DNA of 64,000 nucleotides. Origin: Synechococcus sp. BL107. GTDB lineage: Bacteria; Cyanobacteriota; Cyanobacteriia; PCC-6307; Cyanobiaceae. Positions 1 through 64,000 of this stretch are shown here, piece by piece. A program made the position numbers and the translations under genes. The stretch is from the NCBI RefSeq assembly GCF_000153805.1, contig NZ_DS022298.1:1802827-1866826 (forward strand), written 5' to 3'. Position 1 is the stretch's first letter. Each line of letters opens with the position of its first letter. The notes under the pieces were generated by a model that did no database searches, was not told the origin of the DNA, and saw only the letters and a list, made by a program, of their open reading frames with translations.

Positions 1-4
1 TCAT
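1..4 (-). CDS. Start of next ABC permease gene (only the first codon visible)
   Basis: On the minus strand the stop TAA of the neighbouring permease is followed at once by ATG (the bases read TAATG), so a downstream gene probably begins here and runs out of the window. In AapJQMP-type transporters the gene after the first permease is the second permease. Only the start codon is seen; identity is inferred from gene order. Confidence 0.4.
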
Positions 5-906
5 TAGTGACTCCTCTGCAGACGGCCCAACACCGCCCCATTGATGAGGGCCATGCCGCCACTAATCAGCAAATTCAGCAACAAGAAACTGATCAACAAC
101 AACAGGAAGCCTTCAATGGCACGTCCTGTTTGGGTGATGGTGGTGTCACTGACTGCATAGAGATCCGCGTATCCCACCGCAATGGCAAGCGTGCTGTTCT
201 TGGCAAGGTTGAGGTATTGGCTGGTAAGAGCCGGGAGAATGGCTGGTAAGGCCTGGGGCAAGACGATCCGGCGCAGACCCAAACCCTCGGACAAACCAAG
301 GCTTCGAAAGGCTTCCCACTGGCCTCGCGACACCGCATTGATACCGCCACGAACAATTTCGGCGATTGATGCTCCTGTGAACACCACCAACCCCGTGAGA
401 ACCGCGCAAAACTCAACGCTGAGATTGAGACCCAAGAGGCGGATGCCCTGGTTTGAGAAGTGGATCAATCCACCCACAGGAGTCTCCGGCAATCCCAAAA
501 AGGCCACGAAATACCAAAACAGCAACTGCAACAGCAGCGGCACTTGGCGAATCAACGCCACATAGCCACCGGACAAACTGCGTACAAGCCGATTGCGACT
601 GCTCCGGGCAGCTCCGGCGGCCACCCCAAGCGTGGTGGCCAGCAACAACCCCACCAAAATCACCTTGAGGCTGTTTAACCAACCAATGAACAGGGCCCAG
701 GCGTAGCTGTCGGTCGGGGCATAGGGCAGCGCCGTCTCCGCCAGGGCGAAACCAGCTGGACGCCATAGCCAACCGAAATCAAGTCCCAGTCCTGTACGAA
801 TCAAATTCACGGTGATGTTGTTGATCAACACGCCCGCAAAAGTGATCAAGGCAACAACAACGCAAAGCTGAGCCCAGAAGCGTCCTCGACGAAAAATCTG
901 AGGCAT
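4..906 (-). CDS. Amino-acid ABC transporter permease (AapQ/NatG type)
   Basis: A 300-residue inner-membrane permease of a polar amino-acid uptake ABC transporter. It has a first hydrophobic helix near residues 12-35, a long periplasmic stretch, then the HisM-type permease core with the coupling-helix region SLGLSEGLGLRRIVLPQA around residues 202-219, where the ATPase docks. The extended N-terminus is typical of the AapQ/BztB branch rather than short HisM permeases. The gene starts with an ATG that overlaps the stop of the upstream binding-protein gene by one base (TGATG), so the two are translationally coupled. The family assignment is firm. The substrate (acidic or neutral polar amino acids, as for the cyanobacterial NatFGH/BgtA system) is inferred from family and gene order. 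Confidence 0.88.
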   Translation of the reverse strand: MPQIFRRGRFWAQLCVVVALITFAGVLINNITVNLIRTGLGLDFGWLWRPAGFALAETALPYAPTDSYAWALFIGWLNSLKVILVGLLLATTLGVAAGAARSSRNRLVRSLSGGYVALIRQVPLLLQLLFWYFVAFLGLPETPVGGLIHFSNQGIRLLGLNLSVEFCAVLTGLVVFTGASIAEIVRGGINAVSRGQWEAFRSLGLSEGLGLRRIVLPQALPAILPALTSQYLNLAKNSTLAIAVGYADLYAVSDTTITQTGRAIEGFLLLLISFLLLNLLISGGMALINGAVLGRLQRSH

Positions 907-1967
907 CAGGTGAACGGCGGAGCGATCATCAAACCGCCGTCCCTACCCAAACGATTGGGACCTCTTGGAATGGTGACGGCACTCCCGGGGCCGAGATGAC
1001 GGTTATAGATCTCGCCATAGTTCCCCGTTGCCCGAATGACCTGAACCACAAAGTCGTCCGGCAAACCGAGCTTGGCTCCAAGACCCCCATCCACCCCCAA
1101 GAAACGACGCAACGCGGCCTGCGATGGATCCGCAACCGCCCGTTCAAGAACATCATCAAGGTTGGCTTGGGTGATGCCACGCTCCTCCGCTTCGATCAAG
1201 GCATAGACCACCCAATTGGTGGCATCTGCCATCCGCTGATCACCGCCAACGACGGCTGGAGCGAGGGGCTCCTTGCTCAATCGGTCCTCCAAGATCACGT
1301 GCTGTTGGGGATCTTTAAATCCAGAACGGGCCGAAGCCAGCTGTGAACGATCGGAGGTCATCGCGGCACAACGACCTTGCAAGTAGCCACCCACCACTTG
1401 ATTTAAGTCTTGGTATTTGATCGGGGTGTAGGGGAGCCCCTGCGCGGCAAACGCATCATTCAAATTCTGTTCAGTGGTGGTTCCAGACCCAACGCAAATG
1501 GCTTTGCCACTCAGATCAGCCATCGAACGAGCGCCACTACCGACCGACACCATCAATCCCTGCCCATCGTGAAACACCGTGGGAGCAAAGCTCAGTCCAT
1601 TGCCGCCGGCGGCATCACGACTGAGGGTATGGGTCGTGTTGCGTGAGAGCAGGTCGATCTCCCCAGACCGCAGTGCTGTGAATCGCTCCGGCGCCGTGAG
1701 GGGACGGTATTGAACCTTGGTGCTGTCGCCGACAAAAGCCGCGGCCATCGCCTTGCAAACATCCACATCCAAGCCGGCGTAGCGCCCATCGGGACTTAAA
1801 AAACTGAAGCCGGGGATCTTGCCACTTACACCGCACAACAACTCACCCCGCGTTTGCACCAAGTTCAATCTGGAATCAGTGCCATCACCAAGGGTGGCGC
1901 AGCCACACAGCAAACCAATCAATCCACCGACGGCACCAATCAGACGAGAAGAGATAGGTCGGAACAT
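906..1967 (-). CDS. Amino-acid ABC transporter substrate-binding lipoprotein (AapJ/NatF type)
   Basis: Periplasmic solute-binding protein for the permease gene that follows. I chose the ATG at 1967 because it puts a clean lipoprotein signal peptide at the N-terminus (MFRPISSRL..., lipobox LLCGC); an upstream in-frame ATG at 2021 would add 18 residues before the signal. The mature part matches the SBP_bac_3 fold, with the family opening RGELLCGVSG, then GLDVDVCKA and the SGEIDLLSRNTTHT stretch that lines the ligand site in AapJ-like proteins. The length of about 353 residues suits the longer AapJ/BztA branch. It is the first gene of the transporter operon. The lipid anchor is predicted from the lipobox only. 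Confidence 0.88.
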   Translation of the reverse strand: MFRPISSRLIGAVGGLIGLLCGCATLGDGTDSRLNLVQTRGELLCGVSGKIPGFSFLSPDGRYAGLDVDVCKAMAAAFVGDSTKVQYRPLTAPERFTALRSGEIDLLSRNTTHTLSRDAAGGNGLSFAPTVFHDGQGLMVSVGSGARSMADLSGKAICVGSGTTTEQNLNDAFAAQGLPYTPIKYQDLNQVVGGYLQGRCAAMTSDRSQLASARSGFKDPQQHVILEDRLSKEPLAPAVVGGDQRMADATNWVVYALIEAEERGITQANLDDVLERAVADPSQAALRRFLGVDGGLGAKLGLPDDFVVQVIRATGNYGEIYNRHLGPGSAVTIPRGPNRLGRDGGLMIAPPFT

Positions 1968-2057
1968 CAAAGATGGGACGGATCGGATCGGATTGTCCCA
2001 GATCTTCAGGCAACAACCCAAAACACCGGTACCTTCTGGGGGCTTACGGCACCAGAG

Positions 2058-2381
2058 ATGAAACTGCGCCGCTGGCTGCTGACTGGATTGATCGGACTGA
2101 TTGTGACATCACCAGCCGGTGCGTGGGAACAGGACGATCGAAGCAATTACAACAACAAAATGGCTCTTCTTGGTGTGTTACTAGAAGGTGCCAAACAACG
2201 AGCTCAAGAAAATGGCGACATCGAAACCCTTTGCTTACTGCTCAGTATTGGGACGGACGTCACCGCAAATTATGTGAACAGCGCACCCAATAATCAACAA
2301 ATCAATCAACGCTTGGTAGCGATGAATCGAGACCGAAATATGTGCTTCAGCATGCTGGAAAAAACAGCCTTAAAACCTTAA
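2058..2381 (+). CDS. Small secreted protein of unknown function
   Basis: A 107-residue protein. The ATG at 2058 gives a textbook signal peptide (basic MKLRR, hydrophobic LLTGLIGLIVT, cleavage after PAGA). The same reading frame is open upstream to 1854, but that part runs antisense to the binding-protein gene and would bury the signal peptide. The mature region is about 85 residues, rich in Asn and Gln, with two cysteines that could form one disulfide. It is convergent with the SulP gene and their stop codons overlap by 4 bases. I do not recognise the family; export to the periplasm is predicted. Confidence 0.6.
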   Translation: MKLRRWLLTGLIGLIVTSPAGAWEQDDRSNYNNKMALLGVLLEGAKQRAQENGDIETLCLLLSIGTDVTANYVNSAPNNQQINQRLVAMNRDRNMCFSMLEKTALKP

Positions 2382-3955
2382 GCATGGGCTGACTCTTGCC
2401 CTCCAATCCGTTCAAATAAATCAAGGGATTCTTGATTCATACCCACGACGCTGACTTCTGACCCACCAAGACGTAACTTCCGGATCACTTGATCCAGAGC
2501 CGCCACACCACTTTGATCCCAGATATGGGCTTGCGAAAGGTCAATGCTGATCCGTTCCGGATGATCATGCAGATCAAATCCTTGGACGAAATAGATGGTG
2601 CTCACAAAAAATAACTGGCCAATCACCCGGTAGTGGCGTTCTTGCGCACTGATCTGATCCGATTCCACCCGGATCACCTTGGCAACTTTGCGGCTGAACA
2701 AAATGCCGGCCAAAGCAACACCGGCCAACACACCCAGGGCCAAGTTATGTGGCGTCGTGAGCATCGTGACGGCAAACGTCATCAGCATCACGGAGGTGTC
2801 GCTCTTGGGGATCCGACGCACATTGCGCAGGCCATTGATGTCGGCCGTGCTCACCGCGATGCTGATCATCACGGCCACCAAGGCAGCCATGGGAATCTGC
2901 TTCAACCAGGAGCCCGCCAACAAGATCATTGCCAGCAAACTGACGCCCGAGAACAAAGTCGACAGGCGCGTTCGACCGCCGTTGTCGATGTTCATCACCG
3001 ATTGACCAACCAAGGCGCAGCCAGCCATTCCGCCAAAGAGGGAGGACACGATGTTGGCGATGCCTTGACCGCGAGCTTCAACGTTTTTATTGGAGGAAGA
3101 ATCGGTTTTATCGTCAAGAATGTCTTGGGTGAGAAAGCTTTCCATCAAGCCCACCAAGGAAATAGCCAAAGCGGTGGGCAAGACCATGCCGAGGGTTTCA
3201 AGGCTGAAGGGCACACCTCCACCGCCTCGACCGAAGGGAATACCAAAACTGGGCAAGCCATCCGGAAGATTGCCCAAACTGCTGACCGTTGGGATGTCGA
3301 ACTGGAACCCGATGCTGATGGCCGTGAGCACAACAATCGCCACCAGCTGAGAGGGGACGACCCGCGTCAACCGTGGCAATCCATAAATGATCACGAGCCC
3401 CAACATCACCAAACCCCACACCACCGGCACCTGGCCGCCATGGGGCAACAACAAACCCGCCGCATGATCACCTCCCTCACCATGGCCACCACCAAAGCCA
3501 AGCTGGGGAAGCTGCGCTTGAAAGATCAACAAAGCCAAGGCATTCACAAATCCGCTGAGAACCCCCTGGGGAACGAAGCGCATCTGATCGGCTAGGCGCA
3601 GATAGCCCCAGAGAATCTGGAGCACCCCGGTCACAAGACCAGCCACCAACAAATATTTCACCCCCAATCCAGGGCCTACAGCTTCACCACTGGCGACAAG
3701 GCCAGTCATCAATAACGCTGTTGATCCGGTCGCGGACGTAATCATGGCCATCCGTCCGCCGACGACCGCAATCGTCAGGGACAAACAAAAGGCGCCAAAG
3801 AGGCCGACTTTGGGATCGACTCCAGCAATTCCTGAGAACGCAATCGCCTCTGGAATCATCGCGAAAGCGACGACCAAGCCGGAAAGCAGGTCTTTACTGG
3901 GATTAGAGAACCACTGATTCACCAGGGTGGAACTGAATCGATTGGCCATGACCAA
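2378..3955 (-). CDS. SulP-family anion transporter with STAS domain
   Basis: A 525-residue membrane transporter. The N-terminal 400 residues form the SulP core: the opening segment [20 protein letters not shown] is the conserved first helix, and the [11 protein letters not shown] region with the following glycine-rich helix is characteristic. The C-terminal 100 residues are a STAS domain with the [20 protein letters not shown] phosphorylation-site-like loop. SulP proteins carry sulfate, bicarbonate or other anions across the inner membrane. BicA, the Na+-dependent bicarbonate transporter, is a SulP member, but this protein differs from the BicA sequence I recall, so the substrate stays open. 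Starts at MVMANRF; the second ATG two codons on is equally possible. Confidence 0.85.
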
Positions 3956-3980
3956 CGCCGTAGGCTGCCGCGACCGTAGA

Positions 3981-5219
3981 TCAGAGCGGCGGCAGGTTGC
4001 CAGCGGGGTCGACCTTCTTCTTCAGAGCTTTCAAACCAGGCAGCGATTCTCCAAACGCTTGCTCAAGCTCACGTTGATGAAACGGCAGATGGTCGTGAAG
4101 TTGAGCCAGATGAACACCTGGGCAGAGCGGTTGCAAGACAGACCAAAGCTCCTCGAGCCAGCGCAAGCTGCGTTGACGCATCGCCAAATCACCGGCAACC
4201 CAACCCGCCGTAATCCAAGGCTTCCAAACAGCGTCACGGTGGTGGAACGAGGTGAGACCAGCCGGTACCAGGGATGTGGCACCTCCCAATTGCTGACACG
4301 ACAGGCTGCATGAAGGGTGGGGACGGCGACGCATGCAATCCCGCAGAAGGGGCATGCACTCGTTCCAATCAGCGGCCCGTGCTGGCCCCAAGAGTCCAAC
4401 AACCTCAAAGTGCATACGCTGAGCACCCGGACGGGGAACCACGAGGGCAGGCAATTGATGCAAACCGTCGATGCACTGCATTCCTCCAAGACCAGGGTCT
4501 TGGTCGTACACCCGCAAGATGTCCAACTGGTCAGCATCTCCCCAATGCCACTGAAGGCTGATCGACGGGTCAGACGCTTCAGCCTCGTTCATCCAATCGG
4601 GGAGTGCATCAGATGAAGCACGGCACTGCTCGACCCAGAGCGGAATCAGCGGATGGGTGAGCAGACGCACCTCCGTGACGACAGCCAGAAACGGCGCGGC
4701 ACCACAAAGGGCTCTCCACTCAGCTGCATCGCCATCGTGTTGGCGCTGCAGCCAAAATTCCTCTCCATTTCCCCACACTCCACGGATCTCAAGGAGGTGG
4801 TCAATGGCCAAACCCAGCGCACGACTGCGGGGCCCCATACCGCCCGTCAAGACATAGCCGAGTCCAGGCAAACCAGACAAACCGGTCGAAATGGATCGAC
4901 CATGGGGAAGCAAGGCCTGAAGCACATCCCCCATCCGGCAACCGCCACCAACCCACACGGACTGATCAGAGCTCTGCCAGGCAATCCGATTCAGTTGCGG
5001 TCGCAGATCAAGCGTCCACTGGTTGTGGGCTGCTGCCCTTGAACTTGTCCCACCACCGCAGACCCGCAAGGGCCGCGGTCCGGTCCAGCCCTTCAGTAAA
5101 TCGGGCAACTCAGCCTGAGACGGACACATGCCGCCAACAGAGGCTGCATCTTGAGCTTGCGCATTGGATAGAGCGAGGGGAGCCTGATCCATTGCTGCAC
5201 GCCGAATAGGGTCTAGCAT
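3981..5219 (-). CDS. FAD-binding oxidoreductase (FAD-linked oxidase, GlcD-like)
   Basis: About 412 residues. The N-terminal half is a PCMH-type FAD-binding domain: PLRVCGGGTSSR is the nucleotide-binding loop and the GLSGLPGLGYVLTGGMG segment corresponds to the conserved Gly-rich flavin contact. The protein ends in DPAGNLPPL, like the C-terminal DP-x-G-x-hydrophobic tail of FAD-linked oxidases. ATG starts at 5219 and 5192 are both possible; the reading frame stays open to 5408, but that part overlaps the divergent chelatase gene. Members oxidise hydroxy acids, sugars or cytokinins, and nothing here fixes the substrate. No iron-sulfur domain follows. The gene is divergent from cbiX with about 20 bases between the starts. 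Confidence 0.7.
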   Translation of the reverse strand: MLDPIRRAAMDQAPLALSNAQAQDAASVGGMCPSQAELPDLLKGWTGPRPLRVCGGGTSSRAAAHNQWTLDLRPQLNRIAWQSSDQSVWVGGGCRMGDVLQALLPHGRSISTGLSGLPGLGYVLTGGMGPRSRALGLAIDHLLEIRGVWGNGEEFWLQRQHDGDAAEWRALCGAAPFLAVVTEVRLLTHPLIPLWVEQCRASSDALPDWMNEAEASDPSISLQWHWGDADQLDILRVYDQDPGLGGMQCIDGLHQLPALVVPRPGAQRMHFEVVGLLGPARAADWNECMPLLRDCMRRRPHPSCSLSCQQLGGATSLVPAGLTSFHHRDAVWKPWITAGWVAGDLAMRQRSLRWLEELWSVLQPLCPGVHLAQLHDHLPFHQRELEQAFGESLPGLKALKKKVDPAGNLPPL

Positions 5220-5240
5220 TCGTATAGCGAAACGAGCGCC

Positions 5241-6332
5241 TTGGCCGACTTCCAAGCAGAACCATCCGTTGAACGCCTTGGGGTTCTGATCTGTGGCCAC
5301 GGCAGCCGCAACCGGCTTGCCGTTGAAGAATTTGCGCAGATGGTCGAACAACTTCGGCCCAAGCTTGCTCCCATGCCTGTAGAGCATGGCTACTTGGAGT
5401 TCGCCCAACCGATTCTGAGGGAGGGCTTGGAATCACTCCGCCAACAGGGAGTCACCAAAGTTCTAGCCATCCCCGCCATGTTGTTTGCGGCAGGGCACGC
5501 CAAAAACGACATTCCCTCCGTTTTAAATACGTACACCGCGGAAACGGGCCTGCCCATCGACTACGGCCGCGAGTTGGGCGTTGATCGATTGATGGTGGCT
5601 GCAGCAGGGTCCAGGGTCCAAGAAGCCTTGCACCGCGCATCCGACGACATCCCCGTCTCCGAAACATTGCTCGTAGTCGTTGGGCGCGGATCCTCCGATC
5701 CCGACGCCAACTCAAATGTGGCGAAAGTGACTCGGATGTTGGTGGAGGGTTTTGGCTTTGGCTGGGGTGAAACCGTCTATTCCGGCGTGACATTCCCCCT
5801 CGTGGACCCTGGTCTTCGACATGTGGTTCGCTTGGGTTTCCGCCGCATCGTTGTGGTTCCTTATTTTTTATTTTCAGGGGTTCTCGTCAGTCGAATCCGT
5901 CAGCACACAGACCTCGTAGCGGCTGACTATCCCGATGTGGAGTTCCTCTCGGCCGGCTATCTAGGCCAACACCCGATGGTGGTGGACACGTTCCGAGAGC
6001 GGGTGGACGAGGTGCTCCGTGGAGATACCGCAATGAATTGCTCCCTCTGCAAGTACAGAGCCCAGGTGCTGGGCTTTGAACAGGATGTGGGACGAGCCCA
6101 GGAGAGTCACCACCATCACGTGGAGGGATTGGCCGAGAGCTGCACGCTCTGCGAGCGGGAATGCACGGGGGCTTGCCAACCCAATGGTGTCCCGCTTGAG
6201 GCTCACAGCCATGAGCACGAGCATGAGCACGGGCATCACCATCCCCCCTACCCCCACGCTGAGCACCCGCTCGGTCCCCTCACGTTGAGCCAAACCTCAA
6301 AAGCCTCCAAAGATTTTCCTCGGAACCCTTAA
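5241..6332 (+). CDS. cbiX: Sirohydrochlorin chelatase, long CbiX/SirB type with Cys and His metal motifs
   Basis: Inserts Co2+ (or Fe2+) into sirohydrochlorin on the way to cobalamin or siroheme. It has two CbiX repeats: LICGHGSRNRLAVEEF near residue 17 with the metal-binding His, and LVVVGRGSSDPDANSN near residue 140. The C-terminal third holds MNCSLC at residues 265-270, which fits the MxCxxC [4Fe-4S] motif described for Bacillus megaterium CbiX, a second cluster CTLCERECTGAC at 301-312, and a His-rich tail with HEHEHEHGHHH. No ATG is available upstream of the conserved GHGSR motif in this frame, so the TTG at 5241 is the likely start. Cobalt rather than iron is inferred from the long form. 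Confidence 0.87.
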   Translation: MADFQAEPSVERLGVLICGHGSRNRLAVEEFAQMVEQLRPKLAPMPVEHGYLEFAQPILREGLESLRQQGVTKVLAIPAMLFAAGHAKNDIPSVLNTYTAETGLPIDYGRELGVDRLMVAAAGSRVQEALHRASDDIPVSETLLVVVGRGSSDPDANSNVAKVTRMLVEGFGFGWGETVYSGVTFPLVDPGLRHVVRLGFRRIVVVPYFLFSGVLVSRIRQHTDLVAADYPDVEFLSAGYLGQHPMVVDTFRERVDEVLRGDTAMNCSLCKYRAQVLGFEQDVGRAQESHHHHVEGLAESCTLCERECTGACQPNGVPLEAHSHEHEHEHGHHHPPYPHAEHPLGPLTLSQTSKASKDFPRNP

Positions 6333-6814
6333 GAAAAACCAGGCAATTCAAGCGAGTAGCGCGACCAGTCTCAGTAAGAACTAGTGAGATTTTCCGAATA
6401 TCAGATTTATTAATCAATAAAAAAGCAGGGACGTCTTCCCTTTTTTTTCCACAACATCGGTCCCAATTTCCACAAGCAGTTCGTTGAGATGCCCATCATT
6501 CCTGAAGCCTGTGAAGAGAGAACCAAAAACAAAAACTGTCTTGACGGGCACTTCGATTGGACTTCGGTTGGATAAAGCCTTGGTTAAGCGTCCCAACCGA
6601 AAGCCTTAAATCGATTGCAAATACTAGTTTCTTGCCAAGTCTCATCCACGGCTTTTTCAAAAATCAGTTGTTTTGACGAATACGGGGTTTGTATGGCTTT
6701 CTTATGGACGTCAACGAGTCAGAGCGAGGCTCAATGGATCGAAATCATTTGGAGAAATGTCATGGGTTGGGAGCAACAGACGCTGTTGTTTCCACAAGCA
6801 CGCCTCCGCTCACC
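6333..6814. other. Gene-poor AT-rich spacer
   Basis: No convincing gene. It holds a weak hairpin terminator (listed separately) after cbiX. One minus-strand frame of 60 codons (6414-6596) begins with TTG and ends inside the terminator; I do not accept it. A promoter for the DUF2811 gene must lie toward the right end, but I see no consensus box that I would defend. Confidence 0.5.
6427..6448 (+). terminator. Probable terminator after cbiX
   Basis: A short stem AGGGA/TCCCT with a 5-base loop is followed by a run of eight T. The stem is only 5 bp, so strength is doubtful, but the T run is long and the position about 95 bases after the cbiX stop is sensible. Confidence 0.45.
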
Positions 6815-7063
6815 ATGAGTGTTTCATCGCCTTCGCATTCCTACGTGAGTCTGGAAGCAGAAATCCCCGAAGTGCTCTACCGCGGCATGAAAGATTTCAT
6901 TGGAGACCACCCCACCTGGGATCAATACCGAGTGATGAGTTCGGCACTAGCCCACTTTCTCTTCCAAAACGGCAGCGACAATCGGGCCGTAAGCGAGCGC
7001 TATCTCGACGATTTGTTTATGCAGTCCGAGCCTCAAGGGCGAGGAGGCAAGCGCGACGACTGA
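6815..7063 (+). CDS. DUF2811 family protein
   Basis: An 82-residue soluble protein. The core EAEIPEVLYRGMKDFIGDHP and the following DQYRVMSSALAHFLFQNG are the hallmark of DUF2811, a small family found in cyanobacteria and without known function. The ATG at 6815 leaves a short Ser-rich leader before the domain; frames open further upstream give no family residues. Its last 47 bases overlap the 3' end of the convergent GMC oxidoreductase gene. Confidence 0.72.
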   Translation: MSVSSPSHSYVSLEAEIPEVLYRGMKDFIGDHPTWDQYRVMSSALAHFLFQNGSDNRAVSERYLDDLFMQSEPQGRGGKRDD

Positions 7064-8672
7064 TCGCCATCATCGTGAGCGTTGGAGACTGCCAAGCGGA
7101 GGTTGGCCAACAAGCGCCATCCACAACCAGCACATTTGGTGTTCTCCACAATTGGTTGCTGGCATTGAGAACACTGGTGCGTTCATCACAACCGAATGGA
7201 GCCCCTCCCACTTCGTGGATGTAGTAGCCAGGCGGAGCTGCACCTTCGCTTAAGGCCACAGCGCCTTTCAAAAAGGGCTCGACCAAAGGCAGGTGAAACA
7301 GGTCTTTGATTGGCAAGGGTTCCCCCCCGGCGGCAGAAATGCAAGCCTGAATCCGACCGCGCATGTGATCCACCATCGCCAATTCATTGACGCTCCATTG
7401 GCAGTTGATATGGGGAACAGCTACATCCCAACGATCCACTTGTCCCTGCAAGGTCACCCTGTTGTCAGCACGGGGCAGAACTTCTCCGTGACCAATCAAA
7501 AATCCCGTCGTGGTGTTGGCCCGACGCTTCAGGACAGCCGGCGGATCAAAACGTCCGATTCCACCCCACAATCCATAACCACCCTGGAATGTCGGCTGAT
7601 CAAGGGGCTGATGGAGATGCCGTCCAAACGGGATAAAAAAGCTTCCGGCCCCAGTGAGGGGTGGTTGGGGGCCTGAGCACAGCCCTGGAAACGCAAAAAA
7701 CTGACTAGTGGATACGTGATCCATCAGCCGGGTCCCAAGACGCCCAGATGGATCCACCACACCGCCCTGCTGAACTTGCTCACTCGAGCGCAACAAGATC
7801 GACACCGATTGAATGGTGGAAGCGGCCAACACGACCAGATCCCCGTTGATGAGATGGCGGTTGCCATTGGCTTGGTTGACGGCGACAACCCCGGTGGCCT
7901 TCGTACCCGAAGACGCCAGCTCAAGCCGCTCGACGAGGTGATTTGACAGCAGCTGGACCCTGCCCGTGGCCATGGCGCGGGGCAGGGTGCTGCCACAACT
8001 GCTGGAACGCGGCCAAGGGCCATCACGGCTGGGATCGTGGGGGCCAAATCCCCGCGATGGGATTACATCGATGCCGAGCTGATCCGCAACCGCTTCCATA
8101 AAGCGTTGTTCTGCGGCAGTAGCCGGGAGGGGAGGCTCTGTGGCCCCGTCTGGAAGATGGCCAAGGTGGTTGCGTCCACCATGCACCTTTAACAATTTTT
8201 CGAGAGCGGAGTAATGCGCCGTTAAGTCGTGGCTCCTGATCGGCCACGACACCTCTTCACCCTCAAGTTGAACTCCCGTGAAATCCTCATCCGACAGTCG
8301 GAGGGTGATGCCGCCCCAGGTGAGGCTGCGACCGCCCACTTGCAAACCACGGGTCCAGAGAAACGGACGATCGGGCGGATGGTGATAGGGATGCAACCGC
8401 TCATCGGCGTATAAGCGAGGGTTGGCTTTCCAATAGCCAGGGTGTTGGGCCTGACGTCGATGTTGGCCACTGATCAGACCAGCCAAACGACGCATCAAAT
8501 TGCCGGGCTCAGTCGTCAGGGCTTCACCGCTGCTGAGGTTCGGTCCCGCATCAATGACCAACACCCTGGCCCCCCCTTCAGCCAGGGTCATGGCGGCCAC
8601 ACCGCCACTCGCTCCAGAACCAACAACGATGGCGTCCCAAACACCTTCGACCACCTGGCTGGAGCTACTCAT
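7017..8672 (-). CDS. GMC-family FAD-dependent oxidoreductase
   Basis: A 551-residue flavoprotein. The N-terminal dinucleotide-binding fold is clear: AIVVGSGASGGVAAMTLAEGG, with an acidic strand end VLVIDAGP. Further on are the GMC substrate-domain elements GGRSLTWGG and, near the C-terminus, NVLVVDGACWPTSAWQSPTLTM, where family members carry the catalytic His/Asn region. GMC enzymes oxidise alcohols and sugars such as glucose or choline; the natural substrate is unknown here. No signal peptide is apparent. The ATG at 8672 was preferred over an ATG at 8723 because the protein should begin just before the FAD-binding strand. It is convergent with, and overlaps, the DUF2811 gene. Confidence 0.85.
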   Translation of the reverse strand: MSSSSQVVEGVWDAIVVGSGASGGVAAMTLAEGGARVLVIDAGPNLSSGEALTTEPGNLMRRLAGLISGQHRRQAQHPGYWKANPRLYADERLHPYHHPPDRPFLWTRGLQVGGRSLTWGGITLRLSDEDFTGVQLEGEEVSWPIRSHDLTAHYSALEKLLKVHGGRNHLGHLPDGATEPPLPATAAEQRFMEAVADQLGIDVIPSRGFGPHDPSRDGPWPRSSSCGSTLPRAMATGRVQLLSNHLVERLELASSGTKATGVVAVNQANGNRHLINGDLVVLAASTIQSVSILLRSSEQVQQGGVVDPSGRLGTRLMDHVSTSQFFAFPGLCSGPQPPLTGAGSFFIPFGRHLHQPLDQPTFQGGYGLWGGIGRFDPPAVLKRRANTTTGFLIGHGEVLPRADNRVTLQGQVDRWDVAVPHINCQWSVNELAMVDHMRGRIQACISAAGGEPLPIKDLFHLPLVEPFLKGAVALSEGAAPPGYYIHEVGGAPFGCDERTSVLNASNQLWRTPNVLVVDGACWPTSAWQSPTLTMMAISRRACLLALEARTA

Positions 8673-8730
8673 CAAGACGCGGTGCCAAAAAAAAGATCCT
8701 CCGATGGAGGACCTCAAATTCAATCAGATG

Positions 8731-8807
<77 letters not shown>

Positions 8808-8866
8808 GCAGCCAAATGATCATACAGCTGCGTGTTCCCAGCACTGATTTCGGCCGAGCTGCTGCT

Positions 8867-9844
8867 TCAGCTGTTCCGGAACTGAAGCGCACCGCTCACT
8901 TCAAGCTTCACCCCCGGGCCGACCTCCAACATGTCTTCCTCTAACTCCTGCAGTCTCAGAGGAGTCAACCATTCAAGCTCCCGTAGTAAGTACAGGGCGA
9001 CTGCCTGTTTGGCACGTCTGGAGCCATCTTCCACTTTGATGGCGACCCCCAAACCTTCCCCGATCCGACTGAGGCATTGAATCCCTTCAGCACCCCCCTT
9101 GCTCAACACTTGACCATGGCTGCGACGCATCAATTCCGTATCAAAACGGCCCTCCCCTGCCACAAGATCAGGGTGAGCCAGCATGGCCCTGCTGATCTGT
9201 TCCAATTCGGCGTGTCGGGATGCCCCCAGATGGGCATAGAGCAGGGCCATTTGCGCGAGTTGCAAGCGCAGCGTCGGCGCTCCGCAGTCGTCGCGAGCGG
9301 CTACAAGCTCATCCGCCGGTAATCCCAACAGCTCGGCCACCCGACGGTTGACCTCCACCTGAACCGGATGGTCGCCCTGCAGATAGTCATCCAAAGGCCA
9401 GGCCATCTTCCGGCTCGTCGCCAGAAATGCAGCGTGCTTCCCCGAACAGTTGTGCTGCAGCGGGCTATCTCCATGGAGAGGAACAGGACACTGCAACTGA
9501 CTAGGGTCCAGTTCCGCTTTCCAGAGCAGCTTGAACGCCTCACGCGCATGGGGATTGGTGCCCGCGTGGGATGCACAACTAATCGCAATCCCCCGCTCAC
9601 CAACATCCATCTGATCGGCTGCCCCGCTGCTCAAAAACGGCAGCGCTTGAAATGGCTTGAGTGCGGAGCGAATAAAGGTTTCAAAGCCCGCGTCTCCAGC
9701 CGACAGGAGCACACGTCCCTGACCATCGCAAACAACGGCATGAACCCGATGGACTGACTCACTGATCGTTCCCCGACGAAGGGTGACCTGAAGTGGGGCC
9801 TGTCCGGACCGCGCAGCAGAGCTGAAACCCGATGAGAGGGTCAT
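8867..9844 (-). CDS. L-asparaginase II (thermolabile, AnsA-like family)
   Basis: A 325-residue enzyme of the rhizobial-type asparaginase II family (COG4448), which hydrolyses L-asparagine to aspartate and ammonia. It is unrelated to the classical E. coli asparaginases. Family landmarks are FIRSALKPFQALP near residue 60 (Ser and Lys are proposed active-site residues), CASHAGTNPHA near 91 and NCSGKHAAFLA near 132, and the C-terminal DGSRRAKQAV. No signal peptide, so cytoplasmic. It stands alone, downstream of CGLD27 on the same strand with a 23-base gap. In this setting it would be a nitrogen-salvage enzyme. Confidence 0.85.
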   Translation of the reverse strand: MTLSSGFSSAARSGQAPLQVTLRRGTISESVHRVHAVVCDGQGRVLLSAGDAGFETFIRSALKPFQALPFLSSGAADQMDVGERGIAISCASHAGTNPHAREAFKLLWKAELDPSQLQCPVPLHGDSPLQHNCSGKHAAFLATSRKMAWPLDDYLQGDHPVQVEVNRRVAELLGLPADELVAARDDCGAPTLRLQLAQMALLYAHLGASRHAELEQISRAMLAHPDLVAGEGRFDTELMRRSHGQVLSKGGAEGIQCLSRIGEGLGVAIKVEDGSRRAKQAVALYLLRELEWLTPLRLQELEEDMLEVGPGVKLEVSGALQFRNS

Positions 9845-9867
9845 CTTTAGGGGTGGTTCGGTTCAGT

Positions 9868-10362
9868 TCAAAGAGCCTGACAGAGGCTGGCACCGACCAG
9901 CATCAAGCCTGCCGCCGTTGCCATCGCACGACCCAAACGACCGAGTATCGGACGCACTTCATGGCGGGCCACTAAAAGATCCTGTTCACGCCAAGACAGG
10001 GGCTTTTCCCAAGTTTGGCCGTCGTACCAACCCGATTCTTCGTAATCCACTGATTCGCTCAGCAGACGTTTCATCACATAGGTCCAACCCAGCCACTGCC
10101 GCATCAGCAAAAACAAAGGGAGCACAAGAGCCGACACGGCGCCAGCCACAATGAGTCGCGGTGGATCCTGCTTCAATGCCCAACTTCCGCTAGCCACCAG
10201 TAAACAAACCGGAAGCACCATGATCCAGCTGATGGCCAGGCTTTTGGTCAGGAAAGGTTCGTCGCCCACCGGCCACGAGAAAAACCAAGACGTCGATAGC
10301 TGTTGAAATTCCTCGAGGGGCCGCTGCTCTGGAGGAACGGGGCAAGACACGGCCTCTGCCAT
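9868..10362 (-). CDS. CGLD27/DUF1230 family membrane protein
   Basis: A 164-residue protein. The start of the domain, CPVPPEQRPLEEFQQLSTSWFFSWP, is diagnostic for CGLD27 (DUF1230), a family shared by cyanobacteria, algae and plants and linked to photosynthetic organisms. Two or three transmembrane helices are visible (about residues 43-62, 70-88 and 143-162), with a soluble loop rich in Trp and Glu between them. The function is not settled; the plant homologue has been connected to iron deficiency and light responses. The start ATG lies 4 bases after the rsfS stop, so it is in the same operon. Confidence 0.8.
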   Translation of the reverse strand: MAEAVSCPVPPEQRPLEEFQQLSTSWFFSWPVGDEPFLTKSLAISWIMVLPVCLLVASGSWALKQDPPRLIVAGAVSALVLPLFLLMRQWLGWTYVMKRLLSESVDYEESGWYDGQTWEKPLSWREQDLLVARHEVRPILGRLGRAMATAAGLMLVGASLCQAL

Positions 10363-10366
10363 ACCG

Positions 10367-10738
10367 TCAGCTGTCCGATGTCGACGAAGCTAGGAATGCA
10401 CGACTTTCGCCGTGACTCCAAAACGCCTCGAGGTCGTAGTAGCGCCTCTGCTCTGGCATCAACACATGAACGATGAGTTCGCCGTAGTCCAGTAGGGCCC
10501 AACACCCTTCATTTAGGCCTTCCTTGCGGAGAGGCAAGCGTGCTGCATCGGTCTCCAAGCGGTCTTCGACGGATTGGGCGATAGCTCGCACCTGAACGTC
10601 TGATTGACCACCCGCAATCACCATCCAGTCAGCCAAGCTCGACACTTCATCCACCCGGATTAAACGGATATCGACAGCTTTCCGGTCGTCGCATGCATCG
10701 GCTGCGAGTTCTGCCAACTGCTCACTATCCATAAACAT
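10367..10738 (-). CDS. rsfS: Ribosome silencing factor RsfS
   Basis: A 123-residue protein of the RsfS/Iojap family, which binds ribosomal protein L14 and blocks subunit joining when cells are starved. The conserved stretch runs DDRKAVDIRLIRV, then SSLADWMVIAGGQSDVQVRAIAQ, and WALLDYGELIVHVL toward the end. ATG at 10738 (MFMDSEQ) or 10732 both fit and both lie inside the 3' end of the upstream DUF3318 gene, so translation is coupled. In cyanobacteria this gene often sits beside the CGLD27 gene, as here. Confidence 0.9.
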   Translation of the reverse strand: MFMDSEQLAELAADACDDRKAVDIRLIRVDEVSSLADWMVIAGGQSDVQVRAIAQSVEDRLETDAARLPLRKEGLNEGCWALLDYGELIVHVLMPEQRRYYDLEAFWSHGESRAFLASSTSDS

Positions 10739-11360
10739 TCTCACTGGTAACTGACGTACGAGACCCCTCCTGCTGAGCCATTTCGGCTCGGGCCTTGCTG
10801 GCACTTTTACGCAGCGCTTCCAAGCGATCTTCGTAGAAGCTTCGGCGCCGCTTTTTGCGGGTTTTATCCACAAGATCTTTCAAGGCACCGCCAAGGCTGC
10901 GGTAAGCATTTGGAACGCTGTACCCGAACCGACAAGCCAGGTCGATGGCACGTTCATCAGCGGTGATCGCGTCCTGGAGGCGCTTTTCGGAATTATTTTT
11001 GAGATAGAGGCGGTAGCCGGCAAAACCGGAGAGGCCTAAAGCCATCATTAATAGAAGGCCGTCCTGCACCCAAAGCTCACCGATGGCGCCACCTAAGCCA
11101 ATCGCTAGGGCTGCCATTTCCCAACCATCCCGAGGGATTGTGTCGTTCTGAATCCGACCAACCTCGTGCCAAAACAGCAAGTTGCGATGGTCGAGGGCCA
11201 AGCCATCCCATTGGTCGAGATCCACTTGGATTTCCACCTCGTCCCGACCAATCTCTTCAAGGGTGATCAAGGGAGGATCAACGGACGCCGCCGATTCCAC
11301 GAACACCCAGTTCTGCATTTCAGGTGGCAGCAGCCCCTTGAGGCGCTGAAGCTCACTCAT
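10725..11360 (-). CDS. DUF3318 family membrane protein
   Basis: A 211-residue protein beginning MSELQRLKGLLPPE at the ATG at 11360. The N-terminal half resembles a zinc-protease-like module (NLLFWHEVGRIQ is reminiscent of HExxH but lacks the second His, so activity is doubtful). A hydrophobic pair of helices at about residues 93-128 follows, then a basic, Ala-rich tail with KTRKKRRR. DUF3318 is a cyanobacterial family without known function. First gene of the DUF3318-rsfS-CGLD27 operon and divergent from carB, with 117 bases for the two promoters. Confidence 0.7.
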   Translation of the reverse strand: MSELQRLKGLLPPEMQNWVFVESAASVDPPLITLEEIGRDEVEIQVDLDQWDGLALDHRNLLFWHEVGRIQNDTIPRDGWEMAALAIGLGGAIGELWVQDGLLLMMALGLSGFAGYRLYLKNNSEKRLQDAITADERAIDLACRFGYSVPNAYRSLGGALKDLVDKTRKKRRRSFYEDRLEALRKSASKARAEMAQQEGSRTSVTSENVYG

Positions 11361-11477
11361 TGCACTAGTGAATCCTTCATCACCACACCGTAGCGAGGCC
11401 AATGCCAAGAACAGGATTCTGGGGCGCGGTTTCTGCTGCGTGAGAGGCTGATTGCGTTTGACTGAACGCGACAGCTC

Positions 11478-14400
11478 ATGCCACGGCGGACCGATCTGCG
11501 TCGCATCCTCCTGGTGGGATCTGGTCCGATCGTGATCGGCCAAGCCTGTGAGTTTGATTACTCGGGAACCCAGGCCTGCAAAGCCCTTAGGGCAGAGGGA
11601 TTTGAAGTGGTGTTGGTGAATTCCAACCCCGCATCGATCATGACCGACCCGGGCATGGCTGATCGGACCTACATCGAACCGCTCACCCCTGAAGTGGTGG
11701 CGAAGGTTATAGAGAAAGAACGTCCTGATGCCCTCTTGCCGACGATGGGGGGGCAAACAGCGCTCAACCTCGCGGTCACCCTGGCTGAAAACGGAACATT
11801 GGATCGTTTCGGGGTGGAGCTCATCGGTGCCGACTTACAGGCGATTCAGAAGGCCGAGGATCGGCTGCTTTTTAAGCAAGCCATGGAACGAATTGGGGTG
11901 AGTGTGTGTCCATCGGGCATCGCTTCCACCCAGGAGGAAGCAGAAACCGTTGGCGCTGAGATCGGCAGCTTTCCTCGCATCATTCGACCGGCATTCACCC
12001 TTGGGGGAAGTGGTGGTGGGATTGCTTACAACCCAGAGGAATTTGCCGCCATTTGTAAAAGCGGTCTGGAAGCGAGTCCGGTCTCGCAAATTTTGATTGA
12101 GCAATCACTGCTCGGTTGGAAAGAATTTGAACTCGAGGTGATGCGTGATCTGGCGGACAACGTCGTGATCGTGTGCAGCATCGAAAACCTCGACCCGATG
12201 GGGGTGCATACCGGGGATTCGATCACTGTCGCCCCAGCGCAAACACTCACCGATCGGGAATACCAGCGACTTCGCGATCAATCCATCGCCATTATTCGTG
12301 AAATCGGCGTTGCCACGGGAGGCAGCAACATTCAGTTCGCCATCAACCCGGCCAACGGCGATGTGGTGGTGATTGAAATGAACCCGAGGGTGAGTCGATC
12401 GTCTGCGCTTGCCAGCAAAGCCACCGGTTTTCCAATCGCAAAAATTGCTGCACGCCTTGCTGTTGGATACACCCTCGACGAAATTCTCAACGACATCACA
12501 GGTCAAACACCGGCTTGCTTCGAACCCACCATCGATTACGTGGTCACGAAGATTCCTCGCTTTGCCTTTGAAAAATTCAAGGGCAGTCCGGCCGTTCTCA
12601 CGACATCGATGAAATCGGTCGGTGAAGCCATGGCCATTGGTCGCTGCTTCGAAGAGTCGTTCCAAAAAGCAATGCGATCCCTGGAAACCGGCTTTTCAGG
12701 CTGGGGAGGCGACAGGGACGAGCCAAACCTCAGCGACAGCGAAATTGATCGCCTTCTACGAACACCGTCACCGGAGCGAATCCTCACGGTGCGCACAGCA
12801 ATGGTGAGCGGCCGCAGCGATGCCGACATTCACCGGATCAGCAAGATCGACCCTTGGTTCTTGGCCAAACTCCGTCGCATCGTTGACGCGGAATCAAGAT
12901 TGATGCGCGGGCGTCAGTTGGATGAGCTCGGTGCCTCGACCCTTTTAGAACTGAAGCAACTCGGTTTTTCCGATCGTCAAATTGCCTGGTGCACGGGAAC
13001 CAACGAACTCAGCGTGCGCTCGCATCGACACAAGCTCGATGTGCGAGCCGTGTTTAAAACCGTGGATACCTGTGCAGCGGAATTTGCATCCACCACGCCG
13101 TATCACTACTCCACCTACGAACGGCCGCTTCAAAAACTTCAACCCGACGGAACTCTGATCACCCAGCCAAGTGCCACGGAAGTGAGCCGCAAGAGCGATC
13201 AACGAAAAATGATGATCCTGGGCGGCGGTCCGAATCGCATCGGTCAGGGCATTGAATTTGATTACTGCTGCTGCCATGCCTCCTTCTCAGCCCAGGAGCA
13301 AGGCATCACGACCGTGATGGTGAACAGCAACCCCGAGACGGTGTCCACCGATTACGACACAAGCGACAGCCTTTATTTCGAACCACTCACGCTTGAAGAC
13401 GTACTCAACGTGATTGAAGCCGAACGTCCGAACGGCGTTGTTGTGCAATTTGGTGGGCAAACGCCCCTAAAACTGGCTATTCCGTTGCTGCGCTGGCTTA
13501 ACAGCCCAGACGGACAAGTCACCGGAACAGAAATTTGGGGCACCTCCCCTGAATCGATCGATCGCGCTGAAGATCGTGAGCAATTTGAAGCGATCCTTCG
13601 AGACCTTTCCATTCGTCAACCGCGCAACGGTTTGGCCCGCAGTGAAGAGGAAGCACGAGCGATTGCCACCGTTGTGGGCTACCCCGTTGTGGTGAGGCCC
13701 TCCTATGTGCTCGGCGGACGAGCCATGGAAGTGGTGTTCGACGAACAAGAACTCAATCGCTACATGCGCGAAGCCGTACAGGTCGAACCGGATCATCCAG
13801 TGTTGATTGACCAATACCTCGAAAACGCCGTTGAGGTGGATGTGGATGCGTTGTCTGATCAGGACGGCAATGTCGTGATCGGAGGTTTGATGGAGCACAT
13901 CGAACCTGCGGGGATTCATTCCGGAGACTCCGCCTGCTGCCTGCCAACCGTCTCCCTTGGTGAATCCGCACTGCATACGATTCGCGAATGGAGCAAAGCG
14001 TTGGCTATTTCCCTCAAGGTGAAGGGGTTAATCAACCTCCAATTCGCTGTGCAACGCGACAGCAATGGTCAGGAAGTTGTCTTCATCATCGAAGCGAATC
14101 CCCGCGCCTCGCGCACGGTGCCTTTCGTCGCCAAAGCCACTGGAAAACCGCTGGCCCGTTTGGCCACACGGTTAATGGCGGGCGAATCCCTCGCGGATGT
14201 GGGGCTCACCGAAGAACCCCAACCTCCTCTGCAAGCGATTAAAGAAGCAGTGCTTCCCTTCCGACGCTTCCCTGGAGCCGACACGGTGCTTGGACCGGAA
14301 ATGCGATCCACCGGTGAGGTGATGGGTTCAGCCACAAGTTTTGGAATGGCCTATGCCAAAGCTGAGCTGGGGGCTGGCGAAGCGCTCCCCACCCAAGGAA

Positions 14401-14798
14401 CCGTTTTCCTATCAACCCATGACCGGGATAAATCTTCTCTCGTGCCAGTAGCCGCTCGCTTAATCGAGCTGGGATTTGAGCTGATGGCAACCGCTGGAAC
14501 AGCCCACACCCTCGAACAAGCCTCGCTAGTTGTGCAAACGGTTCTCAAAGTGCATGAAGGTCGTCCAAACATCGAAGATTTGATTCGTTCAAAGCAAGTA
14601 CAGCTCGTCATCAACACCCCAATCGGTCGCCAAGCAGCTCACGACGACAAATACTTGCGTCGTGCAGCCCTTGATTACGCCGTACCCACCGTGACGACCC
14701 TCGCTGGCGCCCGCGCCGCTGTGGAAGCGATCGCTGCCATGCAAAGCGAACCCACTCTCAGCATTTATGCCCTGCAGGACGTTCACGCGACGTGCTGA
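11478..14798 (+). CDS. carB: Carbamoyl-phosphate synthase large subunit
   Basis: A 1106-residue enzyme that makes carbamoyl phosphate from bicarbonate, glutamine-derived ammonia and two ATP, feeding arginine and pyrimidine synthesis. The two homologous ATP-grasp halves are both visible: the N-terminal [17 protein letters not shown] and its echo [17 protein letters not shown] near residue 578. Each half carries the [18 protein letters not shown]-type loop (the second reads [18 protein letters not shown]). The C-terminal 150 residues form the MGS-like allosteric domain starting near [11 protein letters not shown]. The length is slightly above the E. coli enzyme (1073). The small subunit carA is not in the window. 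Confidence 0.98.
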
Positions 14799-14873
14799 GC
14801 GCATGAAGGTTGGGCAATCAGCTCGATCAAATTGAGCCGATCTCGGTAGGGTGATGAAATCAGAAATACAGAC

Positions 14874-15542
14874 GTGACAGCCAGCTCCACCTCCATTAAG
14901 CCTGGATCCGATCTACGCGACACCTTTCGGAAAGCCTACGAAAATCGCTACACCTGGACACCTGGTTTTTCTGGTTATCGGGGGCGTTGCCTCTGGACTC
15001 AAGGCGATCAAAGCGTGGCTGGCACCTTTGAAATTGGTGCCGACCTCAAGGCAAAGGTTGAGGGCATCGACAACGAAGAGGTTCTGAAAGCTGTTCATTC
15101 GCAGCTGTGGGAAGTCGCCATTCATCGCGTCCGCAGAAGCTTCGAACAAACCCATAGCGACAACACATTTACTGCTGGAGAAACAGACGCCGTCGGCACC
15201 GAAGTGATTGTGGGAGGCAAAGGAGAAGGCGACCGCTACCGAATCAAAGACGACGTTGTCACCATGGTTCATCGTCACATCCATGGAACTGTTGTCACCA
15301 TCTTCACGACCGACGTCACCCACACCGGGGATGGCTATCTAAGCCACACCTACACAAGCCAATATTCCGACCCAGCCACTGGGGCATTGCGCGGTGGGAA
15401 AAGCAGTTTCAAAGACACCTTTACCCCCCTCAACGATGGCGGTCCTTGGGTCTTGCAAGAGCGGGTAATCGAAACAAAAGCGCAAGGCGATGCGCCCGCC
15501 GGATGCCAAACCTTCCGCTTTGAAGGTCTCGAGGCCCTTTGA
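14874..15542 (+). CDS. DUF3386 family protein
   Basis: A 222-residue soluble protein with a GTG start at 14874. It matches DUF3386, a family seen in cyanobacteria and plastid-bearing eukaryotes: the opening DLRDTFRKAYENRYTW, the FSGYRGR motif and the ending DTFTPLNDGGPWVLQERV. The β-rich sequence suggests a lipocalin- or START-like barrel, but I know no proven function. The stop codon overlaps an in-frame TTG of the symporter gene that follows, so the two may be cotranscribed. Confidence 0.75.
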   Translation: MTASSTSIKPGSDLRDTFRKAYENRYTWTPGFSGYRGRCLWTQGDQSVAGTFEIGADLKAKVEGIDNEEVLKAVHSQLWEVAIHRVRRSFEQTHSDNTFTAGETDAVGTEVIVGGKGEGDRYRIKDDVVTMVHRHIHGTVVTIFTTDVTHTGDGYLSHTYTSQYSDPATGALRGGKSSFKDTFTPLNDGGPWVLQERVIETKAQGDAPAGCQTFRFEGLEAL

Positions 15543-15598
15543 TCGCATTGCCGGACATTGCCGGCCATGACACCATCCAGGCAAGATTGCTTAGCGGG

Positions 15599-16969
15599 AT
15601 GGACAACTTCAATGCGTCGTTGGAAGCCTTCAATGCACCGGTCAACAGTCTTGTTTGGGGCTGGCCAACGGTTGGGCTGATCGCCATAACCGGCATCTTT
15701 TTGATGGTCGGTCTGCGGTTCATGCCATTGCAACGACTGATTTATGGCGTGCGGATGGTTCTGCTCCCATCAAAGGATGGCAGCGAAGGAGAGATCACTC
15801 CTTTTCAAGCTTTGATGACCTCCCTATCCGCCACCATCGGAACCGGCAACATTGCGGGGGTGGCTGGAGCTATCGCCGTTGGCGGACCTGGGGCCGTGTT
15901 CTGGATGTGGATTATTGCCATCTTTGGCATTGCCACCAAATACGCCGAAGCCGTTCTGGCGGTGAAGTTTCGCGAAACAGATGGATCGGGAAACCACGTA
16001 GGCGGCCCGATGTATTACATCCGAAATGGCCTTGGTTCCCAATGGAGTTGGTTAGCAGGCCTGTTTGCTCTGTTCGGCATGCTCGCGGGCTTTGGCATCG
16101 GCAACGGTGTTCAGGCCTTCGAAGTGTCGTCAGCACTCGAGAGCGCAGGAGTTCCAAGGCTGGTCACCGGCGTTGTTCTTGGAGCCTCTGTCTTTGCAGT
16201 TGTGATCGGCGGCATTCGGCGCATCGCAATGGCCGCCTCCACGTTGGTGCCATTGATGTCTGTTCTCTACATCGGGGCATGTTTGGTGCTGCTGATCTTG
16301 AACGCCTCAGAGGTTCCCAGTGCATTTGGAACCATCTTTAGTAATGCATTCAGCGGAGAAGCTGCGGCAGGTGGTGCGTTTGGTCAAGTGGTTCTGATGG
16401 GTTTCAAGCGAGGCATCTTCTCCAATGAAGCGGGTCTTGGCAGCGCTCCGATCGCCCATGCGGCCGCTCGAACCGATGATCCAGTTCGACAGGGCACCGT
16501 TGCGATGCTCGGCACGTTTATCGACACCCTGGTGATTTGCACGATGACAGCACTGGTGATCATTACGAGCCAAGCCAATACCCTTCTCGATGAAGCTGGA
16601 AATCGTCTAAGCGGAGCTAATTTATCGATAGCTGCCTTCAATCAGGGTCTTCCAGGTAGTGGTTTGGTCGTAACGATTGGATTAATTGTGTTCGCGTTCA
16701 CAACAATTTTGGGCTGGAGTTTTTATGGAGAACGCTGTACGAGTTACTTATTCGGTGATTCTGCAATTTTGCCGTTTCGATTGTTATGGGTGGCCATGGT
16801 TGTCTTCGCCTCAGTCGCTGGCACCAGCGGAGCACTCTGGGGAGTGGCTGACACCTTGAATGGATTAATGGCATTGCCAAACTTGATCGCACTGCTTCTA
16901 CTTTCAGGAACTGTATTTAAGCTCACACGGAACTATCAGTTCACACCGCATCAATCAGAAACTGATTAA
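15599..16969 (+). CDS. Sodium:alanine/glycine symporter (AGCS family)
   Basis: About 456 residues, around ten transmembrane helices. The AGCS signature is clear: TSLSATIGTGNIAGVAGAI, then GGPGAVFWMWI, ATKYAEAVLAVKFRE and GGPMYYI, all within residues 70-150, and the SNEAGLGSAPIAHAAA motif in the second half. It takes up alanine or glycine with Na+ at the inner membrane. The ATG at 15599 starts about 18 residues before the first helix; a TTG at 15539 that overlaps the upstream stop would add 20 residues. The gene ends before a strong two-way terminator. Confidence 0.88.
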   Translation: MDNFNASLEAFNAPVNSLVWGWPTVGLIAITGIFLMVGLRFMPLQRLIYGVRMVLLPSKDGSEGEITPFQALMTSLSATIGTGNIAGVAGAIAVGGPGAVFWMWIIAIFGIATKYAEAVLAVKFRETDGSGNHVGGPMYYIRNGLGSQWSWLAGLFALFGMLAGFGIGNGVQAFEVSSALESAGVPRLVTGVVLGASVFAVVIGGIRRIAMAASTLVPLMSVLYIGACLVLLILNASEVPSAFGTIFSNAFSGEAAAGGAFGQVVLMGFKRGIFSNEAGLGSAPIAHAAARTDDPVRQGTVAMLGTFIDTLVICTMTALVIITSQANTLLDEAGNRLSGANLSIAAFNQGLPGSGLVVTIGLIVFAFTTILGWSFYGERCTSYLFGDSAILPFRLLWVAMVVFASVAGTSGALWGVADTLNGLMALPNLIALLLLSGTVFKLTRNYQFTPHQSETD

Positions 16970-16980
16970 CCGTTGGTTTT

Positions 16981-17020
16981 TCAATAAAAAAGAGGGCTTT
17001 TAGGCCCTCTTTTTTATTGA
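16981..17020. terminator. Strong bidirectional terminator
   Basis: A perfect 17-bp inverted repeat (arms 16981-16997 and 17004-17020) with loop TTTTAG. The GC-rich core GAGGGC/GCCCTC sits nearest the loop and the outer parts are A-rich/T-rich, so a T tract follows the GC stem on both strands. It serves the convergent symporter gene on the plus strand and the small DUF6447-type gene on the minus strand. Confidence 0.93.
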
Positions 17021-17040
17021 AAACATAAGCGGTTTTAGCC

Positions 17041-17268
17041 CTATCCCTCTGGCATCGGCGTGACGGACTTCAACCGTTCATTGAGCTGGGTTGCCAAACT
17101 TTGACGACCGACCGCCAACACCTTCAGGGTGTCTTCGTGCATGCGAAGTTGGGCATCAGCGACTTGCATTCCACGAACGAGTTCTTTCAACTCATCAGGG
17201 AGTGTATTGAGGTCATAGCGCTTGCCTTCAAAGGTCAAGACGGGATTGTTGGGCGCTGAGTCAGTCAT
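17041..17268 (-). CDS. DUF6447 family small protein
   Basis: A 75-residue soluble protein. The TFEGKRYDLNTLPDELKELV opening and the helical MQVADAQLRMHEDTLKVLAVGRQSL stretch match a small family that I recall as DUF6447, common in marine picocyanobacteria. The second half is likely one long amphipathic helix or a short coiled coil. No function known. It sits between the terminator and the ABC exporter, transcribed in the same direction as the exporter, about 50 bases after it. Confidence 0.6.
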   Translation of the reverse strand: MTDSAPNNPVLTFEGKRYDLNTLPDELKELVRGMQVADAQLRMHEDTLKVLAVGRQSLATQLNERLKSVTPMPEG

Positions 17269-17317
17269 CGATCACTGCCGGGATTATTCGGAACCGGCCG
17301 GTGAATTTTAGGTGTTT

Positions 17318-19063
17318 TTAGCCACTCTGCAGATCACGAATGAACTGCTTCTCACAAAGCTCTCGATAACGACCACCGCGCTGCATCAACACGTCGTGGG
17401 TTCCCACATCAACAATGGAGCCACGCTCCATTAAAACGATTTGATCAGCCTCCTGAACCGTGGCAAGACGGTGGGCAATGACCAGCACAGTTCGTCCTGC
17501 CATGGCCTGTTTTAAGCCAAGCTGAACAGCGGCCTCCGCCTCAGCGTCCAACGCGCTCGTGGCCTCATCCAACAACATCACAGCTGGGTTCCCAAGCACG
17601 GCTCTCGCGATCGCGATGCGCTGGAGCTGACCACCCGACACATTGGTTCCCCGCTCTTGAAGGCGGGTGTCGTAGCCATCCGGCAGTTGAACAATGAAGT
17701 CGTGGGCATTGGCGAGTTTGGCGGCCTGGAGAAGATCCTCTTGGCTGCAATCCCGACCAAAGCGAATCGCATCTGCGATGGTTCCCGAAAACACACTGCT
17801 GCGTTGGGGAACAAGCGCCACCTGTTGGCGTAAGTCGCGAGCACGAACCCGACTTAAATCCTTGCCATCAAACAGAAGCTGTCCTTGATCCACACAGTTG
17901 AATCGAAGCAACAATGAAAAGAGAGTTGTTTTGCCTGCGCCAGAAGGGCCCACTAAGGCCACCACCTGTCCAGCACGAATAGTGAGGTTGAGGTTTTGAA
18001 GAACGGGTTGCCCTGGGGTGTACGAAAACTGAACTTGCCTAAAAGTGAGGTCTCCACGTAATCGACCCAGCGGCAACGCCGGGATTGGATCATCAGGTTC
18101 TGAGGGTTCCTGTTCGATCTCCCGTAGACGCCTTAACGACGACTGGCCTTGCTGAAACTCGTTGTAGTTCGCGGTGACGTGGGCGATTGGATCAATCAGC
18201 AGCACCAGGCCAGTGAGGTAGGTAATCAGCCCAGTAATTTCAAGGTCGCCACTGCTGATTCTGATGGCAGCCAACACCAATACCGTGGCGAATCCCAGCA
18301 CCTCGATGATGCCCACCACGGGATGTTGCAAGGCCACAAGGCGATAGGTGTTGTAACGCGCCAATCGATGCTGATCAATCTCATCTTCAAAACGACGCTC
18401 AAGCCAAGGTTCAGCTGCAAAAGCCCGCACCAACGGCAACCCTTCGATCGCTTCGCCTAACAATCCAGCCAGTTCGCTGACTTTTTTCTGACTGCGTTCT
18501 GTGGCCGCCATCACCCTCGCCCCAAACACGCTGATCAGCCAAGCAACAAAGGGTGCGAGAAGCAGGATCGCAACGGTTAATTTCCAATCCAACAAAAGCA
18601 TGTATCCCAGCACTGCCACCAGCTGCAAAGCACTGGGAATGCTGTCGTGGAGTGTTTTATAGATCACCTCACTCACCCGGTCGGCATCCTCCGTGAGTCG
18701 ATAGGTGAGGTCGCCAGACGACATTTTTTCCAAGGCACCGAGCTGCACCCGTTGCAAGCGTTGAAATAGGTCTCGCCGAAGAGACTGGCTGACCTGCAAG
18801 GCCGGCCCTGCCAGGAGCGAATCTTGCCCAAATTGGGCGATTTTTTGAATCGCGAACACCAACAGAACCAAGCCGATCACCGGCAAAATTCGCTGCAAAT
18901 CGCCAGATCCCACATCAGGAAGAAGGCGACCCATCAAGCTCATCAGCACCAATTGGCTGCTAACGAAAACCACCATGCAGAACGCTCCCCAGGTCAGTTG
19001 ACGCAAATGGGGGCGCAACAACGGCAGCAATCGCCGAAAACCAGCTTGAGAGGGAGTCCGCAT
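17318..19063 (-). CDS. ABC exporter, fused permease and ATPase (MsbA-like)
   Basis: A 581-residue half-transporter that would act as a homodimer in the inner membrane. Six transmembrane helices fill residues 1-320. The C-terminal ATPase has Walker A GPSGAGKTT near residue 372, Q-loop ALVPQRSSVFSG, signature VSGGQLQRIAIARA (V in place of the common L), Walker B VMLLDEATSALD and the switch His in VIAHRL. MsbA-type proteins flip lipid A or other lipids or export drugs; the substrate cannot be read from the sequence. It is divergent from the S4-domain gene. Confidence 0.85.
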   Translation of the reverse strand: MRTPSQAGFRRLLPLLRPHLRQLTWGAFCMVVFVSSQLVLMSLMGRLLPDVGSGDLQRILPVIGLVLLVFAIQKIAQFGQDSLLAGPALQVSQSLRRDLFQRLQRVQLGALEKMSSGDLTYRLTEDADRVSEVIYKTLHDSIPSALQLVAVLGYMLLLDWKLTVAILLLAPFVAWLISVFGARVMAATERSQKKVSELAGLLGEAIEGLPLVRAFAAEPWLERRFEDEIDQHRLARYNTYRLVALQHPVVGIIEVLGFATVLVLAAIRISSGDLEITGLITYLTGLVLLIDPIAHVTANYNEFQQGQSSLRRLREIEQEPSEPDDPIPALPLGRLRGDLTFRQVQFSYTPGQPVLQNLNLTIRAGQVVALVGPSGAGKTTLFSLLLRFNCVDQGQLLFDGKDLSRVRARDLRQQVALVPQRSSVFSGTIADAIRFGRDCSQEDLLQAAKLANAHDFIVQLPDGYDTRLQERGTNVSGGQLQRIAIARAVLGNPAVMLLDEATSALDAEAEAAVQLGLKQAMAGRTVLVIAHRLATVQEADQIVLMERGSIVDVGTHDVLMQRGGRYRELCEKQFIRDLQSG

Positions 19064-19102
19064 GGCGGCACAGTATCAACGTCGAGCCAACGGGCCCCAC
19101 AG

Positions 19103-19282
19103 ATGAAGCTGGATCAGTTCCTGAAATGGAAAGGCTGGGTCTCCACTGGTGGAGAGGCCAAACAACGCATCCAGATGGGTGAAGTAACGGTGAATGATGC
19201 GGTTGAAACCCGTCGAGGACGTCAGCTATCCGCTGGCGATCGGGTTGTGCTTGCTGGCGAGGAGTCTGTTGTGGAGAGTTAA
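19103..19282 (+). CDS. S4-domain RNA-binding protein (YbcJ-like)
   Basis: A 59-residue protein that is little more than one S4 RNA-binding fold: [21 protein letters not shown], then [20 protein letters not shown] and the GDRV loop. YbcJ-like proteins bind RNA, perhaps in ribosome work. The frame is open far upstream (to 18824), but that part is antisense to the ABC exporter, so the ATG at 19103 is taken. Directly upstream of tpiA with about 50 bases between, probably the same transcript. Confidence 0.82.
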
Positions 19283-19332
19283 AGCGCGTTCGGGCCGTAA
19301 GTTGGCCCCCAGATTTGAAAAGGAACCAAACC

Positions 19333-20064
19333 GTGCGCAGACCGGTGATCGCTGGCAACTGGAAGATGCACATGACCTGTGCCCAGGCCAGGGAGTTCAT
19401 GGCTGCCTTCCTACCGCTTGTGGCGGACATGCCAAACGACCGTGATCTGGTGTTAGCTCCACCGTTCACAGCCCTGTCCACCATGGCTGAGCTCTGCAAG
19501 AACAGTCCCGTTGCACTTTCCAGTCAGAACGTGCACTGGGAGGGTTCAGGAGCCTTCACCGGCGAAATCTCTCCATCCATGCTTAAGGAGCATGGGGTGA
19601 CCTACACCATCGTTGGACATAGCGAACCGCGGAAATATTTCAGTGAAAGTGACGAGCAAATCAACCACCGAGCCCGTTCGTCCCAGGCCAATGGTCTGAT
19701 TCCAATTGTCTGCGTGGGCGAGTCGGACGAGCAACGGGAGCGTGGTGAAGCGGAACGCGTGATTCGCCGGCAAATCGAGCAGGGGCTGGAAGGGCTCGAT
19801 GCCGATCTTCTGGTGGTGGCCTATGAGCCGATCTGGGCCATTGGCACTGGAAAAACCTGCGAAGCCGCTGAAGCGAATCGCATTTGCGGCTTGATCCGCA
19901 GCTGGGTGGGGTCCCCTGATCTCGTCATTCAATACGGCGGGTCTGTGAAGGGAGGCAACATTGACGAGCTCATGGGGATGAGTGATATCGATGGCGTTCT
20001 CGTGGGTGGCGCATCACTTCAACCCGATGGTTTCGCACGCATTGCCAACTACAACGTCGCTTAA
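19333..20064 (+). CDS. tpiA: Triosephosphate isomerase
   Basis: Interconverts glyceraldehyde 3-phosphate and dihydroxyacetone phosphate in the Calvin cycle and glycolysis. Catalytic residues are in place: Lys in AGNWKMH, His in VGHSEPR and Glu in [11 protein letters not shown], with the phosphate loop GGSVKGGN. I chose the GTG at 19333 because it gives the usual start [12 protein letters not shown] and has the ribosome site AAAGGA 8 bases before it; a TTG at 19315 would add six residues and sits before that ribosome site. The length of 243 residues is normal. The 3' end overlaps folP. Confidence 0.96.
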
Positions 20065-20887
20065 TTCCGCGCCCTGGCCGCCGGCCTGGCGAGCACGGAC
20101 CGCTGTGATGGGGGTGATCAACATCACCCCTGATTCCTTCAGCGATGGCGGTCGATTTTTAGAGTCGCAATACGCCGTCGAAGAAGCGCAGAGGCAACTC
20201 AAGCTTGGAGCTGATGTTCTTGACCTTGGCGCACAAAGCACGCGACCTGGTGCGGAGGAGGTAGGAGCCGAGGAAGAATGCCGCCGCCTCCTTCCCGCAC
20301 TCATTGCGATTCGGCGTCAGTGCCCAGAGGCACTGATCTCTGTGGATACATTTTTGGCACCGGTTGCCTCAGCTGCCCTCGAAGCAGGAGCGAACTGGGT
20401 GAACGATGTCAGCGGGGGGCGTCGAGATCCAGAGCTGCTTGACGTAGTCGCTCAAGCCCAATGTCCGGTTGTTTTGATGCACAGCCGAGGTAACAGCAAA
20501 ACCATGGATCAACTCACCGACTACCGGGATATCACCACCGACGTGCGGTCGGGATTGCAGCAATGCACCGAGGCTGCGCTTCAGGCGGGGGTGCAACCAT
20601 CGAAAATCATCTGGGATCCGGGCCTGGGTTTTGCCAAAACCCACGAGCAGAACCTGCAATTGCTGCGCGAACTCGAACAGCTCAATCAAGACGGCTTTCC
20701 GCTTTTACTCGGCCCATCCCGCAAACGCTTCATTGGGGATGTGCTCGATGAGCCAAGGCCCAAAGCCCGTCTATGGGGCACAGCTGCGGTGGCCTGCCGC
20801 TGCGCTCAGGCCAAAGCGGCGATTGTTCGTGTGCATGATGTGGGGCCAATCGCCCAAACGCTGCGCATGGCCTCTGCACTTTGGTGA
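20027..20887 (+). CDS. folP: Dihydropteroate synthase
   Basis: Condenses p-aminobenzoate with 6-hydroxymethyl-dihydropterin pyrophosphate in folate synthesis. Both family signatures are present: [18 protein letters not shown] near residue 27 and [15 protein letters not shown] near 65; further on are WVNDVSGG and the C-terminal GPSRKRFIG, with its phosphate-binding residues. The start is uncertain: ATG at 20027 lies inside the tpiA 3' end (38-base overlap) and TTG at 20042 is possible; both leave a short leader before the barrel. The length of about 286 residues is normal. Cotranscribed with tpiA. Confidence 0.92.
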
Positions 20888-21002
20888 TGAAAGTCGGGCG
20901 GGGGCTCGCTGCGACGCAACCAACACTCACCCTTCCGCTCTGAAAATTAAAAATAGATGGCATGCCACACCCATCAAAGGGATAGCTATAAATTTGGGTT
21001 AA

Positions 21003-21884
21003 AATCAGGTAAAATATGTTCAAAAAGGGTGTTCGATCCGGTTTACCGATAACCAATCAAACACCATTGCAACACTTCAGTCCATCATCAAAAGCCCATC
21101 CACCATCGAACATACCAAGCGTTCACAAAAAAAAGATTTAGATACATTATTCATCGTCGCAGGATGTGCTGGAGCCGGAAAGTCAACCATTATCCGGACA
21201 TCGCATCTCTTAAATTTACCCTTATTCGGCGATGACTTTCACCAAAAATTTCGAGAAACCTGCACAAGCCCAAATTTTGATGAATACAAAGGTTATTCTG
21301 ATGCAAAAAAATATGGATCGATCTTTCAGGCAAGACACATTGCAAGGCTAGAACGAGATTCATCACCACCAGACACCCTTCTGCTGCACATTGACCTCAA
21401 GGGAGTTGTGAAGAGGCTGGGATACGAAGCCGCAACACAGAGAGATAGGACGCGAATCGACAAAAGAATTACTACTCCCACACCATGCTCACAAATGATT
21501 GCGCCTGATATTTGCGATTTAATGGTATCAAGCTATCTCAAAAACCCCTTTTTCAAACGATTCAACAGAGTATTAATCAATACAATTCACACAAACTTTG
21601 AGAACAATTCTAAGCAATTATTCGAGAGACTCTTAACGCGTGGAAGCACAAACAAAGCCGCAAGCCAATGGAAAAATCTTGGGTTCAAATCCGCAAATCT
21701 AGCCTCACAGTTTCACAAAGAGGCGTACGACTCTTGGGAGCGCAATCTACATTTACTCAACCCAGAGAAGATGTTCATTACGAGCGTAAGCGATTCAGAC
21801 GAACTCTTCATTAATAACAAAATTATTTGCAAAAACTGGAAAGAGTGCATCAAACCTCAAATTCTGCAACATGCAGAGGCATAA
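21003..21884 (+). pseudogene. P-loop ATPase/kinase-like ORF without a normal start codon
   Basis: An open frame of 293 codons begins right after a TAA at 21000-21002. Near codon 55 it has a clean Walker A loop, GCAGAGKST (DNA 21162-21188), preceded by the hydrophobic strand LFIVA. The rest is helical and basic and resembles zeta-toxin or sulfotransferase-like P-loop proteins, without a match I can name. In this frame there is no ATG, GTG or TTG before the P-loop; the first is GTG at 21408, which would delete the ATP site. An ATG at 21016 opens in another frame and would join this frame by one extra base in, or a -1 slip on, the run of eight A at 21127-21134. It is AT-rich compared with folP and chlH. 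It may be broken, may use a rare start such as ATT, or may use slippage. Confidence 0.55.
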
Positions 21885-21965
21885 TCAAAAGCTTCCAAAC
21901 GCGAACCATTTTTAGGCTTAAAGTTGCAGAACTCACTCAATACAAACTAAAGGTGTGATTTAACT

Positions 21966-24900
21966 TCAGTCTGCAACGACTCCCTCAATTCGATCTTCGA
22001 CCTCTTGATAGAGCTCCTGAAGCTGTTCAATATTTTCATCTGAGGTTTCCCAATAACCACGACCATGCACCTCAAGCAGGGTTCCAACAATTTGACGAAA
22101 ACTATTTGGATTGAGCTCCAGGAGTCTCTTCCTCATCTCAGGATCATTGATGAACGTCTCGTTGGCCTCCTCATAAACAAAATTATCGACAGAGCCACTG
22201 GTAGCACTCCATCCCAGCGTGAAATTCAAACGTTTCGCCACTTCGCGAACACCCTCATAGCCAGAATTGAGCATCCCCTCGTACCACTTTGGGTTTAGAA
22301 GTTTGGTGCGTGAATCCAGACGGATTGTTTCGCTCAGCGAACGAACTTGGGCATTAGCAGTTGTGGTATCAGCGATATAACTCGTAGGAGCCTTGCCATC
22401 ATCGCGAAGGCCAGCAATTAATTTCGTGGGATCAGAATCGAAATAGTGGCTGACATCGGTGAGTGAGATTTCAGCTGAATCCAAGTTTTGAAACGTCACA
22501 TCGGCAGTTTTCATCACCGACTCAAAAACCTCCCGGTTCTGGTTCATCTCTCCAGGATTATCAGCATTGAAAGCGAATGTTTTACGAGAGAGATACATCT
22601 CTTGCAGCTCTCCTTCTTCTTCCCAGGTGCTGTTCTCAACTGCCAGGTTCACATTGGAGCTGTAGCTGCCGCTGGCGTTGGAAAACACACGGCAGGCAGC
22701 ATCCCGCAAACTTGTGCCTTCTTTCTCAGCCTGTTCAAGGGAATGCTTCCTAACAAAGTTTTGATCAAGCGGCTCATCAGCCTCAGCAGCCATCTTCACC
22801 GCCTGATCAATCAAGGCCATCTGATTAATAAACAAATCACGGAACACTCCTGAGCAATTCACCACCACATCGATACGTGGGCGACCCAATTCCTCTAAAG
22901 AAAGCAGCTCTAATTTGTTCACACGACCAACGGAGTCGGGCATCGGCTTCACCCCAACAAACCAGAGGATTTGAGCGAGGGATTCGCCATAGGTTTTGAT
23001 GTTGTCGGTCCCCCAAAGAACGCAAGCGATGGTTTCAGGCCAAGCACCTTGCTCTTCCCGTTGACGTTCGATCAGCTTGTCAACGACTCCTTTCGCTGCA
23101 GCAACCGCGGCACGCGTGGGAATGGCTTGAGGATCCAAAGCGTGGATATTTTTGCCACTGGGCAGAACCCCAGGATTGCGAATCGGATCTCCGCCCGGAC
23201 CGGGCAGAATGTATTCACCATCGAGAGCTTTCAACAAACTCTCCATTTCCATATCGGCACAAATTTGTTCTAGACAAAAGCGCAAGTAGCCAAACAATTT
23301 ATCGAGCTCAGTGGCATCAATCTGAGCAAAGTCCGAATTACAACAAGCCCTGAACCATGGAGATGGCAACTTAAAACCAAAGCGAGCAAGAAGGTCGTAG
23401 AACCAGCCAAAACTATTTCGCATACTCACGCGACCGTCCATTCCGGTGAGAGAGCGAACCATCGCTCCAACCGCAGCACGGGATGTCTCCGTGATCGTGC
23501 GGTTGAGTTCCACATCGGCGAGAACACCGTTGTCGTTGCCTTGATAGATATCTTCGATACTGCGGCCAATCGCCTCACCTAACAGACCAGGCAATGACCG
23601 CAGGCCATCTTCCTCGCGTTCCAAGGCGGCAATACTGACCAATGTGGCGATCGCTTCTTCAGCCGTAGGAGGTCGTCCAATCGTGTGCAAACCACAGGGC
23701 AACAAACGACTTTCGATCTCCATCAACTGCCGATAAACGGCTCCAACCAAAGCGTCACGCCCCTCGAGATCAATCGATCCGGCATCTCCCTCAGGTAAGT
23801 CGACGTCTTTATCGAGATTGCATTGTCGCGCCGTTTCCACAATCGTGTTGACGATTTGAACGCCACGGCCTCCTTCACGCAGTTGCTGGTAGGAGCCAAC
23901 AAGCTCCCCCAGCTCCTTCAGCCCCTTGTACAGGCCAGCATTTTCTGCCGGAGGCGTGAGGTAGCTAATGGTGGAGGCATACCCACGACGCTTCGCGATT
24001 GTTGCTTCAGATGGATTATTGGCGGCGTAGTAGTAGAGGTTGGGGAGAGCACCAATTAACGAATCCGGGTAACAGGTTTCACTCATGCCCATTTGTTTTC
24101 CAGGCATGAACTCCAGCGAGCCATGGGTGCCGAAGTGGAGGACGGCATCCGCTTTCCAAATTTTTTGGAGATAGGTGTAGTAAGCAGCAAACCCATGGTG
24201 GGGGCTTGCACTTCGGGAGTACAGCAGGCGCATCGGGTCGCCTTCGTAGCCAAAGGTGGGCTGGACACCAACAAAAACATTGCCGAAATGGCGACCAAAC
24301 ACCAACAGGTTTTGTCCATCGCTATTGAGATTTCCTGGCGGCTTGCCCCAGTTCTCCTCAAGACGGGTCGAGTAGGGCGTGAGGCGCTCGTATTCTTCGA
24401 CGCTCATCCGATGCGCAATGGATAACTCGGGAGATCCCTGCATGGCCTCTGGATCGTTAATTACAGCCTCAAGAAGCGCTTTCGGTGAACTCGGCAGGTT
24501 CTGCACGTCGTATCCCTTGGCCTTCATCTCCTGCATCACGCGATAGATCGAGCCAAAAACGTCGAGATAAGCAGCGGTACCAACGTTGCCCTTATCAGGA
24601 GGGAAGCTGAAAACGGTGATAGCGAGTTTCTTATCGACCCGGGGTTTAGTCCGCAATGAGGACCAACGAATCGCCCGTTCAGCAATCGCATCGATGCGAT
24701 CTTGAAGGGTGTGAGCCTTACCAGTCGCGTCATCCCGACCCGACAGCACGATGGGCTCGATCGCACCATCCAGCTCAGGAATGGCAATCTGAAGAGCCAC
24801 CTGCACCGGATGCAAGCCGAGGTCGCTGCCCTCCCATTCCTGGGTGGTTTGGAACACCAACGGCAACGCCACCATGTAGGGGCGATTGAGCTTCTTCAGA

Positions 24901-25976
24901 GACTCAATCGCCTTGGGGTGATCCTGACGAGCGGGTCCCCCGACAAGCGCGAATCCCGTTAGGGACACAATCCCATCCACCAAGGACTGCTCTGGATTGA
25001 GCGGGTCGTAGAAAAAAGCGTTAACTGGTTTTGAAAAGTCCAATCCACCACAGAAGATCGGAATCACCCGAGCACCGCGGTACTCCAATTCTTGGATCGT
25101 GGCGACGTAGTGGGCATCGTCTCCCGTCACGATGTGGCTGCGTTGCAACACCAAGCCAATCAGCGGACCATTTCTGGCCTGTTCCGATAAATCGGTGCGG
25201 CTTGCGTTCCAATTCAGGTATTCCTTGAGATCTTCAAACATCGATGGAGCCAAGGGATGCCAGATCCCGAGATCTGGAAACACCTCTGGTTCCGCCACTT
25301 GAATCGCTGCACGCTCTTCACCCTCAGCGGGGGGGAAGACGTATTTATCCGCCAGCATCAGCAGGAAATTCCGGAGATTGTCCGGGGTTCCTCCAAGCCA
25401 ATACTGGAAGCTGAGCATGAAGCTGCGAGCATCCTGGGCTTTTTCCACCGGCAGGTATTTGAGAACCGTTGGAAGTGTGTTCAGCAGCTTGAGCATGGCG
25501 TCTTGAAATCCAGCCCCACCGGATTCCTTTCGCTTTTTCATGAAGCCGGCAATCGCACTTTTGCTCTGGCCGAGCTGCGCCATCGAGAAGCTGCCGAGCT
25601 TGTTCAGCCGCATCACCTCTGGCATCGAGGGGAAGACAACGGCTGCTTTTAAACGATCGCGGTGGGGGGCAACGGCATCGACCACTTTTTGGGCCAAATC
25701 TTCGATAAAAATCAGCGAAGCAATAAAAACGTCTGCCTCAGCTACATCGGCACAAAAATCGGCGTAATTGTCGTCATCACGCAACTCTTCGATGAGATAC
25801 CCGCTCAACTCGATCCCGAGCTCAGCGCCGGCGGCGTTTAACGCATTGGCGGCTTGGGTCAGTGCGTTTTGGTACTGGGGCTCCAGCACCACGTACACCG
25901 CCTTCATCACTGACTTGTGGCTTTGACCTTCAACAGGGGCTACCCGGCGATCTGCGGAGCGGACCTGCGTGAACAT
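21966..25976 (-). CDS. chlH: Magnesium chelatase subunit H
   Basis: A 1336-residue protoporphyrin-binding subunit of Mg-chelatase, which inserts Mg2+ into protoporphyrin IX with ChlI and ChlD at the first step specific to chlorophyll. It shows the CobN/ChlH architecture: the N-terminal DUF3479 region ([19 protein letters not shown]) followed by the long CobN-like catalytic part with [15 protein letters not shown] near residue 620 and [11 protein letters not shown] near 1040. The length is typical of cyanobacterial ChlH. It is divergent from dapB with about 126 bases between the starts. Confidence 0.98.
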
Positions 25977-26102
25977 CTGAGCACTGTGAACGATGTTAAG
26001 AACCTAAACGTGACTTCCATCGAGAGCTTGAAAAGTATCGATTGGTTGCGATTGGTCTTCACCCATGCGGGCCCATAGGCTTTGGGTGTTCGCGCCGCTT
26101 CG

Positions 26103-26936
26103 ATGTCCTCTCCAATTCCTGTTGTTGTTGCGGGAGCTCTTGGCCGCATGGGCGCAGAAGTCATCAGGGCCGTGCTGAATGCTGAGGACTGCCAGTTGGT
26201 GGGTGCGATCGACAACACCCCTGGGAAGGAGGGGGTTGATGTTGGGCTAGAGCTTGGAATCAAAGAACTCGAGGTCGCCGTCACAGCCGATTTCGAAGGT
26301 TGCCTTTGTGCCGTAAGCCAATCGGTACGGAATTCCAACCAAAGCGCTGTGTTGGTGGACTTCACCCATCCTTCTGTGGTGTTTGATCACACCAGAGCTG
26401 CAATCGCCTACGGCGTGCATCCCGTGATTGGCACAACAGGTCTCAGCCCAACGCAACTGAACGATCTCACCGAATTTTCAGCCAAAGCTTCGATTGGAGG
26501 GGCAGTGATTCCCAATTTCTCCGTGGGGATGGTGCTCTTGCAGCAAGCTGCGGCGGCAGCGGCCCGCTTCTATGACCACGCCGAGCTAACCGAGCTTCAT
26601 CACAACCGCAAAGCGGATGCTCCGAGTGGCACCTGCATCAAAACAGCCGAACTCATGGAAGAGGTCAAACAAAGCTTCAACCCAGCGGAGGTGGATGAGC
26701 ATGAATCGCTGCAAGGTTCACGGGGAGGAGTTCGGGACAGCGGACTCCGTCTGCATTCCCTCCGTTTACCAGGACTGGTGGCCCACCAAGAAGTGATGTT
26801 TGGCGCCCCAGGCGAGACCTATACCCTTCGCCACGACACGATTGATCGCTCGGCGTACATGCCAGGCGTTTTGCTCACCGTGCGAAAAGTTGGCTCCCTC
26901 CAACAACTGGTCTATGGCCTGGAAAGGCTGATTTGA
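26103..26936 (+). CDS. dapB: 4-hydroxy-tetrahydrodipicolinate reductase
   Basis: Reduces the cyclic product of DapA with NAD(P)H in lysine and diaminopimelate synthesis. The N-terminal Rossmann loop reads [12 protein letters not shown], the GTTGLS motif follows near residue 117, and the catalytic stretch [14 protein letters not shown] (His pair and Lys) is complete. ATG at 26103 (MSSPIPV) begins just before the first strand; the frame is open 7 codons further up but adds nothing recognisable. The length of 277 residues is normal. Confidence 0.96.
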
Positions 26937-26946
26937 AACAAGACTG

Positions 26947-27606
26947 ATGCTGATTCCGCTCCGTCCTGGTGAACTGCAGCGGCTGATTCCAGCCGTCGCT
27001 ACAGCAGGCCAATTTCGTTTTTCCCTTGGCTCACCTCAAGAGATCCTGCAACGGGTGATGGTGGCCGCGATTGGTGGCGTGATCACATTGCTGATTAGCC
27101 AAAGTCAAATGTCGAGCCGTTGGGGGCCCTTTTGGCTCGTGGCGGGCGTGGTTTTTTTGCTCTACATCCTTTGGGGTCCGATTCTTCAGGCAGGGCAGCG
27201 CAATGCCACGTTGCGCCGCTATCCCTCCGCGGCACTTTTTGAAGGGGAGGTCGCCAAAGTCATCACGCGCGAACGCGTCGAAAACCGCCATGAGCAGGCC
27301 GATAGTCGCGGAAAACTGGAGTTGATCGAGAATCGACGCACCTGGATGCTGTTGGAGCTCGAAGACGAGGATGGCTACTTAGGCCGGGTGGCTTTTCCAA
27401 TGGAGAAAAGCCACAAAACGATTCGAGAAGGAACGGTAATTCGCTGTTTGGTTTTAAGCGAGCGGAAAGATTTTTCGCGGATTGGAGCGCTCAGCGACGC
27501 GTGGATCCCAGGATTGCGGCTGTGGGTTGGGGAGTACCCCTATCTGCTGAGGCCAGCCTTTGAAGAGCTTTGCCGACTTCGTATATCCAGGGCGGCCAAA
27601 AATTGA
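26947..27606 (+). CDS. Conserved membrane protein of unknown function
   Basis: A 219-residue protein with two hydrophobic helices at about residues 36-54 and 58-77 and a soluble C-terminal part rich in charged residues. The sequence type (QRLIPAVATAGQF at the start, PMEKSHKTIREGT and the WIPGLRLWVGEYPYL close) recurs in cyanobacteria and plant plastids in my recollection, but no function is attached. It starts 10 bases after dapB and is probably cotranscribed with it. Confidence 0.65.
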   Translation: MLIPLRPGELQRLIPAVATAGQFRFSLGSPQEILQRVMVAAIGGVITLLISQSQMSSRWGPFWLVAGVVFLLYILWGPILQAGQRNATLRRYPSAALFEGEVAKVITRERVENRHEQADSRGKLELIENRRTWMLLELEDEDGYLGRVAFPMEKSHKTIREGTVIRCLVLSERKDFSRIGALSDAWIPGLRLWVGEYPYLLRPAFEELCRLRISRAAKN

Positions 27607-27663
27607 GCGGTTTGTAACGATTCCGCAAAGTTGGTTTACACTTCTTCGCAAAGACGCCTTCGG

Positions 27664-27921
27664 ATGTCCATGACTCAATCCACTCCTTCATCACCAGTGA
27701 TCCGTGGCGCCACCGTCACCACCGAAGATGGCGGCCGTCTCAATGCTTTCGCAGCAGAGCCCCGTATGGAAGTTGTTGAAGCAACACAGGGCTGGGGCTT
27801 TCACGATCGTGCCGAGAAGCTGAACGGGCGTCTCGCCATGCTCGGCTTCATCGCACTGATGGCAACTGAGATCGCCATGGGTGGCGAAGCTTTCACCCAC
27901 GGTTTGCTCGGCCTCGGCTGA
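27664..27921 (+). CDS. hli: High-light-inducible protein (one-helix chlorophyll-binding)
   Basis: An 85-residue thylakoid protein of the Hlip/SCP group, which binds chlorophyll and carotenoid and protects photosystems during light stress and assembly. The single helix carries the chlorophyll-binding motif [20 protein letters not shown] (Glu, Asn-Gly-Arg, Met) at about residues 52-71. The N-terminus is longer than in the smallest Hlips. Two ATGs lie two codons apart (27664, 27670). A hairpin terminator follows the stop within 25 bases, so the gene is probably a single-gene transcript, as expected for a stress-induced hli. Confidence 0.92.
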
Positions 27922-27942
27922 TTCTCACGGTTAACCGGCATG

Positions 27943-27974
27943 ACTCGCCACACTCTTGTGATGGCGAGTTTTTT
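27943..27974 (+). terminator. Terminator of the hli gene
   Basis: The stem ACTCGCCA/TGGCGAGT plus CAC/GTG, with one bulged base and a 4-base loop, is followed by six T. It covers the ATG codons at 27940 and 27961 that could otherwise be starts of the next gene. Confidence 0.82.
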
Positions 27975-27975
27975 A

Positions 27976-29109
27976 TTGGAAACCCATGTCATGGGAGCCG
28001 GTCCGACCGGTTGCATGGTGGCCTTGGCCTTAGCGCAACAAAACCAACGCGTGGTTTTGTTTGACCCTCAAGCCTTTGACGCACTGACATCTCGTAGTCG
28101 TGCCTATGCCATCACCCATTCAAGCCGGCGACTCATGCAGAGCTTGGGTCTTTGGGATGAACTCCAAAAGGATTTGGTGGCCTTCGAACAGCTTGACCTC
28201 CGCGATCTTGCGGCAGGTCGTCAGGTGATTTTCGTTGCAGAGGATTTGGCGAAGAAAAACCGCGGCCATCGCGGGATCGGATGGATCCTTGACCACCGAC
28301 CATTGATGACTGTTCTGTTGCGCAAGCTTCAACAGTCAGGGCTCGTTGAGATGCATCTTGGTGGCGAGGCCGCTCCGATACCGAGCCCCGACAGCCTTGT
28401 TATTGCAGCCGATGGACCGTCATCTCCAACACGAAAAAGCTGGGGTATTCACTGTTGGCAGCACCGCTACCGCCAGGGATGCTTAACCGCCAAGGTGGTT
28501 CTTCGAGGTATCCAAGCCAATCAGGCCTGCGAATTATTTCGGCCTGAAGGTCCGCTGGCCGTCTTACCGCTTGGCAACGACCACTTCCAAGTGGTTTGGA
28601 GCGCACCGATGGAGCGCTGCCAAGAGCGCTGCGCGTTAGCTCCAAGCGAGTTTCTGGACCAACTGGCTGGGATTTTGCCCCAGGGGATCGATCCAGACCT
28701 TCTTTTGGATCAACCGAAGGCCTTTCCCCAACAATGGATGCTGGCGCATCGTCTCAGCCGAGGTCGAGGTGTTTTGATCGGAGAGGCTGGGCATCGCTGT
28801 CACCCGGTGGGTGGACAAGGCTTAAACCTCTGTTGGCGAGATGTGGATGTTTTGGTGAGATCGGTGCAAAAAGGCGGTTCCGCCAAGCGGATCGCAGCCC
28901 GCTACGGACGTCAACGCTGGATCGACCTGATCTTGGTTGGTTCTGCCACCGACTTACTGGTGCGATGTTTCTCGAATCGCATCAGCCTGCTTGTTGGTCT
29001 TAGGCGGATCGCCTTGCAATTGCTGAAGCACAGTGTTGGCTTGCGCCAACTCAGCCTCCGGGCCATGACCGATGGCCCCCTGCAAATCGGGCGAGCGTTG
29101 CCAGACTGA
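27976..29109 (+). CDS. UbiH/COQ6-like FAD monooxygenase
   Basis: About 377 residues, a class A flavin monooxygenase. FAD contacts are THVMGAGPTGCMVALALA at the N-terminus, IAADGPSSPTRK in the middle (DG motif) and GEAGHRCHPVGGQGLNL near residue 265; the usual GDA/S start of the last motif is GE here, a conservative change. In cyanobacteria UbiH-like enzymes are candidates for a hydroxylation step of quinone or other ring compounds; the substrate is not shown. Start: ATGs at 27940 and 27961 lie in the hli terminator hairpin, so the TTG at 27976 directly after the T run is preferred, with ATG 27961 as an alternative. Confidence 0.8.
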   Translation: METHVMGAGPTGCMVALALAQQNQRVVLFDPQAFDALTSRSRAYAITHSSRRLMQSLGLWDELQKDLVAFEQLDLRDLAAGRQVIFVAEDLAKKNRGHRGIGWILDHRPLMTVLLRKLQQSGLVEMHLGGEAAPIPSPDSLVIAADGPSSPTRKSWGIHCWQHRYRQGCLTAKVVLRGIQANQACELFRPEGPLAVLPLGNDHFQVVWSAPMERCQERCALAPSEFLDQLAGILPQGIDPDLLLDQPKAFPQQWMLAHRLSRGRGVLIGEAGHRCHPVGGQGLNLCWRDVDVLVRSVQKGGSAKRIAARYGRQRWIDLILVGSATDLLVRCFSNRISLLVGLRRIALQLLKHSVGLRQLSLRAMTDGPLQIGRALPD

Positions 29110-29128
29110 CCTGTGAAGCGGGGTCGCC

Positions 29129-29341
29129 ATGGTGATGTGCAGCCATCCACAGCCATCCGCAGCAGAGGAACTCGAGCAGTTTTTATTGCGGCGTGTTGGA
29201 TTAAGCCTGAACGCCCTGCAGCTGGGATTGCGTCAGGCAGAGCTTGAACAAGCTCCCTTACCGATTGTTTTGTGGAGCTTCGGGTTACTCAACTTGGAGC
29301 AACTCCAAACGGTGCTGGATTGGCAGGATGCTCAGTCGTAG
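29129..29341 (+). CDS. DUF2949 family small protein
   Basis: A 70-residue soluble protein. [35 protein letters not shown] and [13 protein letters not shown] match DUF2949, a small cyanobacterial helical family of unknown role. Two ATGs (29129, 29135) are close together. It starts 19 bases after the monooxygenase stop and its end overlaps the convergent apt gene by 10 bases. Confidence 0.65.
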
Positions 29342-29859
29342 GCCAGTAATGATTCAACGGGTTGGTCCTGGGGCAACACAGTCCTGCCACCAAGCCCCTT
29401 GAGTTCGATCACAAACGTAAATCCCACCAAACGTCCACCGGCCAGGGTGACCAACTGAGCGGTTGCAGCAGCCGTGCCGCCCGTAGCGAGTAGGTCGTCC
29501 ACCACCAACACCCTCGGTTGGGCTGCCAGTGCGTCGGCCTGAATTTCAAGCCGGTCGCTGCCGTACTCCAACGAATAATCAATTCCCACCACTTCGCCGG
29601 GCAACTTGCCGGGCTTACGAACCGGCACAAAGCCAAGGCCACACTGATGGGCGAGGGGAGCACCGACGATGAACCCCCGGGATTCGATCCCGACAATCAA
29701 ATCCGGACGAGTTTGCTCACACACCAGGGAAAGCTGGCGGATCACCTCCGCGACAGCTTCAGGGGAACGCAGCATCGGATTGATGTCTCGAAACAGAATC
29801 CCAGGCTTGGGAAAATCTGGAATCGTCCGGATATGAGAAGCAAAATCGACCAAAGACAT
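29332..29859 (-). CDS. apt: Adenine phosphoribosyltransferase
   Basis: Salvages adenine to AMP using PRPP. A 175-residue protein with the APRT opening [17 protein letters not shown], the substrate loop GIESRGFI, and the PRPP-binding motif [14 protein letters not shown] near residue 115. The 5' end faces the left boundary of the genomic island, about 40 bases from the first direct repeat, so the insertion lies in or near the apt promoter. Confidence 0.96.
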
Positions 29860-29897
29860 TGCAGTGACTGACTAGAGGGGGTTTTGAGGAGAGGTGT

Positions 29898-29920
29898 AAA
29901 AAGACACCTATAAAGACACC
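29898..29920 (+). repeat. Left island direct repeat (candidate attL)
   Basis: A 23-bp sequence starting AAAAAGACACC and ending AAAGACACC recurs at 39593-39615 in the same orientation with one mismatch (C to T at the eighth base). The left copy lies between apt and the oxidase gene; the right copy lies just upstream of the integrase gene. A third AAAAAGACACC unit follows at about 29923-29933. The pair brackets all the accessory genes, as expected for recombination sites or flanking integrase-binding arms. Confidence 0.75.
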
Positions 29921-29998
29921 GCAAAAAGACACCTGTGTTTACGCACTCTCTCAGGCCACTTGTTCAAAAAACGAGGTCTTGCCTTTTATTTGGGAAAG

Positions 29999-30643
29999 TC
30001 AAAAGGCCACTGCCTTCTGGGAGTTGGCATGGACGTGATCCGCTTCGTCTTTAACGATCGCTTCAACGACATCTCTCATCGACATTGGTTGGTTGTCACC
30101 ACGTACCTTCCACATGCTGTTTGGCTTATTCCAATAGCGAACAGCAGTAGGAACAGCAGGTTGGTTCAGCCATTCATCTGACTGCTCAACCAACATCCGC
30201 TTGTAAGTGGCAACGGCTTCAACCTCGACTGCTTCGCCCAGCAGAGCAGCGAGTTCGTGGTCAATGAGGGTGGTGATGGCGAATGCCCAATAGATGATGA
30301 CGGCGATGTGCCGTGCCAAAAATCTGTCGCCCCAGTTCTTCAGCCCGTTGAGGTCTCTGGCAAAGATGTCTTCGTGGGTTTGCTCGTTGGTGTCCTGATA
30401 ACGAGCGAGTTCCAACGTCTCTCTGATGCTGCCTTTCCTGTCGAGACCAATGGTCTCCAGGTAATGGCAAGCGCTCTCTTCCGCTGTGTAAGCAGTGCGA
30501 GCAATGATCTCAAGTGAAGCTGCTCTTCTTGCATCAGCTTTGCTCCAAACAACATTCAGAAGGCTTTCACCTGTCTCAATGATTTTGTGAGCAACTTCAG
30601 CCTTTCTCGTTTTAGTTTCCATGAGTTTCATAACTCCATACAT
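29999..30643 (-). CDS. Alternative oxidase / plastoquinol terminal oxidase (AOX/PTOX family)
   Basis: A di-iron quinol oxidase that passes electrons from plastoquinol to oxygen without pumping protons, a safety valve for the photosynthetic chain. All six expected iron ligands can be placed (numbering from the ATG at 30643): Glu63 in YLETIG, Glu87 and His90 in NEQTHE, Glu142 in EVEAVATY, Glu200 and His203 in KDEADH. RFLARHIAVIIYW near residue 107 is the membrane-associated helix. At 214 residues it is shorter than plant PTOX and lacks long N-terminal extensions. Starts at 30643, 30631 and 30622 are possible; a GGAG lies 11 bases before the last. It is the first gene inside the left island boundary. 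Confidence 0.85.
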   Translation of the reverse strand: MYGVMKLMETKTRKAEVAHKIIETGESLLNVVWSKADARRAASLEIIARTAYTAEESACHYLETIGLDRKGSIRETLELARYQDTNEQTHEDIFARDLNGLKNWGDRFLARHIAVIIYWAFAITTLIDHELAALLGEAVEVEAVATYKRMLVEQSDEWLNQPAVPTAVRYWNKPNSMWKVRGDNQPMSMRDVVEAIVKDEADHVHANSQKAVAF

Positions 30644-30763
30644 ATGTTGTAGGCCGCTCTCCCACGGGAGTTGTGAACCGATTATGAAGCTTTAGGCATT
30701 TCTGCTATGTATTGCTTACCAATCAAAAAGATAAAGATCAGTAGTGGCTGATGCTGTTGGTAC

Positions 30764-31270
30764 TCAACTCAGCCAGTTGGCATCCACTGAGAAGGTCAAA
30801 ACGGAAACATCTTCATTACCTTCTCCTTCTGCGATAGCAACACAGGCCAACTCGCGGCGGTCAAAAGAGTTCTTTGATTTTGTGGCGAACTTGGCTGCGT
30901 CGTCGTGAGACCAACAGGCCAACCCGCGCTCGTCTCTCTCAACGACGTAGGCATCCCAAACCTCAGCAAACTCCTCACCATCGGGTCCGGCCAGAAACTC
31001 ATTGACGGCCGCTTCGGCACCGATCTCTTTGTGCCTCACCAGAAACACCCTCATCAGCGGGTGGTCGATAGTTCGGCTTGTGGTGATAACACCAGTGATG
31101 CCACGGACAGTGGTCGCAACGACCCTCCGAGGGTTCTGTCTGGCGTCAACAACAACGACCGGGCAAGAAAGGTCCCACTCAGCCCTGTTCTTCAGCTCTC
31201 TTGCTGACTGAGAAAGCTCGCCCTTTAGCTCAGTGATGAGAGTGCTGACGAGAGTTGTCGGGTCAGTCAT
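30764..31270 (-). CDS. Protein of unknown function
   Basis: A 168-residue soluble, acidic protein without transmembrane segments. The N-terminal 30 residues are helical (TTLVSTLITELKGELSQSA), then a β-like VVVVDARQNPRRVVATTVRG, a HKEIGAEAAVNEFL helix and a C-terminal domain with CWSHDDAAKFATKS. I do not recognise the family. It lies 121 bases upstream of the oxidase gene on the same strand, so it may share its transcript. Codon use is ordinary, which supports a real gene. Confidence 0.6.
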   Translation of the reverse strand: MTDPTTLVSTLITELKGELSQSARELKNRAEWDLSCPVVVVDARQNPRRVVATTVRGITGVITTSRTIDHPLMRVFLVRHKEIGAEAAVNEFLAGPDGEEFAEVWDAYVVERDERGLACWSHDDAAKFATKSKNSFDRRELACVAIAEGEGNEDVSVLTFSVDANWLS

Positions 31271-32012
31271 GCCAGGAGGCTACTGACGGCAGACACAAAA
31301 ATGTCCAAACTCCAAGGCGAAGGCTGGGATGAATGGATCTTCAGACAGAGCGTCGAAATAGGGACCAGGAATGATGTTGTGGACTGATGGGGATCGTCGT
31401 GGTTGGTGTCTATGAGAGTGGTGTACGGGTTGGAAGCAGCAGACGGCAGCGTTAAATGCGCTGGCTGCAGCAATAGAACTACTTCCTTGAATGCCTTTCT
31501 TTACATCTCTCGTGAAGAGTTACACATCTAATGAAGATTAGATAATTGAAAAATACAATTATTCAGATAATAAATAAACACCCTTCTCATGCCTTATTCC
31601 TCTTCATGGGGGAGAGGAATCTTTGTTGGACGCACCTGACAAGAGAGAAGCGGAAGTTACACCCCTTCTTCCGTATTCCTCTCCCCCTCCTATTCGCTCC
31701 TTCTCAATTACTTCACCTATCTATTAATTGGCTTTTAAGTTACTAATTTGCGACTGGCTGTCGCCTAGAGGGAAAAAAGCAGATTTACCCCGTTCCGGGT
31801 GCCGCTTAGGTCGGATCGCCAGGGGGTGGTCCTTTTTCATAGGTTCGTACCACCGAGGCATTTGTTTCTCGATTTTCATTGAAAATTTGCCCCTATACCC
31901 AAATAGGTGAAAGCAGGTCTCTACAGATCCCCCGCATGGGTGATGTGGTTCTGATTAATACCGGCGATGGTGTGTTCACGGGGCGAGAGCCTCGCACTTC
32001 AAAGAAACAGCT
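31271..32012. other. Gene-free stretch of the island
   Basis: No gene that I would defend. The 31500-31740 part is very AT-rich with a pyrimidine-rich run near 31670-31700. Around 31820-31860 an inverted repeat GGTGGT/ACCACC with a loop of about 19 bases could form an RNA hairpin, next to a GC-rich block. Short frames on either strand lack family residues, and one (31936-32115) overlaps the better ORF at 32013. Confidence 0.45.
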
Positions 32013-32396
32013 ATGGCTGAATACGGCAAACCTCAATCGGTATTTAAAGAGAAGTCCGCGACTTCGGCAGAGATTAAGTGGATTGAAACGGCTGCAAAAC
32101 GTGGTGAGCAATTGACACTTCAGGAAGCAAGAAAGCAAATTAAAAAATACACAACCATTGCAGTGATATTTTTCGTGTTGCTTTTTGGTGGCTGTGTAAA
32201 CATGATTTCATCGAATAAGGATGATCCAGCAAGTCGAGCAACGGAAACATGTCGCTTGACCGCTGACCTGCATACATCAGAGCAAGGCGCAAGTACTTAT
32301 GTGTTCGCGGAAGGCATCAGTCCCACAAAAGCTTTACTGCATTTCAGGCATCCAAAAAGTGGAAGGACTTGGACAACAAATTACTTTTGCGACTGA
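32013..32396 (+). CDS. Putative membrane-anchored small protein
   Basis: A 127-residue ORF: a charged N-terminal 45 residues, one hydrophobic helix (TTIAVIFFVLLFGGCVNM, residues 47-64), then a polar region with two more cysteines and the ending RTWTTNYFCD. The helix ends in GGC, which resembles a lipobox but is far from the N-terminus, so a single-pass membrane protein is the safer reading. No family recognised. A terminator lies about 120 bases downstream. Confidence 0.45.
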   Translation: MAEYGKPQSVFKEKSATSAEIKWIETAAKRGEQLTLQEARKQIKKYTTIAVIFFVLLFGGCVNMISSNKDDPASRATETCRLTADLHTSEQGASTYVFAEGISPTKALLHFRHPKSGRTWTTNYFCD

Positions 32397-32517
32397 GTAA
32401 TAAACTGTCGGGAAGGCTGATGCCCTATCGCTCTAGGCTGAAAGCAATACAAAACCCTTCGGGGAAAAGCAGGGGGCGCAGGTGTCGCCATCTATCTCCC
32501 GACAAAACATTCACTAG

Positions 32518-32541
32518 CCCCGTCTCAATGGCGGGGTTTTT
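32518..32541 (+). terminator. Terminator upstream of arsH
   Basis: CCCCG/CGGGG stem with a 9-base loop followed by five T. It closes the transcript from the ORF at 32013 and isolates the arsH gene. Confidence 0.7.
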
Positions 32542-32565
32542 ATTGCCCGCAGAGGGTTCACCCAG

Positions 32566-32619
32566 TTGAGGGATGCAAAGCCCAGAAATTGGGCAAAACA
32601 ATCAATCGATTGAGGGATG
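32566..32619 (+). repeat. Two direct TTGAGGGATG repeats upstream of arsH
   Basis: The 10-mer TTGAGGGATG occurs at 32566-32575 and 32610-32619, 44 bases apart (about four helical turns), and 33 bases before the ATG at 32652. A small hairpin GCCCA/TGGGC lies between. The spacing suits two protein-binding sites on one face of the helix, but this is conjecture. Confidence 0.4.
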
Positions 32620-32651
32620 TGTAATTCACTCATCAATTGGAAACTGAACCT

Positions 32652-32783
32652 ATGAAACGTTTTGCCTCCATCACTGCCGCCGTACTCGCTATTAGCGCTG
32701 CAACAGCGACAGCGACAGCGGAAGCTGCACTTACAACGCATTCACTGGCTCCACCTCTTGCTACTGACCCGAAGGAGAACTCA
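32652..32783 (+). other. In-frame signal-peptide segment before arsH
   Basis: From an ATG at 32652 there are 44 codons in frame with arsH: a basic start MKRF, hydrophobic Ala-rich core and a cleavage site near ATAEA. If translation starts here the flavoprotein would carry an export signal, unlike known ArsH proteins. No strong ribosome site precedes this ATG, while a strong one precedes the internal ATG at 32784. It may be the remnant of an exported-protein gene joined to arsH. Confidence 0.55.
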
Positions 32784-33413
32784 ATGACCTCTAAAATTCT
32801 TGTTCAATACGATTCACTTCGTTCCAACTCTGTCAGTCACAAACTGGCACTAGAGGTTCAAAGGTTTCTGACACAGTTTGGAGTTGAGGCTATCGTGGCT
32901 GATCCAAATCTTCCTCTTTACGATGAGGAACTTCGTGATGATCCTAAAGTTCAAGAATACTTGGATCAGGTTAATTGGGCTGATGGATTCGTTTGGATCT
33001 CTCCTGAGCTTCACGGAACTATCTCCGCAGTCATGAAGAATCAGGTGGACTGGATGCAACTTTCTGTCGGAGCTGTTCGTCCTACTCAAGGTAAAACACT
33101 GGCGGTAATGCAAGTTGAAGGAGGATCCCAATCTTTCAATACTGTGAACCTCATGAGGCAGATGGGTCGTTGGATGAGAATGTTCACTATTCCAAACCAG
33201 TCCTCTATTCCTAAAGCTTATCAAGAGTTCACTGAGGCTGGTCAACTTAAGGATTCATCTTTACGTAATCGTGTTATCGATGTTACCGAAGAGTTGGTCA
33301 AGCTCACTGAGATCCTCAAGGATAAAGTTGACTTCCTAACCGATCGTTACTCTGAGCGTGTTGAGTCTGGTGAAGAATTGGCTGAGCGCATGAATCTTAA
33401 GGAGGCCGCCTGA
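32784..33413 (+). CDS. arsH: ArsH-type NADPH-dependent FMN reductase
   Basis: A 209-residue flavodoxin-like protein of the ArsH family, which in other bacteria oxidises organoarsenicals or reduces dyes and quinones with NADPH. The FMN phosphate loop is [10 protein letters not shown]; further on are [14 protein letters not shown], the family block [23 protein letters not shown], and [13 protein letters not shown] with the final DRYSER. The start at 32784 is chosen for the Shine-Dalgarno GAAGGAG 6 bases before it; 44 in-frame codons upstream encode a signal peptide (separate entry). No arsR, arsB or arsC gene is nearby, so a role in arsenic is by family only. Confidence 0.85.
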
Positions 33414-33751
33414 TGAATACTTTACTCAAGAAATATCTTCTTTATAACTTGAGATCACTGACAGTTGGTACCGGATTAAAGGCACTGATTGTTGGAATAC
33501 TTATGTCTAACGAGTATTCCTACTTGCAATCAGTTCCAGTGGGTGCATTCACTGCTATAAACATTTCATTCTCTGCTGATAGGATGATCTTCAGCGAAAA
33601 GAAAAAAGAGAATAAGTTTGTCCTCCCCATCAGCACATCCGTGCCATCAACTGATTCATCAGCACCAGCACATCTTGCAGTTGCAGTTAAACGGGGTCAG
33701 CTAAATCATCCGACTAGGGCAAGCGTTCCAATTCCCCCCACACCCTGCTGA
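33413..33751 (+). CDS. Small membrane protein coupled to arsH
   Basis: A 112-residue ORF whose ATG overlaps the arsH stop by one base (TGATG), so it is translated with arsH. It has a basic N-terminus, a hydrophobic stretch at residues 15-31 and a second moderate one near 40-52, then a long polar tail rich in Ser and Pro. No family recognised. The first 60 residues look more gene-like than the tail; a frameshift or fusion in the second half is possible. Confidence 0.5.
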   Translation: MNTLLKKYLLYNLRSLTVGTGLKALIVGILMSNEYSYLQSVPVGAFTAINISFSADRMIFSEKKKENKFVLPISTSVPSTDSSAPAHLAVAVKRGQLNHPTRASVPIPPTPC

Positions 33752-33797
33752 GTATTTGCAAATTGGCGCTACTGCGAAGCCGTCGGTTGTCGTCTAG

Positions 33798-33821
33798 TTC
33801 CGTCGCAAGGCGGGATTTTTT
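33798..33821 (+). terminator. Terminator after the arsH operon
   Basis: A 7-bp stem TTCCGTC/GGCGGGA (with G-U pairs in RNA) closes on a GCAA tetraloop and is followed by six T. It lies 47 bases after the coupled small gene. Confidence 0.75.
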
Positions 33822-34221
33822 GATTGAAGATCCAGGGCCTTCCTTTACTCATCACGTCGCTGGTCCAGTTCGCCCTATACCTGAAAACGCTCCCTTCCTA
33901 TCTCTTCGGGTAGGGAGAAGCTTGGTGTGAAGAAGGCTTGGTGACGGAGCCCAGGAGGTTCAACTGCCAAGCACATTGAGTTAGCTCTTTCGATACAGCT
34001 ATCCGTAGCGACTGAGTGAATCACAGGTGGAGAGCTGATCAGAGTTATGTCAGTTCGTCGCCTTGATCTGAAGCGATGGATAGGTGAGCACCCAGTGATG
34101 TCTCCATCGGGGTGTTAACCGACTGAAGTGTGTAGTCCCCACTTTCCAGGGGTGGGGCTGCACTTTTCAAAGTGGTGGCTCCGGAAGGTAACGGCTCTGG
34201 GGCTGCAGCTTTACGCGTCCC
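33822..34221. other. Gene-free stretch with hairpins
   Basis: No acceptable ORF on either strand. Two adjacent inverted repeats, CCCCAC/GTGGGG and CACTTT/AAAGTG, lie at about 34137-34175, next to the 3' end of the cysteine-rich gene. They could belong to a small RNA or to that gene's 3' region; no T run follows on the plus strand. Confidence 0.4.
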
Positions 34222-34473
34222 TCAGAAGATGCCTAGAACCCCTTTCTTCTTTTTGCAGTAGCCAGCACCGATATTCATCCACCCCTCTAGGCAGGCTTCT
34301 CCGTTGGTAGGAGCGACCTCGTAATAGATGGGTGATACGCATGTGGTTCCAAGCGTGTTCACGTAACCCAATGGGCATTGATCGTGACCCTCTGCTTTTG
34401 GTATTTCTTTCTGAGCCAATGAAGCTGAGGGAGCCACCAGGAGAGGTAGAAGGGCGATGAGGAAGTAACGCAT
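34222..34473 (-). CDS. Small secreted cysteine-containing protein
   Basis: An 83-residue protein with a clear signal peptide (MRYFLIALLPLLVAPSASLAQ) and a mature part with four cysteines spread through CPLGY, TTCVSP, EACLEGW and GYCKKKKG, suggesting two disulfides in the periplasm. The ATG at 34473 overlaps the stop of the 53-residue gene upstream (TGATG). I recall similar small proteins in marine Synechococcus, without a function. Confidence 0.65.
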   Translation of the reverse strand: MRYFLIALLPLLVAPSASLAQKEIPKAEGHDQCPLGYVNTLGTTCVSPIYYEVAPTNGEACLEGWMNIGAGYCKKKKGVLGIF

Positions 34474-34634
34474 CAGAAGAGCCACCAGCCAAGTAGTAGG
34501 CCAATGATGATTCCTTTGAACCAAACCAGGGCAGCCATCTGATATTCCGTCAGGCCAAGCTTCTTCTTTATCCAGAGGAAGGCTTGCTCGTCAGCGAAGA
34601 TGACAGCACGGATGGGTCGAACGATCCAATCCAT
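34473..34634 (-). CDS. 53-residue membrane protein
   Basis: ATG at 34634 to TGA at 34473. The sequence opens MDWIVRPIRAVIFADEQAF, continues with a charged helix (WIKKKLGLTEYQM) and ends in a single hydrophobic helix GIIIGLLLGWWLF. Both ends overlap neighbours by one base, the hallmark of a coupled operon, which makes it a real gene despite its size. No function known. Confidence 0.65.
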   Translation of the reverse strand: MDWIVRPIRAVIFADEQAFLWIKKKLGLTEYQMAALVWFKGIIIGLLLGWWLF

Positions 34635-34885
34635 CACTGCCCCACCATGTCGAGGTACTTGGTGATGTCACCGCCGTTGCAGTAGCGGACAGCGACAGGC
34701 CGCTCGATGAAGCCACTCTTTCCGTCTTCATCGAGGAACTCAACACCAGTCAGGTTGACGATCCCGGTCTCTGCGTTCTTGACGCAGTTCACGAACTCCT
34801 TGGACTGCTTGGCCATCGGAAGCAGGAAAACAAGACCAGCAAGAACAGCTGCCCCGATAAAGCTCTTCTCAATCTTGGAATTCAT
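34634..34885 (-). CDS. Small membrane-anchored protein, first gene of a three-gene operon
   Basis: An 83-residue protein with an N-terminal helix (FIGAAVLAGLVFLLPMA) that may be a signal anchor, then a soluble part with two cysteines (FVNCVKNAETG and VRYCNGGD). Its stop overlaps the start of the 53-residue gene by one base. The order membrane-anchored, membrane, secreted, all tiny and coupled, suggests one envelope complex. No family recognised. Confidence 0.6.
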   Translation of the reverse strand: MNSKIEKSFIGAAVLAGLVFLLPMAKQSKEFVNCVKNAETGIVNLTGVEFLDEDGKSGFIERPVAVRYCNGGDITKYLDMVGQ

Positions 34886-35075
34886 CTAGGTGATCCTTGA
34901 TTTCTCATGATTTTTAGGACGGGGGCCCGCTCTTGTCCATATGGCGTCAACCAAAACCAATGCCCAGAGTTATTAGTCACCTATTCGGTACAGATACGAA
35001 ACTCCAACAACAGTATTCTTGGCTCACAGGCATTTGTATATCTGAGAGTTTCAGTTGATGATGCCCTTGAATCAA

Positions 35076-35098
35076 GCCCCATCGCAAGGCGTTTTTTT
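35076..35098 (+). terminator. Possible degenerate terminator
   Basis: GCCCCATCGCAAGGCG followed by seven T. The stem is weak (A-C mismatch), but the sequence resembles the other GCAA-loop terminators in the island at 33798 and 36529. No gene upstream on this strand is convincing. Confidence 0.35.
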
Positions 35099-35182
35099 AT
35101 TTGCAGCGGGTAAAACTTCTAGCAGTTGCCAAACGGTCTGATGTCCAGATAATTCATACATTGACTGAAGTGACTTTGTCGC

Positions 35183-36418
35183 ATGTCGGCATTCCAGTTG
35201 TCTCCGCTTGCATCCATCACTACTGGCTTTCTGGTGCTGTTTGTTGGCAAGCGTCTGAATCGTGAATGGAATTTCCTTCAGCGATATTCGATACCTGAGC
35301 CCGTTTCAGGTGGCCTGCTGGTTGCTCTGCTCCTGACAGTTCTGCATGTTCTTGGTGGCCCTGAGCTGCTCTTTAGTCTCGAGTCACGAGATTTCCTACT
35401 GGTCTATTTCTTCACCACGGTGGGGATGAGTGCCCGGTTCCGCGATCTCAGTCGCGGTGGTCCGGCTCTTTTCATCCTGCTTGGGTTGACTATTGCTTTC
35501 ATGACCCTGCAGAACCTGCTTGGTATTGCGATGGCAGGTCTGCTGGGGCTCCATCCCGCCACGGGACTGTTATTAGGAACCGTTTCCCTGATTGGTGGCC
35601 ACGGCACCACCATCGCCTGGGCTCCGACCTTTGCTGAACAGTTTCATATCGAAAATGCGATGGAGATCGGCATCGCAGCAGCCACCTTCGGGCTGGTGCT
35701 CGCCAGTGCCAGTGGCGGTCCGATCGCGCAGTTCCTGCTGCGTCGCTTTCACGTTCCCTGTCCGGATGCGGATGCAACGACGCAGCCAGCTTCCAACGCT
35801 TCGCATCCCTCGGATCAGCAAGGTTCCAGCGCAAATTCCATTGACATCAACGGTTTCCTTACAGCACTGCTCGCTATCAACCTCTGCATCCTTTCCGGCA
35901 CGTTGCTCAATGAAGGGATCGGTGCCGCCGGGTTGAAATTGCCGCTCTTTGTTCCCTGCCTGCTGATGGGCATTGTGTTTTCGAATCTGCTGCCGGAACG
36001 CCGCTCAGAGCAGGTGGTGTTTCATTGGCCCCGTCGTTCTGCCTCGCTCGATCTCATCGGCGAATTATCCCTGGGCATCTTTTTGGCGATGTCGCTGATG
36101 AGTCTCCAGCTCTGGTCACTGGTGGGTCTGGCCTTGCCATTGTTGTTGATCTTGCTGGTTCAGTTTTTCTTCGCTCTGGTGGTGAATCTGCTGCTGGTGT
36201 TCCGTCTGATGGGTCGTGATTACGACGCAACAGTGATTTGTGCCGGGTTCGGTGGCATTTCCCTGGGCTCTACTCCCACGGCTATGGCGAACATGAAGGC
36301 TGTTACGCAGCAGCATGGGCCATCTACCCGTGCCTTTTTGATCGTGCCGCTGGTGTCGGCCTTTTTCCTCGATCTGGTGAACGCCATCCTTATTCCAGCT
36401 TTCGTCGGCGGGTTCTAA
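35183..36418 (+). CDS. gltS: Sodium/glutamate symporter
   Basis: A 411-residue Na+-dependent glutamate uptake carrier (ESS family). Family features: RYSIPEPVSGGLL near residue 35, FFTTVGMSARF near 76, the GGHGTTIAWAPTF loop near 137 and, in the second repeat, CAGFGGISLGSTPTAMANM near 353. About ten to twelve helices are visible, with a polar, Ser/Asn-rich loop at residues 195-220 longer than usual. Codon use looks closer to the core genome than that of the small island genes. A terminator follows. Confidence 0.9.
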   Translation: MSAFQLSPLASITTGFLVLFVGKRLNREWNFLQRYSIPEPVSGGLLVALLLTVLHVLGGPELLFSLESRDFLLVYFFTTVGMSARFRDLSRGGPALFILLGLTIAFMTLQNLLGIAMAGLLGLHPATGLLLGTVSLIGGHGTTIAWAPTFAEQFHIENAMEIGIAAATFGLVLASASGGPIAQFLLRRFHVPCPDADATTQPASNASHPSDQQGSSANSIDINGFLTALLAINLCILSGTLLNEGIGAAGLKLPLFVPCLLMGIVFSNLLPERRSEQVVFHWPRRSASLDLIGELSLGIFLAMSLMSLQLWSLVGLALPLLLILLVQFFFALVVNLLLVFRLMGRDYDATVICAGFGGISLGSTPTAMANMKAVTQQHGPSTRAFLIVPLVSAFFLDLVNAILIPAFVGGF

Positions 36419-36528
36419 TTCAGCCTCCTGATCTCGAGGTTCTGACGGTGTTGAAGATGCCAGTCCTAGAAGTCCAGGTCCGTTTGGATTATTTCCAACA
36501 AACTCACTTCACTGGAGCATGAAATTCA

Positions 36529-36551
36529 CCCCGTCGTAAGGCGGGGGTTTT
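36529..36551 (+). terminator. Terminator of gltS
   Basis: CCCCGTC/GGCGGGG 7-bp stem (one G-U pair) on a GTAA tetraloop, followed by GTTTT. It is about 110 bases after the gltS stop and overlaps the end of the regulator fragment on the other strand. Confidence 0.75.
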
Positions 36552-36651
36552 AGATGCCTGGCTCAACTAAGCCATAGGTCAATGCAAAGACTGCTGCTTG
36601 TGTTCTGTCTAGGGAGCCGAGCTTCTGAATAGCAGTGCTCACCTACGTTTT
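36550..36651 (-). pseudogene. Fragment of a LuxR/NarL-type response regulator
   Basis: Reading the minus strand into the stop at 36550-36552 gives VSTAIQKLGSLDRTQAAV followed by FALTYGLVEPGI. This is the recognition helix and C-terminal end of a LuxR-type HTH (compare the usual KTHV-x-x-I-x-K-L-x-DRTQAAV-x-A). Just before it the frame reads Lys-Thr-stop where Thr-His is expected. Nothing of the rest of the protein is found upstream. A dead remnant of about 30 codons. Confidence 0.65.
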
Positions 36652-36728
36652 AAAGAGAGAGTAAGTCTTGAATCTCTGCTGAAAGAGAAAATAGATAAGC
36701 TCAAGATTTTGATTTCCGAAGACGCTTC

Positions 36729-36878
36729 CTAACCACCTCTTTCAATGGAAGTAGGCCTCCTCAGCTCATCTTTGATGAATCCAGAGACTCCTGCTACCAA
36801 CGGGATAGTCATCCCAACAACAGCCAGAAAAGCCATAGCTTGAATAAACCATTTTGGCGCGAATGGCTTGTCTTCCAT
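36729..36878 (-). CDS. 49-residue single-helix membrane protein, copy A
   Basis: ATG at 36878 to TAG at 36729. The protein starts MEDKPFAPKWFIQAMAFLAV and has one helix to about residue 33, then a charged tail (GFIKDELRRPTS). A second copy at 38219-38368 on the opposite strand has the same length and the same MEDKP-x-x-P-x-WF-x-Q-x-MAF pattern. Conservation at the protein level with much DNA change argues for a real gene. Function unknown. Confidence 0.65.
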   Translation of the reverse strand: MEDKPFAPKWFIQAMAFLAVVGMTIPLVAGVSGFIKDELRRPTSIERGG

Positions 36879-37100
36879 TAGTCAGTTTTGCTTCATATCC
36901 ATGGGACTACCGACATTGCTGATGCTCTTAAGTCTCGATATATGTTCGACCAACCATTAACATGGCTTCAAATTTCGCAATATCTGATACGAACATATGT
37001 GTGGAAATAAAATGATTAGTGATAATCACAATTTACTCAAAAATGCGACGTAAGCTCCACCTGCTTCTCTTCAAGTATTTCGCACCTGGCTGCAGTTAAA
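36879..37100. other. AT-rich spacer
   Basis: It holds the upstream region of copy A (minus strand) and of the next plus-strand ORF. I see no gene and no promoter box that I would name. Confidence 0.4.
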
Positions 37101-37349
37101 ATGAATGAATCTTCGCCAGTCAACGAGACATTTCTTGCGTATGTCATAGGCCTCATTCTCTTGCTAGTGCTTTCAATGTTCATGGGTATGATGATAAAAG
37201 CCGAAGCAGAAAGGCAGGCTCTTATTCTTTTAAAGCCTGTAGAAAGTTCGTCGGATGCTCTGAATACGGGGAACTCTGAGCCATGCAAGAAGAAATGGAA
37301 ATGGCGCTCATGTCCGCCCATCCCCATCGCACTTACCAGACTTGCTTAA
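37101..37349 (+). CDS. Putative single-helix membrane protein
   Basis: An 82-residue ORF with one strong helix (FLAYVIGLILLLVLSMFMGMMI, residues 11-32) after a short acidic N-terminus, then a charged and polar tail ending in a Pro/Trp-rich stretch. No family recognised and no strong ribosome site. An overlapping minus-strand frame (37037-37327) is a weaker candidate. Confidence 0.4.
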   Translation: MNESSPVNETFLAYVIGLILLLVLSMFMGMMIKAEAERQALILLKPVESSSDALNTGNSEPCKKKWKWRSCPPIPIALTRLA

Positions 37350-37462
37350 CTTTCTTTAATAAATAACCCTGCAATTTATCCTGGAAGGTACACTGGAGTC
37401 TAAAATTAACAATTAGATCAAGCATCTAATCAATACGAGCACAAGCTGACTGTTTACTACCG

Positions 37463-37600
37463 ATGAAACACCACAACCCACATGCCAAGTTGCGTAAACT
37501 TGAACGACAGGCTGTGACCTGTTTAACCAGAAAGAAAGCGCAGAAGATATTGAGGAAGGTTGAGAAGATTGAGCACAAGCTGCACCTATCTAACACTTGA
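37463..37600 (+). CDS. 45-residue basic protein
   Basis: ATG at 37463 to TGA at 37600. A Lys/Arg/His-rich helix: MKHHNPHAKLRKLERQAV, then CLTRKKAQKILRKVEKIEHKL. The regular spacing of hydrophobic residues suggests one amphipathic helix, possibly nucleic-acid binding. Too short for family recognition; supported by coding-like composition only. Confidence 0.45.
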   Translation: MKHHNPHAKLRKLERQAVTCLTRKKAQKILRKVEKIEHKLHLSNT

Positions 37601-37713
37601 CAAGCCTTTCAGTAACTAGATTTTTCAATAAGCAGTTGTCAAGCGCACTTAACTATTAATCGTCTTCAAAAACTAGCCCTAACGCAAAAGCGAGCTATCG
37701 GATGACCCACGCA

Positions 37714-37953
37714 CTAAGACATAAGCCGAAGTAATCCATAAGGGCCAGCCGCCCTCCAACCTCGACCGACATTGACACCTATAGGGGAATATCTGAGGTC
37801 TTCTATCAGGCGCTCAAAAACATATCCCCAATACGAGTGAACGTCCTCAAAGCAGCCAGCCAGCGGCTTCTGTACTCCAGTCATCATCAACAGACACAAG
37901 GCTGTACCCGTCTTGAACAAAGTATCCTGCCTTTGTGCCATATGGGACACCAT
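37714..37953 (-). CDS. Doubtful small ORF
   Basis: A 79-residue frame with a moderate hydrophobic segment (GTALCLLMMTG) and two cysteines. No family, no ribosome site. It is the only frame of this size in 37600-38018, which otherwise holds nothing. Confidence 0.28.
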   Translation of the reverse strand: MVSHMAQRQDTLFKTGTALCLLMMTGVQKPLAGCFEDVHSYWGYVFERLIEDLRYSPIGVNVGRGWRAAGPYGLLRLMS

Positions 37954-38000
37954 AAGACATTATTTACTACGCAAAGCTTGTGATCACGATATTTAATTTG

Positions 38001-38016
38001 TAAGCCCTAAGGCTTA
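38001..38016 (+). promoter_or_regulatory. Hairpin just before a 27-codon ORF
   Basis: TAAGCC/GGCTTA stem with loop CTAA ends two bases before the ATG at 38019. It could mask or present the start region. No T run follows, so it is not a terminator. Confidence 0.35.
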
Positions 38017-38018
38017 CG

Positions 38019-38102
38019 ATGCTTTTCTTGATTGTATCTACTGTTTTATTATTTATTGCCTTATTTTTTTCATTACTTGATCAATGGTTCCAGCGAGAGT
38101 AG
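38019..38102 (+). CDS. 27-residue hydrophobic peptide
   Basis: ATG at 38019 to TAG at 38100-38102. The peptide MLFLIVSTVLLFIALFFSLL ends in DQWFQRE: one full transmembrane helix with a charged end, the build of tiny photosystem or respiratory subunits or type I toxin peptides. The size alone makes it tentative. Confidence 0.35.
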   Translation: MLFLIVSTVLLFIALFFSLLDQWFQRE

Positions 38103-38193
38103 ATGTCATTTACGCCACTAAGATATCTTACTATATAAAAAACATAAGCTGATGCAGTCCGCACCATTTGGTCCTCTCATCATCTTTCATTGG

Positions 38194-38199
38194 TATAAT
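38194..38199 (+). promoter_or_regulatory. Consensus -10 box (TATAAT)
   Basis: A perfect TATAAT lies 20 bases before the ATG of copy B. The -35 region is poor, as is common in cyanobacterial promoters. The short distance would make a very short leader. Confidence 0.4.
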
Positions 38200-38218
38200 T
38201 ACTTTTTGGATTTAGACA

Positions 38219-38368
38219 ATGGAAGACAAACCTCTTTCACCACGATGGTTTGTCCAGGGGATGGCATTTATAGCCATTGTTGGTTTTACGATCCCAATGA
38301 TTGCTGGTGTAGCTGGCTATTTAAAGCAAGAGCTGAGTCAGCCATCACACAATGAGAAGCAGGGATAA
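38219..38368 (+). CDS. 49-residue single-helix membrane protein, copy B
   Basis: ATG at 38219 to TAA at 38366-38368. Paralogue of the gene at 36729-36878: MEDKPLSPRWFVQGMAFIAI, then GFTIPMIAGVAGYLKQEL. About 27 of 49 positions agree with copy A and nearly all changes in the helix are conservative. It reads toward the integrase gene, which is on the other strand. Function unknown. Confidence 0.65.
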   Translation: MEDKPLSPRWFVQGMAFIAIVGFTIPMIAGVAGYLKQELSQPSHNEKQG

Positions 38369-38387
38369 TTAGAGGCGATAAAGAAGT

Positions 38388-39587
38388 TCAGCCAAGCAAG
38401 TTCTCTATGAATGTCCAGACTTTTTGTGCTTCTCTAAGCAAGACTTCATCAGCAAATAGACCATAAGACTGAGCTACTCGCGACCCTTCTTTCTTGGCAT
38501 GACCTGTGATTGCTTCAATAACAGAGTCATTGCAATCAGCACGTCTAGAGATTGAGTAAAAGGTGTGCCTAGCACTGTGGACTGTTGCCGTTGGATCAGG
38601 GATGTCTTTACTCAACTCCCTTGCAAGCATTGTTGTTTTTGAAGAGACCATGATCTTGTGAGGTGTTAGCTCAAAGTCTTTTGGGACAGGAAGTCTTCGA
38701 TAAGAGGAAGGTGTTTTAGGTCTCCACTCACCTTTGGAAGGCTGTCTATCAATTGTCAGCATCTGACCGTGGAGATCTTGAGAAAGACGAGAGAAGTACT
38801 CACCTGACCTCAAGCCGGTCATGATCATCCAGAACACTTGTGGGTATTTCTGATGAATGAGTCTGATCTCTTCATCAGTGAAGGTTCTACGTTGTTCAGC
38901 CAAAGGAGTTTTGGCACTGTATTTAACGTCTTTAAAAGGGTTAGACGTATTGACCATGTCATTAGTGATGAGTGCTGAGAAGACAGCAGTTAAGTAGCCC
39001 TTTTTAGTTTTGATTGAGTTTGGCTTGTACTTCTCTTCCATGTCATCAATCCACTGCCTCACTATTTGTTTAGTGATTTGGTGTGGTTGTCCGTTATGAG
39101 AGAAGGCTTCAACAGCTTCTCTAACTTTTGGGATGGTTCCAGCAGAAACAGGCTGTAGGCGGTTCCTATTGGCTTCCTTGAGCCAGAGATCTAGTGCTTC
39201 ATCCCAAGTGACAGGAAGAGGCTGACCTGATTTGTAGTACTGAAAGACAGCATCGTGAATTGGGTCTTCTGGATTGAAGCCACCAAGGGTGATGCGGGAT
39301 AGCTCCAAGGGGGCGAGAGGATCATTACCTCCGGTTAGGTCTGACTCTCTTCCACACTCAACACGCTCTCTAAACGCATGTGGCTTGAGAAGGGCTTGAA
39401 GATCTGCCTCTAGATGTGAAAGGGCTACTCCGTACCGTTTAAGCGCTAAAGAGTGGTCTGTGGTCTGCAGAGACCTAACAAGACGTTCTTTTCTTACCGC
39501 AGCTCTGTCTTTCTGCTTGATGTGGAGGACAGCAAAGAAAGGTCCACCTGATTTGAGCTGTCTTGGACCGTGCTTTCGCCTACTCAC
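38388..39587 (-). CDS. Tyrosine recombinase / phage-type integrase
   Basis: A 399-residue site-specific recombinase. Catalytic residues are all found in the C-terminal domain: Arg in MTGLRSGEY, His-x-x-Arg in VHSARHTFY, His in ITGHAKKEG and the nucleophile Tyr in VAQSYGLF. An N-terminal SAM-like core-binding domain spans about residues 125-225 (TWDEALDLWLKEANRN). The extra N-terminal 100 residues may be an arm-binding domain. It starts 6 bases from the right direct repeat, as is normal for island integrases next to their att site. Confidence 0.93.
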   Translation of the reverse strand: MSRRKHGPRQLKSGGPFFAVLHIKQKDRAAVRKERLVRSLQTTDHSLALKRYGVALSHLEADLQALLKPHAFRERVECGRESDLTGGNDPLAPLELSRITLGGFNPEDPIHDAVFQYYKSGQPLPVTWDEALDLWLKEANRNRLQPVSAGTIPKVREAVEAFSHNGQPHQITKQIVRQWIDDMEEKYKPNSIKTKKGYLTAVFSALITNDMVNTSNPFKDVKYSAKTPLAEQRRTFTDEEIRLIHQKYPQVFWMIMTGLRSGEYFSRLSQDLHGQMLTIDRQPSKGEWRPKTPSSYRRLPVPKDFELTPHKIMVSSKTTMLARELSKDIPDPTATVHSARHTFYSISRRADCNDSVIEAITGHAKKEGSRVAQSYGLFADEVLLREAQKVWTFIENLLG

Positions 39588-39592
39588 ACCCC

Positions 39593-39615
39593 AAAAAGAT
39601 ACCTATAAAGACACC
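39593..39615 (+). repeat. Right island direct repeat (candidate attR)
   Basis: Copy of the repeat at 29898-29920, same orientation, 22 of 23 bases identical. It sits directly upstream of the integrase start. The following bases differ from those after the left copy, so the repeat ends here. Confidence 0.75.
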
Positions 39616-39738
39616 TTAGAAGACTTATTTTTAGTCGTCAACAGGATTTTAGAAGGTCAATCCGATGTCGTTCGGATATGCGATTGAAGATCCAAAGCCA
39701 GGTGACGAGAGGGCATAACCCCTGGCATCATCGCAGCC

Positions 39739-40275
39739 ATGACAGAAGTCTCTGAGCAATCTGGTGCCCGCCTCAGCCGTCGAGGCGTTGAACGACTCGA
39801 CCTCCTACTCCTCACCGTTGAGGCCCTCGACCTCAACGGGGGTGAAGCGATGTTGTGGACAAGCCACCAGATGGGGCTTCAGGCCCAGTTTCCGAATCGT
39901 GTTGAACTGTGGAAGCGGCGGTGCCACAACCCCCTGCGCCGCACCACGCGCAGGGAGCAGCTCAATCCCGTGGATGCCGAATCCCTGATTTGCTTGGTGT
40001 GTGCCATGGCTGAACGGCTGTATCCCATGCTTCACCAGTTGCTCTCTAGCCGTGAACCGGCTCAACTCACCCATGAGCGCTGGACGTTGCTCAAAGAACG
40101 CCTGGGAGATCTAATCGAAGAGCGCATGAATCTTCGACGGGGTGCTGTGGTGCATCTTCTGAATCACGACAGTGATGGTCCCCTTCACCGCCAACTGATC
40201 AACACCCTCGCCCTCTGTGCTGGCCCCGGTGGGATCGACAGACTGCGCGCCACGTTGCTCGACCCCACGCCTTAA
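39739..40275 (+). CDS. DUF3038 family protein
   Basis: A 178-residue soluble helical protein. The pair with the DUF4335 gene that follows is typical of cyanobacteria. RGVERLDLLLLTVEALDLNGGEAML near residue 15 and the helix LICLVCAMAERLYPMLHQLL are the recognisable parts. No known function. It is the first conserved gene to the right of the island; only the att region separates it from the integrase. Confidence 0.68.
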   Translation: MTEVSEQSGARLSRRGVERLDLLLLTVEALDLNGGEAMLWTSHQMGLQAQFPNRVELWKRRCHNPLRRTTRREQLNPVDAESLICLVCAMAERLYPMLHQLLSSREPAQLTHERWTLLKERLGDLIEERMNLRRGAVVHLLNHDSDGPLHRQLINTLALCAGPGGIDRLRATLLDPTP

Positions 40276-40296
40276 CCCCACGCCCTAGGTCCCGCC

Positions 40297-40920
40297 ATGC
40301 AAAAAAACAGCTACCGCTACGAACAATCGGCCGCTCTTCTACTCGTGGAGGGGTACCCAGATTTATCCGCCGGTCACGGCAACGAGGCCATTGGAATTTT
40401 GTCCGCTTGGCGTCTGCAGCTCATCGGCACGCCGGAACTCGAGGGCACCCGCGACCATCTCGAGTCGTTAATGACGGCCGTAATGCCATATGCGCGCCAC
40501 CAGCTATCAGGTGTTGGCCGTCGCTTCGGTGCCAACAGTAGTTTTGTTTCCATTGGCCCGATGGAGTCGGGACCAGGGCATCAGCTGGAACTGCGCAGCA
40601 GTCGTGAAGGGGTCGAACCGCTACAGCTCAAATTGGATGATGCCGACCTGGCTGATCTGGTGCGCTGCCTGGATCGACTCCGCTTGGACGAACGCGTCAA
40701 GCTGACTTGGACAATCCCGGCCGATCAACCGCTGAAACGTCAGGACTTAGTGGATCGCATTCCACTGCAACGCCGACTAGCTGCACCAATTCTTGGCGGA
40801 TTTGCACTCGCCGCAACGGTGGGAGTTGCTCTGCTCCAACCCTTACCCCCGATCGGAGAAGAGTCGGCAAAACCAATGGCCCCAGGACTTGAAACAGCCC
40901 AACCCGATGCCGAACGTTGA
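40297..40920 (+). CDS. DUF4335 family protein
   Basis: A 207-residue protein. The N-terminal 150 residues (KNSYRYEQSAALLLVEG and the LELRSSREGVEPLQLKLDDADLADLV stretch) resemble DUF4335, and a single hydrophobic helix near residues 165-183 (PILGGFALAATVGVALLQP) with a polar tail would anchor it in a membrane. It starts 21 bases after the DUF3038 gene. No known role. Confidence 0.65.
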   Translation: MQKNSYRYEQSAALLLVEGYPDLSAGHGNEAIGILSAWRLQLIGTPELEGTRDHLESLMTAVMPYARHQLSGVGRRFGANSSFVSIGPMESGPGHQLELRSSREGVEPLQLKLDDADLADLVRCLDRLRLDERVKLTWTIPADQPLKRQDLVDRIPLQRRLAAPILGGFALAATVGVALLQPLPPIGEESAKPMAPGLETAQPDAER

Positions 40921-40974
40921 CGACAGACACTCAGCCTTCAGAATCGATAGCAACAGCACATCAGTTCAAAGGGC

Positions 40975-41220
40975 ATGGGTGACAGCTGGTCGGACCTGAG
41001 ACGACGTGTTGCCCGCATCGGAGCATCGCTCGACGTGGTGGTTCGGAGCGACCCAGAGGTCTGTGGGCTTAGCGGATTGGACTATCACCTCACCCTTCAT
41101 CACAGTGGTTATGGCGATTGCACGGTGGGGTGTCTCACCCTGATCAACTGTCCAAACGAACTAGTGCTGATTGAATTTGCACGCTGGATGCGTGGGGCAG
41201 GCGAAACCCTCGAATCATGA
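40975..41220 (+). CDS. Small conserved protein of unknown function
   Basis: An 81-residue soluble protein (MGDSWSDLRRRVARIG start; LTLINCPNELVLIEFARWM near the end). It has three cysteines and no membrane helix. Its TGA overlaps the ATG of the next gene (ATGA), so the two are coupled. Not recognised beyond a vague resemblance to picocyanobacterial hypotheticals. Confidence 0.55.
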   Translation: MGDSWSDLRRRVARIGASLDVVVRSDPEVCGLSGLDYHLTLHHSGYGDCTVGCLTLINCPNELVLIEFARWMRGAGETLES

Positions 41221-41585
41221 ATAGGCGCGCACGCACGTCTCATCGATCACAGCGGCGGGTCTTTCGCCAAAAACGTCCTTTTCCGTTCGTGATTGTGGTC
41301 CGACAGCTTTTCGCCGGACTCCTGATGCTGGCGGCCGGCTTGGGCATTGCCTTCATGCTCCAGCAATTGCCTCAACAAGTCGACGTTGTGCTCTTGGTGA
41401 GTGAAGCCATCGCCGACTTAATCCGTGGGATTCAGCAATTGCTCGAAGCCATGCTGGGGCTCGCCGCCGTTGTCGTCATTGCCGCTTTGGTGGTGCTCGC
41501 CACCGTGCTCAGCTTTGGCGGTATCTGGCGGCTCTTACGACTACTACGCATGCTGCTGAGGCGAAATCCTCAAGGACGACCTTGA
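41217..41585 (+). CDS. Small membrane protein of unknown function
   Basis: A 122-residue protein: a very basic N-terminus (about ten Arg/Lys in the first 22 residues), then a helix (VVRQLFAGLLMLAAGLGIAFMLQ), an amphipathic middle and a second long helix (GLAAVVVIAALVVLATVLSF), ending in a basic tail. Positive ends point to the cytoplasm. Coupled to the upstream 81-residue gene by ATGA overlap. Confidence 0.55.
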   Translation: MNRRARTSHRSQRRVFRQKRPFPFVIVVRQLFAGLLMLAAGLGIAFMLQQLPQQVDVVLLVSEAIADLIRGIQQLLEAMLGLAAVVVIAALVVLATVLSFGGIWRLLRLLRMLLRRNPQGRP

Positions 41586-41728
41586 GGAGGTGCTAACGAT
41601 CGCTGCCTTCCCCAAAGCTCCACAAACGTGACCGTTCGACCCCAATCCTCGTCCAAGCATCTGCAATGACGGGCGGTCCAGGAGATGACCTGGGGCTTGC
41701 CATCGTGAATCATGTTGTTGATCAGCAT
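41570..41728 (-). CDS. 52-residue soluble protein, antisense end overlap
   Basis: ATG at 41728 to TGA at 41570-41572. The sequence has a compact, protein-like pattern: KPQVISWTARHCRCLDEDWG and RTVTFVELWGRQRS. The frame is open 12 codons further up (reading FELACQELNLDP), so a longer form with an odd start is possible. The plus-strand frame over the same bases (41666-41872) looks like its shadow. Family unknown. Confidence 0.5.
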   Translation of the reverse strand: MLINNMIHDGKPQVISWTARHCRCLDEDWGRTVTFVELWGRQRSLAPPQGRP

Positions 41729-41861
41729 GGGGTCAAGGTTCAGTTCTTGACACGCCAGCTCGAACTACATCATCCCTCTAATACAAACAAAACTACTGGC
41801 CAATTCGCGCAACAATTAGCATTCCAAACCATCAACAAAAATAAAAAGCAAAGAGCACATA

Positions 41862-42827
41862 ATGATCCCTGAGGCTGAAACAGTTTATGAACAAGCTCTG
41901 CAATCCAACCTGAAATCTATTATTAACTCAGAAACGGTCGGCCTACACATGTCCCCAAAAGACCACAAGAAGGATTTCGCGCATTCAAACCACGATAAAA
42001 GCACCGATGGAGATATCGTTCTCCACAAAAATCATGAACAATTAAAGAAAAAATTCTACGAAGAAGAGCTCAGCAAAGTGCAAGCAGAGTTAGTGAAAAT
42101 GCAGTACTGGGTGAAAGCAACTGGATATCGGATTGTCATCCTCTTTGAAGGTCGTGATGCCGCAGGCAAGGGTGGTGCGATCAAACGATTAACAGAGCCA
42201 ATGAATCCTCGAGGCTGCCGAGTTGTCGCGCTTGGAACGCCATCAGACCAACAAAAAACCCAGTGGTACTTTCAACGCTATGTTGAACATTTACCTTCAG
42301 CAGGGGAAATCGTCATTTTCGATCGCAGTTGGTATAACCGCTCTGGGGTGGAAAAGGTGATGGGCTTTGCAACCGAAAAACAAGTTGAGCAGTTTTATGT
42401 TGCTTGCCCTCGATTTGAAAAAATGCTTACCGAGGACGGAATTTTACTGCTCAAATATTGGTTCTCTATTAATGACGAAGAGCAAGAAAAACGTTTTCAA
42501 GAACGAATTGAGAATGAACAACGGCGATGGAAACTAAGCCCCATGGATATCGAGTCCAGAAACCGTTGGGTTGATTACTCCAAAGCAAAAGACGTCATGA
42601 TGGCTCATACCCATAGTCCCGAAGCCCCATGGTTCACGATCGAGGCCGATGACAAACGTCGTGCTCGTTTGAATTGCCTCCACCATGTATTGAGCAAAGT
42701 GCCCTATGAAGACATGACTCCACCTCCAATCAAGCTGCCCAAGCGCCCAAACCAGGGGAGTTATCAGCGACCACCGATTAATGAACAATTTTTCGTTCCA
42801 AACCACTATCCATATGGAAGTGAGTAG
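41862..42827 (+). CDS. ppk2: Polyphosphate kinase 2
   Basis: A 321-residue class I PPK2, which makes nucleoside di- or triphosphates from polyphosphate, or the reverse. Walker A reads FEGRDAAGKGGAIKR near residue 95, Walker B EIVIFDRSWYNRS near 148, and the lid region is KYWFSINDEEQEKRFQERI. The last 30 residues are Pro-rich. The first 50 residues are polar and poorly conserved; the start could be the later in-frame ATG at 41949. The gene stands alone. Confidence 0.92.
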   Translation: MIPEAETVYEQALQSNLKSIINSETVGLHMSPKDHKKDFAHSNHDKSTDGDIVLHKNHEQLKKKFYEEELSKVQAELVKMQYWVKATGYRIVILFEGRDAAGKGGAIKRLTEPMNPRGCRVVALGTPSDQQKTQWYFQRYVEHLPSAGEIVIFDRSWYNRSGVEKVMGFATEKQVEQFYVACPRFEKMLTEDGILLLKYWFSINDEEQEKRFQERIENEQRRWKLSPMDIESRNRWVDYSKAKDVMMAHTHSPEAPWFTIEADDKRRARLNCLHHVLSKVPYEDMTPPPIKLPKRPNQGSYQRPPINEQFFVPNHYPYGSE

Positions 42828-42941
42828 TGATTAGGTGTGGAAATAATAATTCGGTGACCGTCTGCATCAGTGGTGAATCCAAAGCAGGGAATGGAGCCTG
42901 CGACACCAAATTTCGATGTCCTATACGCCATAATTACAGGC

Positions 42942-43124
42942 ATGACGAATAGCACACCCACCCTCCTGATTTGGCTTGTCCAGTACAGGAAGTATCTCGA
43001 CTTGGTTCAGCAAGATTTGCTCGAGCAGGCAGAGCTGGTTAAGGCCGAAATCAACGAAGCGCTCCCCGATGCAGAATTATGCTGGGAAGACCTGGAAAGA
43101 GCTGCACAAAATCTCAAACAATGA
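42942..43124 (+). CDS. Small acidic helical protein
   Basis: A 60-residue ORF from the ATG at 42942 (MTNSTPTLLIWLVQYRKYLD), with a helical acidic second half (QAELVKAEINEALPDAELCWEDLERA). The frame is open upstream to 42870, but those residues look random. No family known. Confidence 0.42.
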   Translation: MTNSTPTLLIWLVQYRKYLDLVQQDLLEQAELVKAEINEALPDAELCWEDLERAAQNLKQ

Positions 43125-43208
43125 TTGGTCGATACCGATCAAAGCTATTGAGCATCTAATACTTGTTAATGGTCTTGCACTACTTCCTCATGTCAATTTC
43201 AACATACT

Positions 43209-43481
43209 ATGAGTTTGAAATTATTCACAATTCTCTTTTTTAGCATTAGCTTCATTGGGCTCACCACACCTCCAAGTGAAAGTATCGAGGAATGCCAACT
43301 CCTCGCCAAAGTGTTATCGAATCTCGGCAGCAGCATGAGCAGACATCGTTTGATCATCGCGGAAGGCAGTGATCCAACAATCATTGATGAAGCCAGTCGT
43401 GCCCTCGCGACTGAAACCAAGCTCTACAGCAGCGCAAACCGCGAGTATCAAAAAGCTCGCTGCGACGGTTGGCGAAGATAG
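43209..43481 (+). CDS. Small secreted protein
   Basis: A 90-residue protein with a signal peptide (MSLKLFTILFFSISFIGLTTP) and a helical mature region with two cysteines (EECQLLAKVL and KARCDGWRR), probably one disulfide. Unknown family; picocyanobacteria have many such small exported proteins. Confidence 0.55.
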   Translation: MSLKLFTILFFSISFIGLTTPPSESIEECQLLAKVLSNLGSSMSRHRLIIAEGSDPTIIDEASRALATETKLYSSANREYQKARCDGWRR

Positions 43482-43552
43482 TCAGCCGATCGATTGATTG
43501 AAACCAGATAAGAACCCCTGCTCTGATAATGGGCTAATCAACGTGCAAAGCC

Positions 43553-43921
43553 ATGGGAGCAAAAACGGATCTTGCTGTTGTGAGAGGGGCGCAAGTCATG
43601 GCCGTCGCCCTCGTGGTTGGTGTGGCTTATACGTTCACCATGGAGTTGATTAAGCAAAAAAAGATTGATTTGAACGGATTGGTTCAGGAGCAAGAGCTCC
43701 GTCCAACACCGAAGGTGGAGCATCCAAATGAATGGCCTCGCAAAGCAAAGAGCAGCATCGACCCCAAGGCGAAATCGGAGTTGCCATCAACGCCACAACA
43801 ATCAAATCCCAAAGACATCAACACCAGCGAACTGGAACTCGAACAATCCCAGACTGAGTTGGGCTGCTCGACGCCCCCAGGCGGCGGACCAGCCGTTACT
43901 TCAGATTTCAAACCCTGCTGA
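43553..43921 (+). CDS. Single-helix protein with disordered tail
   Basis: A 122-residue protein. Residues 12-30 form one helix (AQVMAVALVVGVAYTFTME); the remaining 90 residues are polar and Pro/Ser/Lys-rich, likely disordered, ending with two cysteines (GCSTPPGGG and FKPC). No recognised family. Confidence 0.5.
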   Translation: MGAKTDLAVVRGAQVMAVALVVGVAYTFTMELIKQKKIDLNGLVQEQELRPTPKVEHPNEWPRKAKSSIDPKAKSELPSTPQQSNPKDINTSELELEQSQTELGCSTPPGGGPAVTSDFKPC

Positions 43922-44071
43922 ATCAGCCCAACTTTGGCGACAGACCATTCGTTGAACTCACTTTTAGGCCTTTGTGCTCCTTGCTACAAAGCCAGATACA
44001 GCTAAACCAAGGGAGTCGGGAAACAAGCTTCCCTTGGCGATCCACAAGCAGAAACCCTGCACAACCAACCA

Positions 44072-44353
44072 ATGGGGGTTGCAATGTTTGGCGCGTTAGT
44101 TGTTCCAGCCTTGAAACCAGGAGATCTTGTGCTGGTCGAGCCGAATGGCCAAAGCGGCGAAGGTCTATCAACAGATTGGTGGATTGGCTGGATTACTCAA
44201 CCGGAAGGATCAGGCGAAGTCACGGTCGCGCCTGGATACAACACCTTCCAAGCCAGCGATTGTGAAACGGGTCAACTCCGATCCGTCAAAGGAAATGAAG
44301 CTACGCGACTCGTCTTATCGGGCATCAACTCAACACTAAAGCGACTCGTTTAA
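44072..44353 (+). CDS. DUF3104-like small protein
   Basis: A 93-residue soluble protein. LKPGDLVLVEPNGQ followed by TDWWIGWITQPEG resembles DUF3104, a small β-rich family common in marine Synechococcus. The rest is short and polar. Assignment from memory; moderate confidence. Confidence 0.5.
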   Translation: MGVAMFGALVVPALKPGDLVLVEPNGQSGEGLSTDWWIGWITQPEGSGEVTVAPGYNTFQASDCETGQLRSVKGNEATRLVLSGINSTLKRLV

Positions 44354-44601
44354 TCGAAAGCCTGAATCGTCTCATGAGTCGCATCAAGCGAAAGAGACTC
44401 TTGGCAACTTTAAAACCCCTAGCACCACTCGATTCTCAACAGGCTAAACAGTATTTTCTTTAGCACTCTCCACAGGCCAGTGGAAAACCAGGGCCCTGCC
44501 GCCAGTCGGTCTTTGTCGAAAAGCCTTGCAGGAACAGGCCCCTCCTACTAGGCTGTGGATATCCCCATCACTCGGCCAGCAGTATTGCTGGCTTTTTTTT
44601 T
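44354..44601 (+). ncRNA. Candidate small RNA ending in a strong terminator
   Basis: No reading frame is convincing here. The stretch 44450-44574 is rich in self-complementary blocks (for example CCAGGGCCCTG and GGCC...GGCC repeats) and ends in a strong intrinsic terminator at 44575-44601. The nearest upstream plus-strand gene stops 220 bases before the terminator. The 5' end is unknown; the coordinates mark the whole spacer. Confidence 0.4.
44575..44601 (+). terminator. Strong intrinsic terminator
   Basis: GCCAGCA/TGCTGGC, a perfect 7-bp stem with a 4-base loop, followed by nine T. Either the DUF3104-like gene has a 220-base 3' leader to this point or a separate small RNA ends here. Confidence 0.9.
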
Positions 44602-44788
44602 GCAAGGTCTCAATCCCAGCACTTAAGCGATCTCCAGCTTCAGATGGTCGCCCCATGGACGATGAACGAAAAAAAGGGGCAAAGAATGAAGCACGAGTTG
44701 ACGATCTGCCTAAAAAATCCGTGCGATCTCCAATTGGATGGTCACGCGATCGTGGATGCGAAACAACAGTCTTGAGCCACCCATCGAC

Positions 44789-44893
44789 TCAATCCTTCTT
44801 CGTCTTCGAACGCTCAAACCAAGCAGCAAATGCAAATGAAAGGCTGATCGCTATCGATGCGCCAATACAGACAATTCCAAGTTCAATCGACAT
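44789..44893 (-). CDS. 34-residue membrane peptide
   Basis: ATG at 44893 to TGA at 44789. One transmembrane helix (LGIVCIGASIAISLSFAFAAW) preceded by MSIE and followed by a basic tail ERSKTKKD, the pattern of small thylakoid or cytochrome-complex subunits. A longer plus-strand frame over the same bases (44526-44939) has no protein character. Identity unknown. Confidence 0.5.
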   Translation of the reverse strand: MSIELGIVCIGASIAISLSFAFAAWFERSKTKKD

Positions 44894-45041
44894 TGATCAA
44901 TACTCCATCAACAACAAGTGTGGTGCTCAAAATGACTGAACTTCTCCAGCCAAAAACGACGACCAAACTCTTAAAACTGCAGATGTTGAGCTCAAAGGCC
45001 AATCGCGCTTAAGGTACGGCATCTTTGTTTGGTTATCACTG

Positions 45042-45275
45042 TTGCTCGGGTCATGGCAGGTGCTGATGCGATGCGTGGCAAGCGCCCTTTTTTTGGTGGC
45101 CCATGGATTGCTAGTGCTCGAGCACATTGCGATTGGAACAGCCCTGCATGGAGTAGCCGAACTGTTTCTCGCTCCGTGGGCCATTCGGCATCGGGCATGG
45201 GACATCATCATCATTGGCTTAATTTTTTGCGTTTTTGACCTCTGGGGAACTGTCCGACTCGTTGGGGTGGCTTAA
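45042..45275 (+). CDS. Small membrane protein, start uncertain
   Basis: A 77-residue frame from TTG at 45042, strongly hydrophobic with two or three helices (ALFLVAHGLLVLEHIAIGTAL and IIIIGLIFCVFDLWG). Protein-like sequence continues upstream in frame (SRLRYGIFVWLSLLLGSW) to a stop at 44937, but with no ATG, GTG or TTG before 45042. The true start may be lost, so the gene may be decaying like its neighbour. Confidence 0.42.
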   Translation: MLGSWQVLMRCVASALFLVAHGLLVLEHIAIGTALHGVAELFLAPWAIRHRAWDIIIIGLIFCVFDLWGTVRLVGVA

Positions 45276-45291
45276 GTCTTAAGACATGGGC

Positions 45292-45414
45292 TCAACCCTG
45301 AATCTGCGGGAGCCAAAATCCAAGCAGCTGCCAGGACGACCAAAGAAAAATTGCTAAGAAAACCCAGTTCAGCCAGGGTGGACGTTGATCATTTTCAAAC
45401 ATGTGCGTCAGCAT
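45292..45414 (-). pseudogene. Frameshifted small membrane ORF
   Basis: From ATG at 45414 the frame reads MLTHMFENDQRPPWLNW and then stops at a TAG. If one base is added in the short A run at 45360-45362, it continues as a hydrophobic helix (FLAIFLWSSWQLLGFWL) to a stop near 45293. This could be decay, a sequencing slip, or chance. Confidence 0.3.
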
Positions 45415-45433
45415 CTACGTCACTATATCGGCC

Positions 45434-45998
45434 TTAAGCATGGTTCAACATTGGAATAATCAGGAGTATTACCATCCCACCACTTCCAGCCGGAAACCAT
45501 AAAAGACGCGTGCTATTCGCAGCAGGAAATTCCTCACGAAATACTGTCATTAGTAGGCCACCTCCGAGAAATGCTGTTGCGAAAGCCAGCATCAAATCTG
45601 AAAGTGGAAGCAATAAAAATTTATTTAATAGCCCTAAGACTAATGAAGCACTACCGATCCAACGATTACGCTGAAGAAATCACTTTGGATGATGAATCAC
45701 CGAGAAACGATCAGAAAGCAAGCTATGGCTTACAACCGCTACCGTAAATAAAATCCCATAAGCACCTCCTGTACCAATCAAGGAAGGAAGAGAATGGGCA
45801 TCAAGATAATTAATTACGACAAAACAACTCAAATGGAGCCACGTCGAGATCAGGAAGAAGATGGACAAACACATAGGCCAACCCTGCACCACCACCAAGA
45901 GATGCCCAACATTGCTGTTGTGAATCAGATTGGAGCGCCAATAAAAACCCATACCAGTGGGGTGAAGCGATGATCACACACACAAATAGAGGCAACAA
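45434..45998 (-). pseudogene. Broken multi-helix membrane protein gene
   Basis: Three consecutive pieces of one membrane protein lie on the minus strand. Piece 1 (about 45998-45860) ends in GGGAGLAYVFVHLLPDLD. Piece 2, in another frame (about 45850-45680), contains LPSLIGTGGAYGILFTVAVVSHSLL. An in-frame TGA at 45680-45682 then interrupts it, and the same frame goes on with FATAFLGGGLLMTVFREEFP and WFPAGSGGMVILLIIP to the stop at 45434-45436. So there is one frameshift and one nonsense codon. The pieces look like the parts of one polytopic membrane protein of about 190 residues; I cannot name the family. Confidence 0.65.
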
Positions 45999-46059
45999 AC
46001 CAGATCAATATGCTTAAAACTGCTTAACCCACAATGCTCTTAAACAACCCAGTTATCCC

Positions 46060-46281
46060 TTAACGGGTTGCAGAACTCCAATTCGCTGACCGAAATGACA
46101 CTTTTGCCCCCGCTGAGCGCTTGAGATCATGCATCCCCTCGAGCTGATTATGAACCGCCAACACCTGCCTACGGATATGGTCGGTATGGGGAAGATCTGA
46201 CAGCAACCGCAAAACATCCTCGAGGGATCGCTTGGCGTCGATCACCACACGACAATCAAGACTTCCAGCTTCGTCAAGCAT
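46060..46281 (-). CDS. Small soluble protein of unknown function
   Basis: A 73-residue protein (DCRVVIDAKRSLEDVLRLLSDLPHTDHIRRQVLAV). It is mostly helical with a β-start and has no membrane segment. The even codon use and clean ATG support it. Function unknown. Confidence 0.5.
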   Translation of the reverse strand: MLDEAGSLDCRVVIDAKRSLEDVLRLLSDLPHTDHIRRQVLAVHNQLEGMHDLKRSAGAKVSFRSANWSSATR

Positions 46282-46371
46282 CGATACTTTTCATTGATAT
46301 CCTATTTAGCCAAAAATGCTTCTGTTCGATTGTCTTGATCAATACCAAAGACCTAAATACCCATCAAAAAG

Positions 46372-46872
46372 TTAGGGTTCTCCTCCACCGGCGCTCTCCA
46401 TAACATCCCAAGGCCGCTCTAATGGCGGGGATGCTGACCAGAGACCTAGCCCCGCATCCTTGGCTGCTTGCTCAAGTTCTATGTAATTCAGATCATCACA
46501 ACGACCGACAAAGCCATCCCAGGCCATCATGCTTCCCTGCCGTACAAGTTGAGCACCAAGATCCTTTCCATTAACAAACAAGCGACCCACCAAGCGCCCA
46601 TACACATCCCTTGATCGAAGCTCAAAAGATGCCTGATCACCTCGTTTGACATGACTCTCCAAAACTGATTGGGCAAACTCCGCCCAGGGTTCCTGATGAA
46701 AACGAGGAGCCTGCAGACAGGCCAAGCGAACGGCACGTCCATGCTGCTCCACTTCGACCAAAAGCTGCTGACCATTTGTGATCGATAGGATTTCCACCGA
46801 TTGCTCTTGACTATGGCCTCCACGAGGGAAAAGGATTGTGGCCATCAAGGCAAGCAAGATATATTTTATCAC
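46372..46872 (-). CDS. Secreted thermonuclease-like (SNase) protein
   Basis: A 166-residue protein with a signal peptide (MIKYILLALMATILFPRGGHS) and a staphylococcal-nuclease-like OB fold. The family order is kept: VRLACLQAPR (in place of the usual VRLxGIDAPE, so the Asp is missing), SVLESHVKRGDQASFELRSRD, YGRLVGRLFVNGKDLGAQLVRQGSMMA. Because the calcium-binding Asp and catalytic acid of the first motif are replaced, nuclease activity is doubtful and it may only bind. Periplasmic or secreted. Confidence 0.78.
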   Translation of the reverse strand: MIKYILLALMATILFPRGGHSQEQSVEILSITNGQQLLVEVEQHGRAVRLACLQAPRFHQEPWAEFAQSVLESHVKRGDQASFELRSRDVYGRLVGRLFVNGKDLGAQLVRQGSMMAWDGFVGRCDDLNYIELEQAAKDAGLGLWSASPPLERPWDVMESAGGGEP

Positions 46873-47187
46873 GGCATTTTATTGGAGAAAGGTATATTAT
46901 TGCAGATCACAGCCTGAGTCAACATAAGACAACTAGCAATATCTAGATAAATTATTTCTATCAGCATGTGCAAACCAAGACCTTACAACTTGCGACAACA
47001 AACACAATCAAGCCAGCATACTTGGGAATAAGAAAGCTAATTTACAAATCAAATATGGTTTCAAATCAGACATTCATCAATTCAAGGATGCCGACGATAA
47101 ATTTTAGACCTATTGCAATATCACCAACCCATCCGAGCTAAAAACCTGAGAGAGACTCAATCACGCGATTTACTGCGGACATCCCGA
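46873..47187. other. AT-rich spacer
   Basis: Divergent promoter region between the nuclease-like gene and the methyltransferase gene. The methyltransferase frame is open upstream to 47113, but that part carries no family residues. Nothing else seen. Confidence 0.45.
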
Positions 47188-47814
47188 ATGGCAGAGCCAG
47201 ATCAACGGTTGCATTTCCCAGCCACAGAGAGAAATCGCGAACCCATTGCAGAAGTGCTTCAACAGTGGCTCCCGACTAGGGGAACAATTTTGGAAATCGC
47301 CAGCGGCAGCGGTGAACATGCCGTGGCATTTCAACGGATATTTCCCCATCTGAGATGGCAAGCAAGTGATCCGGAACCTCAGCACCGCAGCAGCATCAAT
47401 GCATGGATTCGTCATGCGGAGCAATCGAGCACGATGGCTGAGGCACTCGACATCGATGTTGCACAACAGCCATGGCCACTACCCAAGGATGTTGAGCGAT
47501 CTGTATCCGCCATCGTTTGTATCAACTTGCTTCATATCAGCAGCAAAGATTGCACCGAGGCCCTTCTCCAGCAAGCCGCAGAACGACTCCCTGCCAAAGC
47601 TCCTCTGATGATCTATGGACCGTTCAAACAAGACGGAGTCCATACAAGTCTGAGTAATGCAAGCTTCGATGCGAACCTGCGAGAACGCAATCTCGAATGG
47701 GGCGTGCGTGACATCAAATGGATCAAATCATTGATCAAAACACTCCCTTTGACGCTGATGGAATGCAAATCCATGCCAGCTAACAATAAGATGCTCATCT
47801 TGATTCATGAATAA
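47188..47814 (+). CDS. DUF938 SAM-dependent methyltransferase
   Basis: A 208-residue class I methyltransferase-fold protein. The DUF938 opening LHFPATERNREPIAEVL is followed by the SAM-binding loop ILEIASGSGEHAVAF (motif I), then WQASDPEP (motif II) and SAIVCINLLHIS (motif IV). ATG at 47188 (MAEPDQR) is chosen; the frame is open 25 codons further up without family residues. The substrate is unknown. Confidence 0.85.
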   Translation: MAEPDQRLHFPATERNREPIAEVLQQWLPTRGTILEIASGSGEHAVAFQRIFPHLRWQASDPEPQHRSSINAWIRHAEQSSTMAEALDIDVAQQPWPLPKDVERSVSAIVCINLLHISSKDCTEALLQQAAERLPAKAPLMIYGPFKQDGVHTSLSNASFDANLRERNLEWGVRDIKWIKSLIKTLPLTLMECKSMPANNKMLILIHE

Positions 47815-47867
47815 TCTTGCCAGCAACAAAATTATCAGCATAATTAAAAAAGCTAAATCTGACGCAC

Positions 47868-48893
47868 GTGCCTGACGCCCTTATTGATATTGCCGGAGGA
47901 ATTGCATTAACGTTCTTAATATCATTTGTATTTAAAAAAATTCTTCCACGATTGGCCAATAAAACAAAATCAAATTTTGATGATTTCATTATACGTGAGA
48001 TCACCAATTTAATCTTCCCTCTTGGAAGTATTGCCGTTCTTTTTCTCGCCGAAAGAAAGCTTCAGCTTCCAGGCGGGCTGAACAGGCCCTACGAACTGAT
48101 TCTGACGATCGCCGCTGCTGTTGTTTTTGTTCGTCTGATCAACCGGCTCGGGATTCGCCTGCTGCAAGGCCTTGCACGACGCAGTGGAAGAGAAGACATT
48201 GAACAACTCGTTAGAACTCTTTTCCCTCTCTTAAAATCCCTCACTTGGATTGTCGTCAGCCTCATCGTTCTTCAAAGCCAAGGAGTCAAGCTAACGGTTG
48301 TATGGGGACTTCTCAGTGCTGGTGGGATTGGATTAGGCCTTGCCTTAAAGGAACCAGCTCAAGAATTATTCGCCTATCTTATGATCCTCATCGATAAACC
48401 TTTTACGATCGGGCAATTCATTGCCGTCGACTCTGTATCGGCAACCGTAGAAAAAATTGGAGTTCGCTCCACTCATCTCCGCAGTTTAAGAGGTGAAATT
48501 GTTGTCATCAACAATTCAACACTTACCAGCTCCAATATCGAGAACTTCGCCACGATGCAACAACGTCGAATGATTTATTCGATCGGCGTTACTTATCAAA
48601 CAACAGCGGATCAGATTCAATCGATACCCACCACCATTCAGAGCATTATTGAAAACACAAATCATACAATTTTCAACCGCTGTCACTTCACCACTTTTGG
48701 TGATTACAGCTTAAATTTTGAAATTGTTTATTACATTGATAATCGTGACTACACCCTTGCGATGGACATTCAACAATCGATCAACTTGAGCATCATGCGC
48801 AAGTTTGAAGAACAAGGGATTGAATTTGCGTTCCCAAGTCAGACGCTTTATCTCGAGGGCAATGGGATTTCCGCGGGTGCAGCGCCCTCTTGA
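47868..48893 (+). CDS. Small-conductance mechanosensitive channel (MscS family)
   Basis: A 341-residue inner-membrane channel that opens under membrane tension. Four helices fill residues 1-160; the pore helix has the Gly/Ala pattern LLSAGGIGLGLALKEPAQELFAYLMIL near residue 148. The β-domain follows (DKPFTIGQFIAVDSVSATVEKIGVRSTHLRS) and the C-terminal αβ domain ends near residue 330. The GTG at 47868 begins just before the first helix. The last 45 bases overlap the convergent zinc-ribbon gene. Confidence 0.9.
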   Translation: MPDALIDIAGGIALTFLISFVFKKILPRLANKTKSNFDDFIIREITNLIFPLGSIAVLFLAERKLQLPGGLNRPYELILTIAAAVVFVRLINRLGIRLLQGLARRSGREDIEQLVRTLFPLLKSLTWIVVSLIVLQSQGVKLTVVWGLLSAGGIGLGLALKEPAQELFAYLMILIDKPFTIGQFIAVDSVSATVEKIGVRSTHLRSLRGEIVVINNSTLTSSNIENFATMQQRRMIYSIGVTYQTTADQIQSIPTTIQSIIENTNHTIFNRCHFTTFGDYSLNFEIVYYIDNRDYTLAMDIQQSINLSIMRKFEEQGIEFAFPSQTLYLEGNGISAGAAPS

Positions 48894-49189
48894 GGACGCT
48901 GCTTCTGATCGCTAGATCGACGTCCAAACCACACACTGCCGATCACCAACAACACCGCAACACCCACAGCGGCAGTCGGCAACAAACGTCTGGAGGTGGA
49001 TCGCCCTAAGCGGCCATCGGAATGCTGGTCATCACCCGAAGCGAGGTCATTGGCTCTTGATTCTTGAAATTGAAGTTGACGGCATCGGCTGCACAGAGTG
49101 CTGTTGATGCCACTGCTTTTCAACTTGAAGCCAAAACGTCCAGGGATCTCAACGGGAGTCCCACAGCTTCTGCAGGTGAGGGTGAACAC
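48848..49189 (-). CDS. Zinc-ribbon protein with C-terminal membrane helix
   Basis: About 113 residues from GTG at 49189: a CxxC pair (TCRSCGTPVEIPGRFGF) and a second pair (TLCSRCRQLQFQE) form a likely zinc ribbon; a basic linker and one helix (LLPTAAVGVAVLLVIGSVWFG) follow. An in-frame TTG at 49255 would add 22 residues; both lie upstream of the divergent purS. Function unknown; tail-anchored topology is predicted. Its 3' end overlaps the MscS gene. Confidence 0.6.
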   Translation of the reverse strand: MFTLTCRSCGTPVEIPGRFGFKLKSSGINSTLCSRCRQLQFQESRANDLASGDDQHSDGRLGRSTSRRLLPTAAVGVAVLLVIGSVWFGRRSSDQKQRPQEGAAPAEIPLPSR

Positions 49190-49303
49190 GGTCTTGGCCA
49201 GGAACGCCGAAACCGGTTTACCACCCTCCGAAGATCTAGGGGTGACACAACACAACCAAAAGGTTGGGTGTCTGGCAGGATTCCACTAGCCCTGCTGGTG
49301 ATC

Positions 49304-49558
49304 GTGCCGCGTTATCAAGCCCGCGTTCTGGTCCACCTGCGCCCCTCTGTGCTGGATCCTGCTGGAGAAGCGGCAAAAGGTGCCGCAATCCGTCTGGGCG
49401 TGGATGGGATTAGCAAACTGCGCATCGGGAAAGCTGTTGAGTTGGACATTGACGCCCCGAATGAAGAAGAGGCCCGTCGACGGCTTGAACTTCTGAGCGA
49501 TCGACTTCTCGCCAACCCAGTCATCGAGGACTGGTCCCTGGAGCTCCAGGATTCATGA
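49304..49558 (+). CDS. purS: Phosphoribosylformylglycinamidine synthase, PurS subunit
   Basis: An 84-residue third subunit of the PurLQS complex for step 4 of purine synthesis. [20 protein letters not shown] and the following [19 protein letters not shown] are the PurS fold. GTG at 49304 (or GTG at 49298) is the probable start; the frame is open further upstream only because it runs antisense to the zinc-ribbon gene. The stop overlaps the purQ start by 4 bases (ATGA). Confidence 0.92.
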
Positions 49559-50208
49559 CGATCGGGGTTGTTGTTTTTCCTGGTTCCAACTGCGACCGGG
49601 ATGTGCAATGGGCAACCGAGGGATGCCTCAACCTGCCCACACGTCGGTTGTGGCACGAAGAAACCGATCTCAGCGGGTTGGATGCTGTTGTGCTTCCAGG
49701 AGGCTTTAGTTACGGCGATTACTTGCGTTGTGGAGCTATCGCCCGATTTGCACCGGTGCTCCAGTCCTTGATGGACTTCGCGTCGAAAGGCGGGCGAGTT
49801 CTAGGCATCTGCAACGGCTTCCAAGTGCTAACGGAATTGGGATTGCTCCCTGGAGCCCTCACCCGCAATCAAAACTTGCACTTCATTTGTGAGGACGCAC
49901 CACTCCATGTTTCAAGCAGCCGCACTGGCTGGCTGAAGGCCTATGGCAACGCTGCTTCGCTCGTGCTGCCCATTGCCCATGGAGAAGGTCGTTACCAGTG
50001 CAGCAACGACACCTTGAAACAACTTCAAGATGAGGACTGCATTGCGCTTCGATACGGCGCAAACCCCAATGGTTCAGTGGACGACATTGCTGGAATCACC
50101 AATGCGTCGGGCAATGTTCTTGGGCTAATGCCTCATCCTGAGCGCGCCTGTGATCCAGCCACCGGTGGCACCGACGGTCGCAGCATGCTGAACGCGCTGC
50201 TGAACTGA
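49555..50208 (+). CDS. purQ: Phosphoribosylformylglycinamidine synthase, PurQ glutaminase subunit
   Basis: A 217-residue class I glutamine amidotransferase that supplies ammonia to PurL. The nucleophile Cys is in [11 protein letters not shown] near residue 86; the catalytic His and Glu are in GLMPHPERA near 196. The opening [13 protein letters not shown] is characteristic. It overlaps purS before it and the carboxypeptidase gene after it, so the four genes purS, purQ, LD-carboxypeptidase and ggt read as one unit. Confidence 0.97.
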
Positions 50209-51173
50209 TGATCCAGCGCCGTTCGCTGCTGATCTCAGGAGCGACTGCTGCGCTTGGCGCTCTGCTGGAAGGACACGCCAACATCCCAGCCAAAGCATCG
50301 ACACCTCGCCTGCCACCACTCCGCCAGGGATCCCGCTTACGCGCCGTCAATCCGGGCACATGGATCGAGCCAGAGACAACATTTGATGCCCTGATCGACC
50401 GTTGCGCCGCCCAGGGTTGGACCCTGGAGATTCCGCCTTCAGTGACGGAGCAATGGCGATATTTTTCCGGCCGAGACCATGAACGAGCTGGCGAGCTGGC
50501 GAGGGCTTGGGCAGATCCCAGCATTGATGCCGTGATCTCCCTCGGGGGCGGGTGGGGCAGTGCTCGCGTCTTGGAGGCTGGCTTTCAATTCCCCCGCCGG
50601 CCCAAATGGAGTCTGGGCTTTTCAGACAGCTGTTCCCTGTTGCTCGCCCAATGGGCCGCAGGGCTGCCTGGGGCCATTCATGGCTCCACAAACGGACCCG
50701 AAGATCAATGGCAACGAACCGTTGATCTTCTGAAAGGACGACCCGTCGCGCCCTTGGATGGACACGGGATTGTTCAAGGGATCGCTGAAGGCCCCCTGGT
50801 GGTGACCAACCTCACGGTGGGAACCCATTCCATCGGCACGCCATGGATGCCCCATCTCGACGGAACGATTTTGGTTCTAGAAGACGCTGGAGAAGCCCCT
50901 TACCGGGTGGATCGGATGTTGACCCAATGGAGAAGCGCCGGGCTTTTAGACAAGGTGGCGGGGGTTGCTTGTGGTCGGTTCAGCTGGCTGGAAGACGACA
51001 TCCTGCTGGGGGATTTCAGCATGGAGGAGGTTCTCGAAAACCGCCTTGGGGGCCTTGGCATTCCCTTGGTGGTGAACTTACCCATCGGCCATGGCTATCC
51101 CAATCAGGCCCTGCCTTTGGGGCAACAGGCACGTCTGGATGGTCGAAGCGGGAGGCTTGCGCTTCTCCCTTGA
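50208..51173 (+). CDS. LD-carboxypeptidase (peptidoglycan tetrapeptide carboxypeptidase family)
   Basis: A 321-residue S66-family peptidase that trims the terminal D-Ala from peptidoglycan tetrapeptides during recycling. The catalytic Ser is in SLGFSDSCSLL near residue 145; Glu in ILVLEDAGEAP near 225 and His in LPIGHGYPNQ near 299 complete the triad. The start [20 protein letters not shown] looks like a twin-arginine or Sec signal, so a periplasmic location is possible, unlike the cytoplasmic E. coli enzyme. Overlaps purQ by one base (TGATG). Confidence 0.85.
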   Translation: MIQRRSLLISGATAALGALLEGHANIPAKASTPRLPPLRQGSRLRAVNPGTWIEPETTFDALIDRCAAQGWTLEIPPSVTEQWRYFSGRDHERAGELARAWADPSIDAVISLGGGWGSARVLEAGFQFPRRPKWSLGFSDSCSLLLAQWAAGLPGAIHGSTNGPEDQWQRTVDLLKGRPVAPLDGHGIVQGIAEGPLVVTNLTVGTHSIGTPWMPHLDGTILVLEDAGEAPYRVDRMLTQWRSAGLLDKVAGVACGRFSWLEDDILLGDFSMEEVLENRLGGLGIPLVVNLPIGHGYPNQALPLGQQARLDGRSGRLALLP

Positions 51174-52948
51174 TTCGCGCCCATTTCCTACTGCTGATGT
51201 TTTGCGCTGGGCTAACGGGCCCTGACTTCGTTAGCGCTGAAGACATGGGCGCTGTCCCCGTCAGTCGAGATGACCCCGAGACGGCTGAAAGTAGTCGGCG
51301 AGCAATCTCCTCAGCCGCAGGTTTAGCCGTGGTGGTCACAGCCCATCCACTCGCCACGGTTGCGGCTCGCACGATGTTGATGAAAGGAGGCAGTGCGGTG
51401 GATGCCCTCGTGGCAGCACAAACCGTGCTGTCCGTGGTGGAACCGCAAAGCTCTGGGCTTGGAGGCGGCGGATTTTTGCTGCATTGGAATGCTCAGCATC
51501 GGCATTTGGACGTACTCGATGGTCGAGAGCAGGCACCAAGCTCGAGCCAACCGGGGGATCTGCTGCAACCCGATGGAGATCCGCTCCCCTGGCGTTTGGC
51601 CTCCAGCCAACTCCGCGCCATTGGCATCCCTGGCACCGTTGCTCTGCTTTGGGATGCCCATCAGCGCTGGGGTCACCTCCCATGGAAAAACACCTTTCAG
51701 CCAGCGATCAACTTGGCCCAAAAGGGGTTTCGAACCACCCCACGGCTGTTGCGCTCAATCAACCTGGCCCAACGAATCGGCACACGCCATAGCGCCGGAT
51801 TTAATCGGCTCTATCGACCGGATGGTGAACATCCAAGCCTGAATCAGGTGTTTCGAAATCCCGCACTCGGGGACACACTTGAGCAGATTGCACGGGATGG
51901 TGGGACCACGTTTTACGACGGTGCGCTGGCGGCTCAAATCCTGAAGGTCATGGCTGATCTTGGCTTGAAGGAACGGGCATTTCAGGGATGGTCGGCAGCC
52001 GATCTCAAGAACTACACCGTCATTCGACGGCGTCCGGTGTGCCACCCAATTCAGCGCTGGAAACTCTGCACGGTGCCACCACCAAGTGGTGGTGGTCTCG
52101 CAATTCTCCAAACACTGGCGTTGCTGGAGGCCACTGGACCCATGTCTACCCCGAAACAACCGCAAGCCTGGCAACGGTTTGCTAAGGCCCTCCAGTGGGC
52201 CGATGCCGATCGCTTCTATTGGGTCAACGACCCGAGTGATTGGCCTGTTCCCATGAAGGGATTGCTAACCCCGCGATACCTCCGGGGGCGAGCCAAGGCG
52301 ATGCTGGATCAACCCGCATCCATTCCAGGCCCAGGGTTACCACCGGGGCGGAGCCAGTATCCCTTTGCGAAGACAGCTGCTGGCGTTGAACAAGGGACAA
52401 CGCATCTTTCCATCGTCGATCGGCACGGAAACCTGGCTGTTTATACGGGATCGGTGGAAACGGTATTTGGCAGTCGCCATGTGATCGCCGGCATGGTGAT
52501 GAACAACCAGCTCACAGACTTCGCCTTTCGTCCTGCCATCCAGGGGCGACCGGTGGCCAACCGTCGCCGCCCTGGCAAACGCCCGATGTCATCCATGGCA
52601 CCGCTCATCGTGTTCGAAAACGATCAACCGGTCCTCGCTGTGGGATCTCCAGGTGGACGAACGATTCCCCACTTCACCAGTCGCGTGCTCATGGCATCAA
52701 TGTTTTGGGAACTCACACCAGAACAGTCCGTTGCTATGCCCCATCTCTCAATCAGAGGCAACAGGCTGGTGGCTGAACGCGATTCACCCATGCCCTGGCC
52801 GTTTGCTTTGACGGCGCTCAGCGACGGTGATCAGCAGCCCAAAGCCCAACCGCTGAACAGCGGCATTGCCCTACTTCAAAAGGTTGGCGATCACTGGCAT
52901 GGGGTCGCTGACCCACGGCGAGAGGGCACCGCGATGGCACTTCCTTAA
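51170..52948 (+). CDS. ggt: Gamma-glutamyltranspeptidase
   Basis: A 592-residue precursor that self-cleaves before a Thr and hydrolyses or transfers the gamma-glutamyl group of glutathione in the periplasm. The cleavage site is EQGTTHLSIVD (second Thr is the nucleophile), and the substrate loop SSMAPLIVFEN follows. N-terminal family features are VVTAHPLATVAA and SSGLGGGGFLLHW. The TTG at 51170 overlaps the upstream stop (TTGA) and gives a signal peptide (HFLLLMFCAGLTG); an ATG at 51197 is an alternative. Frames upstream of 51170 are antisense or overlap the peptidase gene. Confidence 0.92.
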   Translation: MIRAHFLLLMFCAGLTGPDFVSAEDMGAVPVSRDDPETAESSRRAISSAAGLAVVVTAHPLATVAARTMLMKGGSAVDALVAAQTVLSVVEPQSSGLGGGGFLLHWNAQHRHLDVLDGREQAPSSSQPGDLLQPDGDPLPWRLASSQLRAIGIPGTVALLWDAHQRWGHLPWKNTFQPAINLAQKGFRTTPRLLRSINLAQRIGTRHSAGFNRLYRPDGEHPSLNQVFRNPALGDTLEQIARDGGTTFYDGALAAQILKVMADLGLKERAFQGWSAADLKNYTVIRRRPVCHPIQRWKLCTVPPPSGGGLAILQTLALLEATGPMSTPKQPQAWQRFAKALQWADADRFYWVNDPSDWPVPMKGLLTPRYLRGRAKAMLDQPASIPGPGLPPGRSQYPFAKTAAGVEQGTTHLSIVDRHGNLAVYTGSVETVFGSRHVIAGMVMNNQLTDFAFRPAIQGRPVANRRRPGKRPMSSMAPLIVFENDQPVLAVGSPGGRTIPHFTSRVLMASMFWELTPEQSVAMPHLSIRGNRLVAERDSPMPWPFALTALSDGDQQPKAQPLNSGIALLQKVGDHWHGVADPRREGTAMALP

Positions 52949-53068
52949 AACGGAAACGATCGGATTAAAAACTGAGGGAATATCCAAGACCACGTCGCGA
53001 CGGAGAACATTTCGATCAGCCAAAGCTGCACCAGGTTGGGAGAACAACCCGAGCCAAAAAAGAGGCAC

Positions 53069-53091
53069 AAAAAAGGGGCCCAGAGGGCCCC
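53069..53091 (-). terminator. Terminator of the class II aldolase gene
   Basis: GGGGCCC/GGGCCCC, a 7-bp GC stem with a 3-base loop, followed on the minus strand by six T. It lies 25 bases after the aldolase stop. Confidence 0.9.
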
Positions 53092-53115
53092 AAGGGATTC
53101 ATCGCTGAGCGCTGA

Positions 53116-54189
53116 TCAGGCAGCAACAGCCGTTTTGGGGTCAAGAGCACCCTTGGCATACAAGCCGGCGTAATAGTTGATATCGCTTTGCTTGATCTTG
53201 CTGGCGTTACCGGCAGCCCAGAACTGCTGGTAGCGATCCAAACAGACCTGCTTCATGTACTTACGAGCCGGCTTGTTGAAGTGGCGGGGATCGAAGTTGG
53301 CAGGATCAGCCATGGCCGCTTCACGGACAGCAGCTGTGAAGGCGAGACGGTTGTCGGTGTCGATGTTCACCTTGCGCACACCATTGCGAATGCCTTCCTG
53401 AATCTCTTCGACGGGAACGCCGTAGGTCTCTGGTATGGCACCGCCGTACTTGTTAATCATCTCCAGCCATTCCTGGGGAACGGAAGACGAACCATGCATC
53501 ACCAGGTGTGTGTTGGGGATGGCTTTATGGATTTCAGCGATGCGGCTGATAGCCAGCACTTCACCTGTGGGCTTACGGGTGAATTTGTAGGCACCGTGGC
53601 TGGTACCGATGGCGATCGCCAGGGCGTCAACCTTTGTTTTGGCAACAAAGTCGGCAGCTTCAGCTGGATCGGTGAGGAGCTGGTCTTTCGAGAGTTCACC
53701 CTCGAAGCCATGGCCATCCTCAGCTTCACCTTTGCCGGTTTCGAGGGAGCCGAGGCAACCCAGTTCACCCTCAACACTCACGCCGATGGCATGGGCAACA
53801 TCCACCACATCCTTGGTGACGTTGACGTTGTAGTCGTAGCTCGCAGGGGTCTTGGCATCGGCCTCAAGGGAGCCATCCATCATCACGGAGGTGAAGCCGT
53901 TCGCCGCAGCACCGAAGCAGGTGGCAGGGCTGTTGCCGTGGTCCTGGTGCATCACCACCGGAATGTCGGGGTAAGTCTCAACAGCAGCCAGGATCAGGTG
54001 GCGAAGGAAATTTTCGCCTGCGTAGGTCCGCGCACCGCGGGACGCCTGCAGGATCACTGGGGAATCGGTCTCATGAGCCGCTTCCATGATCGACTGCACC
54101 TGCTCAAGGTTGTTCACGTTGAACGCAGGAATGCCGTAGCCGTTTTCGGCGGCGTGGTCTAGCAGTAAACGGAGCGGAACGAGCGCCAT
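53116..54189 (-). CDS. fbaA: Fructose-bisphosphate aldolase, class II
   Basis: A 357-residue zinc aldolase that makes and splits fructose 1,6-bisphosphate and, in the Calvin cycle, sedoheptulose 1,7-bisphosphate. Zinc and catalytic residues are visible: [11 protein letters not shown] near residue 78, HGAYKF in the middle, [10 protein letters not shown] near 232 and the phosphate loop [12 protein letters not shown]. The length is normal for the long class IIB form. It lies directly downstream of an unrelated class I aldolase gene; see findings. Confidence 0.96.
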
Positions 54190-54253
54190 AGTGAAATCTC
54201 AGTGAAGGCCGATCAACGGACAAAGGTCCGTAGCCGCGAGACTTTACCTTTGA

Positions 54254-54273
54254 GTCGTGTGAAATGTCACGAC
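54254..54273 (-). promoter_or_regulatory. Inverted repeat upstream of the class II aldolase
   Basis: GTCGTG and CACGAC arms with an 8-base spacer, 65 bases before the class II aldolase start, between the two aldolase genes. No T run follows, so it is more likely a protein-binding site or an RNA stability hairpin than a terminator. Confidence 0.45.
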
Positions 54274-54315
54274 ACTCAGTTGCCTAAACGACGCGTGAGT
54301 GTCATAGGCGCTCGT

Positions 54316-55389
54316 TCAGTAGGTGTAACCAGCAACAAATAACTGTTCATCGGACGACGGCTGCGAGCCTGCGACATAACAACCTTGAGACGCCTCTGAA
54401 TTTGCTCGTGCCCGGGCGAGGAGCGCAGCCTGACCGCTTTCCGTCTCCGATCCTTTCCAAGCCTTCAGGCATGAATGTTGGAGTGCGCGTCCATAGGAAA
54501 AGCCAAGATTCCAACTTGCTTTTTTAGGGATACTATTCATCGTATTGAGATAAATAGACGCGGCCTCTTCACTCAAACCACCGGAAAGAAAAACAATTCC
54601 AGGAACACTCGCAGGCACACTTCTCTCCAAGGTTCGGACGGTCATTTCAGCAACAATCTTTGGATCAGCCTTCTGGGAACAATCAGCTCCCTGCACTGTC
54701 ATCGATGGCTTAAGCAATGTGCCCTCTAAAAGAACACCGTTGGCATGGCAAGCCTGATAAACCTCTTGGATGACTCGCTCTTGAACAGCTGCCGTTACCT
54801 CAATTGTATGGTCGCCATCCATCAAAATTTCAGGCTCAATAATTGGGACTAAACCCGACTCCTGAACACTTCTGGCGTAACGGGCCAGACCCCATGCATT
54901 TTCACGAACGGAGAGATCAGAAGGACAGCCATCAGCTGTGATCTGGAGAACAGCTCGCCACTTGGCAAAGCGAGCACCTTGGGCGTAATAGTCGGCAGCA
55001 CGCTCCACCAAGCCATCGAGGCCAGTGCAAAGGGTCTCCACAGATCCGGCTCCAGGAAGCGGGCGCAAACCCTGATCAACTTTAATTCCCGGGATCACAC
55101 CCAGCTTCTGCAATTTTTGAACCATCGACTCACCATCGGCATGGTTTTGGAACAACGTCTCTTCGTAGAGAATTGCACCACTGATGTACTGTCCCAGGCC
55201 TGCTGTTGTGAACAACATGCCACGATAAGCCTGGCGATTCGCCTCTGTATTTTCAACATTTATTGACCCCAATCTCTTTCCAACTGTCTTGGTGGATTCA
55301 TCCACAGCAAGAATTCCTTTCCCAGACTCAGCGAGAGCACGTGCTGTTGCAATGAGCTCTTGAGAAAAGTCAGACAGCGACATCTTCAA
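54316..55389 (-). CDS. fda: Fructose-bisphosphate aldolase, class I (eukaryotic type)
   Basis: A 357-residue Schiff-base aldolase, not related in fold details or mechanism to the class II enzyme next to it. The catalytic Lys is in LEGTLLKPSMTV near residue 225; the N-terminal GKGILAVDESTKTVGKRL and VPGIVFLSGGLSEEAAS are class I signatures. The C-terminal tail ends FVAGYTY, with the terminal Tyr found in animal and plastid enzymes. Published work reports a red-algal-type class I aldolase placed next to the ancestral class II gene in some marine Synechococcus and Prochlorococcus, and this matches. MKMSLSD start; the second ATG is 2 codons on. Confidence 0.95.
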   Translation of the reverse strand: MKMSLSDFSQELIATARALAESGKGILAVDESTKTVGKRLGSINVENTEANRQAYRGMLFTTAGLGQYISGAILYEETLFQNHADGESMVQKLQKLGVIPGIKVDQGLRPLPGAGSVETLCTGLDGLVERAADYYAQGARFAKWRAVLQITADGCPSDLSVRENAWGLARYARSVQESGLVPIIEPEILMDGDHTIEVTAAVQERVIQEVYQACHANGVLLEGTLLKPSMTVQGADCSQKADPKIVAEMTVRTLERSVPASVPGIVFLSGGLSEEAASIYLNTMNSIPKKASWNLGFSYGRALQHSCLKAWKGSETESGQAALLARARANSEASQGCYVAGSQPSSDEQLFVAGYTY

Positions 55390-55507
55390 CTAAAAAGGAA
55401 ATAGTTTTTTAGTCGAGAAATTTCCATGACTTGTCATTCGCTAACAAGCTATCGTGTCAATTGCGACAAATGATTGATTCATCGCGTCTAAGAGTAAGAA
55501 ATTCGAT

Positions 55508-56575
55508 CTAATTCGATGCTGCTGCATCACACGCAAGCCGGCTTGCCACGCCTTCCATTAATCCCGGAATCATCGGTTGACCGCTACGCATACTCTCCGC
55601 CCACCAACCCTGAATCCTCGCCACGGGAGCCACACGCCCGTCACTCCAGGTGGTGGGAAAGGCCAAATCCGCATCCGCCTGGATCGATCGCAGCGGTTCT
55701 CCAGAGGAAGCCAACCAAAGAGAAAAACCATGGACATAGTCCTTTTGGTTCTCACTGCCGAGGATCAAGGTTCCCTTAGATCCATACACCTCAAGCCAGC
55801 AGCCGCGGCCATTACGAGCGACCGATGCAAGATTCACTTGCGCTGGCACTGAACAATCGCTGCGCCCTTGCCAGCTCAGCATGGTCTGAATCAAGGCCAC
55901 GTCTTCCGCATCAACGGCTGTCATCGCCCCATCAGGACCTGGGCGCTCGGGGATGGAGACGCTGTTGAGCGCTTGGACCGCCCCCACTGGGCCAATCAAC
56001 CAGGCCAAGGTATCGAAGGCATGGGTTCCCAACGCTCCGATCACGCCACCACCAGCTTTGCGATCGGAATACCAGCTCCAGCCACGGCTGGCATCCGCCC
56101 GGCTACTCATCAACCAATCCAACTTGACCAGCCATGGTGTTCCCACTGCACCCGAGCGCAACAAGCGCTCGGCCTGCATAAACAAAGGCACCGCCCGGTA
56201 CTCGTAATCCACCGCGACGCTTCGCTGTTGCCGTAGAGCTAGCCGCTGTAGCTCCATGGCCTGATCGGCATGGAGTGCGATCGGTTTTTCCAGCAACACA
56301 TGCTTGCCCGCCTGAAGCGCGGCACGGGCCAAATCGAAACGAGGTTCCGGTGGTGTCGCCACAATCACGGCATCCACCGCGGGATCGGCCAGCAACGCAT
56401 CCCAGTTGTCGTAGCCCTGAAGCCCCGACTCCGCACAGGCCAAATCGAGCCGCTCACGCCGGGGATGCCAAAGCGCCACTGGCTTCAAATCCTGATTGGC
56501 CTCTAAGGCCGGCAAATGCACCTTTTCGCCGAAACCCAATCCGGCGACGGCAACTCCAAGGGGTTGGCTGGACAT
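55508..56575 (-). CDS. Gfo/Idh/MocA-family oxidoreductase
   Basis: A 355-residue NAD(P)-dependent sugar or inositol dehydrogenase-like protein. The N-terminal Rossmann loop reads VAVAGLGFGEKVH; ALLADPAVDAVIVATPP and the conserved HVLLEKPIALHADQA (the EKP motif with catalytic Lys) follow. The substrate is unknown; some relatives reduce biliverdin, but I see nothing that favours this. Starts 2 bases from the stop of the small secreted protein gene, so it is in the accD operon. Confidence 0.85.
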   Translation of the reverse strand: MSSQPLGVAVAGLGFGEKVHLPALEANQDLKPVALWHPRRERLDLACAESGLQGYDNWDALLADPAVDAVIVATPPEPRFDLARAALQAGKHVLLEKPIALHADQAMELQRLALRQQRSVAVDYEYRAVPLFMQAERLLRSGAVGTPWLVKLDWLMSSRADASRGWSWYSDRKAGGGVIGALGTHAFDTLAWLIGPVGAVQALNSVSIPERPGPDGAMTAVDAEDVALIQTMLSWQGRSDCSVPAQVNLASVARNGRGCWLEVYGSKGTLILGSENQKDYVHGFSLWLASSGEPLRSIQADADLAFPTTWSDGRVAPVARIQGWWAESMRSGQPMIPGLMEGVASRLACDAAASN

Positions 56576-56576
56576 C

Positions 56577-56948
56577 TCAGCTGACGAGAGGTTCGTTGCA
56601 GACAGCGTCGATCACCGAAACGATCAAGCCATCGTTCTCTGCAGCCTGCCAGGTGGAACGAAACCGGGGAATTCCGTTGACTTGTTTGTCGCGATAAAGC
56701 GATTGTCCACAGTCGAGCTCCATCACATAGAGCTCCCCCGGTCGCTGTTCTCCATCCTCGGACGGGGCTGGGGTGAACCGACTAAGGACAGTCCGCAGGC
56801 CCTTTTTATTGTCTCGAATACTTCCACGGTCCCACCACTGCTGCCCGGCATCGGTGGCTGGTACTTCGATCCATTCCACGGGACCAGCCCAACTGATTCC
56901 CGCGCAACAGAACAGGGCAACAAGCAAAACGAGAAGGCGACGAATCAT
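56577..56948 (-). CDS. Small secreted protein of unknown function
   Basis: A 123-residue protein with a signal peptide ([22 protein letters not shown]) and a β-rich mature part with two cysteines ([10 protein letters not shown] and [10 protein letters not shown]). Its start overlaps the accD stop by 4 bases (ATGA), so translation is coupled. Proteins of this build occur widely in marine picocyanobacteria; role unknown. Confidence 0.65.
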
Positions 56949-57826
56949 GCGTTGGTGAGCTCTAGCGACTTCGATCCATGCAGACGCAGGAGCGATGCCA
57001 GCGTGCTGCGGAATTGGGTGCGCGGAATGATGGTGTCGACAAAACCGTGGTCTTGAAGATATTCAGCCGTTTGAAAGTTATCGGGCAATTTCTCGCGCAG
57101 CGTTTGTTCGATCACCCGACGGCCGGCAAAGCCAATCAAGGCCTTAGGCTCAGCCAAAATCAGATCTCCCAGCATGGCGAAACTGGCGGTAACACCACCG
57201 GTGGTCGGGTGGGTGAGCAAAGGCAAATACAGAAGCTCAGCCTCCCGATGACGCTCCAGGGCCCCTGAGATTTTCGCCATCTGCATCAGGCTCAACATCC
57301 CCTCCTGCATGCGCGCGCCCCCGGAAGCACACACAATCAGCAGTGGCAGCTTGCGTTTGGTGCATTCCTCCACCAAACGGGTGATTTTTTCCCCCACCAC
57401 GGATCCCATGGAACCGCCCATGAAGCGGAAATCCATCACCGCCAAACCCATACCAATCCCATCCACCCGGCAAAGACCGGTCACCACACCATCGTTCAAG
57501 CCCGTCGCCGACTGGCTCTCCCGCAAACGGTCTGCGTAGGCACGACGGTCTTTAAATCCCAGCGGGTCGATGGGAGCCAGATGCTCATTCAGGTGTTGAA
57601 AGCTCTCGGGATCAGCGATCAGAGCAAGCCGCTCGGAGCTGTCGATGCGGTGGTGATACCCACAACCCGCACAGACACTGGCATTCAGGCGAAGGTCCTT
57701 GAGATAAACAACAAGACCGCACTCCGGGCACTTGCTCCAAAGGCCATCGCCCTCTTCGGGTTCCTGTTTGACATTGCCGACGTACTGACCTTTACGGCGG
57801 TCAGCAAACCAGTCGAAAAGGGACAC
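56945..57826 (-). CDS. accD: Acetyl-CoA carboxylase carboxyltransferase subunit beta
   Basis: A 293-residue subunit that moves the carboxyl group from biotin to acetyl-CoA in the first step of fatty acid synthesis. The N-terminal zinc ribbon is [20 protein letters not shown] plus AGCG; the carboxyltransferase core has [15 protein letters not shown], the oxyanion loop [12 protein letters not shown] and [15 protein letters not shown]. Normal length. Confidence 0.97.
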
Positions 57827-57848
57827 ACGAACCGGTCGGTTCGTTCCA

Positions 57849-58649
57849 TTAAAGACCCAGCCATGGCGTAAGAGCCGCCTGCCATTGCTCCCACCACCAA
57901 AAAGGCCCCATTAACCACACCAGCCAAATGCCCAGGGCAATGAATGGGCCGAACGGAAAAGGTTGTTGCGGAGCCAGGCGTCCTGTGATCCGAGCCACGC
58001 CGCCAACGACAGCACCAGCGAACACCGCCAGGCCCATCGCCAGGGCAATGCCCCAAAGACCAAGCCAGGCCCCTCCCATGGCGGCAAGTTTGGCGTCTCC
58101 CAGCCCGAGCGCCGGCTTCCCCGCCAACCGCTCAGCAAGAGCACTCAGCGACTCCAAGGCCAGAAGGGCTAGCACCGTGGCGATCAGGTGGTCGACGAAC
58201 ACGGCTAGTCCAGCGGTGGTACTGATTGACAACCCCACCAACACACCCCAGCGACAAAGGGGCTCGGGCAACCACATGTGATCGAAATCGATCAAAACAA
58301 GGGGGAGCAGCAGCGCAATCAATGGCAGCCCTGCCCAGGGCAACACCGCTAGGGGCAAGCCGCCGCCCCCACTGGGCTGCACATAGGCCGCACTGAGCCA
58401 TAACCCAGCACTGAGGGCCTCAACAACGGGGTAGCGGACACTGATGGGAGAACGACAATCACGACACCGCCCCAGCAGCAACAACCATCCAAAAATCGGC
58501 AGGTTGTCGTGCCAACGCACAGCATGGCCACAACGGGGGCAATGGCTGCCTGGAACAACAACCGACTCTTGGCGGGGAAGACGCCACGCCACCACATTGG
58601 TGAAACTGCCTATACACGCCCCGAACAGGGCCAGAACTAGCCCTTGCAT
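57849..58649 (-). CDS. pilD: Type IV prepilin peptidase
   Basis: A 266-residue A24 peptidase that cleaves and methylates prepilins in the inner membrane. The N-terminal methyltransferase half has the zinc cysteines HCPRCGH and CRDCRSPI; the catalytic aspartates are in [10 protein letters not shown] near residue 124 and [13 protein letters not shown] near 185. About eight helices. No other pilus gene is in the window. Starts inside the 3' end of the next gene upstream (13-base overlap). Confidence 0.93.
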
Positions 58650-58924
58650 CGGTTCCGTCCTCGTGGACTGCGACCACGAATCAACTCGATGCCAACGAAC
58701 TCCTCATCGGGCAAGAGCACCGGGAGCTCAAACGCCACACGACCCTCTCCATGCTGCAGATCAACCACCGCACCAACAGGTTCCAACCCGGAGGGCGTGT
58801 CAGAGAGGTAGTTGAAATAGATGGTTCGTGCCAGAGCAATCAAGGCTCGGCTATCAACACGATCCCAACGTGGGGAGGTTGGTGTTCCAACAGCACCGCG
58901 AATTTCAAAGGAGGGCGATGACAA
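58637..58924 (-). CDS. Small soluble protein of unknown function
   Basis: About 95 residues from TTG at 58924. A TTG at 58945 lies inside the prk terminator hairpin and is rejected. The core runs RALIALARTIYFNYLSDTPSG and a β-rich VVDLQHGEGRVAFELPVLLPDEEFVGIELI. The tail is basic. It overlaps the pilD start by 13 bases, so coupled. Not recognised. Confidence 0.6.
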   Translation of the reverse strand: MSSPSFEIRGAVGTPTSPRWDRVDSRALIALARTIYFNYLSDTPSGLEPVGAVVDLQHGEGRVAFELPVLLPDEEFVGIELIRGRSPRGRNRCKG

Positions 58925-58926
58925 AG

Positions 58927-58955
58927 AAAAAGCCCACCTGATCAATCAGATGGGC
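58927..58955 (-). terminator. Terminator of prk
   Basis: A 10-bp stem GCCCATCTGA/TCAGGTGGGC (one G-U pair) with a TTGA loop, followed by five T on the minus strand. About 50 bases after the prk stop, and directly before the start of the next gene. Confidence 0.88.
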
Positions 58956-59004
58956 CCATTGTAGAGATCAAAGTTCAATCCAAATTTGTTCGGATCGCCT
59001 TATT

Positions 59005-59907
59005 TCAGCTGAGGTTCTTTTTCTCTTCGATCATGCGATGAATGATCGGAGTAAGGATGAGTTCCATTGCGAAGCCCATCTTGCCGCCGTTCACAACAAT
59101 GCTGGTGGGGCTGGACATGAAGGAATCGTGGATCATGCTCAACAGGTAGCCGAAATCGATCCCCCACTTTTCGCGAGCTCCTTTGCGGAAGTGGATGATC
59201 ACGAAGCTTTCATCGGGTGTCGGGATATTCCGGCAGATGAATGGGTTCGAAGTGTCAATCGTTGGAACCCGCTGGAAGTTGATGTCGGTCTGACTGAACT
59301 GCGGGCAGATGTGATTGATGTAATCAGGCATCCGGCGCAAGATCGTATCCACAATCGCTTCAGCGGAATAACCCCGCTCTGCGTTGTCGCGGTGAATTTT
59401 TTGAATCCACTCAAGGTTGGTGATCGGCACCACACCGACAAGCAGATCGGCAAGACCGGCGACGTCGTAACCCTCACCCTGAACACCGCCATGCAGGCCT
59501 TCGTAGAAGAGCACGTCGGTGCCTGAAGGGATGTCTTCCCAAGGGGTGAACTGGCCTGGGTCGAGGTTCACACCCAAGCGAGCGTTGTGCTCAGCCGCCT
59601 CTTCTGGGCTGTGCAGGTAGTAGCGCTTCTGACCAGCACCCGTTTCGCCATAGGTGCGGAACAGTTCCGCAAGCTTGTCGAACAGGTTCGCTTCAGGGCC
59701 GAAGTGGGAGAAGTTCTGCCCTGCCGAGAGCGCATCAGCCATCGCCTGCTTCATCGGCATGCGCTCATAGCGGTGGTAGCTATCGCCTTCAACCACTGCA
59801 GGTGTAATGCCTTCACGCGCGAAGATGTGCTCGAAGGCGCGCTTGACCGTGCTGGTTCCAGCTCCAGAGGAACCGGTGACAGCTACTACCGGGTGACGCT
59901 TCGACAT
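59005..59907 (-). CDS. prk: Phosphoribulokinase
   Basis: Makes ribulose 1,5-bisphosphate from ribulose 5-phosphate and ATP, a Calvin-cycle-specific step. The P-loop is VTGSSGAGTSTVKRAF near residue 10; the catalytic base region DSYHRYERMPMK near 42 and the Walker B-like VLFYEGLHGG near 130 follow. At 300 residues it is close to the shorter, proteobacterial-type PRK (about 290) rather than the 330-residue typical cyanobacterial and plant form, and I do not see the paired redox cysteines of the plant enzyme. It stands alone with its own terminator. Confidence 0.95.
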   Translation of the reverse strand: MSKRHPVVAVTGSSGAGTSTVKRAFEHIFAREGITPAVVEGDSYHRYERMPMKQAMADALSAGQNFSHFGPEANLFDKLAELFRTYGETGAGQKRYYLHSPEEAAEHNARLGVNLDPGQFTPWEDIPSGTDVLFYEGLHGGVQGEGYDVAGLADLLVGVVPITNLEWIQKIHRDNAERGYSAEAIVDTILRRMPDYINHICPQFSQTDINFQRVPTIDTSNPFICRNIPTPDESFVIIHFRKGAREKWGIDFGYLLSMIHDSFMSSPTSIVVNGGKMGFAMELILTPIIHRMIEEKKNLS

Positions 59908-59971
59908 CGACGCAAGGATTAATGATCCGGCGATCTTGCCAGATCCAAGCCCAAAATCACCACTCCGGATT

Positions 59972-61045
59972 TCAAAGAGCCTTAAGCAATTGCTCGCCCA
60001 TGGCCTGACATCCCAGCGGAGTACAGCCTTCCGACATCAAATCGCCGGTTCGGAATCCGGAAGCGAGAACGGCATCAACGGCCCGTTCGAGGTCGTCTGC
60101 GGCAGAACTCTGCTTCAAACCAATGCGCAGCATCATCGCGGCGGAGAGCACCATGGCCATGGGGTTGGCCTTGTCTTGACCGGCGATATCTGGAGCAGAG
60201 CCATGCACAGGCTCAAACAAGCCAGGACCATCGCTACCGAGGGAAGCAGAGGGCAGCATTCCAATCGAGCCCGTGAGCATCGCTGCCTCATCGCTGAGGA
60301 TGTCGCCAAACAAGTTGCCCGTCAGCAGCACATCAAACTGGCGCGGGTCACGCACCAGCTGCATCGCCGCATTGTCCACATACATGTGGCTCACATCCAC
60401 ATCGCCGTAACTGGGCGCCATCGCATCAACGCGGTCGCGCCAAAGCTGGCTCACATCCAAAACATTGGCTTTATCAACGGAGCAGAGACGATGATTCCTT
60501 TCTCTGGCGATCTCAAAGGCCACCTTGGCAATGCGATCCACCTCGGAGGCGGCATAGGTCATGGTGTTGAACCCTCGTTCATCCCCATCGGCTTCGATCC
60601 GACCCTTCGGTTGACCGAAATAAATGCCACCGGTGAGCTCGCGAACCACCATCAGATCGACTCCTTCAATCACCTCCTGCTTCAGGCTGCTGGCCCCGAT
60701 CAAAGCGGGAACGATCTTCACCGGCCGGAGATTGGCGAATAGCTCAAGGCCTGATCGCAGACCAAGCAGACCGGTTTCCGGTCGTTTCTCCCGGGGCAAG
60801 CTGTCGAAACGAGGGCTCCCAATCGCGGCCAAGAGCACCGCATCGGCCGACCGACATGCGTTGAGTGTGCTGGCAGGCAGTGGTTCACCGGTGGCATCAA
60901 TGGCAGAGCCGCCAATCGGCTGCTCCTCAAACGTGAGCTGAAACCCGTGACGCTGGGCCACAACATCCAGTAACTTGCGGGCCACCGCTGTGATTTCAGG
61001 CCCGATGCCATCGCCTGGCAAAAGAACGACGCGGTATTGAGCCAT
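59972..61045 (-). CDS. leuB: 3-isopropylmalate dehydrogenase
   Basis: A 357-residue enzyme of leucine synthesis that oxidises and decarboxylates 3-isopropylmalate with NAD+. The opening [21 protein letters not shown], the substrate Arg loop [15 protein letters not shown], the active-site Lys/Asp region [15 protein letters not shown] and the [18 protein letters not shown] stretch are all normal. Confidence 0.97.
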
Positions 61046-61077
61046 GACGAACCCGAGCGACAGAACAGGGGCTGAGA

Positions 61078-62121
61078 TTACTGAGAGATGTCGCGCTTCA
61101 ACTCTCGAAGGGTCTTCGCCATCTCAGGCAACTTGCTGAATGCCGCAGAACATCGCAGCCAGAGTCGATTGGGAATCGCTGGATATCCACTCACCACCTC
61201 ACCGGGTGCAACCTCACCGTGGATCCCACTTTTCGAGCTCGCGATCGCCCCGTCGCCCACCACGGCTCGGTTAGCGACACCAACCTGCCCGGCCAAAATC
61301 ACGCCATGGCCAAGCTTGGCGCCACCGGCGATGCCCACCTGTGACGCCAAAGCACAACCACGCCCAGTGGTCACCCCATGGCCAATTTGAACCAGGTTGT
61401 CGATTTTGGAGCCGGCACCGATGCGGGTTTCGCCCACAGAGGGGCGGTCGATCGTGCTGCCACAACCCACCTCAACACCGTCCTCTAAAACCACTTGACC
61501 GGTTTGGGGCATCTTTCGCCATCCGCGGGCCGTCGGCACAAAACCAAAGCCCTCTGAACCAATCACAGCATTGGAATTCACAACACAACCACGACCAAGT
61601 CGACTGCCTGGATGAAGCACGGCATTGGCATGCAGCTCACACCCGTCACCCACCTCCACATCGTTGTAGATCACGACCCCTGGGTGAACGATGCAATTGG
61701 CGCCAATCCTGCTCGTCGCGCCGATACAGACGCGTGGGGCGATAAAGGTTCCAGGGCCAACCACCGCCCGCTCATCCACCACTGCGGTGGGATGAATTTC
61801 CGCCAGAGGGCGCAGCCGTGGATGAAGACGCTCCAACGCTTCAGCAAAGGCCAACCGTGGATTGGCCAACACCGCAAAAGCAATGCCCCGTTCCCTGGCG
61901 CATTGAATCAGATCGGGTTGATCGGGAAGCAGCAGAGCTCCCGCGCCCGTTTCATTGAGCGCGGAAATCAGCGCATTGCCCTTCTCGAGGAAGCTCAATT
62001 GATCCCCCTTGGCCTGCTCTAGCGAAGCGGCACCGGCCAAGATTGGATCGGTGCCGCACGCGCTCCAACGAAGCTCGGCTTCACCGGTCTGCAGGTCCTG
62101 AATAAGGGTGCTGAAGCGCAT
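61078..62121 (-). CDS. lpxD: UDP-3-O-acylglucosamine N-acyltransferase
   Basis: Adds the second hydroxyacyl chain in lipid A synthesis. An N-terminal uridine-binding domain (to about residue 110) is followed by hexapeptide repeats forming a left-handed helix. The catalytic His is in [12 protein letters not shown] near residue 242, and [20 protein letters not shown] is the family insert. ATG at 62121 (MRFSTLIQ) gives a normal 347 residues; 67 extra codons upstream have no family residues and overlap proB. Confidence 0.94.
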
Positions 62122-62149
62122 GCTGTGGCGGAGCTCTAGATCAAAAACG

Positions 62150-63220
62150 CTACCGGTCCTGAAGGACCAAGGCATCACGGTGCACGACAACCGGGGAGGC
62201 CTCGCCATCCGTGACGGCCAAGGCCTGACGCACCTGGCTGCTGTTGAGGGTGCAAAGGCCCCGACCCAACTCCTGTCCATCGGGATCACGCAACAACACG
62301 GGCCGATTGGCCTCAAACTCACCCTTTACGGCCGTCACACCCACCAGCAACAGGGAGGCGCCGCGATGCAAGATGGCCTGACAAGCGCCTTGGTCCAGGC
62401 ACAGTTCCCCCTCTGGAACCAAAACATGGGCCAACCAGCTACGACGGTTGCCGAGGGGTTCGGGGTGGGGATGAAAGACAGTGCCGCCGCGGTCTCCCTC
62501 GAGCAATCCGGCTAACCGAGCTGGATCACGTCCATCGGCCAAATGCACGGTCACCCCGCTCGCCGTCGCAATTCTGGCGGCAGCCAGCTTGGTGGTCATT
62601 CCCCCCGTCCCCCAGCGGCCACCATCCCCGGCCCCGGCCTCGAACTGCTTTAGATCGCGCGGATGATGCACATCCGTAATCGGTTGGGCATTCACATCGC
62701 AGCGCGGATCAGAGGAATACAGGCGATCCACATCCGTTAGGAGCAGGAGCTGATGGGCACCCACCGCTGTTGCCACCAACGCCGAAAGCGTGTCGTTGTC
62801 GCCAAAACGCAGTTCAGCTGAAGACAACGCATCGTTCTCATTAATCACAGGCAGAACACCCCAAGCCAAGAGCTGCTGCAACGTTCCCGATGCATTCTGG
62901 TAGCGGCGCCGATCGACCAAATCGGAACGGGTGAGCAGCACCTGAGCCACGGAAAGGCCATGAATCGCCATCGCCCGCTCGTACAGAGCCATGAGGTATC
63001 CCTGCCCCGTAGCGGCCGCCGCCTGGAGGGCGACGACGGTGTCGGGCCGCCTGGGAAGTTGCAGCTTTTGGCAGCCCAAACCAACCGCACCACTGGTGAC
63101 CAACACCACCTGATCACCACGAAGCATGGCCGCGGCAACTCCGGAGGCATACCCCTCAATCGTTGCGGCAGTGTCCCCCCGCAACAGGCTGGTCCCAAGC
63201 TTCACAACCCACAGGGTCAT
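62150..63220 (-). CDS. proB: Glutamate 5-kinase
   Basis: Phosphorylates glutamate as the first step of proline synthesis. The amino acid kinase domain has VVKLGTSLL at the start, [12 protein letters not shown] near residue 40, [10 protein letters not shown] near 130 and [15 protein letters not shown] near 205. A C-terminal PUA domain (about residues 265-356) is present, as in most bacterial ProB. ATG at 63220 overlaps the stop of the phosphatase gene by 4 bases (ATGA). Confidence 0.95.
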
Positions 63221-63738
63221 GCCGTTGGCGCCCCCATCCATCCCGCAAGAGTGCGCTCAAGGCGTTGAACACGATCTTGGGAACAGGCGGTGCCGTCAGA
63301 ACGAACTGGTCGGACAAGCACGGTGTAAAGCCCAAGACGATTTCCGCACAGCACATCGGTGAACAACCGATCCCCCACCATGGCGACACGATCCACGGGC
63401 AGGTCAAGGTCGGCTAGGACACGCCTCAAGGCCCCCCGACGGGGCTTTCCCGCTGCTGCGGTGAAACTGACATCGAGTTGATCGGCAACCGCTGCAATCC
63501 TGCTGTGGGAGGGGTTATTGCTGAAGAGATGCAGAGAGAATCGCTGCTTGGCATCGATCAGCCAAGCCAGAACAGGCTCTGGAAGTTTCACATCGCGCCC
63601 GGGAAGCAAGGTGCGATCGACATCCAAAACAGCCGCTTCAATGCCTTGCGCCGTTAGGTGAGACAGGGCCAGATGGGCAATGGTGAGCCCAGGGTCCCAA
63701 TCGGGCTGCAGCCAATGTTGACCCATCATTCCGGCCAT
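63217..63738 (-). CDS. YqeG-family HAD phosphatase
   Basis: A 173-residue HAD superfamily IIIA phosphatase. The nucleophile motif is VLDVDRTLLPG near residue 37, motif II is HLFSNNPS near 70, Lys in AGKPRRGAL and the acidic motif VAMVGDRLFTDVL near 119. YqeG is widespread in Gram-positives and cyanobacteria; the physiological substrate is unclear. The start may be either of two close ATGs (63738, 63729), both near the end of the DUF3727 gene, with which it overlaps. Confidence 0.88.
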   Translation of the reverse strand: MAGMMGQHWLQPDWDPGLTIAHLALSHLTAQGIEAAVLDVDRTLLPGRDVKLPEPVLAWLIDAKQRFSLHLFSNNPSHSRIAAVADQLDVSFTAAAGKPRRGALRRVLADLDLPVDRVAMVGDRLFTDVLCGNRLGLYTVLVRPVRSDGTACSQDRVQRLERTLAGWMGAPTA

Positions 63739-63992
63739 TCACGCTCCTCAAGCTCCGCCTCGATCCGGGGCTGAATCCGGTCCAGCTCATCTTCACTAAG
63801 AAGTTCTGCTTGGCCATCCACCATTCGCACTAAAACAAGGAAGGGATCCAGAGGGATGTAAAGCCCGTATTCCTGGGCGTCCACCATGAAACTCACCAGC
63901 AGCTCAAACGTTTCTGCATCGTCATCAAGGTCGTCTTCATCGTCTAATTCTTCCAAGTCCTCCTGATCTGGCTCCTCCAGCTCTCCACTCAC
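63726..63992 (-). CDS. DUF3727 family protein (5' end may be outside the window)
   Basis: The visible 88 residues start at GTG 63992 with a very acidic stretch (EDLEELDDEDDLDDDAE), then FELLVSFMVDAQEYGLYIPLDPFLVLVRM and a Glu-rich end. This fits the DUF3727 family of cyanobacteria. No stop is seen in the two codons upstream before the window ends, so the gene may begin further out and the GTG may be internal. Overlaps the YqeG gene by 13 bases. Confidence 0.62.
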   Translation of the reverse strand: MSGELEEPDQEDLEELDDEDDLDDDAETFELLVSFMVDAQEYGLYIPLDPFLVLVRMVDGQAELLSEDELDRIQPRIEAELEEREWPE

Positions 63993-64000
63993 CGTGAGGG

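Follow-up and report, generated by a model that had tools for sequence, protein, structure and literature searches.

What is a gene for a putative quinol oxidase doing at the edge of an inserted island, and by what route did it come there? The gene is found in the window, by which is meant the whole stretch of 64,000 nucleotides analysed here from Synechococcus sp. BL107. Enzymes of the AOX and PTOX type are bound to one face of a membrane, where electrons from a quinol are passed to oxygen at a di-iron centre and water is formed. The reaction pumps no protons, and it relieves an over-reduced plastoquinone pool.

We propose, with a probability of about 0.7, that the gene product is a small di-iron quinol oxidase, a safety valve for plastoquinol, that the gene is carried by an element of 9.85 kb which a recombinase inserted in apt, and that it moves almost singly among marine Synechococcus, while a few viruses carry relatives of it. 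At the plastoquinol step between photosystem II and photosystem I, the oxidase would divert electrons and reduce oxygen to water without proton pumping, which is what would make it a valve. A tyrosine recombinase would have placed the element in the 5' end of apt, so that apt obtained a new start, and the oxidase gene, in many cases together with some 90 bp from upstream, would move as a unit of nearly one gene. The quinol substrate, the reduction of oxygen, the membrane site and a benefit under stress are predictions from sequence, and protection under iron or light stress is plausible.

Identity of the oxidase

The reading frame matches the Pfam AOX family (PF01786) over residues 34-209 with E 9.9e-13 and 48.7 bits, where the curated cut-off is 22.7 bits, and it matches PHROG 4235, 'plastoquinol terminal oxidase', with E 8.8e-14; a comparison with NCBIfam gave no match. 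It is the only frame in the 2,285,034-bp genome that matches the AOX family. Since the residue equivalent to Met8 is the start in several relatives, a product of 207 amino acids (29999-30622) is likelier than one of the full 214 codons. The pattern E, ExxH, E, ExxH, by which the superfamily is recognized, is complete, and the six di-iron ligands E45, E87, H90, E140, E200 and H203 are identical in all 51 rows of an alignment obtained from 75 rows by leaving out 24 (22 from Prochlorococcus, one duplicate and one fragment). L44, H60, Y147 and D199 are likewise invariant in these rows. In the alignment extended with AOX, columns 87 and 140 have one exception each among the 6 AOX rows. In pairs with estimable dS, the dN/dS of the oxidase is 0.01-0.12.

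An AlphaFold2 model built with 26 sequences (mean pLDDT 91, pTM 0.88) has the four-helix-bundle fold of AOX. Its best match in Foldseek is the trypanosome alternative oxidase 3vva (E 2.6e-5). Among the candidates supplied by Foldseek itself, VIA-align fits the model to the trypanosome alternative oxidase 3w54 with Z 20.6 and an rmsd of 2.5 over 195 residues, whereas the non-oxidase di-iron proteins listed score at most Z 13.4. By profile, ligands and fold, membership of the AOX/PTOX superfamily is confirmed. A chance reading frame or a ferritin-like protein is ruled out by the family match, the conservation and the fold, and a CADD-like protein found in the PDB by sequence (E 0.11) was set aside.

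The original prediction had stated that all six ligands can be placed, as is indeed the case. It had also called the protein short, which is only partly right: the Pfam match spans positions 40-213 of the 216-position profile. The PTOX of Prochlorococcus and the common phages is shorter than the oxidase, with 166-173 amino acids (two phage reading frames read longer, from an upstream start). Two outcomes had been named as fatal to the prediction, a model in which the ligands do not face each other and a tree in which the protein is grouped with non-oxidase di-iron proteins. Neither occurred, the first being judged from the fold match (Z 20.6 against 13.4) and not from ligand distances, and the second from the family and fold matches, which carry the weight here since the trees contain no non-oxidase rows.

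Relation to known oxidases

Cyanobacterial PTOX is 26-30% identical to the oxidase, the PTOX of Prochlorococcus and the common phages 25-29%, and the AOX rows about 24% on average (20% for the AOX of genome G339). Two trees were constructed, the second with five proteobacterial AOX added. In this second tree the Synechococcus type groups with its viral relatives (support 100/99), and ordinary cyanobacterial, Prochlorococcus and phage PTOX fall together with the Synechococcus type outside (95/96); both trees have long branches and unsettled bootstraps. In an AU test, a tree joining all picocyanobacterial types was not rejected (p 0.34, with long branches). The original prediction had proposed a tree of this kind.

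To see how the oxidase relates to each known type, consider first ordinary cyanobacterial PTOX, with which it has seven positions in common (R49, Y52, S57, E63, G66, D106 and W119). The two differ in that their identity is about 28%, in that the oxidase has a shorter loop before the last helix, and in position 142, which is Glu in all 12 rows of the oxidase type and in 5 of the 6 AOX rows, but His in all 23 rows of ordinary PTOX. The alternative oxidases of trypanosomes and proteobacteria have the fold (Z 20.6), the ligands and Glu142 as in the oxidase, but the trypanosome structure is 18% identical and the AOX rows are without R49, Y52 and E63. The PTOX of Prochlorococcus and the common T4-like cyanophages (PHROG 4235) belongs to the same superfamily, has the six ligands and is a proposed electron valve, but it is set apart by 25-29% identity, by His in place of Glu142, by a separate group in the tree and by about 40 residues fewer before the last helix. 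TAYT at 50-53, E91 and R96 are peculiar to the Synechococcus type.

The word plastoquinol-type in the original prediction has to be qualified, given an identity of 25-30% to ordinary cyanobacterial, Prochlorococcus and phage PTOX and the AOX-type E142; for this oxidase the word is an extrapolation from the family. From the low identity and the position outside ordinary PTOX follows that the quinone used could be a different one. A recent origin from the common cyanophage PTOX is ruled out by an identity of about 26%, and a plasmid origin was rejected as well, four cyanobacterial records from the plasmid search being 26-31% identical.

A wider proposal, which we make tentatively and at somewhat less than even odds, is that the Synechococcus oxidase is a third AOX/PTOX lineage, distinct from ordinary PTOX as well as from AOX, which was acquired separately from the PTOX of Prochlorococcus and cyanophages and is passed on as a module of one gene, complete with an upstream region of its own, into different islands and viral genomes, so that the valve would be a trait of mobile DNA and not of lineage. 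Given the p value of the AU test and the long branches, the third lineage is a lead and not a result.

Two further observations concern the relatives. The PTOX of Prochlorococcus and the common phages keeps the last ExxH in spite of its gap of about 40 residues, which comes after the third ligand helix. Genome G339, which is incomplete and filed in the same genus, has on contig 110 a far stronger match, to an AOX of proteobacterial type (E 6.5e-71), by transfer or contamination.

The element and its attachment site

The element of 9.85 kb is delimited by two copies of TCGTYCGGATATG, at 29823 and 39668 (Table 1). When at most one mismatch is allowed, this core occurs 3 times in the window, where 0.12 occurrences are expected; the third copy, with one mismatch, is at 29698-29710 on the minus strand. 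Each end also has a 23-bp arm-type repeat, and the part common to both arms, TAAAGACACC, is found in the window at exactly two places, against 0.04 expected. The start of the recombinase gene adjoins the right arm. Its residues given in Table 1, which we take to be the expected catalytic motif of a tyrosine recombinase, were read from the window and four relatives (L101, L103, L104 and L106). Compared with phage records, the integrase has no match at E 1e-5. Direct repeats, an empty site in relatives and a recombinase with its motif, by which an integrative element is recognized, are all present.

Table 1. Positions of features in and around the element, in coordinates of the window
Feature	Position	Strand	Basis or remark
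apt, target gene	29332..29859	minus	first codons replaced: MSLVDFAS in place of MPSRHLALDLQS
Left attachment core TCGTCCGGATATG	29823..29835		5' end of apt; comparison with empty sites
Left 23-bp arm-type repeat	29898..29920		repeat search
AOX/PTOX-family oxidase	29999..30643	minus	214 codons; Pfam, PHROG, ligands, AlphaFold2 model, VIA-align
Upstream stretch, about 90 bp	30623..30713	minus	travels with the oxidase in G291, G319, G034
168-aa protein, no assigned function	30764..31270	minus	upstream of the oxidase, same strand
Small ORF, no assigned function	32013..32396	plus	ORF call
ArsH-like NADPH-FMN reductase	32637..33413	plus	274 bits, below NCBIfam ArsH cut-off 292
Small protein phrog_3508 (unknown function)	33413..33751	plus	PHROG match
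Small ORF, no assigned function	34222..34524	minus	relative near the oxidase in G034
Small ORF, no assigned function	34634..34885	minus	ORF call
GltS sodium/glutamate symporter	35183..36418	plus	profile matches
Tyrosine recombinase (integrase)	38388..39587	minus	phrog_1 E 2.3e-26; R260, H337, R340, H363, Y375
Right 23-bp arm-type repeat	39593..39615		22/23 identical to left
Right attachment core TCGTTCGGATATG	39668..39680		comparison with empty sites
DUF3038 gene	39739..40275	plus	right flank; neighbour of apt in empty sites

Because the left core is inside the 5' end of apt, the element gives apt a new start and presumably a new promoter too, and what used to be the 5' end now lies cut off beside the right edge of the island. 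The surroundings of apt were compared in 15 relatives, among which one contig (G273) ends at apt, so that 14 are informative. In 12 of these the site is empty, i.e., apt is next to the DUF3038 gene. The interval between these two genes is about 2.2 kb in G234, which has a similar replaced apt start and a left end 82% alike over 261 bp with other contents, and about 5.8 kb in G162, where the attachment core is intact and the insert is found further on. From these other insertions follows that the interval is a hotspot. Behind the homologous left end in G234 there is a glycosyltransferase-like reading frame.

The GC content of the island is 0.478, and its tetranucleotide distance from the background is 0.365, compared with 0.132 (sd 0.029, maximum 0.184) for 25 control stretches. 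An Rfam scan of 29000-41000 gave no match at the gathering score, and promoter predictions, which were fewer for the island than for shuffled sequence, carry no weight here. Tycheposons are defined by insertion at a tRNA gene. The present element resembles them, and integrase-borne cargo islands in general, in having a tyrosine recombinase at one end, a few adaptive cargo genes and a size of about 10 kb, but it is attached in a protein gene, apt; the single tRNA in the window is at 8731-8807, 21 kb from the island.

The expectation that the oxidase is carried on a mobile island and next to an integration boundary thus agrees with what is found, as the gene is inside the attachment repeats of the integrase-bearing element with its stop codon about 160 bp from the left core. 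The mobile setting is genuine and its limits can be given, and the element may still be able to excise.

Movement of the gene among genomes

An AOX-family match is present in 95 of the 400 genomes of the family. The Synechococcus type occurs in 12 of the 34 genomes of the genus, a count which leaves out G339 with its AOX of another type, and in G034 of another GTDB genus; the scans of genomes and viruses need exact peptide patterns, and rarer relatives can therefore be missed. The type is divided into two subgroups. The six genomes of the first have the gene at one place, near a gene that presumably encodes a SulP-like transporter; this place was followed gene by gene in two genomes and by two flanking matches in four, and because it is conserved the subgroup looks settled. 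The second subgroup consists of seven genomes including that of the window. In G319, and by a shared right flank also in G291, the gene is in a variable interval more than 200 kb from the apt site, and the flanks of the interval in G319 map to 2.062-2.063 and 2.070 Mb of the chromosome of the window. In G234, G343, G034 and G273 the oxidase has other neighbours, with isolated shared genes.

Around the oxidase, the DNA shared with the window is about 720 bp in G291, G319 and G034, i.e., the gene, about 90 bp upstream and less than 10 bp downstream. In G343 it is about 800 bp, together with a separate reductase block of 1.25 kb at 92%, and in G234 and G273 it is the coding region alone. A few further blocks, of 80-250 bp, are shared with the window elsewhere. 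As the upstream stretch of about 90 bp travels with the gene, it is likely to be the promoter or leader of the oxidase itself.

The nearest recombinase matching PF00589 is about 9.0 kb from the oxidase in G234 and 5.4 kb in G343, and G291, G319, G034 and G273 have none on the contig of the gene or within 200 kb of it, figures which are lower bounds since PF00589 missed the integrase of the window itself. From this miss, and from the lack of a nearby recombinase in four genomes of this seven-genome subgroup, follows that carriage on an element can be stated for the window only.

Could the element be dead, in the sense that it is an old and fixed insertion and that the gene now moves by homologous exchange between islands only? 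What G291, G319 and G034 share with the window, about 0.72 kb, is indeed not the element, the insert of about 2.2 kb in G234 has other content at the same site behind a replaced apt start, and no conjugation or replication gene was recognized in a scan that covered nine ORFs of the island but not the small ones at 37037-37953. A recombinase with its motif is nevertheless present, and the two attachment cores differ at 1 of 13 positions and the two arms at 1 of 23. We regard a dead element as less likely than not.

Viral relatives and the neighbouring reductase

Phage S-N03 (two accessions, one record) carries an oxidase of the Synechococcus type at 69% identity, whereas the other phage records, which account for 49 of the 51 matches, are below 60% among the 40 matches listed. 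In the first tree S-N03 is sister to the subgroup of the window, and in the AOX-extended tree it is basal. The passages on these genes in the S-N03 paper note the neighbouring oxidoreductase and treat the oxidase as a common cyanophage gene, a treatment that is not borne out by the two identities just given. Five viral contigs from IMG/VR carry the Synechococcus type (L008, L009, L010, L255 and L256). In three contigs an identical terminase gene comes directly after the oxidase, which is 85-89% identical to the six-genome sister subgroup, and in two, from one sample, the oxidase is 81-83% identical to that of S-N03. The common PTOX type was confirmed, with one query, in 406 viral contigs. The contigs with the adjacent terminase look non-T4.

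Directly downstream of the oxidase in S-N03 is a reductase, 72.5% identical to the ArsH-like reductase of the island. In the phage the two genes are thus neighbours, but in the window some 2 kb separates them and they point in opposite directions; the 12.6 kb of the phage examined contains no integrase element, while the window has one. S-N03 (two accessions) is the sole cyanophage with the reductase among the phage records, and the scan of viral contigs with the reductase confirmed no relative. In the genus, the reductase occurs in 4 of the 34 genomes, one of which is without the oxidase; in G343 it is within 3 kb of the oxidase and in G225 on another contig. A tight operon of oxidase and reductase is ruled out by this rarity and by an adjacency seen in S-N03 only.

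A protein with the fold of AOX may have another job, perhaps to oxidise a different hydroquinone or to remove oxygen, with the ArsH-like NADPH-FMN reductase as supplier of electrons. Such a job would suit the arrangements in S-N03 and G343, the Glu142 as in AOX and the residues that are the protein's own. Most carriers of the oxidase are, however, without the reductase, and the residues R49, Y52, E63 and G66 of helix 1 are PTOX-like, which makes a different job unlikely. We keep the role of a safety valve for plastoquinol as the predicted function.

Discordant histories

If the oxidase had been inherited together with the rest of the genome, its similarity between two genomes should follow that of carB. 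The two disagree in both directions: between G034 and G343 the DNA identity is 93.9% for the oxidase and 71.1% for carB, and between G000 and G234 it is 77.5% for the oxidase and 93.5% for carB. The comparison is without G273, which has a broken reading frame, and G319, which has no full carB. Together with the differing loci and the bounded element, this discordance lends support to the transferable copy of the original prediction, and it indicates, as far as sequence can tell, that the gene moves between loci, strains, species and GTDB genera as a unit of nearly one gene. Vertical inheritance beside an unrelated island, with which the one conserved place in the sister subgroup would agree, is extremely improbable and is ruled out by the position of the gene inside the attachment repeats and by the carB comparison; there is also no oxidase match around apt in any of the 15 relatives, and just 12 of the 34 genomes have the type.

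Relation to earlier work

PTOX genes in such Synechococcus are already published. A section of PMC3037559 names Synechococcus 'BL101' (presumably BL107), WH8102 and CC9902 as carriers of the gene, but not CC9605, and refers to Bailey et al. 2008 for electron flow of this kind in a marine Synechococcus, where it is important under iron limitation. The PTOX meant there is probably of the same gene family as the present oxidase. That section deals with presence alone; the element, the apt site, the discordant history and the gap to the PTOX of Prochlorococcus are absent from it. A passage of PMC3441193 mentions PTOX in a few marine Synechococcus, and one of PMC5063861 reports that the PTOX transcript of BL107 drops with other photosynthesis genes on filtration. 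A paper of 2008 maps the islands of BL107 and CC9902 (PMC2441476); 'PTOX' and 'terminal oxidase' do not occur in its main text. In the literature searched, mostly outside subscription papers, no description was found of the element, of apt as attachment site or of the traffic in a single gene.

PTOX in picocyanobacteria tends to be treated as one trait of open-ocean strains. Should it consist of two distinct lineages, and should one of them travel as a single gene among species and viruses, phylogeny would not tell which strains have it. Nearly identical genomes with and without the oxidase could then be set side by side, and an island for which the empty site is known would provide a clean test, by gain and loss, of the idea of an electron valve. 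The new apt start provided by the element is in itself a neat case of an element that mends the gene it has entered.

Other features of the island and its surroundings

The 168-aa protein encoded upstream of the oxidase has no match in Pfam, PHROG or NCBIfam. In G285 and G225 the ArsH-like reductase (93-95% identical) has no oxidase nearby, and in G225 two integrase matches flank it within the contig. Four related, hairpin-like repeats of 27 nt followed by T runs, at 32513-32539, 33793-33819, 35072-35098 and 36524-36550, are probably similar terminators behind cargo genes. Two stretches of about 80-100 bp, 31898-31977 and 32405-32505, recur near the oxidase in G291, G319 and G343 with 75-84% identity and in different arrangements, and may be small repeats common to islands. 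To the right of DUF3038/DUF4335 and outside the attachment repeats there is a second stretch of low GC (41600-49000), which contains PPK2, a DUF938 methyltransferase, a nuclease-like gene and a gene of MscS type.
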